Source of the DNA: Mycobacterium mantenii
GTDB taxonomy: Bacteria > Actinomycetota > Actinomycetes > Mycobacteriales > Mycobacteriaceae
Assembly (NCBI RefSeq): GCF_010731775.1
Contig: NZ_AP022590.1
Span: 5,890,001 to 5,954,000 of the forward strand
Length of the DNA: 64,000 nucleotides
Reading direction: 5' to 3'
Shown one piece after another: positions 1 through 64,000 of the stretch. A program made the position numbers and the translations under genes. Position 1 is the first letter of the stretch. The number at the start of each line of letters is the position of its first letter. Below the pieces are notes generated by a model. That model was not told where the DNA came from. It saw only the letters and a program-made list of their open reading frames with translations, and did no database searches.

Positions 1-651
1 GAGCGTGCCCGGGCGGTGCAGCCGCCGCCGCGCGTCCTGCCCGGCCAGTTGTCCGTCAGCTCGCTGGTCGGCCTGGCGCGTGACCCGGCGGGCACGGCGC
101 AGCGGCTGCGGCATCGGTTGCCGTCCCGGCCGGAGCCGCATGCGTTGCTGGGCAATGCCTTTCACGCGTGGGTGCAGAAATTCTACGGCGCCGAGTGTTT
201 GTTCGATCTCGGCGATCTGCCGGGCGCGGCGGATTCCGACTTCGGCGACAGCGCAGAATTGGCCGCGTTGCAGAATGCCTTCACCGAATCGCCTTGGGCC
301 GCACGCACTCCCGTCGCCGTTGAGCTGCCGTTTGAAATGCCGATCGGCGACACCCTGGTGCGCGGGCGCATCGACGCGGTCTTCGCCGACCCCGATGGTG
401 GCGCCACGGTGGTCGACTGGAAGACCGGTGAACCCCCACGCGGGCCGGAAGCGATGCGGCATGCCGCCGTCCAACTCGCCGTGTACCGCTCGGCCTGGGC
501 GGCGTTGGCCGGCATCCCGGAATCCTCGGTGCGCACCGCATTCCATTACGTGGGTGCCCGCACGACCGTGATCCCCGACGAGTTGCCGAGCGAGGCCGAG
601 GTCGCGGGCCTGCTGATGGATCCGGACGCTTCCCGCCTTGTCCGGGTGTGA
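1..651 (+). CDS. adnB: AdnB helicase-nuclease subunit, C-terminal fragment
   Basis: The frame is open from base 1, so this is the 3' end of a gene that starts outside the window. It encodes about 216 residues of the RecB-type nuclease domain of the mycobacterial AdnAB helicase-nuclease, which resects double-strand breaks. The nuclease signature is visible: GRIDAVF (the metal-binding Asp), then VVDWKTG (the D-x-K catalytic pair) and a QLAVYR motif about 35 residues later. In M. tuberculosis this gene (Rv3201c) directly precedes the K+ channel gene Rv3200c, and the same neighbour follows here. The helicase motor motifs lie upstream of the window. AdnA has a similar nuclease domain, but the position next to the channel gene favours AdnB. 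Confidence 0.85.
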   Translation, partial: ERARAVQPPPRVLPGQLSVSSLVGLARDPAGTAQRLRHRLPSRPEPHALLGNAFHAWVQKFYGAECLFDLGDLPGAADSDFGDSAELAALQNAFTESPWAARTPVAVELPFEMPIGDTLVRGRIDAVFADPDGGATVVDWKTGEPPRGPEAMRHAAVQLAVYRSAWAALAGIPESSVRTAFHYVGARTTVIPDELPSEAEVAGLLMDPDASRLVRV

Positions 652-668
652 CCTGCGCCGCCCGAGTA

Positions 669-696
669 TTGAGGCGGCTGTGGCCATGGTTACATA
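669..696 (+). promoter_or_regulatory. putative SigA-type promoter for channel-nudC pair
   Basis: TTGAGG (669-674), a 16-bp spacer and TACATA (691-696) resemble -35 and -10 boxes. They lie about 50 bp before the GTG start of the channel gene and just after the adnB stop. The call rests on motif match only. Confidence 0.35.
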
Positions 697-745
697 AGAC
701 GCGTGCGTGTCTCGTGCGCAGAAGTCAAGCCGGTGACGGGCCGCC

Positions 746-1816
746 GTGGGCAACGGTAGGTCCCGGAAGCTGAGCGGTCTGGACGAAACCCTTACTGCTC
801 AGCGCGGTCACCAGCTGATCGGCGTGGTGCGCATCCCCGAAGAGCATGCGAGTCCCATCCGCGTCATCACCCGCCGCCTGGGCATCGCGCTGGTGGTGCT
901 GTTCGCCGCGGCCGTCATCGTCTACCTGGACCGCACCGGTTACCGCGACGTGCGGGGCGAGCCGCTGACCTTCCTGGACTGCGTGTACTTCTCCGCGGTG
1001 TCCCTGTCGACGACCGGCTACGGCGACATCACGCCGTACACCGAAACCGCACGTCTGGTTCACACCCTGATCTTCACCGCGCTGCGGATCGCGTTCCTGG
1101 CCGTGTTGGTCGGCACCACGCTCGAAGTGCTCTCCGAGCGGTCCCGGCAAGGGTGGAAGATTCAGCGTTGGAGGAGCAGAGTGCGCAACCACACCATCGT
1201 GATCGGCTACGGCACCAAGGGGAAAACGGCGGTCGCCGCCATCCTCAGTGACGAGGCCGCCCAGGGCGAGGTCGTCGTCGTCGACACCGATCGCAGCACC
1301 CTCGAGCACGCCGAAAGCGCGGGCCTGGTCACGCTGCACGGCGACGCGACCAAAGCCGATGTGCTGCGGCTGGCCGGCGCCCAGCACGCCGCGTCCATCA
1401 TCGTGGCCACCAGCCGGGATGACACCGCGGTGCTGGTGACGTTGACGGCGCGCGAGATCGCGCCCAACGCCAAGATCGTCGCCTCGATCCGGGAGACCGA
1501 GAACCAGCACCTGCTGCAGCAGTCGGGCGCGGACTCGGTGGTGGTCTCCTCGGCCACCGCCGGCCGGCTCCTCGGGCTTGCCACCACCACGCCCAGCGTT
1601 GTCGAGATGATCGAGGATCTGCTGACTCCTGACGTCGGGCTGGCCATCGCCGAGCGTGAAGTGGAGCAGGCCGAGGTCGGCGGATCGCCGCGGCACCTAC
1701 GCGACACCGTGCTCGGCGTGGTGCGCGACGGCCACCTGCTGCGCATCGGTGCGCCGGAAGTGGATGCCATCGAGGCCAACGACCGGCTGCTCTACATCCG
1801 AAACGCCGACCACTGA
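746..1816 (+). CDS. two-TM potassium channel with RCK (TrkA-N) domain
   Basis: A 356-residue orthologue of M. tuberculosis Rv3200c. A first hydrophobic helix lies at about residues 43-62, a pore helix with the K+ selectivity filter TTGYGD at 89-94, and a second helix at about 104-128. A cytoplasmic RCK/TrkA-N Rossmann domain begins at about residue 149 (VIGYGTKG) and is followed by a TrkA-C-like region. It is expected to be a membrane K+ channel or sensor gated by a nucleotide ligand. The start is a GTG at 746; no better in-frame start precedes the first helix. Its TGA overlaps the ATG of nudC by one base, so the two are translationally coupled, which links K+ flux and NAD(H) turnover by position only. 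Confidence 0.85.
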   Translation: MGNGRSRKLSGLDETLTAQRGHQLIGVVRIPEEHASPIRVITRRLGIALVVLFAAAVIVYLDRTGYRDVRGEPLTFLDCVYFSAVSLSTTGYGDITPYTETARLVHTLIFTALRIAFLAVLVGTTLEVLSERSRQGWKIQRWRSRVRNHTIVIGYGTKGKTAVAAILSDEAAQGEVVVVDTDRSTLEHAESAGLVTLHGDATKADVLRLAGAQHAASIIVATSRDDTAVLVTLTAREIAPNAKIVASIRETENQHLLQQSGADSVVVSSATAGRLLGLATTTPSVVEMIEDLLTPDVGLAIAEREVEQAEVGGSPRHLRDTVLGVVRDGHLLRIGAPEVDAIEANDRLLYIRNADH

Positions 1817-2748
1817 TGGCGATCGCGGACTTTCAGCTGCGCAGCGTCCCGCTGTTGTCCCGCGTGGGCGCCGACCGTGCCGATGAGCTGCGCACCGACG
1901 TCGAGGCGGCCGCCGCGGGCTGGGCGGATGCGGCCGTGCTGCGGGTGGATTCGCGCAATCAGGTGTTGGCCGCCAACGGCCGGGTGGTGCTCGGCGCCGC
2001 CGCCGACGTGGCCGACAAGCCGCCGCCGGATGCGGTGTTTCTGGGGCGCCTCGAGGACGGCCGCCACGTGTGGGGAATCCGCGGCGGGCTGCAGGCTCCG
2101 GACGATCCCGACGCGCGCGCCGAGGTGGTGAACCTGCGCAGTCTCGGGCCGATCTTCGACGACATCAGCAGCCAGCTGGTGTCCGCGGCCGTCGCGCTGC
2201 TGAATTGGCATGAGAGAGCACGCTTCAGCTCGGTGGACGGTTCGCCGACGCGTCCGGCCCGGGCGGGCTGGTCGCGCGTCAACCCGGTGACGGGTCACGA
2301 GGAGTTTCCGCGTATCGACCCGGCGGTGATCTGTCTGGTGCACGACGGCGGGGACCGCGCGGTGCTGGCCCGCCAGGCGGTGTGGCCGGAGCGGATGTTC
2401 TCGCTACTGGCCGGATTCGTCGAGGCCGGTGAATCCTTCGAGGTGTGTGTCGCCCGGGAGATCCGCGAGGAGATCGGGCTGACCGTCCGCGGCGTGCGAT
2501 ACCTGGGCAGTCAGCCGTGGCCGTTCCCGCGCTCGCTGATGGTCGGCTTTCATGCCGTCGGCGACCCGGCCGAGGAATTCTCGTTCAACGACGGCGAGAT
2601 CGCCGAGGCGGCCTGGTTCACCCGCGACGAGGTACGCGCGGCGCTGGCCGCGGGGGATTGGTCCAGCGCGTCGGAGTCGAGTCTCCTGCTGCCCGGGTCG
2701 ATCTCGATCGCCCGCGTGATCATCGAATCCTGGGCCGCGATCGACTGA
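1816..2748 (+). CDS. nudC: NAD(H) pyrophosphatase NudC
   Basis: A 310-residue Nudix hydrolase of the NudC type, which hydrolyses NADH to NMNH and AMP and can remove NAD caps from RNA in other bacteria. The Nudix box starts near residue 200 (GFVEAGESFEVCVAREIREE) and is followed by the NudC-specific SQPWPFPRS array. The four-cysteine zinc ribbon of the E. coli enzyme is absent: the corresponding segment before the Nudix fold has no CxxC pair, as I recall also for mycobacterial NudC. The ATG overlaps the stop of the channel gene. The M. tuberculosis orthologue (Rv3199c) is linked to isoniazid/ethionamide adduct hydrolysis in the literature. It converges on mrx1 with a 9-bp gap. Confidence 0.92.
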   Translation: MAIADFQLRSVPLLSRVGADRADELRTDVEAAAAGWADAAVLRVDSRNQVLAANGRVVLGAAADVADKPPPDAVFLGRLEDGRHVWGIRGGLQAPDDPDARAEVVNLRSLGPIFDDISSQLVSAAVALLNWHERARFSSVDGSPTRPARAGWSRVNPVTGHEEFPRIDPAVICLVHDGGDRAVLARQAVWPERMFSLLAGFVEAGESFEVCVAREIREEIGLTVRGVRYLGSQPWPFPRSLMVGFHAVGDPAEEFSFNDGEIAEAAWFTRDEVRAALAAGDWSSASESSLLLPGSISIARVIIESWAAID

Positions 2749-2757
2749 CGCGGGCGC

Positions 2758-3012
2758 TTAGTTGCCGGCCTCGGCCAGCTTCGCCTTCACCTGCGCCGCG
2801 CTCGGGTTGGTCAGCGTCGACCCGTCGGCGAACTTCACCGTCGGAACCGTCCTGTTGCCGCCGTTGACCGAGCTGACGAAATCCGCGGCCGCCGCGTCAT
2901 GCTCGATGTCGACCGCCTGGTAGGGAATTCCGTTGGACTTGAGCACCGTCATCAGCCGATGGCAGTAACCACACCATGAAGTCGTGTAGACGGTGAGCGG
3001 GGCAGAGGTCAT
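2758..3012 (-). CDS. mrx1: mycoredoxin-1 (glutaredoxin-like)
   Basis: An 84-residue thioredoxin-fold protein with the redox motif CGYC at residues 14-17 and a TVPTV cis-proline loop. Mycoredoxin-1 (Rv3198A) reduces mycothiol mixed disulfides in the cytoplasm. The start chosen is the ATG at 3012 (protein [13 protein letters not shown]...), which gives the family length. The frame stays open upstream through the tandem repeat to 3411, but that extension is repeat-encoded and low-complexity. It is transcribed divergently from uvrD2, with the 57-bp repeat between them. Confidence 0.9.
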
Positions 3013-3025
3013 AGCCCGTAAACGT

Positions 3026-3177
3026 AGCCCGGCGACGATGCATTCCGCGAAGCGGGATGCTGAGGAGCGGGCGGTGGGGGTGAGCCCGGCGACGATGCAT
3101 TCCGCGAAGCGGGATGCTGAGGAGCGGGCGGTGGGGGTGAGCCCGGCGACGATGCATTCCGCGAAGCGGGATGCTGA
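3026..3177 (+). repeat. 57-bp tandem repeat (about 2.7 units), VNTR-like
   Basis: Units start at 3026, 3083 and 3140; the first two are complete and identical, and the third stops after about 38 bp. Each unit contains GCATTCCGC-GAA-GCGGGATGC, which can fold as a 9-bp hairpin with one G-T pair. The period is a multiple of three, so the repeat adds no stops in some frames and artificially extends both flanking genes. It sits in the divergent mrx1-uvrD2 promoter region. Copy number probably varies between strains. Confidence 0.95.
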
Positions 3178-3277
3178 CCAAATTTCCCCGACTCGCCGGG
3201 GCGACACGCCAGCCCGCCGCATAAGCCCGGCGATGCGTCGGGCGTGCCGGGGGCTTCTGTCAGTATGGGAAGTCAAG

Positions 3278-5392
3278 ATGGACGCCATGCCGACGGTCGC
3301 CGATCCATTGACAGCCGGGCTGGACGACGAGCAGCGCGAGGCCGTGCTGGCTCCCCGCGGCCCGGTCTGCGTGCTCGCCGGCGCCGGAACGGGAAAGACC
3401 CGCACCATCACCCACCGGATCGCCCAGCTGGTCGCCGGCGGTCACGTCGCGGCCGGTCAGGTGCTGGCGGTCACCTTCACCCAGCGGGCGGCGGGGGAGA
3501 TGCGCTCGAGGCTGCGGATGATCGACGCCGCGGCGGGCACCACCGTCGGCGCGGTCTCGGCCCTGACGTTCCACGCGGCCGCCCACCGCCAGCTGCGGTA
3601 CTTCTGGCCGCGGGTGGTCGGCGACACCGGTTGGCAGCTGCTGGACAGCAAGTTCGCCGTCGTGGCCCGGGCGGCCGGCCGCGCCCGGATCAACGCCAGC
3701 ACCGACGACGTCCGCGACCTGGCCGGCGAGATCGAGTGGGCCAAGGCGTCGCTGATCGGGCCGGAGGAATACCCGGCCGCGGTGGCCGCCACCGCCCGGG
3801 ACATCCCGATGGACGCCGCCCAGGTCGCCGCCGTGTACGCCGCCTACGAGGCGCTCAAGGCCCGCGGCGAAAACGTCACCCTGCTCGACTTCGACGACCT
3901 GCTGCTGCACACCGCGGCCGCGATCGAAAACGATCCCGCGGTGGCCGAGGAGTTCCGGGACCGCTACCGCTGCTTTGTCGTCGACGAATACCAGGACGTC
4001 ACGCCGTTGCAGCAGCGGGTGCTGACGGCGTGGCTGGGCGATCGCGACGACTTGACTGTGGTGGGCGACGCCAACCAGACCATCTACTCGTTCACCGGGG
4101 CCTCGCCGCGGTTCCTGCTCGACTTCTCGCGCCGATTCCCCGACGCCACGGTCGTGCGCCTGGAACGCGACTACCGCTCCACCCCGCAGGTGGTCTCGTT
4201 GGCCAACCAGACCATCGCCGCGGCGCGCGGCCGGGTCGCCGGCAGCAAGCTGCACCTGGTGGGCCAACGGGCGCCGGGCCCGGCGCCGTCGTTCAACGAA
4301 CATCCCGACGAACCGGCCGAGGCCGCCGCGGTCGCGGCGTCGATCAAGCGGCTCATCGAATCCGGCACCCCGCCGTCGGAGATTGCTGTGCTGTACCGGG
4401 TCAACGCGCAATCGGAGATATACGAGGAGGCGCTGACCGAGGCCGGCATCGCCTATCAGGTGCGCGGCGGCGAGGGGTTCTTCAACCGCCAGGAGATCAA
4501 GCAGGCCCTGCTGGCCCTGCAGCGGGCCGCCGAGCGCGGGGGCGGCGAGCCGCTGGAGAAGCCACTGCCCGACGTGGTGCGCGCCGTCCTGGAACCGCTG
4601 GGGCTGACGGCCGAGGAGCCGGACGGCACCCGGGCCCGGGAGCGTTGGGAAACGCTGAGCGCGCTGGCCGAGCTGGTGGATGACGAAGTGGCCCAACGTC
4701 CGCAACTGGACTTTCCGGGGCTGATGGCCGAATTGCGGCTGCGCGCCGACGCCCGGCACCCACCGGTGGTGCAAGGCGTCGCGCTGGCGTCGCTGCACGC
4801 CGCCAAGGGACTCGAGTGGGACGCGGTGTTCCTGGTCGGGTTGGCCGACGGCACGCTGCCCATCTCGCACGCGTTGGCGCACGGCGCCGAAAGCGAAGCG
4901 GTCGAGGAGGAGCGCCGGCTGCTTTACGTCGGAATCACCAGGGCCCGAATACATTTGGCGCTCAGCTGGGCGCTGGCCCGCAGGTCGGGTGGGCGCCAGG
5001 GCCGCAAGCCGTCGCGGTTCCTCAACGGCATCGCACCGCAGACGCGGGCCGATGCGGCGCCGAACAAGGCCCGGCGCCCTCGGGGCGCCGCGACCCGCTG
5101 CCGGATCTGCAACAACAACTTGACCACCCCCGCGGCCGTCATGCTGCGACGCTGTGAGACCTGCGCCGCCGACATCGACGAGGATCTGTTGCTGCGGCTC
5201 AAGGCCTGGCGGCTGGATGTGGCCAAGGAGCAGAAGGTGCCCGCCTACGTCGTCTTCACCGACAACACCCTGATCGCCATCGCCGAGCTGCGGCCCGACG
5301 ACGAGGAGGCGCTGATCGCGATTCCCGGCATCGGCGCGCGCAAGCTGGAGCAGTACGGGCCCGACGTGTTGGGGCTGGTGCGCGGGCGCTGA
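3278..5392 (+). CDS. uvrD2: ATP-dependent DNA helicase UvrD2
   Basis: A 704-residue SF1A helicase; M. tuberculosis UvrD2 (Rv3198c) is about 700 residues. Walker A is GAGTGKT at residues 35-41, the Walker B/Q region contains VVDEYQD, and later motifs include [15 protein letters not shown] and [10 protein letters not shown]. The C-terminus carries the UvrD2-specific tetracysteine motif (C608, C611, C626, C629) followed by an HRDC domain (about 635-704) that binds DNA. The ATG at 3278 starts [19 protein letters not shown], which matches the family N-terminus; a second ATG at 3287 is also possible. The frame is open back to 2993 through the 57-bp repeat, but those residues are repeat translation. 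The gene is essential in mycobacteria as known from the family. Confidence 0.93.
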
Positions 5393-5420
5393 CCGGTAAA
5401 CCCGCAGGTCAGAAAATCGG

Positions 5421-5450
5421 TTGTGGTCATCGGCGGCGACCGTCTACCCT
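5421..5450 (+). promoter_or_regulatory. whiB7 autoregulated promoter
   Basis: AAAAT (5413-5417) lies just before TTGTGG (5421-5426), followed by an 18-bp spacer and TACCCT (5445-5450). An AT-rich block immediately upstream of the -35 box is the known WhiB7-SigA target, contacted by the WhiB7 AT-hook, and this arrangement is conserved at whiB7 itself. It lies right after uvrD2 and about 340 bp before the whiB7 start, which gives the long leader typical of this gene. Confidence 0.75.
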
Positions 5451-5493
5451 CGAAACCGCAACTCGGCACTACGGAAGAAGGAGGGTGGCCACG

Positions 5494-5652
5494 ATGATCA
5501 ACGACGCGTTCGGTGTAGGCGTGGTTCGCGCGGTGCTGGCCGCGGGCACCTTCCATGCCGCACCCGCCGCCTCGGCGGCCGCGCGGAAGCATCGCGCCGC
5601 CGCCGCGACCGACGCGTCCGTAGATGTCGGGGGCACACCGAAGGCAAGGTAA
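5494..5652 (+). CDS. whiB7 leader upstream ORF (52 aa)
   Basis: A small ORF inside the whiB7 leader with a strong ribosome site (AAGGAGG about 9 bases before the ATG). The product begins MINDAFGVGVVRAVLAAGTF and is Ala-rich with no recognisable domain. Translated upstream ORFs in whiB7 leaders are known: ribosome slowing by antibiotics or amino-acid shortage lets transcription continue into whiB7. The stop at 5650-5652 lies 23 bp before a perfect 11-bp hairpin, a spacing that fits attenuation control. The regulatory role is inferred from position and the known family mechanism. Confidence 0.7.
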   Translation: MINDAFGVGVVRAVLAAGTFHAAPAASAAARKHRAAAATDASVDVGGTPKAR

Positions 5653-5674
5653 GCACCAGCCCGGTTTCTCCCAG

Positions 5675-5777
5675 ATGGCCACGGACCCGAAGTCACCAGG
5701 ATCCGTGGCCATAGTTGTCGGTCGACACCTTTTCGACCTGGTCCGGATCACTGCCAAGCACAGCAATCCAGACCAGG
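5675..5777 (+). promoter_or_regulatory. whiB7 leader attenuator hairpins
   Basis: Three inverted repeats follow the upstream ORF. ATGGCCACGGA (5675-5685) pairs perfectly with 5702-5712. GGTCGA (5720-5725) pairs with TCGACC (5733-5738). CCTGGTC (5737-5743) pairs with GACCAGG (5771-5777), which abuts the whiB7 ribosome site. The last two share CC at 5737-5738 and cannot form together, as in alternative terminator/antiterminator folds. There is no long U-tract, so the termination step may be Rho-type or weak. Confidence 0.55.
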
Positions 5778-5793
5778 AAGTAGGTGGTAGGAC

Positions 5794-6066
5794 ATGTCGG
5801 CATCGACAGTCCCCAGACAAACCCTGCCGTGTCACGTCGGCGATCCCGACCTGTGGTTCGCCGACACCCCGGCCGATCTCGAACGCGCCAAGACGCTCTG
5901 CATCGGCTGCCCGGTCCGGCGCCAGTGCCTGGCGGCCGCGCTGGATCGGGCCGAACCCTGGGGTGTGTGGGGCGGCGAGATCATCGACCGCGGTTCGGTG
6001 CTGAGCTTTAAGCGGCCCCGCGGGCGTCCCCGCAAAGGCCAGCGACTGGACGGGGCCGCCGCCTGA
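5794..6066 (+). CDS. whiB7: WhiB7 redox-sensing transcription activator
   Basis: A 90-residue WhiB protein. The [4Fe-4S] cysteines are C13, C36, C39 and C45, the turn GVWGG is at 57-61, and the C-terminal AT-hook RGRPRKG at 76-82 is specific to WhiB7. It binds SigA region 4 and activates intrinsic antibiotic-resistance genes such as erm, eis and tap, as well as itself. The ATG at 5794 is preceded by AGGAAG. It stands between uvrD2 and the ABC1 kinase gene as in M. tuberculosis (Rv3197A). The long leader with an upstream ORF and hairpins explains its antibiotic-inducible expression. Confidence 0.95.
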   Translation: MSASTVPRQTLPCHVGDPDLWFADTPADLERAKTLCIGCPVRRQCLAAALDRAEPWGVWGGEIIDRGSVLSFKRPRGRPRKGQRLDGAAA

Positions 6067-6076
6067 CGCGCGGGAC

Positions 6077-7420
6077 CTAGATGACCGCGTTGTCCGGTTC
6101 GGCGAAGCCGGGGACCAGCTCTTCGGAAAGCGCCTTGATCGGCACGTGGGCGTCCAGCTGGCACAGGATCGCGGCCACCGACATGATCACCCGCATCGGG
6201 ATGACCAATTTGGGTGGCAGGTCCATCTGCCGGGCCGTCCGGATCTGTGACACCGAGCGGTCGATTTCGATGGCGGACATCTTCTGCAACCACTTACGGG
6301 TGTAGTGAAAGACCTCCACCTCGACCGGTTCGACGTACTGGCGCAGCATGTCGTCGATGTCGCGCACCGAGACCTGCTGGCCTTTCTGGATGAAACCGGC
6401 TTTCTCCATCGTCGGCAACAACAGGTCGTAGTTCTTGTCGCGGGCCAGCCGGATGCTCATCCCGAGCTCGATCGGCAGGCCGTCGGGCAACGCGGCGACG
6501 GCGCCGAAGTCGATCACGCCCATTCGGCCGTCGGGAAGCAGCATGAAGTTGCCGGGGTGGGCGTCGCCGTGCAGCATGCCCAGCCGGCGCGGCGCGTCGA
6601 AGGTGAGCTCCAGCAGCCGCGTGCCGACCAGGTCGCGCTGCTCGACGGTGCCGTGCCGGATGATCTCGGCCATCGGCGTGCCCTGCATCCACTCCTGGAC
6701 CACGACCTTCGGTGCGCTGGCCACGATCCGCGGCACCGCGAAGTGCGGGTCGTCCTTATAGGCCTTGGCGAAGGCGCGCTGGTTCTCGGCCTCCAGCCGG
6801 TAGTCCAGTTCCATCTCGGTGCGCTCGATCAGCTCGTCGACCACGCCCTGAATGTCGGCGCCCGGTGCGAGCTGCTTGAACACCCCGACCAGGCGCTGCA
6901 TGGTCTTGAGGTCGGCCCGCAGCGCCTCGTCGGCGCCGGGGTACTGGATCTTGACCGCCACCTCACGGCCGTCGGCCCACACCCCCTTGTGCACCTGGCC
7001 GATGCTGGCCGAGGCCACCGGGGTGTCGTCGAACGACGTGAACCGCCCGCGCCACTTGGTGCCCAGCTGCGCATCGAGCACCCGGTGCACCTTGGCGGCG
7101 GGCAGCGGCGGGGCATCCTTCTGCAGCTTGGTCAACGCTTCCCGGTATGGCTCGCCGAACTCCTCGGGAATCGCCGCTTCGAGCACCGAGAGCGCCTGGC
7201 CCACCTTCATCGCGCCGCCCTTGAGCTCACCCAAAACGGTGAACAGTTGGTGGGCGGCCTTTTCCAGGAGCTCGGCCTGAACCTCGTCCCGGGACTTCCC
7301 GGTCAGCCGTTTACCGAATCCGAGCGCTGCCCGGCCGGCGAATCCGACCGGAATACTGGCCAGCTTCGCGTTCCGCGCAGCACGGCCCCTTTTGATGTCT
7401 GACACACACCCATCATCCAT
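6077..7420 (-). CDS. ABC1/UbiB-family atypical kinase
   Basis: A 447-residue orthologue of Rv3197. Hallmarks are the Ala-rich KxGQ-type motif (LKGGAMKVGQALS), AVKIQYPGADE with the ATP-site Lys, the catalytic HGDAHPGNFMLL and the metal-binding IDFGAV. ABC1 proteins are protein-kinase-like ATPases linked to isoprenoid/quinone metabolism, and the mycobacterial member has been tied to macrolide resistance and the WhiB7 region. The ATG at 7420 gives the same length as Rv3197; the frame is open to another start at 7453, and a GTG at 7405 is also possible. It converges on whiB7 with a 10-bp gap. Confidence 0.88.
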   Translation of the reverse strand: MDDGCVSDIKRGRAARNAKLASIPVGFAGRAALGFGKRLTGKSRDEVQAELLEKAAHQLFTVLGELKGGAMKVGQALSVLEAAIPEEFGEPYREALTKLQKDAPPLPAAKVHRVLDAQLGTKWRGRFTSFDDTPVASASIGQVHKGVWADGREVAVKIQYPGADEALRADLKTMQRLVGVFKQLAPGADIQGVVDELIERTEMELDYRLEAENQRAFAKAYKDDPHFAVPRIVASAPKVVVQEWMQGTPMAEIIRHGTVEQRDLVGTRLLELTFDAPRRLGMLHGDAHPGNFMLLPDGRMGVIDFGAVAALPDGLPIELGMSIRLARDKNYDLLLPTMEKAGFIQKGQQVSVRDIDDMLRQYVEPVEVEVFHYTRKWLQKMSAIEIDRSVSQIRTARQMDLPPKLVIPMRVIMSVAAILCQLDAHVPIKALSEELVPGFAEPDNAVI

Positions 7421-7560
7421 GATGGCCAGCGCGATGTGGAGTGAGATAGACAACGCTCGTTGTCACATTCCGTCGGTGCAGCTCAGACCCACCAATCTCC
7501 CCGCCACGCCGCGAGCCACAACCCAAGCGCCACAACGGAAGTGCCCGCCGAACTGCGCGT

Positions 7561-8427
7561 TCAGCATGAGCACAACGGGTGTTTGGCCCACTGCCGCGTG
7601 ACGATCGCGCCCGAGTGCAGATCGAATTCCAGGGTCGCGTTCAGTGTCTGGGGTGCTCCGGGGTCGGCCGCCGCCTCCTGCCCGTGCACGGCCGCGATCA
7701 CCCGGTTCACCTGACTGAGGGCCAGCGCCGCCGTCGCCAGCACGGTGGCCCGGTCGGCGACGCCGACGGTTTCGCGCAGCTGCGCGCAGATGGCCGGCCA
7801 CGCCGCGTCGCGGTCCCGGCGATGCAGGTCCGCGCAGCCCAGGCAGCTGGTCACGCCCGGGATCACCAGCGGGCCCACCAGCCCGATGCCGTCCCGCACC
7901 CGCACCAGCAGATGCGCGACGCCCTGGTTGTGCAGATCGCGCACCATGCGCGGGTCGGCGACCAGGAAGTCCGACAACACCACCAGATCAACGTCGTCGG
8001 CCGACACCGCGGCGTGCGGTTGGCTGCTGTGCGCGATCCGGGCGCCCGAGCAGCGCAGCGTCTCCACCAGCAGCTCGGAGAGGGGCCCGCGGCCGTGGAT
8101 CCGCACCGAGGCCGCCCGGCCCCGCGCCCGCCCGCATTCGGTGGCCACCCCGGCACTGACCAATTGCGCGACCAGCTTTCGCAGACCCTCGGCGTCGGTC
8201 AGGCCGCGATCGAGCGCGCGGCGCTGCAACTCCGAGAGCGGGGTCGGTGACCACATGGATCGCAAGAGCGTGGCCAGCTCGGCCGCGGCCAGGCCACCCG
8301 CCGGACGGACCAGCACCGCGCGCCGCGGATCCCAGCCCACCTGGACCGTGCCGTCGGGCCGCAGCAGCACCGGCAGCGCGGGATCCAGCGCATAGGTGGA
8401 AAGCGCGGCCTGGCACTGCTGAGTCAC
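7561..8427 (-). CDS. ThiF/ocin-ThiF-like leader-peptide-binding protein
   Basis: A 288-residue orthologue of Rv3196. The N-terminal ~85 residues look like a small winged-helix module, followed by a Rossmann E1-like domain (VRIHGRGPLSELLVETL). A CLGC motif and a C-terminal HPLCSC supply four cysteines, the zinc pattern of 'TOMM precursor leader peptide-binding' (ocin-ThiF) proteins. These normally hand a precursor peptide to a YcaO cyclodehydratase, but no YcaO gene or obvious precursor is nearby. The start is a GTG at 8427. The next gene in the same direction (DUF2342) lies upstream with a 35-bp gap, so they are probably cotranscribed. The substrate is unknown. Confidence 0.65.
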   Translation of the reverse strand: MTQQCQAALSTYALDPALPVLLRPDGTVQVGWDPRRAVLVRPAGGLAAAELATLLRSMWSPTPLSELQRRALDRGLTDAEGLRKLVAQLVSAGVATECGRARGRAASVRIHGRGPLSELLVETLRCSGARIAHSSQPHAAVSADDVDLVVLSDFLVADPRMVRDLHNQGVAHLLVRVRDGIGLVGPLVIPGVTSCLGCADLHRRDRDAAWPAICAQLRETVGVADRATVLATAALALSQVNRVIAAVHGQEAAADPGAPQTLNATLEFDLHSGAIVTRQWAKHPLCSC

Positions 8428-8462
8428 CGCGCAACTGTGTCACGCGCGGGGCGGTGGCCCGG

Positions 8463-9839
8463 TCAGTTATCCACAGGGCCGGCGTCGGGATTCGGTCCGT
8501 CGGGACCCTGGCCCTCTCGCTCGAGTTTGGCGATGGCCTCGTCGATACCGCTGGTGTCGCCGCCGATGACTCGGTCGATGAAGCCCGCCGGCTCGTCGAG
8601 GTCGTCGGCGTCGGGCAGCAGGTCGGGGTGTTGCCAGATGCCGTCGCGGGCGTCGACTCCGGCGGCCTCCGTCAGGCGTTCCCAGAACGCGGCGGCCTCT
8701 CGCATCTTGCGGGGCCGCAGCTCCAGCCCGACCAGCGTCGCGAAGGTCTGCTCGGCCGGGCCGCTGCTGGCCCGGCGGCGGCGCATCGTCTCGCCCAGCG
8801 CGGCCGCGCCGGGGATCCGGTCGCCCAGCGCGGCGGCCACCACAACCTGCACCCAGCCCTCGATCAGGGCGAGCAGTGTTTCGAGGCGTTCCAGGGCCTG
8901 CGTCTGCGCCGGCGTCGCCTTGGGCTCGAAAACGCCTTGCCCGAGCAGGTTTTCGATCGCCGCCGGATCCGACAGCGACGCCGGATTGAAGTCGCGCGCC
9001 AGCTCCTCTATTCCGGACATGTCGATCTGCATGCCCATCGCGTACGCCTCGACGGCGCCGAGCAACTGGCTCGACAGCCACGGCACGTGACTGAACAGCC
9101 GGTGGTGGGCGGCCTCCCGCGCGGCCAGGAACGTCAGCACCTCGCTGCGCGGCCGCTCCAGCCCGGTGGCGAACGATTCGACGGCGTCGGGCATGACCGC
9201 CGCAATTCCCTTGGGCCCCAACGGCAAACCGATGTCGGTCGACGTCAACACCTCGCGGGACAATCGGCCGAGCGCCTGTCCGAGCTGCGAGCCGAAGGCC
9301 ATGCCGCCCATTTGCGACATCATCTGCAGCAGGGGGCCGGCCATGCTCTTGGCCTCCTCGGGCAGCGACGCCGCCCACACCGTCGAAATCTGTTGGGCCA
9401 TCGGGTCACACAGCCGCTTCCACGTCCCCAGCGTGTTGTCGACCCAGTCGCCGGGGGTCCAACCCACCGCCCGGGTGGTGCCCGCGGGCAGCGCCGTGGC
9501 CCCGTCCAGCCAGGTTTCGGCCAGGCGCACCGCGTCGGCGATCGCCGAGTTGGTGGTGTCCGGAACTGGCGCCACAAAGCCGATCGAATTCGTCGCGACC
9601 CGCCGCGCCAACTCGTAATTGACCGGACCCGAGGCGGTTCCGCCGGGCCCGACGGTGCCCGCGCTGCTGAACATCTGACCCAGTTGGGTGAAGATCTGCC
9701 CCAGGTCGCCGATGCCGAATTCACCGCTCATGCCGAACGCGGCGAACGGGTCGGACGGGTTCGAGCCGGAGTCGGGATCTTTTTTCCCGGGTTTGTCGGG
9801 GTCGTCTCCGGAGGAGAAGCCGAAAGGCAGGTCAGCCAT
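8463..9839 (-). CDS. DUF2342 zincin-like protein (Rv3195 family)
   Basis: A 458-residue protein of the 'putative hydrolase / coenzyme F420 biosynthesis-associated' DUF2342 family. The expected metalloprotease helix is FLAAREAAHHRLFSHVPWL, where an Arg sits in place of the first His of HExxH; a later conserved segment is EAYAMGMQIDMSGIEEL. The start at 9839 (MADLPFGFSSGDD) matches Rv3195; the frame is open 21 bases further upstream. The N-terminus is Gly/Asp/Pro-rich and probably disordered, with no signal peptide seen. It is probably cotranscribed with the ThiF-like gene and is divergent from the PDZ protease gene. Function is unproven. Confidence 0.75.
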   Translation of the reverse strand: MADLPFGFSSGDDPDKPGKKDPDSGSNPSDPFAAFGMSGEFGIGDLGQIFTQLGQMFSSAGTVGPGGTASGPVNYELARRVATNSIGFVAPVPDTTNSAIADAVRLAETWLDGATALPAGTTRAVGWTPGDWVDNTLGTWKRLCDPMAQQISTVWAASLPEEAKSMAGPLLQMMSQMGGMAFGSQLGQALGRLSREVLTSTDIGLPLGPKGIAAVMPDAVESFATGLERPRSEVLTFLAAREAAHHRLFSHVPWLSSQLLGAVEAYAMGMQIDMSGIEELARDFNPASLSDPAAIENLLGQGVFEPKATPAQTQALERLETLLALIEGWVQVVVAAALGDRIPGAAALGETMRRRRASSGPAEQTFATLVGLELRPRKMREAAAFWERLTEAAGVDARDGIWQHPDLLPDADDLDEPAGFIDRVIGGDTSGIDEAIAKLEREGQGPDGPNPDAGPVDN

Positions 9840-9961
9840 ACCCTCAACGGTACTCACCACGGGGTCGGTCGGCGCGACCTCGGGTCAGCTTGTAGCTGAA
9901 CCCTCCTAGCCGGACGTTGCAGCTGAACACCGCGCCGCGGCCGCCGTCTAGTGTGATCGGC

Positions 9962-10984
9962 GTGAACAGGCGCATCCTGACCTTGGTGGTCGCGCTGGTG
10001 CCGATCGTGGCGTTCGGCGTGTTGCTGGCGGTGGTGACGGTGCCGTTCGTGTCGCTGGGGCCCGGTCCCACCTTCGACACGCTCGGCGAGGTCGACGGCA
10101 AGCAGGTGGTGGCGATCGAGGGCACCCAGACGCACCCGACGACCGGCCACCTCAACATGACCACGGTGTCCCAGCGCGACGATTTGACGCTGGGCGAGGC
10201 GCTGACGCTGTGGCTTTCGGACCAGGAACAGCTGGTGCCGCGCGACCTCATCTATCCGCCCGGCAAGTCGCGCGAGGACGTCGACAAGGCCAACAACGCG
10301 GACTTCAAGCAATCCGAGGACAGCGCCGCCTACGCGGCCCTGGGCTACCTCAAGTACCCGGCGGCCGTCACGGTCGCCAAAGTCCCCGAGCCGGGCCCCT
10401 CGGCGGGCAAGCTCAAGACCGGCGACGCCATCGACGCGGTCAACGGCGTCCCGGTCGCCACCGTCGACGAGTTCACCGGATTGCTGAAGAACACCAAGCC
10501 CGGCCAGGTGGTGACCATCGACTACCGCCGTAAGAACGAGCCGGCCGGGGTGGCACAGATCACGCTGGGTGCCAACAAAGACCGCGACTACGGCTTCCTG
10601 GGCGTCGCCGTGCTCGACGCGCCGTGGGCGCCGTTCACCGTGGACTTCAACCTGGCCAATGTGGGCGGACCATCGGCCGGCCTGATGTTCAGCCTGGCGG
10701 TGGTCGACAAATTGACCACCGGCGACCTGGCCAAGTCGAACTTCATCGCGGGCACCGGGACGATTACGGCCGACGGCAAGGTCGGCCAGATCGGCGGCAT
10801 CACCCACAAGATGGTCGCCGCGCACGCGGCCGGGGCCACGGTTTTTCTGGTGCCGGCGAAGAACTGTTTCGAGGCCAGCTCGGACAATCCGTCCGGGCTG
10901 CGATTGGTCAAGGTCGAGACGCTCGGCCAGGCAGTGGATGCGCTGCACGCGATCGGCTCGGGTGGGCAGCCGCCAAGCTGCTAG
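9962..10984 (+). CDS. membrane-anchored PDZ/Lon-like serine protease
   Basis: A 340-residue orthologue of Rv3194c. One N-terminal membrane helix (about residues 4-30) is followed by a PDZ-containing region (about 135-200) and a Lon-type proteolytic domain. The Ser-Lys dyad is visible as S238 in VGGPSAGLMF and K283 in GGITHK, 45 residues apart as in Lon proteases. The GTG at 9962 starts MNRRILTLVVAL and matches the orthologue; an in-frame upstream extension to 9917 has no support. It probably cleaves substrates outside the membrane. The next gene is a large UPF0182 membrane protein 74 bp downstream, a pairing conserved in mycobacteria. Confidence 0.85.
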   Translation: MNRRILTLVVALVPIVAFGVLLAVVTVPFVSLGPGPTFDTLGEVDGKQVVAIEGTQTHPTTGHLNMTTVSQRDDLTLGEALTLWLSDQEQLVPRDLIYPPGKSREDVDKANNADFKQSEDSAAYAALGYLKYPAAVTVAKVPEPGPSAGKLKTGDAIDAVNGVPVATVDEFTGLLKNTKPGQVVTIDYRRKNEPAGVAQITLGANKDRDYGFLGVAVLDAPWAPFTVDFNLANVGGPSAGLMFSLAVVDKLTTGDLAKSNFIAGTGTITADGKVGQIGGITHKMVAAHAAGATVFLVPAKNCFEASSDNPSGLRLVKVETLGQAVDALHAIGSGGQPPSC

Positions 10985-11058
10985 CGAACCTCGGCGATCA
11001 CGGGTAGCGCCATGCGTAGAGTTGTCACCGTCTAGCAATCGATCAGGGAGCGTAGCCA

Positions 11059-14049
11059 GTGGGGATGCGGCCCACCGCACGGATGCCGAAGCTGACTCGG
11101 CGTAGCCGGATTCTGATCCTGATCGCACTGGGTGTGATCGCTCTGCTGCTCGCGGGTCCGCGGCTGATCGACGCCTATGTCGACTGGCTGTGGTTCGGCG
11201 AGCTGGGCTACCGCTCGGTGTTCTCCACCGTGCTGGTCACCCGGTTCGTGGTCTTTTTGATCGCCGGTCTGCTGGTGGGCGGCATCGTGTTCGCCGGGCT
11301 GGCGGTGGCCTACCGCACCCGGCCGGTGTTCGTGCCGAGCAACGACAACGACCCGGTGGCGCGCTACCGCGCCCTGGTGCTGTCCCGGTTGCGACTGGTG
11401 GGCGCCGGAGTCCCGGTGGCGATCGGCCTGCTGGCCGGCATCGTCGCGCAGAGCTATTGGGTGCGCATCCAATTGTTCCTGCACGGTGGCGACTTCGGCG
11501 TCAGGGACCCGCAGTTCGGCAAGGACCTCGGCTTCTACGCGTTCGAGCTGCCGTTCTACCGGCTGCTGCTCAGCTACCTGTTCGTCGCGGTCTTTCTGGC
11601 GTTCGTGGTCAATCTGTTGGCCCACTACATTTTTGGCGGCATCCGGCTGTCCGGTCGCACGGGCGTGCTCAGCCGTTCGGCGCGGATCCAACTGGTCACC
11701 CTGGTCGGGGTGCTGGTCCTGCTCAAGGCGATCGCCTACTGGCTGGACCGCTACGAGCTGTTGTCGCACACCCGCGGCGGCAAACCCTTCACGGGCGCCG
11801 GGTACACCGACATCAACGCGGTGCTGCCCGCGAAGCTGATTCTGATGGCGATCGCGCTGATCTGCGCGGCCGCGGTGTTCTCCGCGGTCGTGCTCAGGGA
11901 CTTGAGGATTCCGGCGATCGGGCTGGTCCTGTTGCTGTTGTCGTCGTTGATCGTGGGCGCCGGGTGGCCGTTGATCGTCGAGCAGATCAGCGTCAAACCC
12001 AATGCCGCGCAAAAGGAAAGCGAATACATCAGCCGCAGCATCGCCGCGACGCGGCAGGCCTACGGCCTGACCTCGGACCAGGTCACCTATCGCAACTACA
12101 CCGGCGACGCGCAGGCCACCGCCCAGCAGGTCGCCGACGACCGCGCGACCACCTCGAACATCCGGCTGCTCGACCCGACGATCGTCAGCCCGGCGTTCAC
12201 CCAGTTCCAGCAGGGTAAGAACTTCTACTACTTCCCCGATCAGCTCTCCATCGACCGCTACCAGGACCGCAACGGGGCGTTGCGTGACTACGTCGTGGCG
12301 GCCCGCGAACTCAACCCCGACCGGCTGATCGACAACCAGCGGGACTGGATCAACCGGCACACCGTCTACACCCACGGCAATGGCTTCATCGCGTCGCCGG
12401 CCAACACCGTGCGGGGAATCGCCAACGACCCCAACCAAAATGGCGGCTATCCCGAGTTCCTGGTCAACGTCGTCGGCGCCAACGGCGGCGTGGTGTCCGA
12501 CGGTCCGGCGCAACTCGACCAGCCGCGCGTCTACTTCGGGCCGGTCATCTCCAACACGTCGGCCGACTACGCGATCGTCGGGCGCAACGGCAACGACCGC
12601 GAGTACGACTACGAGACCAGCAACGAAACCAAGAACTACACCTACGCCGGGGTCGGCGGCGTCCCGATCGGCGACTGGCTGTCGCGCAGCGTATTTGCCG
12701 CCAAGTTCGCCGAGCGAAACTTCTTGTTCTCCAACGTGATCGGTTCGAACAGCAAGATCCTGTTCAACCGTGACCCGGCGCGGCGGGTGGAGGCGGTGGC
12801 GCCGTGGCTGACCACCGACAGCGCGGTGTACCCGGCGATCGTCAACAAGCGACTGGTGTGGATCATCGACGGCTACACCACGCTGGACAACTACCCGTAT
12901 TCCGAACTCACCTCACTGGAATCGGCGACCGCGGACTCCAACGAGGTGGCGTTCAACAAGCTGGCACCCGACAAGCGGGTCTCCTACATCCGCAACTCGG
13001 TGAAGGCGACCGTGGACGCCTACGACGGCACCGTCACGCTGTATCAGCAGGACGAACAGGACCCGGTGCTCAAGGCCTGGATGCAGGTCTTCCCGGGCAC
13101 CGTCAAACCCAAGAGCGACATCACCCCGGAGCTGGCCGAGCACCTGCGCTATCCCGAGGACCTGTTCAAGGTGCAGCGGATGCTGCTCGCGAAGTATCAC
13201 GTCAACGATCCGGTGACGTTCTTCTCCACGTCGGATTTCTGGGACGTGCCGCTGGATCCGAACCCGACGGCCAGCAGCTACCAGCCGCCGTATTACATTG
13301 TCGCGAAAAACATTGCGAAGAACGATAATACGGCGTCGTATCAGCTGACCAGCGCGATGAACAGGTTCAAGCGCGACTATCTGGCCGCCTACATCAGCGC
13401 CAGCTCCGACCCGGCGACGTACGGCAGGATCACCGTGCTGACCATCCCGGGTCAGGTCAACGGGCCCAAGCTGGCGAACAACGCGATCACCACCGATCCG
13501 GCGGTGTCTCAGGACCTCGGTGTGATCGGGCGCGACAACCAGAACCGGATCCGGTGGGGCAATCTGCTCACCCTGCCGGTGGGTCAGGGCGGCCTGCTGT
13601 ACGTCGAACCGGTGTACGCCTCCCCGGGGGCCAGCGACGCGGCGTCGTCGTACCCGCGGCTGATCCGGGTGGCGATGATGTACAACGACAAGATCGGCTA
13701 CGGCCCCACCGTGCGTGACGCCCTGACCGGGCTGTTCGGTCCGGGCGCGGGTGCGGCGGCGACGGGCATCCAGCCCACCGAAGCCGGTACTCCCGCAGCC
13801 AGTCCGCCGGCCATCACGCCGGCGCCGGCCGCCACGCCCGGATCGCCGGGATCGCCGCCACCGGTGGCCGCACCGCCGGTGCCCGACGGATCGGTGACGC
13901 TGTCCCCAGCTAAATCCGCTGCGCTGCAAGAGATTCAGGCCGCAATCGGCGCGGCCAAGGACGCGCAGAAGAAGGGCGATTTCGCCGGCTACGGCGCGGC
14001 GCTGCAGCGGTTGGACGACGCGATCACCAAATACAACAACACCAAATAG
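11059..14049 (+). CDS. UPF0182 family large membrane protein
   Basis: A 996-residue orthologue of Rv3193c. The first ~300 residues hold about seven membrane helices, then comes a long hydrophilic, probably extracytoplasmic region (about 310-890) containing [16 protein letters not shown]-type and YPYSELTS segments typical of UPF0182. The C-terminus has a Pro/Ala/Gly linker (about 900-955) and a short helical tail. The GTG at 11059 follows a CAGGGAG ribosome site. The function of UPF0182 proteins is not known. It converges on the GlxA-type regulator with a 3-bp gap. Confidence 0.88.
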
Positions 14050-14052
14050 CCG

Positions 14053-15033
14053 TCAGGCGTAGGCCGTTCGGAACCTGTCCCGATAGGCCTTCGGGCTGAT
14101 GCCCAGGTGGTTGACGAATGCCCGTCGCAGCGTTTCGATGCTGCCGAAGCCGGCCATGCCCGCGGTCTCGGTGACCGACCGGCCGGCTTCCAGCGAGTTG
14201 CGGGCGAAGTCGATCCGCACCAATTCGACGTAGCGCGCCGGGGTCATGCCCAGCTCGGATTGAAACAGTCGAGTCAACTGGCGGGTGCTCAAGGATGCCA
14301 GGGCCGCAAGCTTTTTCACGCTGTAGTCGGCGCCGGGGTCGGCCGCGATCGCATCGGTGACGGGGCGCAGCGGCGACTGGGGCGGGGGATCGGTCTCGAG
14401 CAGCACCGAGAATTGTGACTGGCCACCCGCGCGTTTGAGGTAGACGACCAGCCAGCGGGCCACGTCGCGGACCAGCTCTGTCCCGTAGTCCATTTCGACC
14501 AACGCCAGCGCCAGGTCGATGCCCGACGAAATTCCGGCCGAGGTGAAGATGTCGCCGTCGCGGACGAAGATCGCGTCCGGCTCGACGGTGACATCCGGGA
14601 ACGCCCTCGCCAACAACCGGGTGTCGTGCCAATGCGTGGTGGCGCGCCGGCCGCGCAGCACCCCGGCCTGCGCCAGGACGAACGAGCCCGTGCAGATGGA
14701 CGCCAGGCGCCGGGTCCGTGCCGACACCGAGCGGATGGCCTCGACCAGGGCGGGGTCAACCGCCCGCCGGGGCAGGTCGTCGCTGCCGGCGACCATGACG
14801 GTATCGGCGGAATCGATCGCCGCAATGCTGTCCGTGACGCCCAGTCGGGTCCCGATCGAACTGGTCACGTCGCACCCGTCCACGGACGCGATTTTGACCT
14901 GGTAGTCGGCGCCGAACCTGTTGGCCTCGACGAAGACCTCACCCGCCCCCGCGACGTCTAACAGCGTCACCCCGTCGAAGACGACGATCACCACCACCCG
15001 CGAACGCGCTTTGGCTGCAGCCACGCAAGCCAT
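14053..15033 (-). CDS. GlxA-type AraC-family regulator (DJ-1/PfpI domain)
   Basis: A 326-residue protein. The N-terminal DJ-1/PfpI-like domain (about 10-185) has the nucleophile-elbow-like segment SICTGSFVLAQAG, and the C-terminus has two AraC helix-turn-helix units ending in FGSIETLRRAFVNHLGISP. Such proteins activate or repress nearby catabolic genes in response to small nitrogenous or aldehyde-like ligands. The ATG at 15033 is used because it starts directly before the DJ-1 strand; the frame is open to 15099. It is transcribed away from the HD/nitroreductase/cupin genes, and the shared 98-bp gap is the likely control region. Confidence 0.85.
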   Translation of the reverse strand: MACVAAAKARSRVVVIVVFDGVTLLDVAGAGEVFVEANRFGADYQVKIASVDGCDVTSSIGTRLGVTDSIAAIDSADTVMVAGSDDLPRRAVDPALVEAIRSVSARTRRLASICTGSFVLAQAGVLRGRRATTHWHDTRLLARAFPDVTVEPDAIFVRDGDIFTSAGISSGIDLALALVEMDYGTELVRDVARWLVVYLKRAGGQSQFSVLLETDPPPQSPLRPVTDAIAADPGADYSVKKLAALASLSTRQLTRLFQSELGMTPARYVELVRIDFARNSLEAGRSVTETAGMAGFGSIETLRRAFVNHLGISPKAYRDRFRTAYA

Positions 15034-15131
15034 TGTGTCGCTTTCTGTGGACAGGACGGCCCAAACGGCGCGGGTCGGATCGTCCGCGCCGCCGCACACT
15101 CATGACAACGATCAACGAAGGAGACGAAGAC

Positions 15132-15782
15132 ATGACCACCAGCTCGATCGACACCATCGCCGGCATCCACGTGCCCGACACCGCGCTGGTGCGCGAGGCG
15201 ACCGAGTTCATCCGCGACACCGAGGACGAGTTGCTTTTCAACCATTCCCGCCGGGTGTTCTTCTTCGGCGCACTGCGGGGCCTGCGCCGCGGACTGCGAC
15301 CGGATCTGGAGCTGCTCTACGTCGGCGCGATGTTTCACGATCTCGGCCTGACAAAGCGCTACCGCACCTCCCAAGATCGCTTCGAGGTCGACGGCGCCAA
15401 CGCGGCCCGGGACTTCTTGACGGCCCACGGCGTCGACGAGGCCGGCGCCGACAAGGTGTGGCTGGGCATCGCGCTGCACACCACGCCCGGCGTGCCCGAG
15501 TTCCTCGCGCCCGAAGTCGCCCTGCTGCAGGCCGGCGTGGAGGTCGACGTGCTCGGCATCGGGCGCGAGCAGTTGGCGCCCGAGGCACTGGCCGCAGTGA
15601 CCGCCGCCCACCCGCGCCCGGATTTCAAGAACCGGATCCTGGCGTCGTTCAACGACGGCATGAAGCACCGGCCGCGGACCACCGACGGCACCATGAACGC
15701 CGACGTCCTGGCGCACTTCGATGCCACGTTCGTCCGCGACGACTTCGTCGACGACATCCTGCACAACAGCTGGCCGGAGTAG
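15132..15782 (+). CDS. HD-domain hydrolase (cyanamide-hydratase-like)
   Basis: A 216-residue HD-superfamily protein. Metal ligands are suggested by FNHSRRVFFFGAL (H), MFHDLGL (HD) and IALHTTPG (H), then D in VDVLGIG. This order matches cyanamide hydratase-like HD proteins rather than nucleotide phosphohydrolases with N-terminal HD. The ATG at 15132 follows AAGGAGACGAAGAC. It is first in a run with a nitroreductase (4-bp gap) and a cupin, divergent from a GlxA-type regulator, which suggests breakdown or detoxification of a small nitrogen compound. The substrate cannot be read from the sequence. Confidence 0.75.
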   Translation: MTTSSIDTIAGIHVPDTALVREATEFIRDTEDELLFNHSRRVFFFGALRGLRRGLRPDLELLYVGAMFHDLGLTKRYRTSQDRFEVDGANAARDFLTAHGVDEAGADKVWLGIALHTTPGVPEFLAPEVALLQAGVEVDVLGIGREQLAPEALAAVTAAHPRPDFKNRILASFNDGMKHRPRTTDGTMNADVLAHFDATFVRDDFVDDILHNSWPE

Positions 15783-15786
15783 CGAA

Positions 15787-16446
15787 ATGGACGTCTACGA
15801 AGCGCTGTACACCACCAGGATGATGCGGCGGTTGCGGCCGGACCCCCTTCCGCTGGACACGCAGGTCCGCATCCTCGACGCGGCCGTTCGCGCGGCCAAC
15901 GGAGGAAACACCCAGCGCTGGCATTTCGTGGCCGTCGACGATCCGCAACTCATCCGCGAGTTCGCGCAACTGTTCCGCAAGTCCCGCGTCCTGGAATACG
16001 AGAACTTCAGGACGGGAACGATGGTGGCCCCGGCGCCGGGTGCGGACCCGGTCGCCCACGCCGCGACGATGCGCCGGATGAAGGGCTCGGGGGATTACCT
16101 CGCCGACCATTTCCAAGAGATCCCGTTGCTGCTCTTCGTCTTTGCGATGGACGACTACGGCGGTGCCAACATCTACCCGGCGATCTGGAGTGCGTTGCTC
16201 GCCGCGCGCGCCGAAGGTGTCGGCGGCGTCATGACGATGACACTTCGCCACTTCAAAGACCAGGTGAACGAAATCCTGGGCGTACCCGTCGAGGAGGGCT
16301 GGACGATGTCGGCCATGCTGGCCCTCGGCTACCCGCGGGGCAAGTGGGGCGTGGCGGCCAATCGCCGTCCCGTGCACGAGGTTTCATCGCGCAACGGCTG
16401 GGGCAAGCCGTTCGGCGTCGAGGTGCCGCAGCCGCTCTGGCCATAA
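15787..16446 (+). CDS. nitroreductase family protein
   Basis: A 219-residue FMN-dependent nitroreductase-fold protein. The N-terminal TTRMMRRLRPDPL segment supplies the Arg-rich FMN phosphate contact, NGGNTQRWHF the flavin-edge motif, and the C-terminal GYPRGKWG the usual closing loop. It probably reduces nitro groups, quinones or enones with NAD(P)H. It starts 4 bp after the HD gene stop, so the two are likely coupled. In M. tuberculosis, related proteins (Acg family) are dormancy-induced, but this one is in a different context. Confidence 0.8.
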   Translation: MDVYEALYTTRMMRRLRPDPLPLDTQVRILDAAVRAANGGNTQRWHFVAVDDPQLIREFAQLFRKSRVLEYENFRTGTMVAPAPGADPVAHAATMRRMKGSGDYLADHFQEIPLLLFVFAMDDYGGANIYPAIWSALLAARAEGVGGVMTMTLRHFKDQVNEILGVPVEEGWTMSAMLALGYPRGKWGVAANRRPVHEVSSRNGWGKPFGVEVPQPLWP

Positions 16447-16486
16447 GGCATTGCGGCGCAGGGGGGTTCCGAGGAAGGTGAGTCAC

Positions 16487-17023
16487 ATGACCGAGTTGAA
16501 CGACATCGGGGTGACCGTGGTGCAGCCGGGGGAGGGCGATTACGTCGCCCTGCCGGGCTTCGGAGCGGTCTTCAAACTGTCCGGCAAGACCAACGGCGGC
16601 GAGGTGTCCATCGTCGAGCACCCGTTCGCGGTCGGCCTGCTCACCGCGGCGCACCGGCACACCCGGGAGGACGAGCATTCGATCGTCCTGGCGGGTGAGA
16701 TCGGCTTCCGCTCCGACGACAGCGAAGTGGTCCTGGGGCCCGGCGGCTACATCACCAAGCCGCGCGGGCAGATGCATGCGATGTGGAACGCCGGCAGCGA
16801 GCCGGGCCGCATCATCGAGGTCATCACGCCGGGCGGCTTCGAGAACTATTTCCGCGAACTGGGCGAGCTGCTCGTCGAGCACGCCGACGACCCCGGCGGC
16901 ACGCCGCTGCACGAGCTGCCCGAGTTCGGTGAGCTGGCCGACAAATACGGGCTGACGTACGGGTCGCCCGCGTGGATGGACGACATCGCGCAGCGGTACG
17001 GGCTGAACCCGCCTTCCCATTGA
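16487..17023 (+). CDS. cupin-domain protein
   Basis: A 178-residue single-cupin protein. The first cupin motif is visible as AHRHTREDEHSIVLAG (two His and a Glu as metal ligands) and the second as KPRGQMHAMWNAG (His). The C-terminal third is Glu/Asp-rich. The ATG at 16487 follows GAGGAAGG. It is the third gene of the HD/nitroreductase set with a 40-bp gap. The enzymatic role is open: cupins of this kind can be dioxygenases, isomerases or metabolite binders. Confidence 0.78.
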   Translation: MTELNDIGVTVVQPGEGDYVALPGFGAVFKLSGKTNGGEVSIVEHPFAVGLLTAAHRHTREDEHSIVLAGEIGFRSDDSEVVLGPGGYITKPRGQMHAMWNAGSEPGRIIEVITPGGFENYFRELGELLVEHADDPGGTPLHELPEFGELADKYGLTYGSPAWMDDIAQRYGLNPPSH

Positions 17024-17109
17024 GGCGGGCACCGAACCGGCGCCGTTACCCCCGCTGAGCCCGCGATTTGGTCGCCGTGACGCGGATTCGGTAACCTGGC
17101 ATTCACCAA

Positions 17110-17186
17110 CGCGGGGTGGAGCAGCTCGGTAGCTCGCTGGGCTCATAACCCAGAGGTCGCAGGTTCGAATCCTGTCCCCGCTACCA
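17110..17186 (+). tRNA. initiator tRNA-fMet (CAU)
   Basis: A complete 77-nt cloverleaf with encoded CCA at 17184-17186. The anticodon loop is CTCATAA, and the anticodon stem has three consecutive G-C pairs (GGG/CCC), the mark of initiator tRNAs. Position 1 (C) is not paired with position 72 (T), the other initiator hallmark. The T loop is TTCGAAT. A strong hairpin terminator follows 3 nt downstream. Confidence 0.96.
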
Positions 17187-17189
17187 AGT

Positions 17190-17224
17190 AAGACGGCCCC
17201 CGGAGATTCTCCGGGGGCCGTCTT
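17190..17224. terminator. bidirectional hairpin terminator after tRNA-fMet
   Basis: A perfect 16-bp GC-rich stem (17190-17205 with 17209-17224) and a 3-nt loop lie between the tRNA and the convergent glutathione peroxidase gene. There is no long T-tract, as is common for mycobacterial terminators. Confidence 0.85.
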
Positions 17225-17229
17225 CATGC

Positions 17230-17718
17230 CTATCGGGGCAGCACGGCCTCGATGGCGCTGACGACCTCGGGGGCGTCGGGCTCGGTGCGCGGCCGGAACC
17301 GGTTCACCACCTCACCGCCGGGCGCGAGCAGGAACTTCTCGAAGTTCCACTGGATGTCTCCGGCCTGGCCGTCGGCGTCGGTGGCCTTGGTCAGCTCGGC
17401 GTACAGCGGGTGGCGGTCCTCGCCGTTGACGTCGGTCTTCTCCAGCAGCGGGAACGTCACGCCGTAGGTCGTCGAGCAGAACTCCTGGATCTCGTAGGCC
17501 GTGCCCGGCTCCTGACCCATGAACTGGTTGCAGGGAACGCCGACGACAGTCAGGCCGCGGTCGCCGTAATCCTTGGCCAGCTTCTCCAGCGCGGTGTATT
17601 GCGGAGTCAGCCCGCATTTGGAGGCTACGTTGACGACGAGCGTTGCGCCGTCGGACAATTCGGCCAGTGTGGTCTGCCGGCCGTCGAGGGTGGTCAAGGC
17701 GATGTCGTTGAGTGTCAC
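17230..17718 (-). CDS. Cys-type glutathione peroxidase family protein
   Basis: A 162-residue peroxidase of the GPx fold. The peroxidatic Cys lies in NVASKCGLTPQY, with the catalytic partners in CNQFMGQEPG (Gln) and WNFEKF (Trp/Asn). Mycobacteria lack glutathione, so the enzyme is probably thioredoxin- or mycothiol-linked; the extra Cys in VPCNQF or EFCSTT could act as resolving Cys. The GTG at 17718 gives the family length and no signal peptide. It is cytoplasmic, with a role in removing organic hydroperoxides. Confidence 0.88.
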   Translation of the reverse strand: MTLNDIALTTLDGRQTTLAELSDGATLVVNVASKCGLTPQYTALEKLAKDYGDRGLTVVGVPCNQFMGQEPGTAYEIQEFCSTTYGVTFPLLEKTDVNGEDRHPLYAELTKATDADGQAGDIQWNFEKFLLAPGGEVVNRFRPRTEPDAPEVVSAIEAVLPR

Positions 17719-17823
17719 GTCAACGACGCTAGCTCACGGTGGCCAGAAACTCGACGGTGGTTCGCGTCCCCGGCGACCGGTTATGTGGCCATTGAGTCTG
17801 TTGGCAGCTCCCAAGGGAACGCC

Positions 17824-18115
17824 ATGTACGACGGAAACCGCAGCATGACACTCAAGGAAGTCCGCAAGACGCTGGCGCGAGGGCAAGCCGCCAGACACGC
17901 CGCGCGGACCGCGCGGGAAAGAGCCGCGCGCGCACGAGCGGGCGGCGAACGACTATCAACGGGCCGCCATGCGATTCGCTATACAAGGGGTGGACGATCC
18001 CGACCTGCTCCAAGACCAGGCCGACCAACACTGGCAGGCCGCGCACGACAACCGGTTACGGAGCATCGAAGACCGGGCGCAGGCCGAAAATCCAGAACAG
18101 TCGTCGTCGGGCTGA
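17824..18115 (+). pseudogene. small helical protein gene with a frameshift
   Basis: Two adjacent frames together encode one plausible small, charged helical protein of about 97 residues. The first frame starts at ATG 17824 (or 17845) and gives MTLKEVRKTLARGQAARHAA... up to a GC-dinucleotide run near 17925. The following frame continues AHERAANDYQRAAMRFAIQG and ends SSSG at 18113-18115. Adding one CG dinucleotide to the run would join them without a stop. This could be a true strain-specific frameshift, slippage in the repeat, or a sequencing error. No known domain was recognised. Confidence 0.5.
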
Positions 18116-18139
18116 CGCGCAGATCGGCCGGGTCGAAGT

Positions 18140-18676
18140 TCAGAGCCAACCGGTGCGGGCGGCGGCGACCGGCTCGGCCGGGGCGGGGGCCAATTCGCCG
18201 TCGCGCACGCCGTCCAGCAACCGCTTCACCGCGGCGACGATCTCCGGGGCCGCCGCCGCGAGTCCGGTGATGTCGTCTTCGCTGAACTCATCGGCGTCGA
18301 CGCCGGCGCGGGCCAGGATGGCGGCCGGGTCGGCCAGCTGCTCGGTCAGCCAGGACACCGGGTCGGCGGACAGCTCGGGGACGAAGTGCCGGCGGCTGGG
18401 CTCCCAACCGTTGAACCGCGGGTGGTGATGGGCCCGGTCCAGCGTCCCGGGCGGGCTCTCGGTGGACCCGAACAGATCCACCCGCCACACCGGGCGGGTG
18501 AAGGCGATCGGCACGCCGGCATAGATCGAGCCCTGCGGCTCGGACCGGTCGACGAGGCGCAGTTCCAGCCTGACTCCCTGCTCCGGGGTTTCCTGACCCT
18601 CAAGCGGGGACGGGTCGATGAAATACATGTCCCCGACGACCACACCCAGGGATTCGAATCCGAACGCTGCGAGCAT
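18140..18676 (-). CDS. conserved hypothetical protein
   Basis: A 178-residue protein beginning MLAAFGFESLGVVVGDMYFI, preceded by a strong AAGGAAGG ribosome site. It is acidic and soluble, without membrane helices or a signal peptide. Segments such as YFIDPSPLEGQETPEQG, HHHPRFNGWEPSRRHF and DPVSWL look conserved in character, but I do not recognise a named domain. The C-terminus is Ala/Pro-rich. It converges on the frameshifted small gene. Upstream of its start is a 12-bp triple repeat that could affect expression. Confidence 0.65.
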   Translation of the reverse strand: MLAAFGFESLGVVVGDMYFIDPSPLEGQETPEQGVRLELRLVDRSEPQGSIYAGVPIAFTRPVWRVDLFGSTESPPGTLDRAHHHPRFNGWEPSRRHFVPELSADPVSWLTEQLADPAAILARAGVDADEFSEDDITGLAAAAPEIVAAVKRLLDGVRDGELAPAPAEPVAAARTGWL

Positions 18677-18690
18677 CGCGCACCTTCCTT

Positions 18691-18726
18691 GTCCTGTTTG
18701 AGGTCCTGTTTGAGGTCCTGTTCGAG
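18691..18726. repeat. three 12-bp tandem repeats
   Basis: GTCCTGTTTGAG at 18691-18702 and 18703-18714, and GTCCTGTTCGAG at 18715-18726. They sit 15 bp upstream of the minus-strand hypothetical gene, in its 5' untranslated region or promoter. Confidence 0.9.
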
Positions 18727-18822
18727 CGTAGACCCGGGCCGGGAAACCGGGTGATCGTCATCCCCGGCCGCGGAGCCCGTTGATTTTGTGAACGGCGGTT
18801 CGCACAAGGGCGGCCGTCACGG

Positions 18823-18839
18823 TACATTTCACTGGTCTT
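18823..18839 (+). promoter_or_regulatory. promoter-like element upstream of mce copy 1
   Basis: TACATT (18823-18828) fits a mycobacterial -10 box, with TTCGCA 18 bp upstream. The 19-bp block GGTACATTTCACTGGTCTT is identical at 20365-20383 before mce copy 2, and a shorter version precedes the FAAL operon. Function is inferred from repetition and position. Confidence 0.45.
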
Positions 18840-18938
18840 CGCTATTGCATGTGTGTGGGGAGCCCCTGGCAGAGGCGGGGGGTGAGTTGCCGCGGCGCCC
18901 GGACGGCCGCGGCGCGGACGTGAGGGGCAGCCGCGGTC

Positions 18939-20261
18939 TTGTCGACACATTCAGGTCCCGGCTCACCCGTGCAGATCAATTCGCAGCGGACCCCGCCGTA
19001 CAAGTGGATCGCCGTCGCCGTGCTCGGAGTGTGCGTGCTGATTTTGGCGCTGGTGTACGGGCAATTTCGCGGCGCCTTCACCCCCAAGACCGAGTTGACG
19101 ATGTTGGCGGCGCGGGCTGGGTTGGTGATGGATCCGGGTTCGAAGGTGACTTATAACGGGGTGGAGATCGGCCGGGTGGGGTCGATTTCGGAGACGGTGC
19201 GTGATGGGAAGCCGGCGGCGAAGTTCGTTTTGGAGGTGTATCCGCGCTACCTGAAGCTGATTCCGTCGAATGTGAATGCCGATATCAAGGCGACGACGGT
19301 GTTCGGTGGCAAGTATGTGTCGTTGACGACGCCGGCCAATCCGTCGCCGCAGCGGATCTCGCCGCACACGGTGATCGATGCGCGCTCGGTGACGACGGAG
19401 ATCAACACGTTGTTTCAGACGATCACTTCGATCGCGGAGAAGGTTGATCCGGTCAAGCTGAATTTGACGTTGAGTGCTGCGGCGCAGTCGTTGACGGGGT
19501 TGGGGGAGAAGTTCGGTCAGTCGGTGACGAACGCCAACGCGTTGCTCGATGATGTGAATCCGCAGATGCCGCAGGCGCGCAAGGACATTCAGCGGTTGGC
19601 GGCACTCGGAGACACCTACGCGAACGCGTCGCCGGATCTGTTCGACTTTTTGAACAATGCGGTGGTCACCGCGCGCACGATCAACGCCCAGCAAAAGGAT
19701 TTCGATCAGGCGTTGTTGTCGGCGGCCGGGTTCGGCAATACGGGTGCGGAGTTGTTCAACAAGGGGGGGCCGTATCTGGCGCGCGGCGCCGAAGACCTGG
19801 TGCCCACAGCGCAGCTGCTGGACACCTACAGTCCGGAAATCTATTGCACTCTGCACAACTACCACGACATCGTGCCCATCACCGGTGCTTCCGAAGGCGC
19901 CTTCAACGGCTACTCGTTGAACATGGACACCGAGGTGCTCTCCGGGCTGGGACTGATCGCGAACCCGGTGTCCGCGGTGCCGGTCATCGCGTCCCTGGTC
20001 GGCGGCATCGCCGGGGTAGTCGGCGGCGCGCCCAACCCCTACATCTATCCCGAGAACCTGCCGCGCCTCAACGCCCGCGGCGGGCCGGGTGGCGCCCCGG
20101 GTTGCTGGCAGAAGATCACCCGCGATCTGTGGCCGGCACCCGAGCTGATCATGGACACCGGTAACAGCATCGCCCCGTACAACCACCTGGACACCGGATC
20201 GCCGTATGCGATCGAGTACGTCTGGGGCCGCCAGGTCGGCGACAACACCATCAACCCGTAG
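18939..20261 (+). CDS. orphan MceA-like (MlaD/MCE domain) protein, copy 1
   Basis: A 440-residue MCE-family protein closest in character to Mce1A/Mce2A. One N-terminal membrane helix (about residues 23-42) is followed by the MCE/MlaD domain (about 50-130, GLVMDPGSKVTYNGVEIGRV), a long helical barrel region and the MceA-type C-terminus (NPYIYPENLPRLNARGGPGG, WGRQVGDNTINP). Mce proteins form hexameric lipid-transport tunnels across the envelope. Here there are no yrbE or mceB-F genes, so it must use another locus' permease or be independent. The TTG at 18939 is the best start; GTG 18969 is an alternative. From 19086 on, it is almost identical to copy 2. Confidence 0.85.
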   Translation: MSTHSGPGSPVQINSQRTPPYKWIAVAVLGVCVLILALVYGQFRGAFTPKTELTMLAARAGLVMDPGSKVTYNGVEIGRVGSISETVRDGKPAAKFVLEVYPRYLKLIPSNVNADIKATTVFGGKYVSLTTPANPSPQRISPHTVIDARSVTTEINTLFQTITSIAEKVDPVKLNLTLSAAAQSLTGLGEKFGQSVTNANALLDDVNPQMPQARKDIQRLAALGDTYANASPDLFDFLNNAVVTARTINAQQKDFDQALLSAAGFGNTGAELFNKGGPYLARGAEDLVPTAQLLDTYSPEIYCTLHNYHDIVPITGASEGAFNGYSLNMDTEVLSGLGLIANPVSAVPVIASLVGGIAGVVGGAPNPYIYPENLPRLNARGGPGGAPGCWQKITRDLWPAPELIMDTGNSIAPYNHLDTGSPYAIEYVWGRQVGDNTINP

Positions 20262-20366
20262 GCACACCGAGGTCCCAACGAATTGCCGACGACGCAATTC
20301 GTTTGACGGGATGATGTTGTGCGCTCGCGTATTTCACTGTTGCTTTGTTTGTGCCACCGCGTCGGG

Positions 20367-20383
20367 TACATTTCACTGGTCTT
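20367..20383 (+). promoter_or_regulatory. promoter-like element upstream of mce copy 2
   Basis: TACATT (20367-20372) is preceded by TTGTTT at a 16-bp spacing, a good -35/-10 pair. The surrounding 19 bp equal those before copy 1. Expression would start about 65 bp before a 28-codon ORF and about 155 bp before the mce TTG. Confidence 0.5.
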
Positions 20384-20441
20384 ATTGCATATGTGTACAG
20401 GCCGGCGCCGGAAGGCGGCGGCACCGAGGTGAAGGACAGGG

Positions 20442-20528
20442 TTGGCGACGGTGGGTTCCCTGGTTAACCGACCGCGCAAGTGGCCGCCCAACGTCGAATT
20501 CTCCATGATCTTCGGGCGCACGGTGTAG
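20442..20528 (+). CDS. possible 28-aa ORF before mce copy 2
   Basis: A TTG-started frame with GGTGAAGGACAGGG just upstream encodes a short basic peptide ending NVEFSMIFGRTV. Its stop lies 4 bp before the TTG of mce copy 2, which has no good ribosome site of its own, so the peptide may couple translation. It could equally be a remnant of a neighbouring mce-locus gene. No homology was recognised. Confidence 0.3.
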   Translation: MATVGSLVNRPRKWPPNVEFSMIFGRTV

Positions 20529-20532
20529 TGCC

Positions 20533-21840
20533 TTGGCAGGTTCCCCCGTTCAGATCAACGACTCGCGAGAGCCCCCTTACAAGTTCATCACCCTGATCGT
20601 GCTGGCGGTGCTCGCGGTGATCTTCAGCCTGGTCTACGTCCAGTTCCGCGGAGGTTTCACCGAAAAGACCGAGTTGACGATGTTGGCGGCGCGGGCTGGG
20701 TTGGTGATGGATCCGGGTTCGAAGGTGACTTATAACGGGGTGGAGATCGGCCGGGTGGGGTCGATTTCGGAGACGGTGCGTGATGGGAAGCCGGCGGCGA
20801 AGTTCGTTTTGGAGGTGTATCCGCGCTACCTGAAGCTGATTCCGTCGAATGTGAATGCCGATATCAAGGCGACGACGGTGTTCGGTGGCAAGTATGTGTC
20901 GTTGACGACGCCGGCCAATCCGTCGCCGCAGCGGATCTCGCCGCACACGGTGATCGATGCGCGCTCGGTGACGACGGAGATCAACACGTTGTTTCAGACG
21001 ATCACTTCGATCGCGGAGAAGGTTGATCCGGTCAAGCTGAATTTGACGTTGAGTGCTGCGGCGCAGTCGTTGACGGGGTTGGGGGAGAAGTTCGGTCAGT
21101 CGGTGACGAACGCCAACGCGTTGCTCGATGATGTGAATCCGCAGATGCCGCAGGCGCGCAAGGACATTCAGCGGTTGGCGGCACTCGGAGACACCTACGC
21201 GAACGCGTCGCCGGATCTGTTCGACTTTTTGAACAATGCGGTGGTCACCGCGCGCACGATCAACGCCCAGCAAAAGGATTTCGATCAGGCGTTGTTGTCG
21301 GCGGCCGGGTTCGGCAATACGGGTGCGGAGTTGTTCAACAAGGGGGGGCCGTATCTGGCGCGCGGCGCCGAAGACCTGGTGCCCACAGCGCAGCTGCTGG
21401 ACACCTACAGCCCGGAAATCTATTGCTTGATGCGCAACAACTACGACGCGCTGCCCGCCACCGGCGCGGCCGAAGGCGCCTTCAACGGCTACTCGTTGAA
21501 CATGGACACCGAGGTGCTCTCCGGGCTGGGACTGATCGCGAACCCGGTGTCCGCGGTGCCGGTCATCGCGTCCCTGGTCGGCGGCATCGCCGGGGTAGTC
21601 GGCGGCGCGCCCAACCCCTACATCTATCCCGAGAACCTGCCGCGCCTCAACGCCCGCGGCGGGCCGGGTGGCGCCCCGGGTTGCTGGCAGAAGATCACCC
21701 GCGATCTGTGGCCGGCACCCGAGCTGATCATGGACACCGGTAACAGCATCGCCCCGTACAACCACCTGGACACCGGATCGCCGTATGCGATCGAGTACGT
21801 CTGGGGCCGCCAGGTCGGCGACAACACCATCAACCCGTAG
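20533..21840 (+). CDS. orphan MceA-like (MlaD/MCE domain) protein, copy 2
   Basis: A 435-residue protein of the same architecture as copy 1: one N-terminal helix (about 18-37), an MCE domain, a helical region and an MceA C-terminal signature. The first ~45 residues and a short loop (about residues 294-312, CLMRNNYDALPATGAAEG versus CTLHNYHDIVPITGASEG) differ from copy 1; the rest is nearly identical. It starts with TTG 20533. The two copies could form mixed hexamers or be dosage copies. The central segment uses many T- and G-ending codons, unlike the C-rich usage of neighbours, in both copies. Confidence 0.85.
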   Translation: MAGSPVQINDSREPPYKFITLIVLAVLAVIFSLVYVQFRGGFTEKTELTMLAARAGLVMDPGSKVTYNGVEIGRVGSISETVRDGKPAAKFVLEVYPRYLKLIPSNVNADIKATTVFGGKYVSLTTPANPSPQRISPHTVIDARSVTTEINTLFQTITSIAEKVDPVKLNLTLSAAAQSLTGLGEKFGQSVTNANALLDDVNPQMPQARKDIQRLAALGDTYANASPDLFDFLNNAVVTARTINAQQKDFDQALLSAAGFGNTGAELFNKGGPYLARGAEDLVPTAQLLDTYSPEIYCLMRNNYDALPATGAAEGAFNGYSLNMDTEVLSGLGLIANPVSAVPVIASLVGGIAGVVGGAPNPYIYPENLPRLNARGGPGGAPGCWQKITRDLWPAPELIMDTGNSIAPYNHLDTGSPYAIEYVWGRQVGDNTINP

Positions 21841-21854
21841 CGCTACCGCCGGCT

Positions 21855-21886
21855 GTTGCTGCGGGTGAAAATGCTTACCCGGCAAC
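21855..21886 (+). terminator. weak terminator-like hairpin after mce copy 2
   Basis: GTTGC/GGGT (21855-21866) can pair with ACCC/GCAAC (21877-21886) around a small bulge, leaving an AT-rich loop. No T-tract is present. Confidence 0.3.
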
Positions 21887-21916
21887 CCCATTCGGTGTGA
21901 AGACGGACCGCGGCCG

Positions 21917-22834
21917 CTAGGCCTGAGAGGCCGCCTCCTGCCGTGCGCTGGCTTTCACGTCACGCCCCGCGCCGGCCGACATGGAGGCGGCCTCACCGCG
22001 AGCCAGGCCGACCGTCGCGACGATCACCACGACGAGCGTCACCGCGAGGACGAACCACTCCCAGCCACCGGCTTCCAACGTCTCGCCGAGCACCAGGATG
22101 CCAAGGACGCCGCCCACCACGGGCTTGGCCACGATGATCGTCGGCAGCGAGGCGGTCAGCGCGCCGGCCCGATACGCGGATTGGTGATAGATCATTCCGG
22201 CCGCCCCGCAGAACACCAGCGCGTACAGCTCGAAGCTGTGCCACACCTGGCCTGGCTGGTGTTCCAGAATGTCGACGACGCCCTTCATCAGGACCGCAAA
22301 AACCGCCAACAACGTGCCGGCCACTGCCGCCAGCAACAGCGCCGCGACCGGGCGATCCGACCAGATGCGCGCGCCGAGCAAACCCAGCAACAACAGCGGG
22401 CCGATCACCACGGCCACCACGATCCACGTGTGCAGTGGCGCCCGCTGCTGGCCGCCGGTCGGATCTCCGATCGAGATGAGCGCCGCCAGCGCCACCGCCA
22501 GCACCAGCGCCCACGTCCACTCGCGGCGGGTGATCGGGTTACCGGTCATCCGCGCGTAGATCGGCAGGGCGAATAGCAGCGCCGTCACCTGCAACGACAT
22601 CACCAGCAACACCGAGCCCTTGTCCAGCGCCGCGGCCAGCAACACGTAACTGCCGATGTCTCCCAAACCGCCCAGCCACCAACGCTTATCGCGCAGCAAC
22701 ATGCCGAACAGCGTCAGGTGGCCCACTTGTTGGTCGGTGACCTCCTGCGCGGACCGTTGCCGGACCACGTTGCCGATCGCGGACGCCAGCGCGGCGCACA
22801 GGGCGAGGATGGCCGCCAAATGCACGTCGGACAT
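21917..22834 (-). CDS. DMT (EamA-like) multi-pass membrane protein
   Basis: A 305-residue protein with about nine or ten membrane helices in two internal halves, the pattern of the drug/metabolite transporter superfamily. The region around residues 3-22 (LAAILALCAALASAIGNVV) starts the first helix, and GALTASLPTIIVAKPVVGGV and ILVLGETLE are typical of EamA domains. The tail is short and polar. The ATG at 22834 follows a strong GAGGAGG ribosome site. The substrate is unknown. It converges on mce copy 2. Confidence 0.75.
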   Translation of the reverse strand: MSDVHLAAILALCAALASAIGNVVRQRSAQEVTDQQVGHLTLFGMLLRDKRWWLGGLGDIGSYVLLAAALDKGSVLLVMSLQVTALLFALPIYARMTGNPITRREWTWALVLAVALAALISIGDPTGGQQRAPLHTWIVVAVVIGPLLLLGLLGARIWSDRPVAALLLAAVAGTLLAVFAVLMKGVVDILEHQPGQVWHSFELYALVFCGAAGMIYHQSAYRAGALTASLPTIIVAKPVVGGVLGILVLGETLEAGGWEWFVLAVTLVVVIVATVGLARGEAASMSAGAGRDVKASARQEAASQA

Positions 22835-22930
22835 GGCAATACCTCCTCATGGGTGCGGTTGCGCTACCCATCCAATCTAGCCGCGACCCGCGCGGCGAGC
22901 GCGCCGACGGGTTGCCCCGGCGCAGCCGGG

Positions 22931-23812
22931 TCAGAGCGGGAATTTCGTCCCGGTCAGCCGCTCGGACAGTTCCCACAGGGCGGCGGCGGTGTCGGCGCGC
23001 TTTGCCGGCCAGTTGCGCCACGTCGGCTGGGTGCGGCCGTACAGCCCGAATCGCGGGCCGACGAAGGTGTCGCCCGGCAAATCCTGCGAGGCCGCGTACA
23101 ACGTCGGGCGGGCGCCGAAATCGGCGTGGGTGGAGACGATCCGGTCGACCGCCAGGACCGCCGCGTCTCCCAGCTTGCGGCCGGAGTTGCCCTGCAGGTT
23201 CGTGTGCGACCAGCCCGGGTGGGCGGCCAGCGCGCGCAGCGAAGTGGGGACGCTGTCGAGGCGCCGCTGCAGCTCCTTGGTGAACAGCAGGTTGGCCAGC
23301 TTCGACTGGCTGTAGGCCAGCCACGCCGAATATGGACGCGAGTCGAAGTTCAGGTCCTTGAGACTGATGTAGCCGAAGTGGTGCATCAGCGAGGACACCG
23401 TCACCACGCGGTCGGTCAGCTTGGGCAACAGCAGGTTGGTTAACGCGAAATGGCCGAGGTGGTTGGTGCCGATCTGGCCCTCGAAGCCGTCGACCGTCAC
23501 CGCGTGTTTGGTGGCCATGATGCCGGCGTTGTTGATCAGGACGTCGACCGTGTCGATGCCGTCGGCAAAGCGTCGCACCGACGACAGGTCTTGCAGGTCG
23601 AGCTGCCGCACCTCGGCTGTGCCGGTTGCGGGGCCGGACATCCGCGCGGCGGCGGCCCGACCCTTGTCGGTGTTGCGGACGGCCAGGATGACGTGGCCAC
23701 CGACCCGAATCAACTCGCGGGCGGTGATCTCGCCCAGCCCGGCATTGGCCCCCGTGATGACGATGGTTCGTCCGGCGAACGAGGGCAGCTCGGCTGCGGT
23801 CCAATCGGCCAT
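22931..23812 (-). CDS. short-chain dehydrogenase/reductase
   Basis: A 293-residue classical SDR. The NAD(P)-binding motif is TGANAGLG, NNAG is in the fourth strand, the catalytic Ser is in VTVSSLMHH and the Tyr-Lys pair in AYSQSKLANLLF. It resembles the retinol-dehydrogenase-like SDR group common in mycobacteria (for example Rv0439c). The ATG at 23812 (MADWTAAELPSFAGRT) matches the family N-terminus; an in-frame GTG at 23821 is possible. It lies 96 bp downstream of the DMT permease start, in the same direction and upstream of it. Confidence 0.85.
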   Translation of the reverse strand: MADWTAAELPSFAGRTIVITGANAGLGEITARELIRVGGHVILAVRNTDKGRAAAARMSGPATGTAEVRQLDLQDLSSVRRFADGIDTVDVLINNAGIMATKHAVTVDGFEGQIGTNHLGHFALTNLLLPKLTDRVVTVSSLMHHFGYISLKDLNFDSRPYSAWLAYSQSKLANLLFTKELQRRLDSVPTSLRALAAHPGWSHTNLQGNSGRKLGDAAVLAVDRIVSTHADFGARPTLYAASQDLPGDTFVGPRFGLYGRTQPTWRNWPAKRADTAAALWELSERLTGTKFPL

Positions 23813-23985
23813 GGCAGACACCCTAACTTCGCACTTGCGAGGGTGGCCGTCGGGCCGAGGGGTCGTGCAGCGGTATGCAGGAGCGTTACTGATCTCCCGC
23901 CGCGCGCGGGTATCGTGCCTGGGATGACCAGCGAAATCCCTCCTGAGCGGTTGCTTGGCACCCGACCGGGGCGGAATTTTGTCGG

Positions 23986-24999
23986 GTGCGAATCGGGGTT
24001 CGCGGCGTGTATCTAGGCGTCATCGTCAATCCGAAAGCGCGGCGAAATCGCGCCGCATCCCGCGACCGCATCGACGAACTGCGGCGCACCGTCGGCGCCT
24101 GGGGCGAGGTGCACGAGACGCACTCGATCGAGGAGCTGCGCGACACCATCGGCCAGCTCGCGCCCCGCGTCACCCACCTGGTGGGCGACGGCGGCGACGG
24201 CGCACTGCACTGGTTGATCAACGAGATCGAGCAATGCGTCGGCGATCCGCAACGCTGGCCCGCGTTCGTCCCGACCAACGGCGGCAGTGTCAACGCCGTC
24301 GCGCGCAAGGCCCGGGTGCGCGGACGGCCCGAAGCGATCGTCCGTGCGCTGACCGACGCCGCCAAGGCGGATCAACCGCCGCCCGAGGTGGACCTGGACA
24401 CGTTGGTGCTCGACGGCGCAACCGCCGACGGCGAGGGGTTTCATCGGCTCTGCTTCGGGCTGGCGGCCGGGGGCGTCGGCAACCGGTTCTACGACCGGTA
24501 TTACGACGCACCCGATCACAATCGGCTGGCCGTCGCGCGGGTGATCGCCCGCAGCTTCGGTGACTACATCACCTCCAAGGTCGCGCCGAGCCGGGTGAAG
24601 ACGCCGAATTACGCGTCCATCCTGTTTACACCGACGCGAGCGCGCGTGGTGATCGACGGTGAGGAGGTCCCGTCGCGCACGCACAGCCTGCTGCACGCCG
24701 GCGCGATCGACCTGCGCATCGGCGGCCCACTTCGGTTGTTCCCCAAGGCTTCCGAGCCCGGCGCCCTGCATTTTCAGGCCGGACACCTGCGGCCATCCGC
24801 GATCGTGGTGCAGCTTCCGACGGCCCTGACCAACGGCATGCTGCGCGGCGACGGGCTACGCGATGTCAACGGCCATGAGATGGTCATCGAAGCCGAGGAC
24901 GAGCCGCTGTCGCCCATCATCGACGGCGAGCGTTTCCTCGGCATCGTGAAACTCGTCGCCCGCGCAGGCCCGCGCATCCGCGTCGCCCGGCCCGCCTAG
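23986..24999 (+). CDS. diacylglycerol/sphingosine-type lipid kinase
   Basis: A 337-residue protein of the DAGK catalytic-domain family. The nucleotide-binding signature VGDGGDGALHW appears near residues 66-76 and FVPTNGGSVNAVAR follows; the family's usual PxGTxN is altered to PTNGGSVN. A C-terminal substrate lobe contains HAGAIDLRIGGPLRL and IIDGERF. It phosphorylates a lipid with ATP at the membrane face; in mycobacteria related enzymes feed phosphatidylinositol-type or diacylglycerol recycling. The start is uncertain: GTG 23986 or GTG 24007. Confidence 0.75.
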   Translation: MRIGVRGVYLGVIVNPKARRNRAASRDRIDELRRTVGAWGEVHETHSIEELRDTIGQLAPRVTHLVGDGGDGALHWLINEIEQCVGDPQRWPAFVPTNGGSVNAVARKARVRGRPEAIVRALTDAAKADQPPPEVDLDTLVLDGATADGEGFHRLCFGLAAGGVGNRFYDRYYDAPDHNRLAVARVIARSFGDYITSKVAPSRVKTPNYASILFTPTRARVVIDGEEVPSRTHSLLHAGAIDLRIGGPLRLFPKASEPGALHFQAGHLRPSAIVVQLPTALTNGMLRGDGLRDVNGHEMVIEAEDEPLSPIIDGERFLGIVKLVARAGPRIRVARPA

Positions 25000-25466
25000 C
25001 GGCTACCGCCCGGGGCCGTCACGTAGATCCCCCCGGCACGTAGGTAGTTTTGCCCGTGCCCGCGGCTTCCCGGACCCGTCCAATGCCATCGGATAATTGC
25101 GTTTTTCGCTTTGCAGTTTCGGCACTACGTGTAACGAAGTTAAAATCGTATTTCGGCCGACGGCGCGCGACCGTTAGAAATAGGAAATGCGTGAATTCGC
25201 AGATACGTAGTTCAGTATTTCAGGGGCCCGGACGGCGGTAATGCCTGGTTGTACGCCACTGAGATACTGAAGTACGTACACGCGTAGATCAGCATCCGTG
25301 CAATTGATTCCGACGTTTAAGTTTATCCTGAGAATGTAGTGTGCGATGGCCATTAATGCTGCTCGAGGTTTTGCTCGGGTCGGCAGTGCAGCGCTACATT
25401 GGTCGTATATTCACGACGTAAGTCGTTCTCGGGCTGAGCCAACCTGGAAGGGGGATCACTCCTACG
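25000..25466 (+). promoter_or_regulatory. AT-rich intergenic regulatory region of the FAAL operon
   Basis: 467 bp without a convincing gene, clearly richer in A/T than its surroundings, especially 25095-25200 and 25290-25345. It holds a large inverted repeat (25204-25278), a promoter-like TACATT (25395-25400, with TTGCTC 18 bp upstream) and GGAAGGGGG (25446-25454) as ribosome site for the FAAL gene. A 63-codon frame at 25050 looks non-coding. Confidence 0.6.
25204..25278. repeat. 20-bp inverted repeat with 35-bp spacer
   Basis: The arm TACGTAGTTCAGTATTTCAG (25204-25223) matches the reverse complement of 25259-25278 at 18 of 20 positions. It lies about 190 bp upstream of the FAAL start. It could be a pair of regulator half-sites brought together by looping, or the ends of a lost element. 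Confidence 0.85.
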
Positions 25467-28400
25467 ATGGAGACGCTGATCGATTACCTGCAGATGTGGG
25501 AAGCGCAGAAGCCGGACCAGACCCTCTTCCGGTTCGTCGACGCCGACGGCCGCGAACTCGAGCACTACACCTACCAGGCCTTCGCCGACCGCAGCCGCGA
25601 GCTGGCCGCCTACCTGTCCAAGGAGGCCGGCCTGAAGTCCGGTGACCGTGCGCTGCTGGTCTACCCGCCCGGTCTGGAAATGATCGCGGCGCTCTATGCG
25701 TGCGCCCGCATCGGCGTGATCGCCGTTCCGGTCAGCCCCCCGCTGCCGATGTCCTTCGATTCCGGGCTGGCCAAGCTCAGCTTCATCGCCCGCGATTGCC
25801 AGGCCACGGCGGTGCTGTCGACGAAGCAGTTCGAGTACGACTTCCGCCTGTTGCTCGGTCAGCGCCACGGCGAGAAGCTGTGGACGGGCGAGTCCGGCGC
25901 CGGCCTGCCGCAGCTGCCCTGGTATGCGACCGACGGTGCGCAGGAGTTCGGCGGCGCACCGGTCGCGGACACGCCAGGTGAGGTGCTCTTCCTGCAGTAC
26001 ACCTCGGGCTCGACCAGCGATCCGAAGGGTGTGATCGTCACCCATGCCAACGTCATCGCCAACGGTTTCGCCTTCACCGGCGACGTCGTGCTGGCGTCGT
26101 GGCTGCCGCAGCACCACGACATGGGTCTGATCTCGGCCTACATGTACATCGTGTTGCTGGGCGGGTCCACGCACGCGATGTCACCCCTGGACTTCCTCGC
26201 CCGGCCGTCCTCCTGGCTGCGGCTGATCAGCGACGTGCGCGCCACTCACACGCCGGGACCGAACTTCGCGCTCGAATACTGCCTGCGCGAGGACAAGCTG
26301 CCGGCCGCCGAATTGGCCGGCGTCGACCTGAGCAGCCTCGAGTGCATCGTGGTGGGGGCGGAGCCGTTGCGCGCCAACACCTTCGCTCAATTCCGGCGGC
26401 GGTTCGCCGAGTATGGTCTGCGGCCCGAGGCGCTGACCGGTGCCTACGGCATGGCCGAATCCACCCTGATCGTGTCGATCCGCGGACGCCAGACCATCGC
26501 GGTCAACAAGCGCGGGCTGGAGCGCAACGTTGCGCGCGTGGAGAAGGCGTTGCCGGAGAACAGCAACCAGGTCGCCCTGGTCAGTTGCGGCAAGCCCATC
26601 GAAGGGACCCTGGTTCGCATCGTCGATCCCGAGTCGCGGCAGGAGTTGCCCGACGGGCGGGTCGGGGAGGTCTGGCTGGCCGGGCCGTCCAAGGGGGCCG
26701 GCTACTGGAACCGCCCGGAGCTCACCGCGGAGATGTTCGGCGCCCGCATCACCGGCGATGACGAGCACACCTATCTGCGGACCGGCGATCTCGGCTTCCT
26801 CTACGAGGGCGAGCTTTTCGTCTGCGGCCGCAGCAAGGACCTGATCATCGTCCGCGGCGTCAACTGCTACCCCTCCGACATCGAAGCCGTCGTCGAGCGC
26901 ACTTCCGCGCAGGTCCGCAGCGGCTGCGTCGCCGCCTTCTCGGTCGAGCACGACGAGTCCGAAGCGCTCATCGTCGTCGCCGAGGTGCGCGACGAGCACA
27001 ACCTCCCGGACGTCAAGGCGATGGCCCGCGCGATCCGGCGGCACTGCCACATCGATCCGCACGCGATCGTCTTCGCGCCGCCGCGCAGCATTCCCAAGAC
27101 CACTTCGGGGAAGATCCGGCGCGCGTCGACGCGCCAGCTGTGGCGCGACGGCGAGTTGCCCGCCTTCACCAGCTGGATCAACCAGTCGGTCAACCGAACT
27201 CACGATGGCGCGGGTGCGGGTCCGCTGGAGCGCTTCCGCAACCTCATCGAGAGTTACGACCTGGCCGGCGACGAGGATTGCTCGTTCGCCGACCTCGGCA
27301 TCGACTCGCTGGCGCTGGCCGAACTTCGCACGGACCTGCAGGCCCTACTGGAGGAGAACGGCGCGGGCGAGCTGGCCGAAGAGGTCAACACTCGCCTCCT
27401 GCAGCGGTTGACCGTGTCCGAATTCTTCGGGCTGATAAGCCAATTCGGCGAGGGATCCGGGCAGCCACTCGATGCCCTGCGCCGGGCGCTGGGTCAGATC
27501 TCCGCCGATTACGAGGCCCAGGAGGCAGCCCAGATGCGGGCCGACGCGGCGCTGCCGCTGCCGGAGCTGGCACCCGCGCGACCGGGTGAGCCCACCGATC
27601 TGCTGCTCACCGGCGCGACCGGATTCCTTGGGCCGTTCCTGGTGAGCAGCCTGCTGGCGCGGACCTCCTACACGGTGCACGCACTGGTGCGCGCCACCGA
27701 CGCCGCGCACGGCCTGGACCGCATCGTCGCGTCGCTGCGCCGCGCCCAGCTCTGGACGCCGGCACTGGAGGCCGACGTCCGCGCGCGGGTCCGCGTCGTC
27801 TGCGGCGATCTCGCCAAGCCCGCGCTGGGCATCGGGGAGGCGGCCTTCGCGCAACTGGCGCACGACGTCGACGCCGTCGTGCACAACGGCGCCCTGGTCA
27901 ACTACGTGCGTACTTACGACGCCCTGCGGCCCGCCAACGTGGAGGGCACCCGCGAGCTGTTGCGACTTGCAATGACCAACCACCGCAAGGCTTTCCACCT
28001 CGTCTCCAGCACGTTCATCTACGGCTGGAGCACCGAGCCGGTGGTCGGGGAGTGGGATGCCAACGAAAAGATGGCCGGTCTGGACTTCGGTTACTCGCAG
28101 ACCAAATGGGTCGGCGAGCAGCTGGCACTGGCCGCGCAGCGCAAGGGACTCGACGTCCGCATCTACCGGCCGTCGCTGATCTCGCCGACCCGTGCGGGTT
28201 TCGGCAGCCAGGACGACATCTTGGTGCGGCTGACGGCGTTCATGATCGAGCACGGGGTCGCCGTCAACGCGCTCAACCAGATCAGCCTGCTGCCGGCGGA
28301 CTTGATCGCGGACCACATCGTCACGCTGATGGGCCTGCCGGACGAGTCGGGCAGCGTGTTCAACATGACCGCGGACGACTACTACAACCTCACCGACGTC

Positions 28401-28718
28401 ACCCGCATCCTGTCCGAACGCTACGGGTATCGCTTCGACTACCACGACATCGGATCCTTCACCGAACAGCTGTACCGCCGCTGCACGCCGAACGACCAGA
28501 TGTATCCGCTGGTCGACTTCCTCACCCGGTCGGCGGACAAGATCGCGGCGATGCGGGACAAGCGATACGACAATACCCAGTACCGCCACCGGCGGAGGCT
28601 CGCCAACGTTCGGCTGCGCGAGCCGGCCCTGACCGAGACGGTCGATCATCTCGTCCGGTTCTTGCGCAACGAGCGTTTGATCACTGAGGTAGAGGACGAG
28701 GCGCAGCGCAGCGCCTAG
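25467..28718 (+). CDS. FAAL-ACP-thioester reductase tri-domain enzyme
   Basis: A 1083-residue protein. Residues 1-~570 form a fatty acyl-AMP ligase: FLQYTSGSTSDPKGVIVTH is the ATP loop and ASWLPQHHDMGLI is the FAAL-type variant motif; PKTTSGKIRR ends the domain. Residues ~590-670 form an acyl carrier domain with FADLGIDSLALAEL, the phosphopantetheine Ser being S614. Residues ~708-1083 form an NAD(P)H thioester reductase: GATGFLG at 716-722 and the YSQTK pair Y876/K880. Expected chemistry: activate a fatty acid with ATP, load it on its own ACP, and release it as aldehyde or alcohol. It is first in a four-gene operon. It differs from carboxylic acid reductases by the FAAL-type first domain. Confidence 0.9.
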   Translation: METLIDYLQMWEAQKPDQTLFRFVDADGRELEHYTYQAFADRSRELAAYLSKEAGLKSGDRALLVYPPGLEMIAALYACARIGVIAVPVSPPLPMSFDSGLAKLSFIARDCQATAVLSTKQFEYDFRLLLGQRHGEKLWTGESGAGLPQLPWYATDGAQEFGGAPVADTPGEVLFLQYTSGSTSDPKGVIVTHANVIANGFAFTGDVVLASWLPQHHDMGLISAYMYIVLLGGSTHAMSPLDFLARPSSWLRLISDVRATHTPGPNFALEYCLREDKLPAAELAGVDLSSLECIVVGAEPLRANTFAQFRRRFAEYGLRPEALTGAYGMAESTLIVSIRGRQTIAVNKRGLERNVARVEKALPENSNQVALVSCGKPIEGTLVRIVDPESRQELPDGRVGEVWLAGPSKGAGYWNRPELTAEMFGARITGDDEHTYLRTGDLGFLYEGELFVCGRSKDLIIVRGVNCYPSDIEAVVERTSAQVRSGCVAAFSVEHDESEALIVVAEVRDEHNLPDVKAMARAIRRHCHIDPHAIVFAPPRSIPKTTSGKIRRASTRQLWRDGELPAFTSWINQSVNRTHDGAGAGPLERFRNLIESYDLAGDEDCSFADLGIDSLALAELRTDLQALLEENGAGELAEEVNTRLLQRLTVSEFFGLISQFGEGSGQPLDALRRALGQISADYEAQEAAQMRADAALPLPELAPARPGEPTDLLLTGATGFLGPFLVSSLLARTSYTVHALVRATDAAHGLDRIVASLRRAQLWTPALEADVRARVRVVCGDLAKPALGIGEAAFAQLAHDVDAVVHNGALVNYVRTYDALRPANVEGTRELLRLAMTNHRKAFHLVSSTFIYGWSTEPVVGEWDANEKMAGLDFGYSQTKWVGEQLALAAQRKGLDVRIYRPSLISPTRAGFGSQDDILVRLTAFMIEHGVAVNALNQISLLPADLIADHIVTLMGLPDESGSVFNMTADDYYNLTDVTRILSERYGYRFDYHDIGSFTEQLYRRCTPNDQMYPLVDFLTRSADKIAAMRDKRYDNTQYRHRRRLANVRLREPALTETVDHLVRFLRNERLITEVEDEAQRSA

Positions 28719-28752
28719 CGTTACGACTTGGCGACGGAAAGGGGTGGCGACG

Positions 28753-29661
28753 ATGTTCACCGTCGACGACAAGGCAACGGGCCCGCATGACGCCTCGCTC
28801 GACCACGAGCGGATCGTCCTGCAAGCGCGTGACGTCGACTTCGACTGGTCGACGCTGCCGTTCTACTACGTGCCCAACGAACCCTTCACCACCCACTTCT
28901 GCAACGTGCTGCACCTGTTGCTGCCGGCGGGTGAGGAGTTCATCGTCGACGCCTTCAAGGACACCTTGCCGCTGATCAAAGACGATCAACTGCGGCGCGA
29001 TGTGCAGGGATTCATCAGCCAGGAGGCCATGCATTCCCAGGCGCACGCGGGGGTGCTGGGGCACTTCGCGGCCAAAGGCATCGACGTGACGCCGTTCACC
29101 GACCAGATGCGTTGGCTATTCACCCAACTCATCGGTGACCGGCCGCGGTGGAGCCGGCGCCGGCGGCAGAGCTGGTTGCTCGAGCGGGTGTCGATGGTCG
29201 CCGCGCTGGAGCACTACACCGCCATCCTGGGCGAATGGATTCTCGACACCCCGCAGCACGACGCCATGGGCACCGACCCGATGATGCTGGACCTGTTGCG
29301 CTGGCACGGCGCCGAGGAAGTCGAGCACAAAGCGGTCGCCTTCGACACCATGAAGCACCTGCGGGCCGGGTATTGGCGGCAGGTGCGCACCCAGCTGCTG
29401 ATCACGCCGGCCCTACTGTGGTTGTTCGTCCGCGGCGTGCGGTTCATGTACTCCGTCGACCCCTACCTGCCGCCCGGCACCAAGCCGCGCTGGCTGGACT
29501 ACTTCCGCGCGGCGCGACGGGGTTTGGTGCCCGGGCCGTTCCAGTTCCTCCGGGTCATCGGCGCCTACTACACGCCGAGTTTCCACCCGTCCCAGCTGGG
29601 CGGGGTGGGACGCGCGGTCGACTACCTGGCCCGCTCACCCGCCGCCCGCGCGTCGCACTGA
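28753..29661 (+). CDS. PF10118-like protein with complete diiron-carboxylate motif
   Basis: A 302-residue protein usually annotated as 'predicted metal-dependent hydrolase'. The helices carry E62, E91-x-x-H94, E153 and E189-x-x-H192, the exact E, ExxH, E, ExxH order and near spacing (29, 59, 36) of ferritin-like diiron oxygenases and oxidases. It may therefore be a non-haem diiron enzyme acting on the lipid product of the preceding gene. A hydrophobic stretch at about 209-227 suggests membrane contact. The ATG at 28753 has AAAGGGG upstream (GTG 28744 also in frame). It lies 34 bp after the FAAL gene and 3 bp before the hydrolase. The activity is inferred, not known. Confidence 0.7.
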   Translation: MFTVDDKATGPHDASLDHERIVLQARDVDFDWSTLPFYYVPNEPFTTHFCNVLHLLLPAGEEFIVDAFKDTLPLIKDDQLRRDVQGFISQEAMHSQAHAGVLGHFAAKGIDVTPFTDQMRWLFTQLIGDRPRWSRRRRQSWLLERVSMVAALEHYTAILGEWILDTPQHDAMGTDPMMLDLLRWHGAEEVEHKAVAFDTMKHLRAGYWRQVRTQLLITPALLWLFVRGVRFMYSVDPYLPPGTKPRWLDYFRAARRGLVPGPFQFLRVIGAYYTPSFHPSQLGGVGRAVDYLARSPAARASH

Positions 29662-29664
29662 ACC

Positions 29665-30594
29665 ATGACGACCGAACTCGCTTCAACCATGGTCGCCGCC
29701 TCCGACGGCGTGCGGCTGGCGGTGCACGCCTACACCGACATCGACCCCGGGCGGCCGACCATCCTGGCCATCCACGGTTACCCGGACAACCACCACGTGT
29801 GGGACGCGGTGGCAACGACATTGGGCCGCCGCTTCAATGTCGTGGCGTACGATGTGCGCGGCGCCGGCCAATCCTCAACGCCGGCAACCTATTCGGGGTA
29901 TCTGCTGCCGCAGCTGGTCGCTGACGTCGGCGCGGTGATCGACCGCCTGGGCGTGGACTCGGTACACTTGCTGGCCCACGATTGGGGATCGATCCAGGCC
30001 TGGGCGGCGGTCACCGACGACTCGGTGATGGACAGGATCGCCTCGTTCACGTCGGTCTCCGGTCCCCATCTGAACTATGCGGGCAGGTTCCTGCGGTCAG
30101 CGCGCACGCCGCGCGCGCTCCTCGACGTGGTCAAACAAATCGTGGCCTCGTCCTACATCTGGTTTTTCCTGTGCCCGGGGCTGCCCGAACTCGCGATCCG
30201 GTCCGGGGCGACGGTGAAAGTCTTTGAAGCGGTTGAGCGTATCGGCGGATCGAAGACCGGCAGCGAGCGCGGTGCGGCGTACCGCTCGGCAGACGACTAC
30301 CTCAACGGGCTCAACCTGTACCGCGCGAACATGCCGGCACCGATCCTGTCACCCCCGGCGCGGCTGCCACAGACCACCGTTCCGGTGCAGGTACTGGTCG
30401 CCCGCCAGGACTATTTCGTATCGCCCGCGCTGCAACGGTTTACCGGCTCCATCCCAGCCGGCGGCAGGGTCGTCCCGATCGAGGGCGGCCACTGGGTGGT
30501 CACCGCGCACCCCGACGTCATCGCCCGGCTCACCGGCGAGTGGGTCGACCTGATCGCGCATTCCGCCGATCGTCGCGGCATCGGCCAGATGTGA
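29665..30594 (+). CDS. alpha/beta hydrolase, EphD-like
   Basis: A 309-residue alpha/beta hydrolase. IHGYPDNHHVWD forms the oxyanion region, LLAHDWGS holds the nucleophile (D106, an Asp as in epoxide hydrolases and haloalkane dehalogenases), and GGHWVV holds the catalytic His. The ASFTSVSGP segment after the nucleophile resembles the N-terminal hydrolase domain of M. tuberculosis EphD (Rv2214c), but the EphD C-terminal SDR domain is missing. An Asp nucleophile suggests epoxide opening, which would suit an oxygenated lipid made by the neighbouring diiron protein. Only 3 bp separate it from the gene before and 2 bp from the gene after. Confidence 0.82.
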   Translation: MTTELASTMVAASDGVRLAVHAYTDIDPGRPTILAIHGYPDNHHVWDAVATTLGRRFNVVAYDVRGAGQSSTPATYSGYLLPQLVADVGAVIDRLGVDSVHLLAHDWGSIQAWAAVTDDSVMDRIASFTSVSGPHLNYAGRFLRSARTPRALLDVVKQIVASSYIWFFLCPGLPELAIRSGATVKVFEAVERIGGSKTGSERGAAYRSADDYLNGLNLYRANMPAPILSPPARLPQTTVPVQVLVARQDYFVSPALQRFTGSIPAGGRVVPIEGGHWVVTAHPDVIARLTGEWVDLIAHSADRRGIGQM

Positions 30595-30596
30595 GG

Positions 30597-31679
30597 ATGA
30601 TTGTGGCACAGACTATTTGGGAGAGCATTCCAGCCGACCTCTACGGCCGTCGCAAACGCGACCGCATGTACACCGCCTTGTACGGGGTCGGTGCGCTGTT
30701 CGGCGGCATGGCGTCGGCGTCCCGGTGGACGTCGTCACGCGTGGCGTCCGTGCGGCGCACCACCACCGCGTTGGTCACCCAACGCGAGCTGGTGGCGCCC
30801 GATGTGGTCGCGTTGACGCTGGCTGACCCGGCTGGTGGATTGTTGCCGTCCTGGACACCGGGCGCGCACATCGACGTTCGGCTGCCGTCGGGTCGCCGCC
30901 GGCAGTACTCGCTGTGCGGTTCGCCCGGCCGGCGCACCGACTATCGCATCGCGGTGCGCCGCATCGCCGACGGCGGCGGTGGTTCGATCGAGATGCACGA
31001 GACCTTCGCGGTGGGGGACAGATTCGAATTCGAAGGGCCGCGCAACGCGTTCTATCTCGTCACCGACGAACGCGAGGTGCTGTTCGTGATCGGCGGCATC
31101 GGGGTGACGCCCATCCTGCCCATGATGCAGGCGGCCCAACAGCGCGGAATCGATTGGCGCGCCGTCTATGCCGGCCGTAGCCGGGATGACATGCCGTTGC
31201 TGGACGAGGTGGTGGCGGTGGCCCCCGACCGGGTCACCGTGTGGGCCGACGACGAGCGCGGCCGATTCCCCACTGCGGCGGACCTGCTCGCCGACGCCGG
31301 GCCGACGACGGCCGTCTACGTGTGTGGCCCCACCGCCATGCTGGAATCGGTGCGCACCGCGCGTGACGAACATGCGAACGCGCCACTGCACTATGAGCGT
31401 TTCGGCCCGCCTCCGGTGGTCGATGGTGTTCCCTTCGAACTGGAACTGGCCCGCTCCCAACGGGTGCTCAGCGTCCCGGAAAACCGGTCGGCCCTGGACG
31501 TGATGCTCGATCGCGACCCGACCACCGCCTACTCCTGCCAGCAGGGGTTCTGCGGCACCTGCAAGGTGAAAGTGCTTGGCGGGCAGGTCGATCGGCGCGG
31601 ACGCGCCGCAGAGGGCGACGACGAGATGCTGGTCTGCGTTTCCCGGGCGAAAAACGGCCGCGTGGTGATCGACGCCTGA
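30597..31679 (+). CDS. flavin/2Fe-2S oxidoreductase (phthalate-dioxygenase-reductase type)
   Basis: A 360-residue reductase. About 50 N-terminal residues precede the flavin domain (RQYSLCGSP is the FMN/FAD-binding motif), then an NAD(P)H domain (IGGIGVTPILPM, YVCGPTAML) and a C-terminal plant-type ferredoxin with C314, C319, C322 and C347. It passes electrons from NAD(P)H to a partner oxygenase. It begins 2 bp after the hydrolase stop (ATG 30597, GAGG just upstream), so it is almost certainly the electron donor of the operon, most likely for the diiron protein. M. tuberculosis pairs a similar reductase (Rv3230c) with the desaturase DesA3. Confidence 0.88.
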   Translation: MIVAQTIWESIPADLYGRRKRDRMYTALYGVGALFGGMASASRWTSSRVASVRRTTTALVTQRELVAPDVVALTLADPAGGLLPSWTPGAHIDVRLPSGRRRQYSLCGSPGRRTDYRIAVRRIADGGGGSIEMHETFAVGDRFEFEGPRNAFYLVTDEREVLFVIGGIGVTPILPMMQAAQQRGIDWRAVYAGRSRDDMPLLDEVVAVAPDRVTVWADDERGRFPTAADLLADAGPTTAVYVCGPTAMLESVRTARDEHANAPLHYERFGPPPVVDGVPFELELARSQRVLSVPENRSALDVMLDRDPTTAYSCQQGFCGTCKVKVLGGQVDRRGRAAEGDDEMLVCVSRAKNGRVVIDA

Positions 31680-31711
31680 GCGCGGTGATGCGCCACTTGT
31701 GACCTCCCACC

Positions 31712-32908
31712 ATGCAGAATGGCGTGGTGAACGGATTCGGCTTTCACACCTTGGCGTTGCTCGCCGCTGTCGGGATGGCCGGCCCGGTCCTGGCTTCGGT
31801 CCCGCGCCTGCGGATACCGGTGGTGGTCGGTGAATTGGTCGCGGGCCTGGTGATCGGCAGGACCGGTTTCGACGTGGTCGATATCGCCGACCCGACGTTT
31901 GCGGTGCTGGCGAATATCGGCTTCGCGCTGGTGATGTTCGTGGTGGGCACCCATGTGCCGGTCCGCGAGGCCGCGATGCGCTCGGCGTTTCCGGTGGCCC
32001 TGGGGCGCGCCGTGCTCAGTGGAGGCGTCGCGGTAGCACTGGGTATCGGTCTGGCCGCGACATTCGGAACCGGCCACCCGGCGCTCTACGCGGTCCTGAT
32101 GGCCTCGTCGTCGGCGGCGCTGGCGTTGCCGGTGATCGATTCGCTGGGGCTGCGGGGACGTCAGGTACTGTCCGTGACCACGCAGATCGCCATTGCGGAC
32201 ACTTCCTGTATTGTGCTGCTGCCGTTGGTGATTGACATCAAAAGGGCGCCGACGGCGGCGCTGGGGGCGCTGGCGGTGGCGGGTTTCGCAGCGGCGCTGT
32301 TCGTGGTGCTGCGCACCGTCGACCGCAAGGGCTGGCGCAAACGCCTGGACCGCTATTCCGAGATGCACCGGTTGGCGCTGGAGCTGCGGACCAGCCTGCT
32401 GGTGCTGTTCGGGCTGGCGGCGCTGGCCGTCACCACCCACGTGTCGATCATGCTGGCGGGTTTCGCGGTCGGCCTGGTGGTCGGGGCGGTCGGCGAACCG
32501 CGCCGGTTGGCGCGCCAACTTTTCGGCATCACCGAGGGATTCTTCAGCCCGCTGTTCTTCGTGTGGCTGGGCGCCTCGTTGCAGGTCCGCGAACTCGGCG
32601 CACACCCGAAGCTGATCCTGCTGGGCGCGGGACTGGGACTCGGTGCGGTGCTGGCGCATTGCGCCGGACGGCTGCTTCGCCAGCCGCTCACCTTCGGGGT
32701 TCTTTCGGCGGCGCAGCTCGGCGTGCCGGTGGCCGCGGCCACCATCGGCACCCAGGAACACCTCCTGGTCGCCGGAGAGGCGTCGGCGCTGATGTTCGGC
32801 GCCCTGCTGACCGTCGCGGCGGCGTCGATCGCGGGCACGCTGGCCGCGCGTGGCCAGGACACAGCCGAACCGGGCGAGGCCGTGCAGACCCCGCTACGTC
32901 ATGCTTAG
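31712..32908 (+). CDS. CPA2-type cation:proton antiporter
   Basis: A 398-residue protein with about twelve hydrophobic segments. The N-terminal PVVVGELVAGLVIGRTGF is the typical helix of KefB/NhaP-like monovalent cation:proton antiporters, and SSSAALALPVIDSLG and SPLFFVWLGASL follow the family pattern. It has no RCK domain. The ATG at 31712 is used; GTG starts at 31724 and 31727 are also possible. It follows the reductase by 32 bp and may be read through from the lipid operon, but no functional link is obvious. Confidence 0.8.
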   Translation: MQNGVVNGFGFHTLALLAAVGMAGPVLASVPRLRIPVVVGELVAGLVIGRTGFDVVDIADPTFAVLANIGFALVMFVVGTHVPVREAAMRSAFPVALGRAVLSGGVAVALGIGLAATFGTGHPALYAVLMASSSAALALPVIDSLGLRGRQVLSVTTQIAIADTSCIVLLPLVIDIKRAPTAALGALAVAGFAAALFVVLRTVDRKGWRKRLDRYSEMHRLALELRTSLLVLFGLAALAVTTHVSIMLAGFAVGLVVGAVGEPRRLARQLFGITEGFFSPLFFVWLGASLQVRELGAHPKLILLGAGLGLGAVLAHCAGRLLRQPLTFGVLSAAQLGVPVAAATIGTQEHLLVAGEASALMFGALLTVAAASIAGTLAARGQDTAEPGEAVQTPLRHA

Positions 32909-32911
32909 GCA

Positions 32912-34186
32912 ATGCCGAGATCGTTGCTTGCGCCGGCGCAGCCGGATTCCGGGTCGGGAGAGCTGGGCACGTGGCGAGCCGCCGGGCTGAGTATGGCGGT
33001 GATCGCGTCCGCGGCGTCGTACGGGTTGGGCGCGCTGCTCGGGGCGGCGGTCGTGATTCCGGTGATCTACGCTTTGGCGCGGTTGCGCGGTCATGCGCCG
33101 GACGCGCGCAGTACCGCCGAGTTGATCGGCACCACCCTGGGTCCCAAGGCGGGATTCGCGGCGGGACTCGTTCAGCTGCTCGCCTACCTGGCGTTGGCGG
33201 CCAAGTTCGCCACCACGCTCGGATTGCAGCTGCTGCAGCTGCTTTCGCCCGGCGACGACCCAACCGCGATCGTGTCGTGGCTCCCGGTCGGCGCCGCGGC
33301 CGCGGCGCTCCTCATCGGAGCCGCCGCCTGTTGGGCCCCGACTCGCGTCGTGGCGTCGCTGGCACTGCCGCTCGTGCTCGCGGGCCTGCTCCTCTACGTC
33401 TGCCTCGCGGTCGCGGTGGCCGCCCTCGTCGCGCTGAGCACCGACCCCGTCGTCATCGGGACGGCCGCAGCACCGCGCCCGCTGTCCGGCCAGCTCGTCG
33501 GCTTCGGCCTGGGGATGGTGGGCGTCGAACTGCTCACGGTCCGCGCCGCGCGCATCGCCAGGCCGGGACGATCCATGTCGCTGGCCACCGTGGTGGTCGC
33601 CGTGGCGGCGGTGGTGGTGTGGGTGGGCGATCACCGGGGCGTGGCGGGGCCGTGGCGATGGAGCGCGAAGATGCTGGCCGAGGCGGTGCCCGAGTTCTAC
33701 GCCGACGACGGCCGGCGGTGGATGGCGGTGGCCTCCATCGCGCTGGCCGTGGCCGCCGCGCTGGTCTCCGGGTGGGCCGCGGTGCGCGCAGCCGCGGGCC
33801 TGGCGGTCATGCGCGAGGCGACACCGAACGCCGGTCTGCGACTGGCGGTGGTGGGGCTCGTCGCGGTGGTTGCCGCCGTAGTCTCGGCGCACGGTGCGCG
33901 CTGGATCGGGGTGGTCATCCTCGGCGCGGCGCCCCTGCTGCTCATAGCGCTGTATGTGTTTGTCACAGAGGCTAATTCGCGCATTCCCGGTGACAGCGTG
34001 GTGGCCTGGTGGGTCCGCCTGCTGATGCCCGCGCTGGCCGCGGTGGCCGTGATCAAACCGCTGGCGGACTCCGGGTTCGCGCCGGTGCAGGTGGCGACGG
34101 TGGTCGCCGCGCTGTTCGGCGTGTGCGCCGCGGGCGGCGCGGCGGCACTGCTGGCGCCGCCAAGCCTTGCCGCCAAATCTGAGTAG
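32912..34186 (+). CDS. APC-type amino acid/polyamine permease-like protein
   Basis: A 424-residue, very Ala/Val-rich membrane protein with about 11-12 helices. The first segment (SMAVIASAASYGLGALLGAA) and the LIGTTLGPKAGFAAGLVQ loop recall the APC transporter fold. It starts 3 bp after the antiporter stop, so the two genes are coupled. The substrate cannot be inferred. It ends just upstream of the deletion scar at 34.3 kb. Confidence 0.65.
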   Translation: MPRSLLAPAQPDSGSGELGTWRAAGLSMAVIASAASYGLGALLGAAVVIPVIYALARLRGHAPDARSTAELIGTTLGPKAGFAAGLVQLLAYLALAAKFATTLGLQLLQLLSPGDDPTAIVSWLPVGAAAAALLIGAAACWAPTRVVASLALPLVLAGLLLYVCLAVAVAALVALSTDPVVIGTAAAPRPLSGQLVGFGLGMVGVELLTVRAARIARPGRSMSLATVVVAVAAVVVWVGDHRGVAGPWRWSAKMLAEAVPEFYADDGRRWMAVASIALAVAAALVSGWAAVRAAAGLAVMREATPNAGLRLAVVGLVAVVAAVVSAHGARWIGVVILGAAPLLLIALYVFVTEANSRIPGDSVVAWWVRLLMPALAAVAVIKPLADSGFAPVQVATVVAALFGVCAAGGAAALLAPPSLAAKSE

Positions 34187-34231
34187 TCTTACGGATCCCC
34201 GCCAATAGCCCGCTGCCGCAGGCTTACTGGC

Positions 34232-34387
34232 ATGACCGTTCCCAACAGCATGTCAAAAACCACCGCCGCCTTCTTCGTTCAGGCCGCCGTCGCGTTCGCG
34301 ATCAGCTTCGTGGCCGCGCTCGGCGGAATCTACTTTCTCCCACTCGACCCGTGGCCACGATCGCCATGCCGATCGCCAATTCGATGA
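34232..34387 (+). pseudogene. truncated YiaA/YiaB-family membrane protein
   Basis: The reading frame starts MTVPNSMSKTTAAFFVQAAV and runs through FVAALGGIYFLPLDPW, which is the first half of YiaAB-type two-helix proteins. After about 34345 it leaves the family pattern (PRSPCRSPIR) and stops at 34387. The lost 3' half coincides with the truncated end of the convergent sensor kinase gene, so one deletion or recombination event removed the ends of both. Confidence 0.7.
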
Positions 34388-34856
34388 TGACGGTGGCGTT
34401 GTGGCCGAGCTTGAGGGCGAAATAGTTCTTGACGACGAAATTGGTGGCCATCACCGCCAGGCCGGTCAGCATTCCGCCCGCGGGGCCGAATTGTATGGCG
34501 GCGGAAATCGTGGGATTACTGGCCCACAGGGTCGTCGGCCAGGTCTGGTTCTCGGCCGCCCAGTGCGGGCTCGCGACTAGGTTGTTCGACCACATCAGCG
34601 CGACGACGACCACGAGCTCGGCGAGTACCCACGCCGGTTTGCGGCCGAACCCGCGCAGGTAGGCGACCCCGCACGCCGCGCTCCACCCGATCAGCCCGGC
34701 GAAAAGCACCCAGCCCAGCACCGGCCGAAGCAGATCCGGGTTGATCGCGATCTGGAAGCCGGTGGCATAGATGCAGCTCAGCAGCCGGAACACTTGCGCC
34801 GCGCGCCACAGCGGCGCCGTGGGATCGGGGCCGTGATTCGCCATCGTGGCCAGCAT
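34302..34856 (-). pseudogene. truncated MacS-type sensor kinase (membrane domain only)
   Basis: A 184-residue product matches the DUF5931 membrane sensor part of MacS-family histidine kinases: WRAAQVFRLLSCIYA, AWVLAELVVVVALM, NQTWPTTLWASNPTIS, FGPAGGMLTGL and NATVIIELAIGMA give about five helices. After residue ~168 the sequence becomes TGRVGESRFRRARPRS, which is antisense to the YiaAB fragment. The His-containing dimerisation domain and the ATPase domain are gone, so it cannot be a kinase. The related M. tuberculosis gene is, from memory, the NarL-partner kinase Rv0845. The start is 34856, or 34844. Confidence 0.75.
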
Positions 34857-34930
34857 AAGGGCGGACGGACCCGCCGCCGGCCATGAACACGTGGCCGCCC
34901 CGGGGCGCGTGGGCTCGAAGGAACCGCGGG

Positions 34931-35353
34931 TCAGGCATCACCCGGCCGTGACCCGAACCGGAACCGGCGGCCGGTGATCGTTTCCGGGATGATGCGCACG
35001 TAGTGCGTCTTTTCCGACGTCGTCCACGGCAACACCTGTGCGCGTTCGGCTTCCTCGAGCTCCTCGGGGGTGCGCAGCGAACGCGCCGTCCCCCTGATGA
35101 CTACACTCCACCCTTCGGCGACGTTGTGGTCATCGACCTCGAACAGCACCCGATTGTTGATCGCCGCACTGATCAGCTTGGTTCCCTCCGCGGTGCGGAA
35201 CAGCACCGTGCGCCGTTGGACGACGTAGTTGACGGGAAAAATATCGGGCTGACCGTCAGCGTAGGTCACCAGCCGCCCCAATGTCACACCCGCGAGCAGC
35301 TCCCAGCATTCGTGCACCGGGAGGATGGCGACTCCTTGGTCGATTGCTGACAT
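34931..35353 (-). CDS. pyridoxamine 5'-phosphate oxidase-fold protein
   Basis: A 140-residue split-barrel flavin-binding protein. The motif CWELLAGVTLGRLVTYADGQP followed by FPVNYVV is typical of the small PNPOx-like proteins that are abundant in the mycobacterial DosR regulon. They bind FMN, F420 or haem; the actual ligand is not determinable here. It is divergent from the DosR paralogue, and the 246-bp gap between them contains two DosR-box-like sites. This suggests hypoxia- or NO-induced expression. Confidence 0.85.
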   Translation of the reverse strand: MSAIDQGVAILPVHECWELLAGVTLGRLVTYADGQPDIFPVNYVVQRRTVLFRTAEGTKLISAAINNRVLFEVDDHNVAEGWSVVIRGTARSLRTPEELEEAERAQVLPWTTSEKTHYVRIIPETITGRRFRFGSRPGDA

Positions 35354-35439
35354 CAGGTAATCCCTTCATAAACGCGCGATTTCGCGTTCGCAACGCGGGG
35401 CGTCCTCAAGGCTATTGACCGGCTTCACCGAATTGCGGC

Positions 35440-35474
35440 GGCCAAAGGTCCCATCCCGCGGGGACCAAAGTCGT
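35440..35474. promoter_or_regulatory. two DosR-box-like sites
   Basis: GGCCAAAGGTCCC (35440-35452) and GGGACCAAAGTCGTT (35461-35475) resemble the DosR palindrome GGGACTWWAGTCCC and lie 21 bp apart centre to centre, so they would face the same side of the helix. They stand between the divergent PNPOx and response-regulator genes. Pairs of boxes at this spacing are usual for DosR targets. Confidence 0.6.
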
Positions 35475-35599
35475 TGAACCAGTTGTTCGCCAACACCAGC
35501 GGCACGGTCGGCACTGCTGATTGTCAATCGAAAATGTGGGATATTGAATTCGGCTGTCGCAATTCTGGCGTGTGCGCGATCAGCAGGAAAGGGCCTGCC

Positions 35600-36256
35600 A
35601 TGGTTAAAGTGTTCCTGGTCGACGACCACGAAGTCGTCCGCCGCGGTCTCTGCGATCTTCTCGCCGCTGATCCCGAACTTGAAATCGTCGGCGAGGCCGG
35701 CTCGGTGGCGGAGGCGAAAGCGCGGATACCCGCACTGCGGCCCGACGTGGCCGTGCTTGACGTTCGCCTTCCCGACGGCAACGGAATCGAACTTTGCCGG
35801 GACCTCGTTTCCGACCATCCGGACCTGCGATGCCTGATGCTGACGTCGTTCACCTCCGACGAGGCGATGCTCGAGGCGATCCTGGCCGGCGCCAGTGGAT
35901 ACGTCGTCAAAGACATCAAGGGCATGGAGTTGGCCCATGCGATCAAAGAGGTGGGTGCGGGCAAGTCCTTGCTGGACAACAGGGCGGCCGCCGCGTTGAT
36001 GGCCAAACTGCGCGGCACCGCTCATCAGGAAGACCCGCTGTCTCGCCTTACCGAGCAGGAACGCACGCTGCTGGGGCTGCTCGGCGAAGGGTTGACCAAC
36101 CGGCAAATCGCCGCCCGGATGTTCCTTGCGGAGAAGACGGTGAAGAACTATGTATCCCGGCTGTTGGCCAAGCTGGGGATGGAACGCCGCACCCAGGCGG
36201 CGGTCTTCGCGTCGAAGGTGAATCAGCAGTCCAACCTGTCGGCCCCGGCGGATTGA
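35600..36256 (+). CDS. DosR/DevR-like NarL-family response regulator
   Basis: A 218-residue protein that closely follows M. tuberculosis DosR along its length. The receiver phospho-acceptor is D54 ([11 protein letters not shown]), the switch Lys is K104 ([10 protein letters not shown]), and the C-terminal LuxR-type HTH is [20 protein letters not shown]. DosR controls the hypoxia/NO dormancy regulon. The ATG at 35600 follows AGGAAAGGG. No sensor kinase (dosS) follows it; the next gene is a PAS-ANTAR protein on the other strand, whose 3' end overlaps by 34 bp. It may be a second DosR that relies on an unlinked kinase. The upstream boxes suggest autoregulation. Confidence 0.85.
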
Positions 36257-37011
36257 CCGTTCCGCGACCCGTCGGATTTCAACGAATCTGATTGTCGCAC
36301 AAACCTTTCCGCTGTTTCGAGACGCGCATTACTCGTTTGGCGGGAGGGTTGAACGCGCTGGTGCGCGGTCAGCATCAGGTGGTCGAATTCCGACTGGGAC
36401 TCATTGGCCAACCTGACGCGTCGGAAGTCTTCGGCGATCTGCTCGGCGAGCGGCCGGAGCTTGATGTTCGCTTCCTGCGACAGCCATCTGAGCAAGTCGA
36501 AGGCCGCACGGTCGCTGATACCGTAGATCAGCATGAGCATGCCTTTGGCTTGCTCGATGCCAGCACGGTTCTCGCTGATCTCAGCGAGTTTCACACTCAT
36601 CGCGTCCTGCTGCGCCTGCTCGTGCGGCGGCGAGACGTCGATGTAAAACCCGTGCGTTCCGATCACGTCGCCGTCGTCGTCGAAGATCTGGTCACCGACG
36701 ACCATGACGTGGCGCACGTTCCCCCGGGTATCGATGATCCGATGGCGAGTGCTGAACGCCTGGCGCGTATCGACTATCTGCTCGATGGTGGCCGCGACGT
36801 GTCCGCGGTCGTCGGGATGCTTGTGTGACAGCACCAATTCGGTGGTCGGGGTGATGCTGCCGGGTTCATACCCGTGCATTCGTTGCACTTGTTCGGACCA
36901 TTCCCAGTGCTGGTCGGTGAAGTAGAACCGAAACCAGCCCGCCGGTTGCGCAGCGCCGCCGGCCAAGGCTTGTTCGACGTTGGCCGTTTGGCCGTCGAGT
37001 TCCCATTTCAT
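36223..37011 (-). CDS. PAS-ANTAR regulatory protein
   Basis: A 262-residue protein. A PAS domain (about 25-130; [13 protein letters not shown] and FYIDVSP) is followed by a short coiled segment and an ANTAR RNA-binding domain (about 145-205; [28 protein letters not shown]). ANTAR proteins bind paired hexaloop hairpins in leader RNAs and block termination; the mycobacterial ANTAR regulon controls lipid and redox genes. PAS-ANTAR proteins sense a ligand or redox state directly. The ATG at 37011 follows GGGAGGTCGG. It converges with the DosR paralogue, overlapping by 34 bp, so antisense effects are possible. Confidence 0.88.
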
Positions 37012-37139
37012 CGTGTATCCGACCTCCCTGGTACCGGGCGGGACGTTCGCACCGGTGGCCTAGGGCCGGCGGCGGGCGGCGGTTGGAGGAGTCGGCACGC
37101 GTGCGTGCCGGAGGGACCGCCGCCCGGCCCGCCGGTCTT

Positions 37140-37589
37140 TCAGGCGTTGATGACCTCGCGCTGGGCGGCAGCTTCTCCGACGGCCCGGGGTGTGTCGCCG
37201 CGGCCGACGGTGATCTTGCGCGGCTTGGCCCGCTCGGCCACCGGAATGTGCAGGCTCAGAACGCCTTCGGCATAGGAGGCCTCGATCTTCTCGGTATCGA
37301 GGTTGTCGCCGAGGACCAGCTGGCGGCTGAACACGCCGCGCGGCCGTTCGGTCGCCAGCATCTCGCGGTTGGGATCGACGGCCGGTCGTTCGGCGCGCAC
37401 GGTCACCACATTGCGCTCGATGTCGATGTCCAGTGAGTTGGCATCGATGCCGGGCAGATCGAATTCGACGACGAAGTTCTCGCCTTCGCGCCAGGCGTCC
37501 ATCGGCATCACCGCCGGCCGGGCGGCGGTACCGAGGACCTGGTGGGCGAATCGGTCGAGCTCACGGAAGGGATCCGAACGCATCAGCAT
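37140..37589 (-). CDS. hsp18: Hsp20-family small heat shock protein (18 kDa antigen)
   Basis: A 149-residue alpha-crystallin-type chaperone. The N-terminus [20 protein letters not shown] and the core ([47 protein letters not shown]) correspond to the 18 kDa antigen of M. leprae and MAC. It prevents protein aggregation without ATP. The ATG at 37589 follows GAGAGGTGA; the frame is open 9 bases upstream. It is divergent from a MerR-type gene across a 163-bp region with a perfect palindrome, a likely local control circuit. Confidence 0.92.
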
Positions 37590-37633
37590 GGTGGTCACCT
37601 CTCACTCCAATCTAAGCGGTGGGTCGGCAATTT

Positions 37634-37653
37634 CCTATGTCTAATGACATAGG
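37634..37653. promoter_or_regulatory. perfect palindromic operator between hsp18 and merR
   Basis: CCTATGTC (37634-37641) and GACATAGG (37646-37653) flank TAAT. It lies 45 bp upstream of hsp18, next to an AT-rich TTTGTATAA block that may be a promoter -10. The adjacent MerR-type protein is the natural candidate ligand. Confidence 0.65.
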
Positions 37654-37704
37654 TTTTGTATAACACCGTCGACAGACGGATGCAAGTGTGCTAAACAGAT
37701 TTTC

Positions 37705-37740
37705 TGAGCGGTGAGCTAACGACCTTGAGCGGTGAGCTAA
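37705..37740 (+). repeat. two direct repeats of 15 bp, 21-bp period
   Basis: TGAGCGGTGAGCTAA occurs at 37705-37719 and 37726-37740, two helical turns apart, directly before the merR ribosome site. They may be autoregulatory sites. Confidence 0.85.
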
Positions 37741-37752
37741 AGGAGATGCGCG

Positions 37753-38118
37753 ATGGCCGAGTACCGCGGCGACGCGGGTGCACCCTCGTCCGACCATGGC
37801 GTGTACGGCATCTCGGTGGCCGCCGAACTGTCCGGGATCGCGGTGCAATCGCTGCGGCTCTACGAACGGTACGGCTTGATCACGCCGGCCCGCAGCCGGG
37901 GCGGAACCCGCCGATACAGCGCCGACGACCTGATGCGGCTGCGGCGCATCAGCGAGCTGGTCGATTCGGGGGTCAACCTGGCCGGGGTCGCACGCATCCT
38001 CGATCTGGAAGACCACAACGCCACGCTGTCGGCGGCCAACACCGACCTGCGGTCCACCAACCGCACTCTGCGAGAAGCCGCGAAGGAGGCGAAACCGGTC
38101 GAGCCGGGCACACTGTAG
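37753..38118 (+). CDS. MerR-family regulator (HspR-like)
   Basis: A 121-residue DNA-binding protein. The winged HTH spans about 18-85 (GISVAAELSGIAVQSLRLYERYG and RRYSADDLMRLRRISELV), followed by a short coiled coil (about 95-120). The lineup with HspR-type MerR proteins and its divergence from hsp18 suggest that it controls the small heat shock gene. The ATG at 37753 follows AAAGGAG. There are no cysteines for metal binding. The HAIR consensus of HspR is not clearly present, so the palindrome between the genes may be its site. Confidence 0.82.
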   Translation: MAEYRGDAGAPSSDHGVYGISVAAELSGIAVQSLRLYERYGLITPARSRGGTRRYSADDLMRLRRISELVDSGVNLAGVARILDLEDHNATLSAANTDLRSTNRTLREAAKEAKPVEPGTL

Positions 38119-38182
38119 AGCCCTCGCGGATTGCACCGGCCGGCGCCGGGTACTCGTCCCGCTATGCCTTTGAGGAGAAGCG

Positions 38183-38719
38183 ATGGGTGAGTTGACGGAA
38201 GCCGGTGCTCAGGTCGCCGGTAGCGCGCGACAGGAGGCCGACGCCTACCGAGGCGACAACGTCCGGCCGCTGGGCGGCTACCTGGTGGTGATGGTCGTCT
38301 ACGGCGCCGTTGTGGCCGTCGCGACCCTGGCCGCGCTGGTCAGCGGGCGCACGCTACCGACGCGGTGGCGGGTCCAAGACCTGCTCATCCTCACCCTGGG
38401 CACCCACAAACTGTCCCGAACGTTAACCAAGGACGCGGTGACCAGCCCGCTGCGGGCGCCCTTCACGCAGTACGCGGGCACGGGCGGACCGGCGGAAGTC
38501 CAGGAAGAGGTCCGGGAGCAAAGCCAGCTCCGGCACAGCCTCGGCGAGCTGCTGACCTGCCCGTTCTGCCTGGACATGTGGGTCGCCACCGGGTTCGCCA
38601 TAGGCCTGGTGTTCGCGCCCCGGTCCACCCGGCTCATCGCCGGCGTATTCAGCGCGCTGGCCGGCGCGGACTTCCTGCAGCTCGCCTACGCGATGGCACA
38701 ACAGTCGGCCGAGGGCTGA
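38183..38719 (+). CDS. DUF1360 membrane protein
   Basis: A 178-residue protein with a hydrophilic N-terminus, a helix at about 32-53, a soluble segment with LTLGTHKLSRTLTKDAVTSPLRAPF, and two C-terminal helices (about 130-175) with the conserved CPFCLDMW. This is the DUF1360 (sporulation YjcZ-like neighbour) pattern. The CxxC may bind metal or a redox partner. The ATG at 38183 follows GAGGAGAAGCG-type purines. It is the next gene after merR, 64 bp downstream, and may belong to its stress response. Function unknown. Confidence 0.75.
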   Translation: MGELTEAGAQVAGSARQEADAYRGDNVRPLGGYLVVMVVYGAVVAVATLAALVSGRTLPTRWRVQDLLILTLGTHKLSRTLTKDAVTSPLRAPFTQYAGTGGPAEVQEEVREQSQLRHSLGELLTCPFCLDMWVATGFAIGLVFAPRSTRLIAGVFSALAGADFLQLAYAMAQQSAEG

Positions 38720-38740
38720 GGCACGCGTTAACGCTGCGGG

Positions 38741-40051
38741 TCAACCCGTCTTCGGCATCGGTATGCCCTCGCTCGCCGTGAATTGCGCGTCGTTCTCGGA
38801 GGACAACCCGATGGAGACGACGGAGCGGGTGAACAGGGCGTCCGTCAGGTACGCCAGCGACACGGCCCACCGGTTGACACCGCGTGGAATCGCGTAAAGG
38901 TGGTAGGACCTGGTCACCGCTTTGGCGAGCAGGCCGGACAAATGGATGTTGAGGGGATTCGCCACCGCGTAACGCGGTCCGAGGTCGACCACCAGGCCGA
39001 GGTTGCGGTGCTTGTATTCCTTGCTGCTGCCGTACCCGAGGCTCGCGGCCACGTTGCGGGCCAGCGCTTTGCCCTGCCGGGTCGCGTGTTGGGCGGTCGG
39101 CGGCGTGACCTTTCCAGGTTGGGTCAGATCGGGCACCGCGGCCGCGTCACCGGCCGCGAACACCTCGGGGTGATCCGGCACCTGCAGATCGGGCTGCACT
39201 TTGAGCCGGCCCTTTTCGGTCGGCAGGCCCAGGTCCTGGATCAACGGTGCCCCAGTCACCCCCGTCACCCAGGCGATCGTGTGCGTATCGATGCGCGAAT
39301 CATCGCTGAGCACAACGTGATCGGCGTGCGCCTCCTTGAGGGTGATGCCGAGCCGGACGTCGATACCACGCTTGCGCAACACCTTGAGCGCGGCGTCGCC
39401 CAGCTTCTTTCCCACCTCGGGCATCACCTGGTCGGCCAGGTCCAGCAGCAGAAACCGTACCTGGGCGGTGTTGAACCCCATTTGTTTGGCCGCCGCGTCG
39501 GCCAGCGCCCGCAGCTGCGCCACCAGCTCGGTGCCCGAATACGAAGCGCCGACCACCACGACGGTGCGCCGGGCCGCGGCCACCCGGGGATCGTCCTCGA
39601 TGTTGGCCAGTTCCAGTTGTTCGACGAAATGGTCACGCAGGTAAAGGGCCTCGGCCGTGGTCTTCAATCCGCGCGCGTATCTGGCAAGCCCCGGGACATC
39701 GAACAACCGGGTCACCGAGCCCGGCGTCAACACCAGCCGATCCCAGGACATGGAATGGCTGCGCTCTTCGGGATCGCAATAGGTGACAGTGCGCTGGGTG
39801 AAGTCGACGCCGTCCACGCGGCCACGCACGGCGCGCACGCCCTTGAGCGAATTGGCCAGGGGGACAGCGACGAAGCGGGCATCGACGACCCCGCCGGCCA
39901 CGTCGGGCAGCAGCGGTGTGTACAGCATGTAGTCGACCGGGGAGATTATCGTGATGTCGACAGGTGCACGGCGTCGGCGCAGGATACGGGCGAGCCGACG
40001 GGCGCAGGTGAATCCGGTGAAGCCACTTCCCACGATCACAATGGAGGTCAC
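38741..40051 (-). CDS. NDH-2-like NAD(P)/FAD oxidoreductase
   Basis: A 436-residue flavoprotein. The FAD-binding IVIVGSGFTGFTCARRL is at the N-terminus, an NAD(P)H-binding VVVVGASYSGTELVAQL at about 165-181, and the FAD-closing EVFAAGDAAAVPD near 305. A C-terminal amphipathic region (about 380-420) suggests membrane association, as in type II NADH dehydrogenases that feed electrons to menaquinone. The GTG at 40051 starts directly at the FAD motif; the frame is open further to 40213 but lacks family similarity. It converges on the DUF1360 gene. Confidence 0.85.
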   Translation of the reverse strand: MTSIVIVGSGFTGFTCARRLARILRRRRAPVDITIISPVDYMLYTPLLPDVAGGVVDARFVAVPLANSLKGVRAVRGRVDGVDFTQRTVTYCDPEERSHSMSWDRLVLTPGSVTRLFDVPGLARYARGLKTTAEALYLRDHFVEQLELANIEDDPRVAAARRTVVVVGASYSGTELVAQLRALADAAAKQMGFNTAQVRFLLLDLADQVMPEVGKKLGDAALKVLRKRGIDVRLGITLKEAHADHVVLSDDSRIDTHTIAWVTGVTGAPLIQDLGLPTEKGRLKVQPDLQVPDHPEVFAAGDAAAVPDLTQPGKVTPPTAQHATRQGKALARNVAASLGYGSSKEYKHRNLGLVVDLGPRYAVANPLNIHLSGLLAKAVTRSYHLYAIPRGVNRWAVSLAYLTDALFTRSVVSIGLSSENDAQFTASEGIPMPKTG

Positions 40052-40368
40052 CGATCCGAGTGTAGGCGGCTTCGCCGAACGGGTCCCGGCCCCCCATACC
40101 CTCGTCGTGGTGGCCTCCGCCGCGAAAACCGTTGGCCAGGAGAGGTTTATCGCGGGTTCCGGCAAAAGGCACTGACCAACCTCGTCTACGGTTGAAGGCC
40201 GGACCCGGCGCATCGCTCGATGCGTTCGTTATCCGGCCTTGCGCTTCGCTGTATGGCTCATAGACTCGATGTTTGGCGTCCGCATTCGCGAACGTGCCGG
40301 TGTCGCCGTGATGGCAGGGGGTGGGGGCAGGGGCTCCGCGACTAGGACTGCATCGAGGGGTGATGGTT
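40052..40368. other. 317-bp intergenic region without gene
   Basis: It lies between two divergent genes (the NDH-2-like and GAF-ANTAR genes) and should hold both promoters. I see no convincing promoter box, repeat or ORF in it. The GAGGGG ribosome site of the GAF-ANTAR gene is at its right end. Confidence 0.6.
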
Positions 40369-41073
40369 ATGCGAGACGGCAGTGCCACCATCGTCAATCA
40401 GCTCGTCGAGCTGGTGAACAACGTGGGGCGCGATCAGTGCGATACGGCGGCCGGGTTGCACGAACTCATCGAAAACGGTGTACACCACGTCACCGGCGCC
40501 CAGTATGCGGGAATCACGCTGGCCGAGAAGCGCAGGTCGGTCAGCAGCGTGGCCGCCACGCACCGCTACCCCATGGTGCTGGACGCGATTCAGAACAGGT
40601 TCGGCGAAGGGCCCTGCCTGACCGCGGCCTGGGAGCACCACATCATGCATATCGCCGACCTGAACGTCGACCAGCGCTGGCTCCGCTACCGGCGTTATGC
40701 GCTCGAGCAGACCCCGATTCGCTCCGCTTTGTCGTTCGAGCTGTTCATCGACGGCAGCAGCATGGCCGCGCTCCACTTCTATGCCGACACCCCGCGCGCG
40801 TTCAGCGCGGAGTCCGTCGAACTGGGCACGGTGTACGCCACACATATCGCTTTGGCCTGGTCGATGATGCGCCGTCAGGACCAATTCCGCAGCGCCCTGG
40901 CATCGCGCGACATCATCGGGCAGGCCAAGGGCGTGATCATGGAGCGCTTCAACCTCGATGCCGTCGAAGCTTTCGAGCTGCTCACTCGGCTCTCGCAACA
41001 GTCCAACACCCGGGTGGTGGACATCGCGGCCACACTCATCGACGCCGAACACCCGCTCAAAAGCCGGCGCTGA
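40369..41073 (+). CDS. GAF-ANTAR regulatory protein
   Basis: A 234-residue protein. The GAF domain spans about 15-160 (HELIENGVHHVTGAQYAGIT, FGEGPCLTAAW) and the ANTAR domain about 172-228 (RDIIGQAKGVIMERFNLDAVEAFELLTRLS). It probably responds to a small ligand and then binds leader RNA hairpins to prevent termination. The ATG at 40369 has GAGGGG at an 8-base spacing; the ATG at 40363 is also in frame but too close. Together with the PAS-ANTAR protein 3.4 kb away it makes two antiterminators in one stress island. Confidence 0.88.
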   Translation: MRDGSATIVNQLVELVNNVGRDQCDTAAGLHELIENGVHHVTGAQYAGITLAEKRRSVSSVAATHRYPMVLDAIQNRFGEGPCLTAAWEHHIMHIADLNVDQRWLRYRRYALEQTPIRSALSFELFIDGSSMAALHFYADTPRAFSAESVELGTVYATHIALAWSMMRRQDQFRSALASRDIIGQAKGVIMERFNLDAVEAFELLTRLSQQSNTRVVDIAATLIDAEHPLKSRR

Positions 41074-41104
41074 ATGTGGCCTTCGCCGGGCGGTTTTGCA
41101 GGAG

Positions 41105-42259
41105 TCAGGGCATCGGGACCGGCGCGGGCCGGCGCTCGGCGATGAGCCGCTCGCCGAGGTCGTAGTCGTCATCGGCGTTGTAGGTCAGGACGCCGACGAC
41201 GACATTGCCCGCGTCGTACCAGACCGTGAAGCCGTCGCCGTGATCGAGCAGCCGGCTGCGTTCGTACCCGTCACCCCAGGCATGGTACTTCAACGTGGCG
41301 TCGCCGACGGTGGTCCAAAAGCCCGGCACCCCATCCCATTTCGCCTGCCGGCCCGCCGCGGACGTGCCGGCGATCGACCCCTGGTCGGCCGCGTCCTGCC
41401 AGTGCTCGGTGGCCACATGGCGACCGGCGACTTCGTGATAGGCCAGCGCGACGTCGCCGGCGGCGTAGACGCCGGGAGCCGAGGTGGCCATATCGGACCC
41501 CACCACGACGCGGGACTGGTCCACCCGCAGGCCCGCCTCAGCGGCGATCCGGCTCTGCGGCGCCACACCGGTTGCCGCGAGCACCAGGTCGCAGTCGATG
41601 GTGACACCGTTGTCCAGGCGCACACCCGCTTCGGTGATTTCCTCGACCGTCACCCCGCCGACGTGGCGGACGCCGGCCTCGCTGACCAGATCGCGCAACC
41701 GCGCGGCGGCCTCGCGGCCCAGCCGCTTCTCCTGTGGAAGTTGCGCCGGCGCAACCACAGTCACCGGAATCCCACGCAGCGCCAACGACGCGGCGGCCTC
41801 GCAGCCGATGAATCCGGAGCCGATCACCACCGCCGAGGAGGCGTTTGCGGCGGCGGCGCGCAGCGTGCCGGCATCGGCCAACGAGCGCAACAACAGCGCG
41901 CGTTCCCCGCCGGGAAACGGAGGTGTTACGGGCGCCGCGCCGCACGCCAGGATCAATGTGTCGTAGCCGTAACTCTCATCGCCGATATACACGGCGCGCT
42001 CGGCGAGATCCAGCCGCTGGACCGGCGCCCCGCCGATGAGCTCGATCGCCCGGTCGCCGAACCAGCGCGGCGGGTGCAGGTCGACGTCGTCCGTCTCGCC
42101 GCGCAGGTATTCTTTGCTCAGCGGTGGCCGGGCGTAGGGCGGGTCGATGTCGGCGGTGAAAATCCGCACCGGAGTGTCGGCGTCGTGTTCACGGAACGAC
42201 TCTGCCGCGGCAATCCCGGTCGGCCCGCTGCCCACGATCACGACTCCCGACTGATTCAT
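41105..42259 (-). CDS. ferredoxin/rubredoxin reductase-type FAD oxidoreductase
   Basis: A 384-residue pyridine nucleotide-disulfide-fold flavoprotein. FAD-binding VVIVGSGPTGIAAAESF is at the N-terminus, PPYARPPLSKEYL is typical of ferredoxin reductases of bacterial oxygenase systems, VVIGSGFIGCEAAASLALRG binds NAD(P)H, and GVYAAGDVA closes the FAD site. There are no redox-active Cys pairs. It would reduce a ferredoxin or rubredoxin not encoded nearby. The start is ATG 42259. The frame continues on to 43213 antisense to the alcohol dehydrogenase gene, which I regard as accidental. Confidence 0.88.
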   Translation of the reverse strand: MNQSGVVIVGSGPTGIAAAESFREHDADTPVRIFTADIDPPYARPPLSKEYLRGETDDVDLHPPRWFGDRAIELIGGAPVQRLDLAERAVYIGDESYGYDTLILACGAAPVTPPFPGGERALLLRSLADAGTLRAAAANASSAVVIGSGFIGCEAAASLALRGIPVTVVAPAQLPQEKRLGREAAARLRDLVSEAGVRHVGGVTVEEITEAGVRLDNGVTIDCDLVLAATGVAPQSRIAAEAGLRVDQSRVVVGSDMATSAPGVYAAGDVALAYHEVAGRHVATEHWQDAADQGSIAGTSAAGRQAKWDGVPGFWTTVGDATLKYHAWGDGYERSRLLDHGDGFTVWYDAGNVVVGVLTYNADDDYDLGERLIAERRPAPVPMP

Positions 42260-42358
42260 CACGGGGTGATACCCGCGCCGCGGGGCTTGAATCGGGCCTC
42301 GATCGGTAGTGGTGACTGCGCCGTTTCGACGAACGCGAGGCGGGTATGAGCCCCTCAC

Positions 42359-43540
42359 ATGAAGGCTGTTACTTGGCATGGCAAACGCGATGTACGGGTG
42401 GAATCGGTGCCCGATCCGAAAATCGAGCAACCCACCGATGCCATCATCGAAGTCACCTCGACCAACATCTGCGGGTCCGATCTGCACCTGTACGAAATTC
42501 TCGGGGCGTTCATGAAACCCGGGGACATCCTCGGTCACGAACCCATGGGCATCGTGCGGGAGGTCGGCACGGAAACGGGCGATCTTCGGGTTGGGGACCG
42601 GGTGGTCATCCCGTTCCAAATCTCTTGTGGCAGTTGTCACATGTGCAAACATCAGCTCTACACCCAATGCGAAACCACCCAGGTAAGGGACCAGGGGATG
42701 GGCGCCGCGCTGTTCGGCTATTCGGAGCTCTACGGCGAGGTTCCCGGCGGGCAGGCTCAGCTGCTCCGCGTCCCGCAGGCCCAGTTCACACACATTAAAG
42801 TCCCTGTGGGACCGCCGGATTCGCGGTTCGTCTACTTGTCGGACGTGCTGCCCACCGCGTGGCAGGCGGTCGACTACGCCAACATCCCGGACGGGGGCTC
42901 GGTCACCGTGCTTGGCTTGGGTCCGATCGGGGACATGGCCGCGCGCATCGCCGACCACCTGGGCTACCGCGTCATCGCCGTCGACCTGGTGCCCGAACGG
43001 CTGGGCCGCGCCGCGAAACGCGGTATCCACACCATCGATTTGGGGCGGCTGGACTCCTCGCTCGGTGACGCGATCCGTGACCTGACCGACGGGCGGGGCA
43101 CCGACTCGGTCATCGAGGCCGTCGGCATGGAGGCGCACGGCTCGCCGGCCGCCAAACTGGCGCAACAGGTCGCCGGATTGTTGCCCGACGCGCTCGGCAA
43201 GCGGGTGATGCAAACCGCCGGCGTAGACCGGCTGTCCGCCCTGTACTCCGCCATCGACATCGTGCGGCGCGGCGGAACGATCTCGCTGATCGGCGTTTAC
43301 GGCGGGATGGCCGACCCACTGCCGATGCTCACCCTGTTCGACAAGCAGGTGACCCTGCGGATGGGGCAGGCCAACGTCAAGCGCTGGGTCGACGACATCA
43401 TGCCGCTGCTGACCGACGACGACCCGCTAGGTGTCGACAACTTCGCCACTCACGTGCTGCCCCTTGACCAGGCCCCACACGCCTACGAGATCTTCCAGAA
43501 GAAGCAGGATGGTGCGGTGAAGGTCATACTCAAGCCGTGA
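42359..43540 (+). CDS. zinc-dependent alcohol/formaldehyde dehydrogenase
   Basis: A 393-residue medium-chain dehydrogenase. Catalytic zinc ligands are in NICGSDLHLYE (Cys) and LGHEPMGIV (His-Glu); the structural zinc is held by CGSCHMCKHQLYTQC. The NAD-binding fold has VLGLGPIGDMAARIADHLG. The length and the FGYSELYGEVPGGQAQ insert match glutathione-independent formaldehyde dehydrogenase-like enzymes of actinobacteria. It might oxidise aldehydes or act with mycothiol. It is divergent from the ferredoxin-reductase-like gene with a 99-bp gap. Confidence 0.87.
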   Translation: MKAVTWHGKRDVRVESVPDPKIEQPTDAIIEVTSTNICGSDLHLYEILGAFMKPGDILGHEPMGIVREVGTETGDLRVGDRVVIPFQISCGSCHMCKHQLYTQCETTQVRDQGMGAALFGYSELYGEVPGGQAQLLRVPQAQFTHIKVPVGPPDSRFVYLSDVLPTAWQAVDYANIPDGGSVTVLGLGPIGDMAARIADHLGYRVIAVDLVPERLGRAAKRGIHTIDLGRLDSSLGDAIRDLTDGRGTDSVIEAVGMEAHGSPAAKLAQQVAGLLPDALGKRVMQTAGVDRLSALYSAIDIVRRGGTISLIGVYGGMADPLPMLTLFDKQVTLRMGQANVKRWVDDIMPLLTDDDPLGVDNFATHVLPLDQAPHAYEIFQKKQDGAVKVILKP

Positions 43541-43596
43541 TCGTTTCTGCCACAAGGCTTTCCGTCTAGCGCCGTCGGCCCGGGCGCCCGAGCCCA

Positions 43597-43622
43597 GTTT
43601 GACGGGTGTGTAGGCAGGGTAT
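43597..43622 (+). promoter_or_regulatory. SigF-like promoter of the debranching enzyme
   Basis: GTTT (43597-43600), a 16-bp spacer and GGGTAT (43617-43622) match the mycobacterial SigF consensus GGTTT-N15-17-GGGTAT except for the first G. The expected transcript start falls only a few bases before the ATG at 43633, so the mRNA would be nearly leaderless. Confidence 0.55.
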
Positions 43623-43632
43623 TGAATGCGCC

Positions 43633-45783
43633 ATGACCTCCGCAGATGCTCCCGCCCCCACGCCCACCGGAGAGGTGTGGCCGGGTAGGGCCTACCCGCT
43701 GGGTGCCACGTACGACGGTGCGGGCACCAATTTCGCCTTATTCAGTGAGGTGGCCGAGCGGGTGGAGCTGTGCCTGTTCGACGCCGAGGGAACCGAGAGT
43801 CGCGTCACCCTGCCGGAGGTGGACGGCTTCATCTGGCACGCGTACATCCCCAACATCGAACCCGGCCAGCGCTACGGCTACCGCGTGCACGGCCCGTACG
43901 ACCCGGCGGCGGGGCTGCGCTGCAACCCGAACAAGCTGCTGGTGGACCCGTATTCCAAAGCCATCGACGGCTCCTTCGAGTGGAACCAGTCGCTGTTCAG
44001 CTACAACTTCGGCGACCCCGACAGCCGCAACGACGACGACTCGGCCGAGAGCATGCCCAAGTCGGTGGTGATCAACCCCTACTTCGACTGGGGCAACGAC
44101 CGGCCGCCGGACCACCACTATGCCGACACGGTGATCTACGAGGCGCACGTCAAGGGCCTGACCCAAACCCACCCCGACATCCCCGAGCAACTGCGCGGCA
44201 CCTACGCCGGGGTGGCGCATCCGGTCATCATCGAACACCTGAAGAGCCTGGGCGTGACGGCCATCGAATTGATGCCGGTGCACCACTTCGCCAACGATTC
44301 CACGCTCATCGACAAGGGACTGTCCAACTACTGGGGTTACAACACCATCGGGTTCTTCGCGCCCGACTTCAAGTACTCCAGCGCGACCACGCCGGGCGGG
44401 CAGGTCCAGGAGTTCAAGGCCATGGTGCGCTCGCTGCACGAGGCCGGCATCGAAGTCATCCTGGACGTGGTCTACAACCACACGGCGGAGGGCAACCACC
44501 TGGGCCCGACCCTGTCGATGCGCGGCATCGACAACGGCGCGTACTACCGGCTGGTCGAGGACGACAAGCAGTACTACATGGACTACACGGGAACGGGTAA
44601 CAGTCTCAACGTCGGGCATCCGCACGCGCTGCAGCTGATCATGGACTCGCTGCGCTATTGGGTGACCGAAATGCATGTCGACGGCTTCCGCTTCGACCTG
44701 GCCTCGACGCTGGCCCGTGAGTTCTACGACGTCGACCGCCTGGCAACGTTTTTCGAACTCGTGCAACAAGATCCGACGGTCAGCCAGGTCAAGCTGATCG
44801 CCGAGCCGTGGGACGTCGGGCCGGGCGGCTACCAGGTGGGCAATTTCCCGCCGCAGTGGACCGAGTGGAACGGCAAGTACCGCGACACCGTCCGCGATTT
44901 CTGGCGGGGCGAGCCCGCCACCCTCGACGAGTTCGCCTATCGGCTCTCCGGATCGGCGGATCTCTACGAGCACACCGCGCGCCGGCCGGTGGCGTCGATC
45001 AACTTCGTCATCGCCCACGACGGGTTCACGCTGCGCGATCTGGTGTCCTACAACGAGAAGCACAACGAGGCCAACGGCGAGGACAACAACGACGGCGAAA
45101 GCCACAACCGGTCCTGGAACTGCGGGGTGGAGGGGCCGACCGACGACGAGCAGGTCAACAACCTGCGCGCCCGCCAGCAGCGCAACTTCCTGACCACGTT
45201 GCTGCTGTCCCAGGGCGTGCCGATGATCTGCCACGGCGACGAGCTCGGGCGCACCCAGCACGGCAACAACAACGGCTACTGCCAGGACAACGAGCTCACC
45301 TGGATCGACTGGAACAGTGCCGATTCCGGACTGTTGGAATTCACCCGGACGGTCTCGGGGTTGCGGGCCGAGCATCCGGTGTTCCGCCGCCGCCGGTTCT
45401 TCTCCGGAAAGCCGGTGGGCCGTCGCGGGCAGGATGGCCTGCCCGACATCTCCTGGTTCACCCCCGAGGGCGCCGAGATGACCGACGAGGACTGGGGTGC
45501 CAGCTTCGCTAAGTCCGTCGCGGTATTTCTCAACGGCCACGGCATTCCCGACCGCGATGCGCGCGGCCAGCGGGTGCTCGACGACTCGTTCCTGTTGTGC
45601 TTCAATGCCCACTACGAGCCGATCGAGTTCACCCTTCCCCCAAAGGAATTCGGCGCATCCTGGCAGGTCGTGGTGTACACCGGGCCCGAGGAGACGACGC
45701 CCGCCGACGAGGTGCCCGGCGGAGGCAGGCTCAATGTGGAGGCACACACCGCCGTGGTGCTGCGAGGCCTTCCCTCGGACTAG
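43633..45783 (+). CDS. glgX: glycogen debranching enzyme GlgX/TreX
   Basis: A 716-residue GH13 isoamylase-type enzyme. An N-terminal CBM48 domain (about 15-110) precedes the catalytic barrel, with VILDVVYNHTAEGN (region I), DGFRFDLAST (region II, nucleophile Asp), LIAEPWDVG (region III, acid Glu) and INFVIAHDGFTL (region IV). It removes alpha-1,6 branches of glycogen for further breakdown or trehalose formation. In M. tuberculosis treX is followed by treY and treZ; here it stands alone, so it may be a second debranching gene. The ATG at 43633 fits the family N-terminus (VWPGRAYPLGATYDGAGTNF). A SigF-like promoter lies just upstream, suggesting stationary-phase expression. Confidence 0.9.
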   Translation: MTSADAPAPTPTGEVWPGRAYPLGATYDGAGTNFALFSEVAERVELCLFDAEGTESRVTLPEVDGFIWHAYIPNIEPGQRYGYRVHGPYDPAAGLRCNPNKLLVDPYSKAIDGSFEWNQSLFSYNFGDPDSRNDDDSAESMPKSVVINPYFDWGNDRPPDHHYADTVIYEAHVKGLTQTHPDIPEQLRGTYAGVAHPVIIEHLKSLGVTAIELMPVHHFANDSTLIDKGLSNYWGYNTIGFFAPDFKYSSATTPGGQVQEFKAMVRSLHEAGIEVILDVVYNHTAEGNHLGPTLSMRGIDNGAYYRLVEDDKQYYMDYTGTGNSLNVGHPHALQLIMDSLRYWVTEMHVDGFRFDLASTLAREFYDVDRLATFFELVQQDPTVSQVKLIAEPWDVGPGGYQVGNFPPQWTEWNGKYRDTVRDFWRGEPATLDEFAYRLSGSADLYEHTARRPVASINFVIAHDGFTLRDLVSYNEKHNEANGEDNNDGESHNRSWNCGVEGPTDDEQVNNLRARQQRNFLTTLLLSQGVPMICHGDELGRTQHGNNNGYCQDNELTWIDWNSADSGLLEFTRTVSGLRAEHPVFRRRRFFSGKPVGRRGQDGLPDISWFTPEGAEMTDEDWGASFAKSVAVFLNGHGIPDRDARGQRVLDDSFLLCFNAHYEPIEFTLPPKEFGASWQVVVYTGPEETTPADEVPGGGRLNVEAHTAVVLRGLPSD

Positions 45784-45945
45784 CCGTTCCCACGGTTAAA
45801 CCCATACGCCGCATGCCGCGGCTGCGATCCCCCGTTTCTGCGGATCGAGCGGATTGTTCGCGCCGAATAGGCGACATCGGCTAATTTTTTGCGCACAATG
45901 TTGATGCCGCCGATACCCCGACTGCCGGCAACGAAGGAACAGCCG

Positions 45946-47700
45946 ATGGACAGGCCCGGCCCAAAGCCGCGTCCGGAACTGGCGCTGAACCGGTCGGCCC
46001 GGACCGCCGCGCTGGCGGTGCTGATCGTCGCGGCGGTGACCTGGATGGGTTGGGCGACCGGGGTCGACGGACTGACGCGGATCTACCCGAGCTGGCCGCC
46101 GATGACGCCGTGGACCGCGTTATGGCTGGCGGCGCTCAGCGCGGCGATTCTGGCGCAATCCGGCCACCCGTCGCGCGGCCGCGTCTGGGTCGGGCGTGCT
46201 TTGGCGGTCCTGGTCGGGGTCCTGGCAGTCGTAATCCTGCTGGAGTACACGTCCGTCGGGTCGCTCGGCGTGGACCAGGTGTTGTTCGGGGACGTGGTGC
46301 GCGGGCGGCAAACGTCTTGGCCGGGCCGTCCCAGTCCACAGACGGCGGCGCCGGTCCTGCTGCTGGCGGCCGCCGTTGCGCTGATCCGGGTGGACCGCGG
46401 GACACGGCTGGTGTGGCCCGTGTGCCTGGGGGGCAGTGGTGCCATCCCGTTCGTGACGGTCGGCGCCTACTTGTTCGACGCGCTGGCGCTGGTGGGGGTT
46501 TCGCCCTCGACCGGCCAGGCGCTCTCGACGGCCTCGGCTCTGCTGTTGCTCATCGCAGCGACGTCGCTTGCGCGTCCCGATCGCTTTCCGCTCGCGTGGC
46601 TGTTCGCCCGACCCGACCGGCGGTCACTGGTCCGGCTGGCCGGCATCCTCGCCGGCTTCCCGATTGTCGTGGCCCTGGCGAGGCCGATCTTCCTGGAGCT
46701 CGGCCTGGGTGATCATGCCGAGTGGACCTTCTCGATACTGTTGGGCACCACCGTCGTCGGCGTGGTCACCTTCTACTTCAGCCAGCGCGAACAGAAACTG
46801 CTGATCGCAAAGGAACTGGCCAGTAAGGAGCGCGCCGAGGCCGAGGCGCGCTACCGCATTCTCGCCGACAACGCGGTGGACATCATCGTGCACTTTCGCA
46901 GGGGTGAGATCGCGTGGGTCTCGCCGTCGGTGCAGGCCGCCTTGGGCGGTCCGCCGCAGCTCTGGACCGGCTCGGCGTTCGCCGATCGCATCCATCCGGA
47001 AGACCGCGACGAACTCGTGGCCGCGGTGCGCAGGATCGCCGACGGTGAACGGGTTCTGCAACGGTTCCGCGTGTGTTCCGTCGACGGCGATTACCACTGG
47101 GTGGACGGTCACGGAAAGCCCTACACCGACGCACAGGGCAACACCGACGGGCTGATCGCGGCCCTGCGCGTCGTCGACGACCAGGTGGAGGCCGAGCAGC
47201 GACTGGAACGGTTGGCGCGGTTCGACACCCTTACCGGCCTGGTCAACCGGGCCGAGGCCCTGAGCCGACTCGAGTCCGCACTGCTGCAGCCGCAACCCGC
47301 CGGAACTCACGTCGGCGTCTTGTTCTGCGACGTCGACCACTTCAAGGCGATCAACGACACGTGGGGGCACGGCATGGGGGACTTCGTGCTGGCAACCCTG
47401 GCGGCGCGGATCCGCGCGAGCGTTCGCCGCGGCGACACGGTGGGGCGGACGGGCGGCGACGAGATCCTGGTGTTGTTGCCCGGGGTCCGCAGCACCGAAG
47501 AGCTCGCCCAGATCGCGGAGAAGATTCGCAGTCGGGTCGCCGAGCCGATCCACTTGTCCGGCAACATGATTCGCGCGACCTTAAGCATCGGTGCCACGCT
47601 TGCCCGTTCCGCCGAGTCCGTTGACGCCGTCACGGCGCGAGCCGACGAGGCCATGTACCAAGCCAAGTCGGGCGACCGGAACACCGTCGTTCCGAACTGA
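45946..47700 (+). CDS. membrane PAS-GGDEF protein (diguanylate cyclase-like)
   Basis: A 584-residue protein. About eight membrane helices (residues ~15-285) form an integral sensor, followed by a coiled segment (about 290-315), a PAS domain (about 315-435, RILADNAVDIIVHFRRGEIA) and a GGDEF domain (about 445-584). The active-site loop reads GRTGGDEIL, i.e. GGDEI rather than GGDEF; the upstream metal Asp is in FCDVDHFKAIND, so activity remains plausible. No RxxD inhibitory site stands out. The ATG at 45946 follows AAGGA; the frame is open to 45889. It probably makes c-di-GMP in response to a membrane signal. Confidence 0.88.
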   Translation: MDRPGPKPRPELALNRSARTAALAVLIVAAVTWMGWATGVDGLTRIYPSWPPMTPWTALWLAALSAAILAQSGHPSRGRVWVGRALAVLVGVLAVVILLEYTSVGSLGVDQVLFGDVVRGRQTSWPGRPSPQTAAPVLLLAAAVALIRVDRGTRLVWPVCLGGSGAIPFVTVGAYLFDALALVGVSPSTGQALSTASALLLLIAATSLARPDRFPLAWLFARPDRRSLVRLAGILAGFPIVVALARPIFLELGLGDHAEWTFSILLGTTVVGVVTFYFSQREQKLLIAKELASKERAEAEARYRILADNAVDIIVHFRRGEIAWVSPSVQAALGGPPQLWTGSAFADRIHPEDRDELVAAVRRIADGERVLQRFRVCSVDGDYHWVDGHGKPYTDAQGNTDGLIAALRVVDDQVEAEQRLERLARFDTLTGLVNRAEALSRLESALLQPQPAGTHVGVLFCDVDHFKAINDTWGHGMGDFVLATLAARIRASVRRGDTVGRTGGDEILVLLPGVRSTEELAQIAEKIRSRVAEPIHLSGNMIRATLSIGATLARSAESVDAVTARADEAMYQAKSGDRNTVVPN

Positions 47701-47781
47701 GCGGCCGAGTGGTCACCACGCGACGCATGCCATCCGGTAGGTTTCTCGCGACAGCGTCTTGCGTTACAAGGGAGGGCGAAT

Positions 47782-48561
47782 ATGTCAAGGACAGTGGTGG
47801 TTGGCGCCTCCAGCGGGTTGGGGCGGTGCATAGGTGTGGGTCTCGCTCAGCGCGGTGATCAGGTGGCGCTGCTCGCACGGCGTCGTGAGCGCATCGAGGC
47901 CGCGGCCAAGGACGCCGGCCCGAATGCCATCGCCATCGAATGCGATGTCACCGACCAGGCATCCTGCCGCTCGGCCATCGACCGTGCCGCCGACGCTCTC
48001 GGCGGCATCGACAACATCGTCTACACACCCGCCGTCGGGCCGCTGGTCCGCATGGTGGACACCGATGCCGACACGTGGCGGCGCATCTTCGACACCAACG
48101 TCATCGGCGCGTCACTGGTGACGGCCGCGGCGGTGCCGCACTTGACCGCGTCGGCGGGTAAGGCGGTGTACTTGTCCTCCGACGCCGGCACCTTCGGGCC
48201 GCCGTGGCCCGGCCTGGGCGCGTACGGCGTCAGCAAGGCGGCCCTGGAACGGCTCGTGGAGGCGTGGCGGGCCGAGCATTCCGACATCGGCTTCACCAAC
48301 CTGATCGTCGGGGAGTGCGCGGGCGGCGAGGGCGACGGACAAACCGGCATGAACGAGGGCTGGGACATGGACCTCGCGATGAAAGCGGTGCCGCTGTGGT
48401 CGTCGCGCGGCTGCATGCCCGGCAAGTTGATGCCGGTCGAGGACCTGATCGACGTGGTGCACACGATCCTGCGGACCAACTCGTCGACGTCGATGCCGCT
48501 GGTGGTGGCCCGCGGCGCGCCGGCCAGCCCCGCCGCGTTCGCCGAGGCCAACCAGTCGTAG
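47782..48561 (+). CDS. short-chain dehydrogenase/reductase
   Basis: A 259-residue SDR. The nucleotide motif VVGASSGLGRCIG is at the N-terminus, VYLSSDAG holds the catalytic Ser and YGVSKAALERLV the Tyr-Lys pair. The dinucleotide loop (LARRRERIE) has Arg residues, suggesting NADPH. The substrate pocket is not predictable. The ATG at 47782 follows AAGGGAGGG. It converges on the aldo-keto reductase gene with a 13-bp gap. Confidence 0.85.
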   Translation: MSRTVVVGASSGLGRCIGVGLAQRGDQVALLARRRERIEAAAKDAGPNAIAIECDVTDQASCRSAIDRAADALGGIDNIVYTPAVGPLVRMVDTDADTWRRIFDTNVIGASLVTAAAVPHLTASAGKAVYLSSDAGTFGPPWPGLGAYGVSKAALERLVEAWRAEHSDIGFTNLIVGECAGGEGDGQTGMNEGWDMDLAMKAVPLWSSRGCMPGKLMPVEDLIDVVHTILRTNSSTSMPLVVARGAPASPAAFAEANQS

Positions 48562-48574
48562 CCGTGCTGGTCGC

Positions 48575-49546
48575 TCAGCGGCGGCCGAGCTTCTCCTTGG
48601 CCAGGTCGGTCAAGAAGCGCGCCGCCGACGTCGGCCGGAAGGCCAGGGCCGCCTCGGTGAGCGCGTCACGGGATGCGGTGGGCAAGTCGATGTCTGCGGC
48701 CGCAACGTTGAACTCCAGCTGCTCCACGGAAGAGGCGCCGGGAATGGCGACCACGCCCGGATAGCTGATCAGCCAGGCCAGTGCCACCTGTGCCGGTTTG
48801 GCGTCGACGTCCTTCGCGACGTCGCGCAACAGCTGCAGCAGGGGCTCGACGCGGCGCAGGTTTTCGGTGCCGAACAGGGAGTTCACCGCGCGCACACCGC
48901 CCGGACGGTTGTCGACACCGTACTTGCCGCCCAGCAGCCCCTGCTCCAGCGGGCTGTAGGCGATCACGATGCGGTTCTCCCGCTCGGCGAACGGCACCAG
49001 ATTCTTGAGCGCCTTCGGGTAGGCGAGCGAGAAGTGCACCTGGTTGCTGATCACCGGCCGGCCGAGCGCGGCGTCGGCCTTCTGCCAGCGCTGCAGCGAA
49101 TAGTTCGAAACACCGGCGGCGCCGATCTTGCCGCTGTCGAGCAGGTCACGCATGCCCGGCATGATCACCGAATCGGGGAACACCGGGTTGGGCTGGTGGA
49201 TCTGGTACAGCGGGATGCGGTCCAGCCCCAGCCGCTGCGCGCTGGCGTGTGCGCGTTGCTTGACCACGGCGGGGAAGGGGACGACCGGCATGATCTTGCT
49301 GGCCACCGCGACCTCGGCGCGCTCGTCGCCGAGCGCCTCACCCAGGATCCGCTCGCTTTTGCCCAGGCCGTACACCTCGGCCGTGTCGAACAGCGTCACC
49401 CCCAGGGCACGGGCACGGCGCACGATGTCGCCCGCGGCGCCGGCCGCGTAGCTATCGCCGTAACCCCACTCGCGTGAACCAAACTGCCAGGTGCCCAAGC
49501 CGATCCGGCTGACCCGGCCGACCCCGTCGACGTCGACAAATTTCAT
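48575..49546 (-). CDS. aldo/keto reductase
   Basis: A 323-residue (beta/alpha)8 AKR. FDTAEVYGLGKSERILGEAL holds the Asp-Tyr pair, VASKIMPV the Lys and YQIHQPNP the His of the tetrad; IVIAYSPLEQGLLGGKY is the usual C-terminal NADPH loop. It is similar in character to Rv2298. The ATG at 49546 starts immediately after the 56-bp tandem repeat, which occupies its promoter side. Confidence 0.88.
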   Translation of the reverse strand: MKFVDVDGVGRVSRIGLGTWQFGSREWGYGDSYAAGAAGDIVRRARALGVTLFDTAEVYGLGKSERILGEALGDERAEVAVASKIMPVVPFPAVVKQRAHASAQRLGLDRIPLYQIHQPNPVFPDSVIMPGMRDLLDSGKIGAAGVSNYSLQRWQKADAALGRPVISNQVHFSLAYPKALKNLVPFAERENRIVIAYSPLEQGLLGGKYGVDNRPGGVRAVNSLFGTENLRRVEPLLQLLRDVAKDVDAKPAQVALAWLISYPGVVAIPGASSVEQLEFNVAAADIDLPTASRDALTEAALAFRPTSAARFLTDLAKEKLGRR

Positions 49547-49558
49547 GCGCTCAGCCTA

Positions 49559-49815
49559 GTGGCGATCGCAAGCGCGGCGGAGCCGGGCGCAGCGGGTCGC
49601 CACGCGTGGGTCTAGTGGCGATCGCAAGCGCGGCGGAGCCGGGCGCAGCGGGTCGCCACGCGTGGGTCTGGTGGCGATCGCAAGCGCGGCGGAGCTGGGC
49701 GCAGCGGGTCGCCACGCGTGGGTCTGGTGGCGATCGCAAGCGCGGCGGAGCTGGGCGCAGCGGGTCGCCACGCGTGGGTCTGGTGGCGATCGCAAGCGCG
49801 GGGGAGCCGGGCGCC
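49559..49815. repeat. 56-bp tandem repeat (4 full units plus part), VNTR-like
   Basis: Units begin at 49561, 49617, 49673, 49729 and 49785 (the last is partial). Each unit carries a perfect 7-bp inverted pair GTGGCGA/TCGCCAC around a GC-rich centre, so each can form a stem-loop. Units differ by single bases (agccggg or agctggg; tctagt or tctggt). It fills the gap between the aldo-keto reductase start and the end of the PknH-sensor-like gene. Confidence 0.96.
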
Positions 49816-49831
49816 GATCCGCGTGGGCTGC

Positions 49832-50839
49832 TCAGCCGGGGATCTTGCCCAGGATGTAGTTGGCGATGCTGACCGCGGCCGCGCGGGGCGGCGCACTGTC
49901 CGTGGTGCCGCTGGCGGACACGTTCAAATCGATGACGACGTTCGCCTTGGTCGCGATCGCCCGCGCCGAGCGCACCTGGATGCCCTTGGGCGTCAGGTCC
50001 AGGGTGGTGATGCCGTTGCCGGCGTCGGCGGGCGCGCTCACCGACATCGGGATCGGCTGCCCGCCGGGAGCGGTCACGGTGACGGTGGAGCCGCCGCACT
50101 GGTGCCACCCCGCGAGCAGGGTGGCCAGCTGCGACTGGGCCGCGGCCGGATCGCGGAACGCCGCGACGCCCTGGATGACCTGCATCGACTTCATCATGCT
50201 GCGCGTGTCGGTGAACTCGCCGGCGTGATACCCGGCCAGCGCCCCGGGAGCGTAGGCGTCCGGGCTGCCGGCGGCGATGCTTCCCCAGCATTCGGGGCGG
50301 TCGATGCTGCCGTCATCCGCGGAGCGACCGGGGCTGTTCCAGGTCGGCCCGACATCGAGGTTGGCATCCGCGGTGATGTTCCGCAAGGCATCGAGGCCGG
50401 GCAGCAGCGTGGCGACGGTCTCCGGCGGGACCGTGGGCGGCGGGGGCCCGGCGGCCGTGCTGCCGCCGGGTGACGCCCGATGCGAACCGGCGGAACCGGC
50501 CAGCGTGGCCCATCCGGTCAGGGCGACGATCGCCAGCGCAATGAAGATGTACGACAGCGTCACACCCACCAGCGCACGGTCCCGGCCGAGTTCGCCGGTG
50601 CGACGGATCTGCGCCAGCCCGAGGTGTCCCAGAACCACACCCACGGGCGCGAACAGGAACGCGAAGATGAGCGACAGCGTCGCCAGGGTGTTGATCGGCG
50701 GACGGTAGGGCGCGGGTGCGGGCGGTGGCGGGAACGACGGTGGCGGTGTGACGGGCGGCTCGACCTCGGCCGGCGGGAGGCGGCCGAGCGGGTCATAGCT
50801 CAGCGGGTTTTGCCAATACGGGTCCTGCGGGTTGGTCAC
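49832..50839 (-). CDS. DUF4190 membrane protein with PknH-like sensor domain
   Basis: A 335-residue protein. The N-terminal ~45 residues are Pro-rich and cytoplasmic, followed by two helices (about 50-72 and 92-115; the DUF4190 unit GVVLGHLGLAQIRRTGELGR) and an external domain (about 140-335). That domain resembles the PknH sensor fold, with Cys pairs in DRPECWGSI and GWHQCGG expected to form a disulfide. It probably binds a small extracellular ligand, but has no kinase domain. The start is ATG 50839. Its 3' end is next to the 56-bp repeat. Confidence 0.8.
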   Translation of the reverse strand: MTNPQDPYWQNPLSYDPLGRLPPAEVEPPVTPPPSFPPPPAPAPYRPPINTLATLSLIFAFLFAPVGVVLGHLGLAQIRRTGELGRDRALVGVTLSYIFIALAIVALTGWATLAGSAGSHRASPGGSTAAGPPPPTVPPETVATLLPGLDALRNITADANLDVGPTWNSPGRSADDGSIDRPECWGSIAAGSPDAYAPGALAGYHAGEFTDTRSMMKSMQVIQGVAAFRDPAAAQSQLATLLAGWHQCGGSTVTVTAPGGQPIPMSVSAPADAGNGITTLDLTPKGIQVRSARAIATKANVVIDLNVSASGTTDSAPPRAAAVSIANYILGKIPG

Positions 50840-50910
50840 CCCGGTGCCTCCTTAGCGGCCGAGCCTGCCCGAAATGTAGCCGACAGGGGCTCGGGCCCAA
50901 ACCATGGCCG

Positions 50911-51981
50911 TCACAGGCGGGGCTTGGCGATGCTGACCGCGTAGGGCGCCTGCGCGAACGTCAGGTAGACCCGGTGCGGCCCGACGGCCATGCCCGAGAG
51001 GTGGGCCGCCTGCGCGGCGGGAGGCAGCCCCGAGCGGTAGTCGATGGTGCGGAGCACGGGGATTCGCCCGTCCGGAAATCCGGTGAAGCTCGCTGTTTCG
51101 AGCGTCACCAGTTCGCGGTCGGTCGCGGCGTAGATCCGGGTGTCGTCGGTGCCGAGTTCACGGATCGGCGACGGTAGTCGCGCGCTGGCCAGCTGCTCCA
51201 ATCCCCGTCCGCCGCGGCGCGAGTCGACGGCCCGCAGTGTGTTGTCGTCGGGGCCGGCGACGTAGCTGCGCGTGACCGCGGTACCGTCGCCCGCCGAGAC
51301 CGCAACGGCGAAGTTTAGTGAGCCGCGTTGTGCCGGGGGCGACGACGTGCCCTGAAAGTGGCGGATGCCGGACGGTCCGTACAGGTGGTAGTCGAGCTCG
51401 CGCCCGCGGTTCGCTCCGTCGATGCTGTCCGCGCTCGTTCCGGAGATCGCGGTGGGCAGCCTGCGGTAGCCGTATTCGTCCACCGGTGTCACCGCCGTCC
51501 CATCCGACGACAGCGCAAGCAGCATCCGCAATCCCGCGTCTTCGGAGAGGTACGCCGGGGCGGGTCCGGCGTCGAATTCGCTGATCTGACGCAGACTTTC
51601 CAGGTCGACCGCGGCCACCGTGCCGCGCTCGGGCTGCGGCACGAACACCACCCGCTCGTCTTTCCGGCTGATCTGCAGATTGCGCCCGGACGCCATGGGC
51701 GCGGAGAAGCGCGTCCTGGCATCGCCACCGCGATCGCCGGCGGTGACCTCGGCCAGCCGGTGATCGTCGGTGAGCGCGACCAGGGCGTGCATGCGGTACG
51801 ACCACACCGGCTCGTGCAACGCCGCACCGGCCCGCCAGACCTCGACGTCGGGCGCGCTTTCCAGCGACGCTCCGGGCTGCGAACAGGCTGTCGTCATAGC
51901 CGCCGCGACCGCGCCGACGACTCCGCAGCGCAACAGCGCCCGGACGCGCCGGCCCGCCCGGGAACCCAATCCGCCGCCCAT
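50911..51981 (-). CDS. secreted lipoprotein, possibly a beta-propeller
   Basis: A 356-residue protein with a signal peptide: a basic start (SRAGRRVRALLR), a hydrophobic core and the lipobox TTAC, so it should be lipidated at the Cys near residue 33. The rest shows repeated short beta-type segments (VALTDDHRLAEVTAG, VVFVPQPERGTVAAVDLESL, NTLRAVDSRRGGRGLEQLA, IYAATDRELVTLETASF), which suggests a propeller fold. I do not recognise a specific family. The ATG at 51981 is used with GAGAGGAG 12 bases away; ATG 52017 is possible. Confidence 0.72.
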   Translation of the reverse strand: MGGGLGSRAGRRVRALLRCGVVGAVAAAMTTACSQPGASLESAPDVEVWRAGAALHEPVWSYRMHALVALTDDHRLAEVTAGDRGGDARTRFSAPMASGRNLQISRKDERVVFVPQPERGTVAAVDLESLRQISEFDAGPAPAYLSEDAGLRMLLALSSDGTAVTPVDEYGYRRLPTAISGTSADSIDGANRGRELDYHLYGPSGIRHFQGTSSPPAQRGSLNFAVAVSAGDGTAVTRSYVAGPDDNTLRAVDSRRGGRGLEQLASARLPSPIRELGTDDTRIYAATDRELVTLETASFTGFPDGRIPVLRTIDYRSGLPPAAQAAHLSGMAVGPHRVYLTFAQAPYAVSIAKPRL

Positions 51982-52129
51982 GTACCGCCTGCTCCTCTCG
52001 TCGTTTGTCCAGGACATACCCCACACGGACACGGCCACACCCCGTTTGGCGGCCGGATCCGTCGGGTAGCCGGTTTCACCGGGCGCGCACAGCCCCGCGC
52101 GTCGAACCAAAGCAGATGGGAGGGACACT

Positions 52130-52690
52130 GTGGCACCGACCGTCATCAAGTCGCCCACCGACGTGGTCGACTTCCTCGTCAGTCAACATCAGCAGATCAA
52201 GGCGATGTTCGCCGAAACCCTGGCGGCGTCCGGAAAGGCACGCGAGAAGGCGTTCGTCGAGCTTCGGCGACTGCTCGCCGTGCACGAAACCGCGGAGGAA
52301 GAGATCGTCCACCCCCGCGCCAAGCGCAAGATCTCCGACGGCACCGCTGTGGTGGACAAGCGGCTGCACGAAGAGCACGAGGCCAAGACCGTCCTGCGGA
52401 AGCTGGAAAAGCTCGACGTCGACAGCGAGGAGTTCACTCGCGAACTGACGAAGTTGCGCGACGCGGTCATAGAACACGCCCAGCATGAGGAACAAGACGA
52501 ATTCGCAAAGCTGGGCCAGGAATTGAGCGGCAACGAGCTGGAGCGGATGGGCCGCGCCGCCAAGCTCGCCGAAGCGATCGCTCCCACCCGCCCACACGCC
52601 GGAGTGGAATCGCAGGTGGCCAACCTGGCCGCCGGACCGTTCGCCACGATGCTCGACCGGGCCCGCGACGTCATCATCGGCAAGGGCTGA
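52130..52690 (+). CDS. hemerythrin-like HHE domain protein
   Basis: A 186-residue helical protein. Diiron ligands of the hemerythrin fold are visible: H20 in VSQHQQIK, H and E in LLAVHETAEEEIVHPRA, H in LHEEHEAK and HAQHEEQDEF. Such proteins bind or sense O2, NO or peroxide; in mycobacteria relatives affect SigF activity and H2O2 tolerance. The GTG at 52130 follows GGGAGGGA. It is divergent from the lipoprotein gene and 75 bp upstream of udgX, in a group with oxidative and DNA-damage functions. Confidence 0.87.
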   Translation: MAPTVIKSPTDVVDFLVSQHQQIKAMFAETLAASGKAREKAFVELRRLLAVHETAEEEIVHPRAKRKISDGTAVVDKRLHEEHEAKTVLRKLEKLDVDSEEFTRELTKLRDAVIEHAQHEEQDEFAKLGQELSGNELERMGRAAKLAEAIAPTRPHAGVESQVANLAAGPFATMLDRARDVIIGKG

Positions 52691-52765
52691 CTCAGCCGCA
52701 CACGGCGTGGTACCCCCGTTCGGTGGGGGAGCGGGGCACCACGCCCTCCGCCGCCACAGTTGTTC

Positions 52766-53440
52766 ATGGCCGCAGCATCGAACGCACCCGGAGCCGCCCG
52801 CTACCTGCCCGCGGAGTGGGACCTCGACGCGCTGCGCGAGGCGGCCCAAACTTGCCACGGCTGTTCACTTTTCGAGGATGCGACCCAAACGGTCTTCGGC
52901 AGCGGGCATCCTGGCGCGCCGCTGATGCTGGTGGGCGAGCAGCCCGGTGACCAGGAGGACCGCGCCGGCGAGCCGTTCGTCGGGCCGGCGGGGCGACTGC
53001 TGGCCCGCGCCCTGCAGGACGCCGGCATCGATCCGGACGTCGTCTATGAGACCAACGCGGTCAAGCACTTCAAATTCACCCGCAAAGGCGGCAAGCGACG
53101 CATCCACCAGAAGCCGAGCCGCACGGAGGTCGTCGCGTGCCGGCCCTGGCTGATCGCCGAGATCGAGGCGGTGCGTCCGGAGGTCGTCGTCTGCCTGGGC
53201 GCCACCGCCGCACAATCGTTGCTGGGAGCCGATTTTCGGGTGTCCACGCAACGCGGCCTGCAACTGCGGCTGCCCTCATCCGTCGACGTGCACCTCACAC
53301 CCGAGCCGACGCTGGTGGCGACGGTTCACCCGTCGTCGGTGTTGCGCGACCGTAGCGACCAACACGACGAGGTCTACAAGGTGTTCGTCGACGACCTGCG
53401 CAGCGCGGGCGCCGGACTCGGCAAGCGCAAGAAGAGTTGA
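52766..53440 (+). CDS. udgX: UdgX, uracil-DNA cross-linking glycosylase
   Basis: A 224-residue 4Fe-4S uracil-DNA glycosylase-superfamily protein. Cluster cysteines are C30, C33, C125 and C143. Motif A is GEQPGDQED. The R-loop insertion GGKRRIH at residues 108-114, ending in H114, is specific to UdgX, whose His forms a covalent bond to the abasic site after uracil removal, as shown for M. smegmatis UdgX. The motif VHPSSVLR closes the site. The ATG at 52766 is used (TTG 52760 in frame). UdgX is absent from M. tuberculosis as I recall. The stop codon lies inside the terminator hairpin shared with the next gene. Confidence 0.92.
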   Translation: MAAASNAPGAARYLPAEWDLDALREAAQTCHGCSLFEDATQTVFGSGHPGAPLMLVGEQPGDQEDRAGEPFVGPAGRLLARALQDAGIDPDVVYETNAVKHFKFTRKGGKRRIHQKPSRTEVVACRPWLIAEIEAVRPEVVVCLGATAAQSLLGADFRVSTQRGLQLRLPSSVDVHLTPEPTLVATVHPSSVLRDRSDQHDEVYKVFVDDLRSAGAGLGKRKKS

Positions 53441-53464
53441 CCCGGCCGCGGGTCAACTCTTCTT
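53429..53464. terminator. bidirectional terminator overlapping both gene ends
   Basis: A perfect 15-bp stem AAGAAGAGTTGACCC (53429-53443) with 53450-53464 and a 6-nt loop. It contains the stops of udgX (53438-53440) and of the convergent TPP enzyme gene (53453-53455). The symmetry means both proteins end in similar Lys-Lys-Ser codons. Confidence 0.85.
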
Positions 53465-55246
53465 GTGCGGCAAGAACTCCTGCGCCTTGGTCTTCAGGCC
53501 GACCTTGACGAAGCCCACGCGATCCTCGTCGCCGGAGAGCACCGCCGTCGTCGCCGACTTGAACTGCTCCCAGGTGGCGTGCGGCGGGATGGGCGGCATG
53601 TCGGGGTCGGTGTAGACGTCCAGCACGGTGGGGCGATCCGCCGACAGCGCTTGGCGCCAGGCATCCGACAACTCCTCGGGATCCTTGATGGCCATCGCGT
53701 TCAGGCCCAGGCTGGCCGCGAATGCGGCGAAGTCGATGTCGGGAAGGTTCTGGGACTCCGCGAATTTCGGCGCACCGGCCATGGCACGCATCTCCCAGGT
53801 GACCTGATTCAGGTCGTTGTTGTGCAGTATCGCGATGATCAGTCGCGGATCCTTCCACTCCTGCCAGTACCGCTTGACCGTGATGAGCTCGGCCATGCCG
53901 TTCATCTGCATGGCGCCGTCACCGCTGAACACGATGACGGGTCGGTCCGGCTGGCCAAACTTCGCACCGATGCCGTACGGAACGCCGGGACCCATCGTCG
54001 CCAAATTGCCCGACAGCGATCCCCGCATGTTGCCGCGGAACTTCAGTTGGCGCGCATACCAGTTGGCCGACGACCCGGAATCTGCTGCGACGATGGCGTT
54101 GTCGGGCAACTGCGGGGACAGCTCGGAGAACAACCGCAACGGGTTGACGGGGTCGGCGCTGACCATCGCCTCCTTCTCCATGGTCTCCCACCAGCGGGCC
54201 ACGGTCTTCTCGATGCCCTCGCGCCAGGAGCGGTCCTCCTTGCGGCGCAGGTGTGGGATCAGCGCTCGCAGTGCGGTTTTCGCGTCGGCGACCAGGTTGA
54301 CCTCGTACGGGTAGCGCATGCCGATCATCCGGCCGTCGACGTCGATCTGCACCGCGCGGGCCTGATCGAATTCCGGCAGGAACTGCGTGTACGGGAAGCT
54401 GGAGCCGACCGTGAGCAGCGTGTCGCAGTCGCGCATCATCTCGTAGCTCGGCCGGGTGCCCAGCAACCCGATCGAACCTGTGACCCAAGGCAATTCGTCC
54501 GACAGCACGTCCTTGCCCAACAGCGCCTTGGCCGCGCCGGCGCCCAGCAGGTCCGCGACTTCGGCCACTTCCTCGTGGGCGCCGCGCGCGCCGGAGCCCA
54601 CCAGGATTGCGACCTTCTTGCCGGCGTTGAGCACATCGGCCGCCCGGGCGATGGCGGTGTCGTCGGGGGCGATCTCCGGGTACTCGATGCCGAGGCTGGA
54701 GGGCACCATCTTGAACGCGTGCTCGGGCGGCGAGTACGGCAGCTCCTGCACGTCACTGGGGATGATCAACGCGGTCGGGGCCCGCTGCGTCATCGCTATC
54801 CGGATCGCGCGGTCCAGCACGTTGGGCAATTGTTCGGGGACGGTGACCATTTGGACGTAGTCACTGGCGACGTCCTTGAACAGGGTCAGCAGGTCGACCT
54901 CCTGCTGGTAGTTGCCGCCCATCGCGCTGCGGTTGGTCTGACCCACGATGGCCACGACCGGAACATGGTCGAGCTTGGCGTCGTAGAGGCCGTTGAGCAG
55001 GTGAATCGCGCCGGGGCCGGATGTGGCGGCGCAGACGCCGACCCGACCGGTGAATTTCGCGTAGCCCACCGCTTCGAAGGCGCTCATCTCCTCGTGGCGC
55101 GACTGGATGAACTTGGGCTTGTTGTCCGCGCGACCCCACGCCGCCAGCAGCCCGTTGATGCCGTCGCCGGGGTACCCGAATACATGTTCAACGCCCCACG
55201 CCCGCAAGCGCTCCAGCAAATAGTCGGAAACCTCTTTTTTGGACAT
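53453..55246 (-). CDS. TPP-dependent pyruvate oxidase-like enzyme
   Basis: A 597-residue enzyme of the acetolactate synthase/pyruvate oxidase family. The catalytic Glu is in SRHEEMSAFEAVGYA, the central domain has VAILVGSGARGAHEEV, and the TPP/Mg motif starts GDGAMQMNGMAELITV and ends HNNDLNQV. The lack of an ALS regulatory neighbour (ilvN) and the sequence style favour pyruvate oxidase/dehydrogenase (PoxB-like), which makes acetate or acetyl phosphate from pyruvate. A GGAGG site precedes the ATG at 55246. It converges on udgX. Confidence 0.85.
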   Translation of the reverse strand: MSKKEVSDYLLERLRAWGVEHVFGYPGDGINGLLAAWGRADNKPKFIQSRHEEMSAFEAVGYAKFTGRVGVCAATSGPGAIHLLNGLYDAKLDHVPVVAIVGQTNRSAMGGNYQQEVDLLTLFKDVASDYVQMVTVPEQLPNVLDRAIRIAMTQRAPTALIIPSDVQELPYSPPEHAFKMVPSSLGIEYPEIAPDDTAIARAADVLNAGKKVAILVGSGARGAHEEVAEVADLLGAGAAKALLGKDVLSDELPWVTGSIGLLGTRPSYEMMRDCDTLLTVGSSFPYTQFLPEFDQARAVQIDVDGRMIGMRYPYEVNLVADAKTALRALIPHLRRKEDRSWREGIEKTVARWWETMEKEAMVSADPVNPLRLFSELSPQLPDNAIVAADSGSSANWYARQLKFRGNMRGSLSGNLATMGPGVPYGIGAKFGQPDRPVIVFSGDGAMQMNGMAELITVKRYWQEWKDPRLIIAILHNNDLNQVTWEMRAMAGAPKFAESQNLPDIDFAAFAASLGLNAMAIKDPEELSDAWRQALSADRPTVLDVYTDPDMPPIPPHATWEQFKSATTAVLSGDEDRVGFVKVGLKTKAQEFLPHKKS

Positions 55247-55492
55247 CCTTTGCCTCCTCGGCAGACGGTTCTGACGGATGGGCGTGTGTGGCTATTTTTT
55301 GAACCACCTGCATGAGCGTCGCCGACTCGCGGGCCGACCGATCGCGGTCGCCGCTGACGCGCGTGACCAATGCAGGCTGCCGCCGCGCGGGCGGCATGGC
55401 ACTTCCCACACGGGCGGGACTACCCGCAATCGCCGATGTTATTCGCGCAAACGTGGCGGATCAGGCGACTCTCAGGCAGTTATCAGCGTCGG

Positions 55493-56548
55493 TCACGCGG
55501 CCTTGGGCGGGGCGGATGCACCGGCGGCGCCGCATCCCTTGGCTACTCGCCGGATCAGCATGCGGGTCGCCTTGTCCAGGATCTCCTGGGCCGCATCGGG
55601 TTTACGTGCGCGTTCGGCGCGTCGCGCCGCGGCGGCGATGGTCAGTCCCTGCTCGTAGCCGGTGACGACGCGGGGGTCCACGTAGGAACCGCGTGCCACC
55701 GCCGGGGTGTTGCCCAGCTCCTCGGCCACCTCTTTCATCACCGCAGATTCCACGCGCTTGGCGACCCGGTGCGAGGTTGCGGGGTCGGCGTCGGCGAATG
55801 CCGCGGCCGCCAGCACCGTCCCATGCCACGTCCGCAGGTCCTTGACGGTGTAGTCGGCGCCCACCAGTTCCTTGAATCGCTCGTTGAGGTCGCTGGCACG
55901 CACGTCGAGCCACCCGGATGCCGTGCGGCACATCAACAGTCGCTCGGTGCGGTTGGGCCGGCGCATCAGCGCACGCACCGCCCGGACCACTTCGGGATCC
56001 TCGATCTCCACGGTGCGCCGGACCCCGCTCTTGGCCGGAAAATCGAACTCGACCGCGTCGCGCCGGACCACCACATGCTCACACAACAGGGTGGACAGGC
56101 CATAGGACTCGTGTTCCTCGGCGTACTGCTCGCCGCCGGCGCGGAAGTAGCCCCGATCGAGCAGCCGCAGTGCCAGCGCCAACACCCGCTTGCGGGTCAA
56201 GCCCTGCCGCGTCAGATCTTTGGCGATCTCGGCACGCCACGCCGGCAGCCGCGTGGACAGTTCCAGCACGCGGTCGAACTTCTCCTCGGCGCGCTCCTGC
56301 TGCCATGCGCAGTGATACAGATACTGCCGGCGGCCGGCGGCGTCGACACCAACCGCCTGAATGTGGCCGTTGCTGTGCGGCGAAATCCACACCTGCTTCC
56401 AGGCCGGGGGAATGACCAGATCTTTGATGCGCTGCAGGGCTTGCGGGTCCGAGAGGGTTTTGCCATCCGGCCGGTAATAGGCGAAGCCTTTACCGCGACG
56501 CTTGCGCGCGATTCCCGGCTCACTCAGCACGCTGCGGCGAAGTCGCAT
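55493..56548 (-). CDS. DNA topoisomerase IB
   Basis: A 351-residue poxvirus-type topoisomerase IB. The N-terminal domain (about 1-75) begins MRLRRSVLSEPGIARKRRGKGFAYYRPDG. The catalytic domain holds the Arg-Lys-Arg-His set in TRKRVLALALRLLD, KSGVRRTVEIED and LRTWHGT, and the nucleophile Tyr in GSYVDPRVV. It relaxes supercoils by a 3'-phosphotyrosine link. The ATG at 56548 follows GGAGGGCG. M. tuberculosis lacks this enzyme. The 246-bp gap to the TPP gene upstream of 55493 holds no recognisable element. Confidence 0.92.
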   Translation of the reverse strand: MRLRRSVLSEPGIARKRRGKGFAYYRPDGKTLSDPQALQRIKDLVIPPAWKQVWISPHSNGHIQAVGVDAAGRRQYLYHCAWQQERAEEKFDRVLELSTRLPAWRAEIAKDLTRQGLTRKRVLALALRLLDRGYFRAGGEQYAEEHESYGLSTLLCEHVVVRRDAVEFDFPAKSGVRRTVEIEDPEVVRAVRALMRRPNRTERLLMCRTASGWLDVRASDLNERFKELVGADYTVKDLRTWHGTVLAAAAFADADPATSHRVAKRVESAVMKEVAEELGNTPAVARGSYVDPRVVTGYEQGLTIAAAARRAERARKPDAAQEILDKATRMLIRRVAKGCGAAGASAPPKAA

Positions 56549-56635
56549 TTCTCGCCCTCCAGTTCGAGGTAGCTGACTGCACAATTACCCACCGGAGAAG
56601 TTGTTCACACGGGACAGCGATCGCCCGACGTGGAA

Positions 56636-56665
56636 ACGACCCGCCACAACGCTGTGGCGGGTCGT
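56636..56665. terminator. hairpin terminator downstream of hemophore gene
   Basis: A perfect 13-bp stem ACGACCCGCCACA (56636-56648) with 56653-56665 and a 4-nt loop, 12 bp after the minus-strand hemophore stop. Confidence 0.8.
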
Positions 56666-56677
56666 CTCGCACTCCGG

Positions 56678-57076
56678 TCAGCCGGCCATGAACTCCTGGT
56701 AGGCCGACTCCAGGTAGGGCGGCAGCGCCGAAACATTGCACTGCCGTTCGGTGTCGCCGATCGGCGCCAGGATGCCGCGCAGGTCGTTGTACTCCTGCGG
56801 ATGGCCGGTGAAGTAGCCGCGCAGGCTTGATTCGGCCTCCGGCCGCGGCTGGCCGTAGGCGGCCGTCACCACCTGGTTGGCGCCCGGGTGCGCCGCGAGA
56901 TACTGCTGGGCGGAGCCCTCGACGGAGGAAACCGTGTTGTTCACACCGCTGGGGCTGCAGTCGGGTGCTGCGGCGGCCGATGGCGCAGCGACGACGCCCA
57001 TGGCCATTCCCCCGAGCAGACAGCCGGCACTGATCCCGGCCACTTTCCGGCGCGCCACAATACTGCTGATTTTCAT
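56678..57076 (-). CDS. secreted hemophore-like haem-binding protein (Rv0203 family)
   Basis: A 132-residue secreted protein. The signal peptide (about 1-37) has a basic start KISSIVARRK and ends AAPSAAAA. The mature all-helical part has two Cys (CSPSGV and RQCNVS) and the family segments QYLAAHPGANQVVTAAYGQP and RGYFTGHPQEYNDLRGI. M. tuberculosis Rv0203 carries haem outside the cell to MmpL3/MmpL11. No mmpL gene is next to it here. The ATG at 57076 follows AAGGA; the frame continues artefactually to 57700. No IdeR box was found upstream, though the region is AT-rich. Confidence 0.85.
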   Translation of the reverse strand: MKISSIVARRKVAGISAGCLLGGMAMGVVAAPSAAAAPDCSPSGVNNTVSSVEGSAQQYLAAHPGANQVVTAAYGQPRPEAESSLRGYFTGHPQEYNDLRGILAPIGDTERQCNVSALPPYLESAYQEFMAG

Positions 57077-57303
57077 GATCTTTGTTGTCCTTCGAAACAA
57101 AAGTGATTTTCTCTCAGAGGCTCCCGATCCTCGAAATCCAAAGTAGCGGAGGCGATCATCGGCAGTGTTCGCTGACAACGAACGCCGGGGCCGGAATCGG
57201 CCTTCCGACGGTCTTTTACTAAGCGAACGATCATACGATCGAAGAATTTTTAAGAAAACGCGCCTGTTCTTAGGGAATCGTGATCGAGATCGTGACGCGA
57301 TCG

Positions 57304-58107
57304 TTATCTGGAGCCGGGCCGACCGTCGCCGTCCGCCGCGTGGTGCCCGTCGGTGCTGGGCGGAGCCATGGTCTGCAGCCACGTCTCGACGTCGGGACCG
57401 ACGACCACAGCGTGGCCGGGAGCCAGCAGCGCTCCGGCGCCCAGCGCGGCGACCGCGGGTTCCACAGTCCGTACCCGTCGGCGATCGCCTTGTTGGGCAA
57501 GCAGTTTGGATGTCAGGTCGGGTAACCGGATGGCGTCCGGGCCGGTGATGGTGCGCGGCGTGTGTGACTGTCCCAGGGCTGCCTCGACCAGCACGTCGGC
57601 GACGGTGTCGGCGGCAATGGGCTGAATCAGCCAGTCCTCGACGATCACCTCTTTGGCGTTGCAGGTGACCGCGTCGTGGTTGGTGGCGGATTCGTACCAC
57701 TGCGTCGACTTGACGATCGTCGTCGGCACCGGGCCCTCGAGCAGGATGTCTTTGGCCGCCCGCTTGGCTTCGTAGTAGGGGAAGCCGTCGAACACGGGAT
57801 CTTCGATGCCCGCGATCGTCGACACCACCAAGCGCTGCACGTCCTGCCTGGCGGATGCGCCCACGATGTTGCGCGAGGCGGCGGCCAGCGTCTGGGTGAT
57901 GTCTGACCGGCCATCGGGCGGTACCGGATTGGAAACGTCGATGACGACGTCGACTCCCTGCAGCGCGTGCGAAAGCTCGGGCCCGTCGAACAGGTCGACG
58001 CCGTGCTCACGCGAGATCTCGACGATCGCGACGTCGCGCGATTTCAGCCTGGCGACTACGCGGGACCCGGCGATGCCGGTCGCCCCTATCACGGCAATGG
58101 TGGTCAC
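57304..58107 (-). CDS. NAD(P)H-binding atypical SDR (NmrA-like)
   Basis: A 267-residue Rossmann protein. The glycine motif is GATGIAG at residues 8-14; VVIDVSNPVPP and LVVSTIAGIEDPVF follow, and YYEAKRAAKD holds Tyr/Lys. This is the atypical SDR/NAD(P)H-binding group (quinone oxidoreductase- or NmrA-like). The C-terminal 20 residues are polar. The GTG at 58107 follows GGGGGTAAAGGCA. It is upstream of the hemophore gene in the same direction, 227 bp apart. Confidence 0.82.
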   Translation of the reverse strand: MTTIAVIGATGIAGSRVVARLKSRDVAIVEISREHGVDLFDGPELSHALQGVDVVIDVSNPVPPDGRSDITQTLAAASRNIVGASARQDVQRLVVSTIAGIEDPVFDGFPYYEAKRAAKDILLEGPVPTTIVKSTQWYESATNHDAVTCNAKEVIVEDWLIQPIAADTVADVLVEAALGQSHTPRTITGPDAIRLPDLTSKLLAQQGDRRRVRTVEPAVAALGAGALLAPGHAVVVGPDVETWLQTMAPPSTDGHHAADGDGRPGSR

Positions 58108-58262
58108 TGCCTTTACCCCCTTCCGGGCCGTTTCTACCCGCTAAAACCGCGTTCAAACCGATTGATTTGGTCCGCGTCTGCGTGAGCTCGGACCGCACAT
58201 GTGGCTGACGTGATCACGCGCACATCGCGGGCGGACTGTGCAGGGGTATTGCGGGCAGGGCC

Positions 58263-58287
58263 GTTTGACACGCCGTGCTGGGGGAAC
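58263..58287 (+). promoter_or_regulatory. SigF/SigB-like promoter of csbD gene
   Basis: GTTT (58263-58266), 15 bp, then GGGAAC (58282-58287). It resembles general-stress promoters and precedes a general-stress gene, but the -10 box is imperfect. Confidence 0.35.
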
Positions 58288-58342
58288 GCCGTAGGTGCCA
58301 TCGAGCGCAAGCTCGGTAACCACCGAGAGGGAGGTCGAACCC

Positions 58343-58579
58343 ATGGGTGATGACAAGAGCGGTCCGGAGGAAGCGGTTAAGGGCGCCGTCGAGGGCGTGA
58401 AAGGGAAGGCCAAAGAGGTCGGCGGGGCCGTGCTCGGCCGCGATGACCTGACCAAAGAGGGCCAGGCCCAGCAAGACAAAGCCGACGCCCAGCGCGATGC
58501 GGGCAAGAAGGAAGCCGAAGCCGAGTCAGCGCGGGCCGGCGCCGAGGCCGCCGAAGAGCGTCAGAAGAAAAACCAGTAG
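58343..58579 (+). CDS. CsbD-family stress protein
   Basis: A 78-residue, strongly charged protein with KGAVEGVKGKAKEVGGAVLG near the N-terminus (CsbD signature) and a Lys/Glu/Ala-rich tail. CsbD proteins are small, poorly structured general-stress proteins of unknown function; in MAC a related one is the microaggregate-binding protein. The ATG at 58343 follows GAGGGAGG. A GC-rich hairpin terminator follows directly. Confidence 0.87.
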   Translation: MGDDKSGPEEAVKGAVEGVKGKAKEVGGAVLGRDDLTKEGQAQQDKADAQRDAGKKEAEAESARAGAEAAEERQKKNQ

Positions 58580-58591
58580 GCCACCAGCACA

Positions 58592-58621
58592 GGGGCCCGG
58601 TCCGATTGTCGGGCCGGGCCC
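58592..58621 (+). terminator. hairpin terminator after csbD gene
   Basis: GGGCCCGG (58593-58600) pairs with CCGGGCCC (58614-58621), extended by CCGA/TCGG around a TTG loop. It lies 13 bp after the stop. Confidence 0.8.
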
Positions 58622-58665
58622 TTCTCGCGCGTGGGGCATGCCGGTGGCCTTGACCGCCGGTCGAT

Positions 58666-58690
58666 GGTTTCAAGCCGCCGTGCCGGGTAA
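58666..58690 (+). promoter_or_regulatory. SigF-like promoter before DUF3349 gene
   Basis: GGTTT (58666-58670), 14 bp, GGGTAA (58685-58690). A close match to general-stress promoters, 57 bp before the start codon. Confidence 0.4.
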
Positions 58691-58746
58691 TCCCCGGTTT
58701 GAGCCGCCGTAGGCATTGCGGCGTGCGCGGATGAGCGAGGTTAAAG

Positions 58747-59043
58747 GTGAGCCTGGGAGATCGGGTGGCGAGCATGGTCGCCTTTCTGCGCGCCGGTTAC
58801 CCCACGCACGACCCCGACGTCGGCTACGCGCCGTTGCTTGCGCTGTTGCCGCGGCGCGTGTCCGACGACGAGGTCGTCGCCATCGCCAAAAGACTCCTGA
58901 CGCCCTGGCGTCGCCCGATCGATCACCCTATCGACAGGGCCGACGTCGGCGTGGAGATCATCGGGGTCACCGACGAGATGCCTTCGGCCGACGATATCGA
59001 GCGTGTCCTGGTGGCGGTGCAATTGCGCCGCAATGACGGCTGA
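58747..59043 (+). CDS. DUF3349 family protein
   Basis: A 98-residue protein beginning SLGDRVASMVAFLRAGYP. The conserved parts RRVSDDEVVAIAKRLL and the YPTHDPDVGYAPLLALL segment are typical of DUF3349, a mycobacterial helical family with solved structures but no known function. The start is GTG 58747. It converges on the endonuclease-family gene with a 4-bp gap. Confidence 0.8.
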   Translation: MSLGDRVASMVAFLRAGYPTHDPDVGYAPLLALLPRRVSDDEVVAIAKRLLTPWRRPIDHPIDRADVGVEIIGVTDEMPSADDIERVLVAVQLRRNDG

Positions 59044-59047
59044 ACCC

Positions 59048-59812
59048 TCAAACCCGTTGCAGGTCCACCACCAGTGGCCGGTGGTCGGAAATAGTCATGG
59101 GGTCGGCCTGGACGGTACCGCCCCGTAATCGGTGATCGTCGGTCAAGATGTGGTCGAGCTGACGGTTGGGCACGTCCGCGGGGAATGTCTCGGCAGTGGC
59201 CAACGCCCGCATGCCCGACCAGCGGCGCACGGTCTGCGGGGTCATGTTCAAATCGCCGGTCAGCAGCCGCGGTCCCGGGAAGCCGCGCAGGTCATGAATC
59301 AACCGGCGCAGCTGGCGCCGGTTCCAGCCCGGAACGAAGGACAGGTGCGTGTTGGCCACCGTGAGTCCGCCGAACGGGGTGTGCAGTTGCGCGATGACCG
59401 CCGCTCGGGGCTCCTCGTCGACGACCATGATTCGGTTGGGCCCCGGCAGATACATCGGAAAGCGCATCGGTATGCGGGGTAGCCGCACGACCTGCCAACT
59501 GGAGACCGGGTATCGGGAGAGCAGCGCAATACCGTATGCGGCGGTGCCGGGTGTCTCGCGGCCGGTGGCGGCCATCCAGGTTGCGCCCGGCGTGCCCGAA
59601 ATCGCCGCTACGAAGCGGTGTTCCACCGCGCCCATGGCTTCGGCCGCGGCGGCGGTCAGGTCGGCGCGCTCGGAGCGTGGCTGATCGCAGTCGACCTCTT
59701 GCAGGCTGAGCACGTCCGGATCGAGGCGCTTCACGCAGTCGCGCAGCCGCTGGACGACGACGCCGTCACCCACGGTGCGCCCGTGCAGGATGTTGAACGT
59801 CGCCACACGCAT
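59048..59812 (-). CDS. endonuclease/exonuclease/phosphatase family protein
   Basis: A 254-residue EEP-fold metal-dependent phosphodiesterase. RVATFNILHGR (Asn), LSLQEVDCDQ (Glu metal ligand), ANTHLSFVPG (His), LLTGDLNMTP (Asp-Asn) and TISDHRPLVVDL (Asp-His) are the full catalytic set. It could cleave nucleic acid, sphingomyelin-like or phosphoinositide lipids. The ATG at 59812 starts at the fold. It is downstream of, and may be cotranscribed with, the NodS/PIG-L operon (60-bp gap). Confidence 0.83.
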   Translation of the reverse strand: MRVATFNILHGRTVGDGVVVQRLRDCVKRLDPDVLSLQEVDCDQPRSERADLTAAAAEAMGAVEHRFVAAISGTPGATWMAATGRETPGTAAYGIALLSRYPVSSWQVVRLPRIPMRFPMYLPGPNRIMVVDEEPRAAVIAQLHTPFGGLTVANTHLSFVPGWNRRQLRRLIHDLRGFPGPRLLTGDLNMTPQTVRRWSGMRALATAETFPADVPNRQLDHILTDDHRLRGGTVQADPMTISDHRPLVVDLQRV

Positions 59813-59871
59813 ATGTTTTCGCCTACCCACTTTCCCCCTCGTGCAGTCACTGCGGCACGTCCGTCCTTGGA

Positions 59872-60498
59872 TCAGCGCGCGCCGGGAACCCCCTCGCGAG
59901 CGGCCACCGAGCGGCCGTCGCCGGTGTCGAACAGATCGATGACGACATCGCTGTCGCGGTAGCGGCCCATCGACGTCAGCCCGGGCGTTTGCGCGATGAC
60001 GTCGTGGGCCGCGTCGCCGGTGAGTGGGTAATCGGCCACGGGGTGACGCCAGTGCGCGGCAACGATATTGGCGCCCGGTTGCAGCCTCGGACATTCTCGG
60101 CGCAGCACCTCGGCCAGCGTCTCGGCTTCCAGGTAGTAGGCGACTTCGCTGAGCACCAGCAGGTCGAACGGCCCGCCCGGCCACGCCGCGTCCAGCGACG
60201 AGCGCAGCAGCGTTACCCGCTCGCGGCAGCCGGCCTCGCGCAGCCGGGTGTCCGCGCCGCGCAACGCCGCCTCGGCGACATCCACGGCGGTCAGATGGTC
60301 ACAGCGTTGCGCCAGCGTGGCGGTGAGTGTTCCGATCGAGCAGCCCGGCTCGAATCCGTTTCGGTAGCGGCGTTTCGGCAGCAGCCCAAGGGTGATCGCG
60401 TACTTGCGCTGTTCGTACCACCGCGTCGACAGCTGCCACGGATCATCCGTGCCGACATACATCTCGTCGAAGTAGGCGTCGGGCAGCCGTGCGGTCAC
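59872..60498 (-). CDS. NodS-like SAM-dependent methyltransferase
   Basis: A 208-residue class I methyltransferase. FEPGCSIGTLTATLAQRC is the SAM motif, TAVDVAEAALRGA the acidic strand, and DLLVLSEVAYYLEAE motif IV; the N-terminal YFDEMYVGTDDPWQLSTRWYEQRKY is the segment shared with the NodS N-methyltransferases of rhizobia. The GTG at 60498 overlaps the stop of the PIG-L gene by 4 bp, so the two are translationally coupled. In rhizobia NodS methylates the free amino group of a glucosamine unit. Here it would modify the product of the PIG-L deacetylase. Confidence 0.85.
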   Translation of the reverse strand: MTARLPDAYFDEMYVGTDDPWQLSTRWYEQRKYAITLGLLPKRRYRNGFEPGCSIGTLTATLAQRCDHLTAVDVAEAALRGADTRLREAGCRERVTLLRSSLDAAWPGGPFDLLVLSEVAYYLEAETLAEVLRRECPRLQPGANIVAAHWRHPVADYPLTGDAAHDVIAQTPGLTSMGRYRDSDVVIDLFDTGDGRSVAAREGVPGAR

Positions 60499-61268
60499 CG
60501 AAATACGACCTCGCCCACCGCGAGCAGTCGGGGAAGCACGAAGCCCGGCAGAATCGGTGCCGATTGCCTTGCGTTGGGCTCGAACTGACTTCGATAGAGT
60601 TGCGCGGCCCGGCGCTTGCGCTCCGTCGCCCAGCCGGGCGCCGGAGCGCGGTAGGCCTGGTCCCACGGCACCGCCGGGTCGGCCGGAAGCGCCCAGTGCC
60701 ACATCCACACCGGGTATTCCAGCAGCACGGCGCCGGTGCGCGCGCATGCGGTCGCTGCCGCGCGCCCCACGGCTTCGTGATCGGGATGGCCGTCGCCCCG
60801 CCATGTCGCCGCGCACCAGGTTGACGGACCGGCGGCCTCGAGGATTTCGGTCAGCGTCTCGGTTAGCCCGTCTTCGTGATCGGCCAGTTCACCGTCCGGC
60901 AGACCCAGGGATATCGGCGGGCGCGTCCCTAAAAGACTTGTGGCTCTGCGTAATTCGTACTTGCGGATGGTTTCCATGCGGAGTCGCTCGCACGCCGACG
61001 CGCCGGCGCGCGCGGCACCGCCGTCGCTGACGCAGACCACCTGGACGGCAACTCCCGCCGCGGTCAGTTGTGCGATCGTCGCACCCAGGCCCAGCGTTTC
61101 GTCGTCGGGGTGCGGGGCGACCACGATCAGCTGTGGACACTCCGTCAGGTCGAGGGCAGGTAGGGTCCTGTCCGTAAACGCGGCCAGCCACAACGGCGCC
61201 GGGGTGCCGCTGTGGGTCAGCGGTTTGACCGCGAATCTGGCGCAGTTGCCCGCCTGCAGGGTTTTCAT
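60495..61268 (-). CDS. PIG-L/LmbE-family deacetylase
   Basis: A 257-residue zinc-dependent N-deacetylase. VVAPHPDDETLGLGATI is the metal and catalytic motif; GDGHPDHEAVGRAA gives the third His. It is related to MshB and PIG-L, which remove N-acetyl groups from GlcNAc-type substrates. About 45 extra residues precede the usual start (LQAGNCARFAVKPLTHSG). The ATG at 61268 overlaps the stop of the acyl-CoA-dehydrogenase-like gene (ATGA), and its own stop overlaps the NodS start. Confidence 0.87.
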   Translation of the reverse strand: MKTLQAGNCARFAVKPLTHSGTPAPLWLAAFTDRTLPALDLTECPQLIVVAPHPDDETLGLGATIAQLTAAGVAVQVVCVSDGGAARAGASACERLRMETIRKYELRRATSLLGTRPPISLGLPDGELADHEDGLTETLTEILEAAGPSTWCAATWRGDGHPDHEAVGRAAATACARTGAVLLEYPVWMWHWALPADPAVPWDQAYRAPAPGWATERKRRAAQLYRSQFEPNARQSAPILPGFVLPRLLAVGEVVFR

Positions 61269-62224
61269 GGGGTCCTCATCGTCTGCTGGCCCGCCAGTCG
61301 CCCGAGCTCGGCCAGATCCCGTTCGGCGTGGCTTTGCCGGATGTAGATGCTCAGATCGGCGACCCGTTGCGCGTGCCGGCCATCCTGGCACAGCGGGCCG
61401 GGTCCCAACGCGCGTCCGGTGCGGGTGATGGCCTCGTCGACCGCGTGTTCCACAACCGTGCGGACGCGGCGGGCCAGCAGCTGCGCCCGGCCGGACCGGT
61501 CGAACGGGTCGTCGTCGACCTGACTCGCGGCCACGGCCAGGATCGCATCGCTGGCGGCCAGCGCGGCATCCACGGCGCCCAAGTGCGCCAGCGAGTAGGC
61601 ATCGGCTGATTGGCTTGCGGCACAACGATATAGCGGATCGGCGACCCTGCGGGCGCCGCCGAGCCAACAGGCGGCCACGCCGATGGCGCCGTGCCAGAAC
61701 CCGGGCCGGGTCAGGTACTCGCCGGGATCGCCCACGGCCACGGCGTGAGTGTTGGTGAACTGGACCGGCCTGGTGTCGCTGCCGGCCATCCCGGCGTTCC
61801 ACCAGGTGCTGGGCAACGCCTTGACCGTCGGGTCGGTCGCGGTCACCGCGAACAGGCCGCGGGTGCCGTCGGCGAGCCGCCCGGTCACCAGCGCATGGGT
61901 GCAGAACCCCGCGCCCGAACACCACACTTTGGTGCCGTTGAGCACAAAGGCGCCGTTGGTGTCGGTCGCCGTCAGCACCGCGTCCGGGGCTTCGGCCGCC
62001 CACACGCCCCACAGCTGTCCCGGCTCGGGCGGCTTGCCGCCCAGCTCATGCAGTATCGCGACGGCATCGACGTGCGCCTCGGCGACCCGGGCAGCGACGA
62101 TGTTGTCTTCGGCCAGGTGGGCCAGCCGTTGCCAGCGCTCGGCGGTGCGCCCGGAGGCGGGTAGCGGAAGCTCGAGTCGTCCCGACTCCAGCCAGTGTTT
62201 GACCAAACCCGCCGTCACGCGCAA
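61265..62224 (-). CDS. acyl-CoA dehydrogenase-fold protein
   Basis: A 319-residue flavoprotein of the ACAD superfamily, shorter than the usual 380. The middle domain is recognisable in GAFVLNGTKVWCSGAGFCTHALVTGR and STWWNAGMAGSDTRPVQF, and the C-terminal helical domain in RTVVEHAVDEAITRTGRALGPGPLCQDG. The catalytic Glu of fatty-acid ACADs is not evident; the N-terminal domain is cut short. It could dehydrogenate or hydroxylate an acyl chain or amino sugar. The start at 62224 overlaps the end of the glycosyltransferase gene by 10 bp. Confidence 0.75.
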   Translation of the reverse strand: MRVTAGLVKHWLESGRLELPLPASGRTAERWQRLAHLAEDNIVAARVAEAHVDAVAILHELGGKPPEPGQLWGVWAAEAPDAVLTATDTNGAFVLNGTKVWCSGAGFCTHALVTGRLADGTRGLFAVTATDPTVKALPSTWWNAGMAGSDTRPVQFTNTHAVAVGDPGEYLTRPGFWHGAIGVAACWLGGARRVADPLYRCAASQSADAYSLAHLGAVDAALAASDAILAVAASQVDDDPFDRSGRAQLLARRVRTVVEHAVDEAITRTGRALGPGPLCQDGRHAQRVADLSIYIRQSHAERDLAELGRLAGQQTMRTP

Positions 62225-62940
62225 TCACCCGCCGCCGATCTCCCCAATTGCCTGAGGTGATGGGCGAATCCCATGGGCGCCCGGCCCTGGGTTCGCGCCG
62301 AAGTGATCACCGACAATTCGGTGTCTCGATGTATGCGATAGCCGGCGTTTTCGAACCGCTCGACCAGATCGACATCCTCGCCCGTCGGCAAGGTGCGGAA
62401 GCCGCCGACACGCCAGTACGCCCGGGCGCTGAAGCCCATGTTGGCGCCGTGGATGTGCTCGTGATCGTCGTGTCCATGTACGGGCTCCGCTTGGTAGCAA
62501 CGCATATAGCGGTCGACTACGTCGGCGGTGTGGTGACGCCAGTCGGTGACGCGCACGACGCCCAGGACCATGTCCGCGCCCACCCCCAGCTGATGGACCA
62601 GCCAGCCGGGGTCCACCCGACTGTCGGCGTCCGTGGTGGCAAACCAGCTTCTGCAGTCGTCGCCCAATAGTGATCGGGCGTAACCGAAACCGACGGCGCG
62701 CGCCGTGCCGACGTTGTGCACGTCGACGCTGATGAAGTGCACATCGGGACCGTATTCACCGGCCAGCTCGTCGCTGCCGTCGTTGGAGTCGTCCAGCACC
62801 GCGACGATGGTGACCGGAATCGGCGCACACAGTGCGGCGGTGAGAACCGCGCGCAGACAGGCCGGCAGCTTTGCCCGTTCGTTGTGGGCGGGGATCACTA
62901 CGGCGGCAGCGTCATAGGCGCGTGGCGCGGCGGTTGACAT
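62215..62940 (-). CDS. family 2 glycosyltransferase
   Basis: A 241-residue GT-A enzyme. AAVVIPAHNERAKLPACLRAVL is the nucleotide-sugar site, DDSNDGSDELA a DxD-like part, TTDADSRVDPGWL the metal DxD, and RTLPTGEDVDLVERFENAG the GEDVDL acceptor/base loop. It has no membrane helices. The start used is ATG 62940 (MSTAAPRAYD); 62958 is also open. It is first of four overlapping genes (GT2, ACAD-like, PIG-L, NodS-like). Confidence 0.87.
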   Translation of the reverse strand: MSTAAPRAYDAAAVVIPAHNERAKLPACLRAVLTAALCAPIPVTIVAVLDDSNDGSDELAGEYGPDVHFISVDVHNVGTARAVGFGYARSLLGDDCRSWFATTDADSRVDPGWLVHQLGVGADMVLGVVRVTDWRHHTADVVDRYMRCYQAEPVHGHDDHEHIHGANMGFSARAYWRVGGFRTLPTGEDVDLVERFENAGYRIHRDTELSVITSARTQGRAPMGFAHHLRQLGRSAAGDCA

Positions 62941-63051
62941 AACCCCAGGATTTCCCAACTGGGCGTAAGTTAAACAGCCTTACCACCCGTTTCAGGTGGC
63001 CCCGCCCGTTCCAGGTTGCCCCCACCGCAGGCCGGGTAAGACCTAGGCACC

Positions 63052-63627
63052 ATGGCAGCCACTGAAGCTCACACGGGCGCAACCGCGTGCACCACACCGT
63101 TACGCGACGCGCTGCGCGGCGCGGCGTCGGCACTCAAGGAGAACGGGCCACGCTTCGCCCTGGCCGGCAGCTACGCGTTATGGGCTTACGGCGCACCGGA
63201 ACCCAGCCACGATGTGGACCTGGTGGTGGCGGAGTCCGATGTAGAAGCGGCCGTGGCGACGCTGGCCGGCGCCGGGTTCGCCATCGAGCGCCCGCCGGAG
63301 GATTGGCTGTTCAAGGCCCGCAGGGCGGACGTGCTGGTCGACGTCCTGCACCGGCTCAACGGAGTGCCCGTCGATGCCGGGTTGCTGGACAAGGCCGAAC
63401 AGCACGACGTGTTGACCATCAGCATGCCGGTGCTGCCGCCCACCATGGTGCTCGTCCAGCAGCTGCGAGCGCTGAACGAGCATTACTGCGACTTCGCCAA
63501 GTTGCTGCCGGCCGTGCGCGCGGTGCGCGAACGGCTCGACTGGGAGGCCGTCACAGCGCTGACCGCCGACAACGATTACGCGGTCGCGTTTTTGGTGCTG
63601 GCCGACCGCCTCGGCCTGACCGGCTAG
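63052..63627 (+). CDS. nucleotidyltransferase-fold protein
   Basis: A 191-residue protein. FALAGSYALWAYGAPEPSHDVDLVV is the Gly-Ser and D-x-D signature of the pol-beta/AbiEii-like nucleotidyltransferase superfamily; ADVLVDVLHRL supplies the third acidic residue. It might modify a tRNA, a protein or an antibiotic; an AbiEii antitoxin partner is not present. The ATG at 63052 is used. It is divergent from the glycosyltransferase operon and converges on the small gene at 63.6 kb, whose stop overlaps by 4 bp. Confidence 0.78.
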   Translation: MAATEAHTGATACTTPLRDALRGAASALKENGPRFALAGSYALWAYGAPEPSHDVDLVVAESDVEAAVATLAGAGFAIERPPEDWLFKARRADVLVDVLHRLNGVPVDAGLLDKAEQHDVLTISMPVLPPTMVLVQQLRALNEHYCDFAKLLPAVRAVRERLDWEAVTALTADNDYAVAFLVLADRLGLTG

Positions 63628-63881
63628 TGATTACGCAGCTTGGCGACGAGCTTGTCTTTGGTCAGGCTCGAATAGCCGGACATGCCAAGCTCTTTGGCGC
63701 GCTTCCTGAGTTCTGGGACGGTCCAGTCCTGGTAAGACCCGGATTTGCCGCCCTTGCGGGCGACCGACGACTTACCCCGCCCGGCCGCCGCATTAGAAAT
63801 CCGCGCGGCCTTCTCTTTCGAGTCGCCCTGCTTGCGGAGGTCCTGGTACAGCTTTTCATTCTTGATCGACGAACGCGGCAT
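63624..63881 (-). CDS. small Rho-N/SAP-like domain protein
   Basis: An 85-residue basic protein. The C-terminal half (WTVPELRKRAKELGMSGYSSLTKDKLVAKLRNH) is a Rho N-terminal or SAP-like helical fold that binds nucleic acid; the N-terminal half (SIKNEKLYQDLRKQGDSKEK, KSSVARKGGKSG) is a basic linker also seen in DUF7218-type plasmid or stress proteins. AGGAGG precedes the ATG at 63881. Upstream, GGTTT-N16-GGGCAT on the minus strand weakly resembles a SigF promoter. Confidence 0.78.
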   Translation of the reverse strand: MPRSSIKNEKLYQDLRKQGDSKEKAARISNAAAGRGKSSVARKGGKSGSYQDWTVPELRKRAKELGMSGYSSLTKDKLVAKLRNH

Positions 63882-64000
63882 GATTCATCCTCCTGTCCAC
63901 GATGAGCGTCCTAACTGTGCTGAATGCCCGCCCCGACCGCATCAAAAACCACGTCCTTAGGCCGGTATCGGGTCGGTGTGCCGCTCCCAGCAGCGGTGCC

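What the first reader, a model, noticed from the sequence alone, without database searches (positions are those of the whole stretch)
25467..31679. Four-gene operon that could make and oxidise a fatty aldehyde
Seen: FAAL-ACP-thioester reductase, a protein with a full diiron motif, an EphD-like hydrolase with an Asp nucleophile, and a flavin/2Fe-2S reductase, with gaps of 34, 3 and 2 bp. Known: FAAL-ACP-reductase modules release fatty aldehydes or alcohols, and diiron oxygenases need such reductases. Inferred: fatty acid -> acyl-ACP -> aldehyde -> diiron step (deformylation to hydrocarbon, hydroxylation or epoxidation) -> optional epoxide opening. I know of no described mycobacterial pathway with this set. 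An alternative is modification of a mycolate or wax precursor.
Basis: partly seen in the sequence, partly recalled or inferred. Interest (0 to 1): 0.85.

Follow-up and report, generated by a model that had tools for sequence, protein, structure and literature searches.

The report
Mycobacterial fatty-acid epoxidation gene set (predicted)
A conserved four-gene operon in a group of slow-growing mycobacteria looks like a small factory that loads a fatty acid on a carrier, oxidises it with a two-iron enzyme so far labelled a 'hydrolase', opens the resulting epoxide and releases the product by reduction; the lipid it makes is unknown.

Summary
In detail: FAAL-ACP-thioester reductase, PF10118 protein, alpha/beta hydrolase and flavin/2Fe-2S reductase, gaps 34, 3 and 2 bp. 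Co-conservation holds: of 297 genomes of the genus 60 have the FAAL gene, the same 60 have the close PF10118 gene, and 59 have them 15-201 bp apart. The tree fits one gain of the FAAL gene, on an older PF10118 + reductase (+ EphD-like fusion) module. PF10118 is named 'metal-dependent hydrolase'. Here it looks like a ferritin-like diiron oxygenase: seven ligand-type residues are invariant in 98 aligned members, the model has pLDDT 90, its best structure matches are CmlI, R2lox, R2 and AurF (none under E 0.001), and all seven residues align with the AurF family. Its QExxH...HxxEExxH motif nearly equals that of CylC-type enzymes, which act on FAAL/ACP-loaded acyl chains (PMC12101540, passages). 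The hydrolase keeps the epoxide-hydrolase residues in 70 of 70 sequences. Best reading: acyl-ACP epoxidation or hydroxylation, diol formation, reductive release. Deformylation to hydrocarbon is disfavoured. Substrate and product are unknown. Grade: new variant of a known kind.

The parts
25467..28718 (+). FAAL - ACP - thioester reductase (1083 aa): FAAL about residues 1-565, carrier Ser614, reductase about 700-1060
   Evidence: Pfam PF00501, PF07993, TIGR01746; PDB relatives include FAALs and the MxaA reductase domain; Ser614, Tyr876, Lys880 in 53 of 53 full-length gene calls aligned, window included
28753..29661 (+). PF10118 protein, predicted ferritin-like diiron oxygenase (302 aa; GTG at 28744 possible)
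29020..29034 (+). QExxH motif (Q90 E91 A M H94), helix 2
   Evidence: Q90, E91, H94 invariant in 98 of 98 aligned members, window included
29305..29328 (+). HxxEExxH motif (H185 G A E188 E189 V E191 H192), helix 4
   Evidence: H185, E188, E189, E191, H192 invariant in 98 of 98; lines up with H192/E195/E196/H199 of the AurF-family alignment
29665..30594 (+). EphD-like alpha/beta hydrolase without an SDR half, predicted epoxide hydrolase (309 aa)
   Evidence: D106, Y164, Y219, D249, H276 in 70 of 70
30597..31679 (+). flavin/NAD(P)H/2Fe-2S reductase of the phthalate dioxygenase reductase type (360 aa)
   Evidence: flavin-site RQYSL and the four Cys in 62 of 62 full gene calls, NAD motif with one variable position

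Best explanation
An operon for making an oxygenated fatty aldehyde or alcohol. (1) The FAAL domain activates a free fatty acid as acyl-AMP and loads it on the fused ACP (inferred from domains and conserved residues). (2) The PF10118 protein, a ferritin-like diiron oxygenase with an AurF/CylC-type 3-His/4-Glu ligand set, oxygenates the acyl chain, most likely epoxidising a double bond, while the chain is on the ACP. Electrons come from NAD(P)H through the flavin/2Fe-2S reductase. The fold class, ligand set and reductase pairing are computed; the reaction, the site and the ACP-bound stage are inferred. (3) The EphD-like hydrolase opens the epoxide to a diol (residue set shown, substrate inferred). 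In early-branching relatives a fused SDR could oxidise the diol further. (4) The thioester reductase releases the product as aldehyde or alcohol (inferred).
Against: PF10118 modules stand without any FAAL beside them in 12 of 12 and 15 of 15 sister loci, so the substrate need not be acyl-ACP. The hydrolase is missing in one FAAL locus of 55 with room (L079), in 6 of 12 FAAL-less named loci and in 3 of the 15 others, so the epoxide step is not obligatory; one sister locus (L110) has no reductase. Six of the 13 loci L168-L180 show no match to the window's reductase within 1.5 kb. A second FAAL-reductase copy lies without a diiron gene beside an MmpL transporter (L159). Foldseek hits do not pass E 0.001; AurF Pfam is below cut-off (17.8 of 29.6 bits); hhalign probability is only 13%; R2 proteins score as high as CmlI in VIA-align. 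No coordinates were available to measure ligand distances. No lipid data.
Confidence: 0.5

Rival explanations
1. The diiron-reductase-EphD module acts on a lipid that does not come from the FAAL (for example an unsaturated mycolate, wax or acyl-CoA), as it presumably does in the sister clades, and the FAAL-ACP-reductase supplies a fatty alcohol or aldehyde as a second building block of the same complex lipid.
For: Module without an adjacent FAAL in 12 of 12 and 15 of 15 sister loci; the two PF10118 paralogues of this genome are still 77% identical, so the substrate may not have changed; a second FAAL-reductase copy sits with MmpL and no diiron gene; EphD acts on epoxymycolates in M. smegmatis (passages of PMC7998700).
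Against: Single origin and strict adjacency of the FAAL gene to this PF10118 clade suggest a direct hand-over.
Confidence: 0.27
2. One reading: the reductase makes a fatty aldehyde and the diiron enzyme deformylates it to a hydrocarbon, as cyanobacterial ADO does.
For: A fatty aldehyde is a plausible reductase product; one solved protein with reported ADO activity is a weak Foldseek match (6d9f, rank 19, TM 0.30).
Against: The HxxEExxH helix gives a third His that, by recall, ADO lacks; relatives with the same motif type are N-oxygenases and halogenases (PMC12101540, passages); an epoxide hydrolase has no role; sister modules have no FAAL-reductase beside them as aldehyde source.
Confidence: 0.06
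3. PF10118 is a CylC-like C-H halogenase on acyl-ACP and the Asp-nucleophile hydrolase removes the halide.
For: QExxH with Gln as in CylC, HxxEExxH, FAAL-ACP partner. E153 is invariant here, but the Glu that CylC is predicted to shift away is nearly invariant there too (PMC12101540), so it does not decide.
Against: The hydrolase keeps both cap tyrosines typical of epoxide hydrolases (recalled) and is far closer to the EphD-type model (318 bits) than to haloalkane dehalogenase models (53.5 bits or less); modules of this kind exist without FAAL-ACP; Glu replaces the Asp of the CylC motif.
Confidence: 0.06
4. PF10118 is really a metal-dependent hydrolase, as its Pfam name says, and the reductase serves another enzyme.
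For: The family name and the description of Rv2777c as a putative metal dependent hydrolase (PMC5637355, passage); several distant PF10118 genes have no such reductase next to them.
Against: Ferritin-like model, AurF-type ligand set and recurrent electron-transfer neighbours.
Confidence: 0.05

Closest known systems
CylA-CylB-CylC and NocL-NocM-NocO (cyanobacterial FAAL + ACP + dimetal halogenase)
   Same: FAAL and ACP with a ferritin-like dimetal enzyme bearing QExxH and an HxxD/EExxH motif; NADPH with ferredoxin and ferredoxin reductase as electron source in vitro (PMC12101540, passages).
   Different: Here FAAL, ACP and a thioester reductase are one protein, Asp of HxxDExxH is Glu, the protein is PF10118 (about 300 aa), there is a dedicated flavin/2Fe-2S reductase and an epoxide hydrolase, and no PKS in the operon. 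No CylC sequence was compared.
AurF / CmlI diiron N-oxygenases (PF11583)
   Same: Four-helix diiron fold class and all seven ligand columns.
   Different: Below the AurF Pfam cut-off; no arylamine pathway noticed nearby; reductase partner in the operon.
EphD (epoxide hydrolase-SDR fusion of mycobacteria)
   Same: N-terminal half and the epoxide-hydrolase residues; early-branching members still have an SDR half.
   Different: The window gene has no SDR half. The EphD-type fusion of the sister module in this genome (69% to the window's hydrolase) is only 38% identical to a third, separate EphD-like gene of this genome, taken here, untested, as the true EphD.
Rv2777c-Rv2776c of M. tuberculosis
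   Same: By recalled position beside gpsI, pepR and ald, these would be the sister PF10118-reductase pair; PMC5637355 calls Rv2777c a putative metal dependent hydrolase.
   Different: No FAAL-reductase (recalled); the correspondence was not tested by sequence here.
Carboxylic acid reductases (A-PCP-R)
   Same: Adenylation, carrier and reductase in one chain.
   Different: The adenylation domain here is FAAL-like. A CAR-like gene lies upstream in some relatives (L036).

Membership tests
PF10118 Metal_hydrol | score over Pfam cut-off 33.2 | tested here: met
   249.4 bits
AurF family (PF11583) | score over Pfam cut-off 29.6 | tested here: not met
   17.8 bits, E 0.0019; matched at E up to 10 by 12 of 98 members
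AurF family (PF11583) | 3-His/4-carboxylate ligand set E, ExxH, E, HxxxExxH | tested here: met
   E61, E91xxH94, E153, H185xxxE189xxH192 invariant in 98 and aligned to E82, E113xxH116, E165, H192xxxE196xxH199 of A3 (13% probability); metal binding itself untested
AurF family (PF11583) | fold of solved AurF/CmlI | tested here: inconclusive
AurF family (PF11583) | N-oxygenation of arylamines | not testable with these tools
   needs enzyme assay
CylC-type dimetal halogenases | QExxH motif | tested here: met
   Q90-E91-x-x-H94 invariant in 98
CylC-type dimetal halogenases | HxxDExxH motif | tested here: not met
   HxxEExxH: Glu in place of Asp in 98 of 98
CylC-type dimetal halogenases | FAAL and ACP encoded upstream | tested here: met
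   fused FAAL-ACP directly upstream in 56 of 56 close-clade loci; absent beside the sister clades
CylC-type dimetal halogenases | sequence homology to CylC | not tested
   no CylC sequence was at hand
EphD | epoxide-hydrolase catalytic residues (Asp, His, acid, two cap Tyr) | tested here: met
   D106, H276, D249, Y164, Y219 in 70 of 70; their roles are recalled
EphD | C-terminal SDR domain | tested here: not met
   gene ends after 309 aa; SDR present in 10 FAAL loci, absent in 41 with room
EphD | NCBIfam PRK05855 cut-off 455 | tested here: not met
   318 bits
FAAL (fatty acyl-AMP ligase) | closest solved relatives of the adenylation domain are FAALs | tested here: met
   FadD23 and FadD32 entries are among the top hits; the very top entries are titled polyketide synthase (7r7e-g) and saframycin Mx1 synthetase B (3kxw), which I recall as FAAL domains; named NCBIfam FAAL models match but below their cut-offs
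FAAL (fatty acyl-AMP ligase) | FAAL-specific insertion that blocks CoA | not tested
   not examined residue by residue
Phthalate dioxygenase reductase type | flavin - NAD - C-terminal 2Fe-2S order | tested here: met
Aldehyde-deformylating oxygenase | fold and 2-His/4-carboxylate site of cyanobacterial ADO | tested here: inconclusive
   only one weak match to a protein with reported ADO activity (6d9f); extra His present

The most novel reading that the evidence does not exclude
PF10118, a family of thousands of proteins (3356 found with one query) labelled 'predicted metal-dependent hydrolase', is a third branch of three-histidine ferritin-like diiron enzymes (beside AurF/CmlI and CylC/NocO). 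In these mycobacteria it epoxidises or hydroxylates a fatty acyl chain held on a FAAL-loaded ACP, followed by epoxide opening and reductive release to a dihydroxy fatty aldehyde or alcohol: a PKS-free lipid pathway that our searches did not find described in mycobacteria.
Probability: 0.35. Interest if true: 0.82.

Novelty: new variant of a known kind. Interest (0 to 1): 0.62.

Why it matters
It would correct the function of a whole Pfam family, probably including the M. tuberculosis protein Rv2777c, which papers list as a conserved hypothetical or putative hydrolase (PMC2775200, PMC5637355, passages). It predicts a new oxygenated mycobacterial lipid that can be looked for directly, and it would extend FAAL/ACP-tethered diiron oxidation, described for cyanobacterial halogenases, to mycobacteria.

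Tried and rejected
Literature: PF10118 gave one paper (listing only, on lanthipeptide proteases), COG3687 none, FAAL + thioester reductase with metal-dependent hydrolase two reviews seen as listing only, with diiron none, other combinations nothing on this pathway in the listings. These are open-licence PMC papers only. PDB by sequence: no relative of the PF10118 protein at E up to 1 with one sequence, and only a chance match with the profile. Deformylation, halogenation and true hydrolase were weighed and put low (see rivals). Epoxymycolate or wax-ester mycolate formation was considered; no evidence ties the operon to a lipid class. In the 69-locus scan no record titled M. avium or M. intracellulare appeared, but that scan uses six exact peptide patterns and may leave out genomes very near the window's.
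Full report
What is there. The window lies at 5.89-5.95 Mb of a 6.19 Mb genome; the closest named PF10118 matches are M. colombiense strains and close kin (98%). Four genes run in one direction: FAAL-ACP-thioester reductase (25467-28718), a PF10118 protein (28753-29661), an EphD-like alpha/beta hydrolase (29665-30594) and a flavin/NAD/2Fe-2S reductase (30597-31679), with gaps of 34, 3 and 2 bp. No terminator-like site was found in 24900-31950 against a mean of 3.0 in shuffles, and one promoter-like site against 0.9. dN/dS of the four genes against seven relatives is about 0.03-0.34, lowest for PF10118 (0.03-0.12).

Co-conservation. In 297 genomes of the genus, the own one included, the FAAL gene (E <= 1e-200) is in 60. 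The same 60 carry a PF10118 gene at 83% identity or more, and 59 have the two on one strand 15-201 bp apart. In the last (G083) they lie on different contigs; a named contig with the same PF10118 coordinates (L069) starts with the end of the FAAL gene. In the 68 loci L036-L103 of the named-genome scan, FAAL is directly upstream in 56 of 56 loci of the close clade. There the reductase is downstream in 54 of 54 with room and the hydrolase in 54 of 55 with room. In the other 12 loci FAAL is present in 0, the reductase in 12, the hydrolase in 6. A maximum-likelihood tree of 47 PF10118 proteins (23 with FAAL) needs a single change for FAAL (99/99). In 249 genomes of the order the FAAL gene at E <= 1e-130 was found in 6 genomes, all of this genus, 1 of 68 genera. 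PF10118 itself is sparse outside the genus: a match to the window's protein in 4 of 24 same-order genomes, and PF10118 at E <= 1e-20 in 8 of 149 genomes of the phylum, four of the eight from this genus. Where found in other families of the order it stands with a reductase and an EphD-like or alpha/beta hydrolase gene (Rhodococcus L100 and L103; L122-L124, L161). So a PF10118-reductase(-EphD) module looks old, and one mycobacterial lineage put a FAAL-ACP-reductase in front of it.

The EphD half. In ten FAAL loci and in four of the 12 FAAL-less ones the hydrolase is followed by an SDR domain, as one gene of about 550-600 aa (SDR confirmed by Pfam in L111 and L122). In the M. colombiense-like and interjectum-like species, and apart from them in L110, L118 and L119, it stands alone, most simply by loss. 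The 70 aligned hydrolases, with a separate EphD-like gene of this genome, keep His37-Gly38, Asp106, Tyr164, Tyr219, Asp249 and His276 in every row. That these are the epoxide-hydrolase residues is recalled knowledge of the alpha/beta family; the nearest solved proteins are epoxide hydrolases. Mycobacterial EphD is reported to show epoxide-hydrolase activity with 9,10-cis-epoxystearic acid and to change epoxymycolates (PMC7998700, passages).

Precedent. PMC12101540 (passages) describes CylC and NocO: ferritin-like dimetal halogenases resembling AurF, with QExxH and HxxDExxH motifs, acting on acyl chains on an ACP, with FAAL partners, assayed with NADPH, ferredoxin and ferredoxin reductase. [quoted passage not shown] PMC8406957 (passages) says that type I PKS clusters with CylC homologues typically have a FAAL and an ACP upstream, and that homologues outside cyanobacteria are rare. 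PF10118 has QExxH and HxxEExxH, and here sits behind a fused FAAL-ACP. I did not compare it with a CylC sequence.

Electron partners. The reductase belongs to the phthalate dioxygenase reductase type, with RQYSL and the four cysteines in 62 of 62 full gene calls. More distant PF10118 genes sit beside the same type (L156, L157, L163; 7 of the 13 loci L168-L180, of which L173 is the L157 locus again and L179 a FAAL locus). Two paralogues of about 40% identity sit beside an FAD ferredoxin-reductase-like gene (L153, L184). No match to the window's reductase was seen beside the PF10118 genes of L104, L154, L158, L181 and L185 or within 1.5 kb in six of the 13 loci; most of these neighbourhoods were not annotated further. 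A distant actinobacterium has an acyl ligase gene overlapping its PF10118 gene, with a flavin oxidoreductase next in line (L181). On balance this fits an O2-using enzyme better than a hydrolase.

Mechanism and its limits. Best fit: FAAL loads a fatty acid on ACP; PF10118 with its reductase oxygenates the chain, probably at a double bond; the hydrolase makes a diol; the reductase domain releases aldehyde or alcohol. Computed here: genes, residues, fold class, partners, history. Inferred: substrate, order, epoxide, product. Against a tight coupling: the sister modules have no FAAL beside them, one FAAL locus lacks the hydrolase (L079), and one genome has a second FAAL-reductase with MmpL and a DMT transporter but no diiron gene next to it (L159).

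Known or new. Each part is of a known kind; the set, and a reading of PF10118 as a diiron oxygenase, were not found in our searches (open-licence PMC only). M. tuberculosis Rv2777c, called a putative metal dependent hydrolase in PMC5637355 and listed among genes responding to capreomycin/PA-824 and as upregulated at high temperatures in PMC2775200 (passages), is by recalled position the sister protein; I did not test that by sequence.

Noticed in passing
L159 (G036:C123), 3504-10779: A second FAAL-ACP-reductase (73% to the window's) followed by an MmpL transporter and a DMT transporter, without a diiron gene: perhaps the export arm of a related lipid.
   Followed up: partly
window 18969-20261 and 20533-21840: Two adjacent Mce-type proteins (PF11887 + PF02470) upstream of the DMT gene; in L036 this place holds a carboxylic-acid-reductase-like gene, and L038, L040, L042 and L068 have a protein of the same cluster there.
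   Followed up: partly
window 21917-24999: DMT transporter, SDR and a diacylglycerol-kinase-like gene are kept next to the operon in most FAAL loci; the kinase could belong to the same lipid pathway.
   Followed up: no
L111 7353-8774; L183 5104-6582: FMO-like flavoprotein genes near PF10118 modules of other types.
   Followed up: no
L101 (M. lepromatosis), L065 (M. lepraemurium): Decayed copies: in M. lepromatosis PF10118 and reductase match in pieces; in M. lepraemurium the FAAL gene is called as two pieces while the other three are whole.
   Followed up: no
L107 (G029), about 11575-12850: FAAL gene interrupted by about 1.27 kb, possibly an insertion.
   Followed up: no
L153 and L184: PF10118 paralogues of about 40% identity sit beside an FAD ferredoxin-reductase-like gene instead of the flavin/2Fe-2S type.
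   Followed up: partly
L181 8837-11247: In a distant actinobacterium an acyl ligase gene overlaps a PF10118 gene by 4 bp, followed by a flavin oxidoreductase: an independent ligase-PF10118 pairing.
   Followed up: partly
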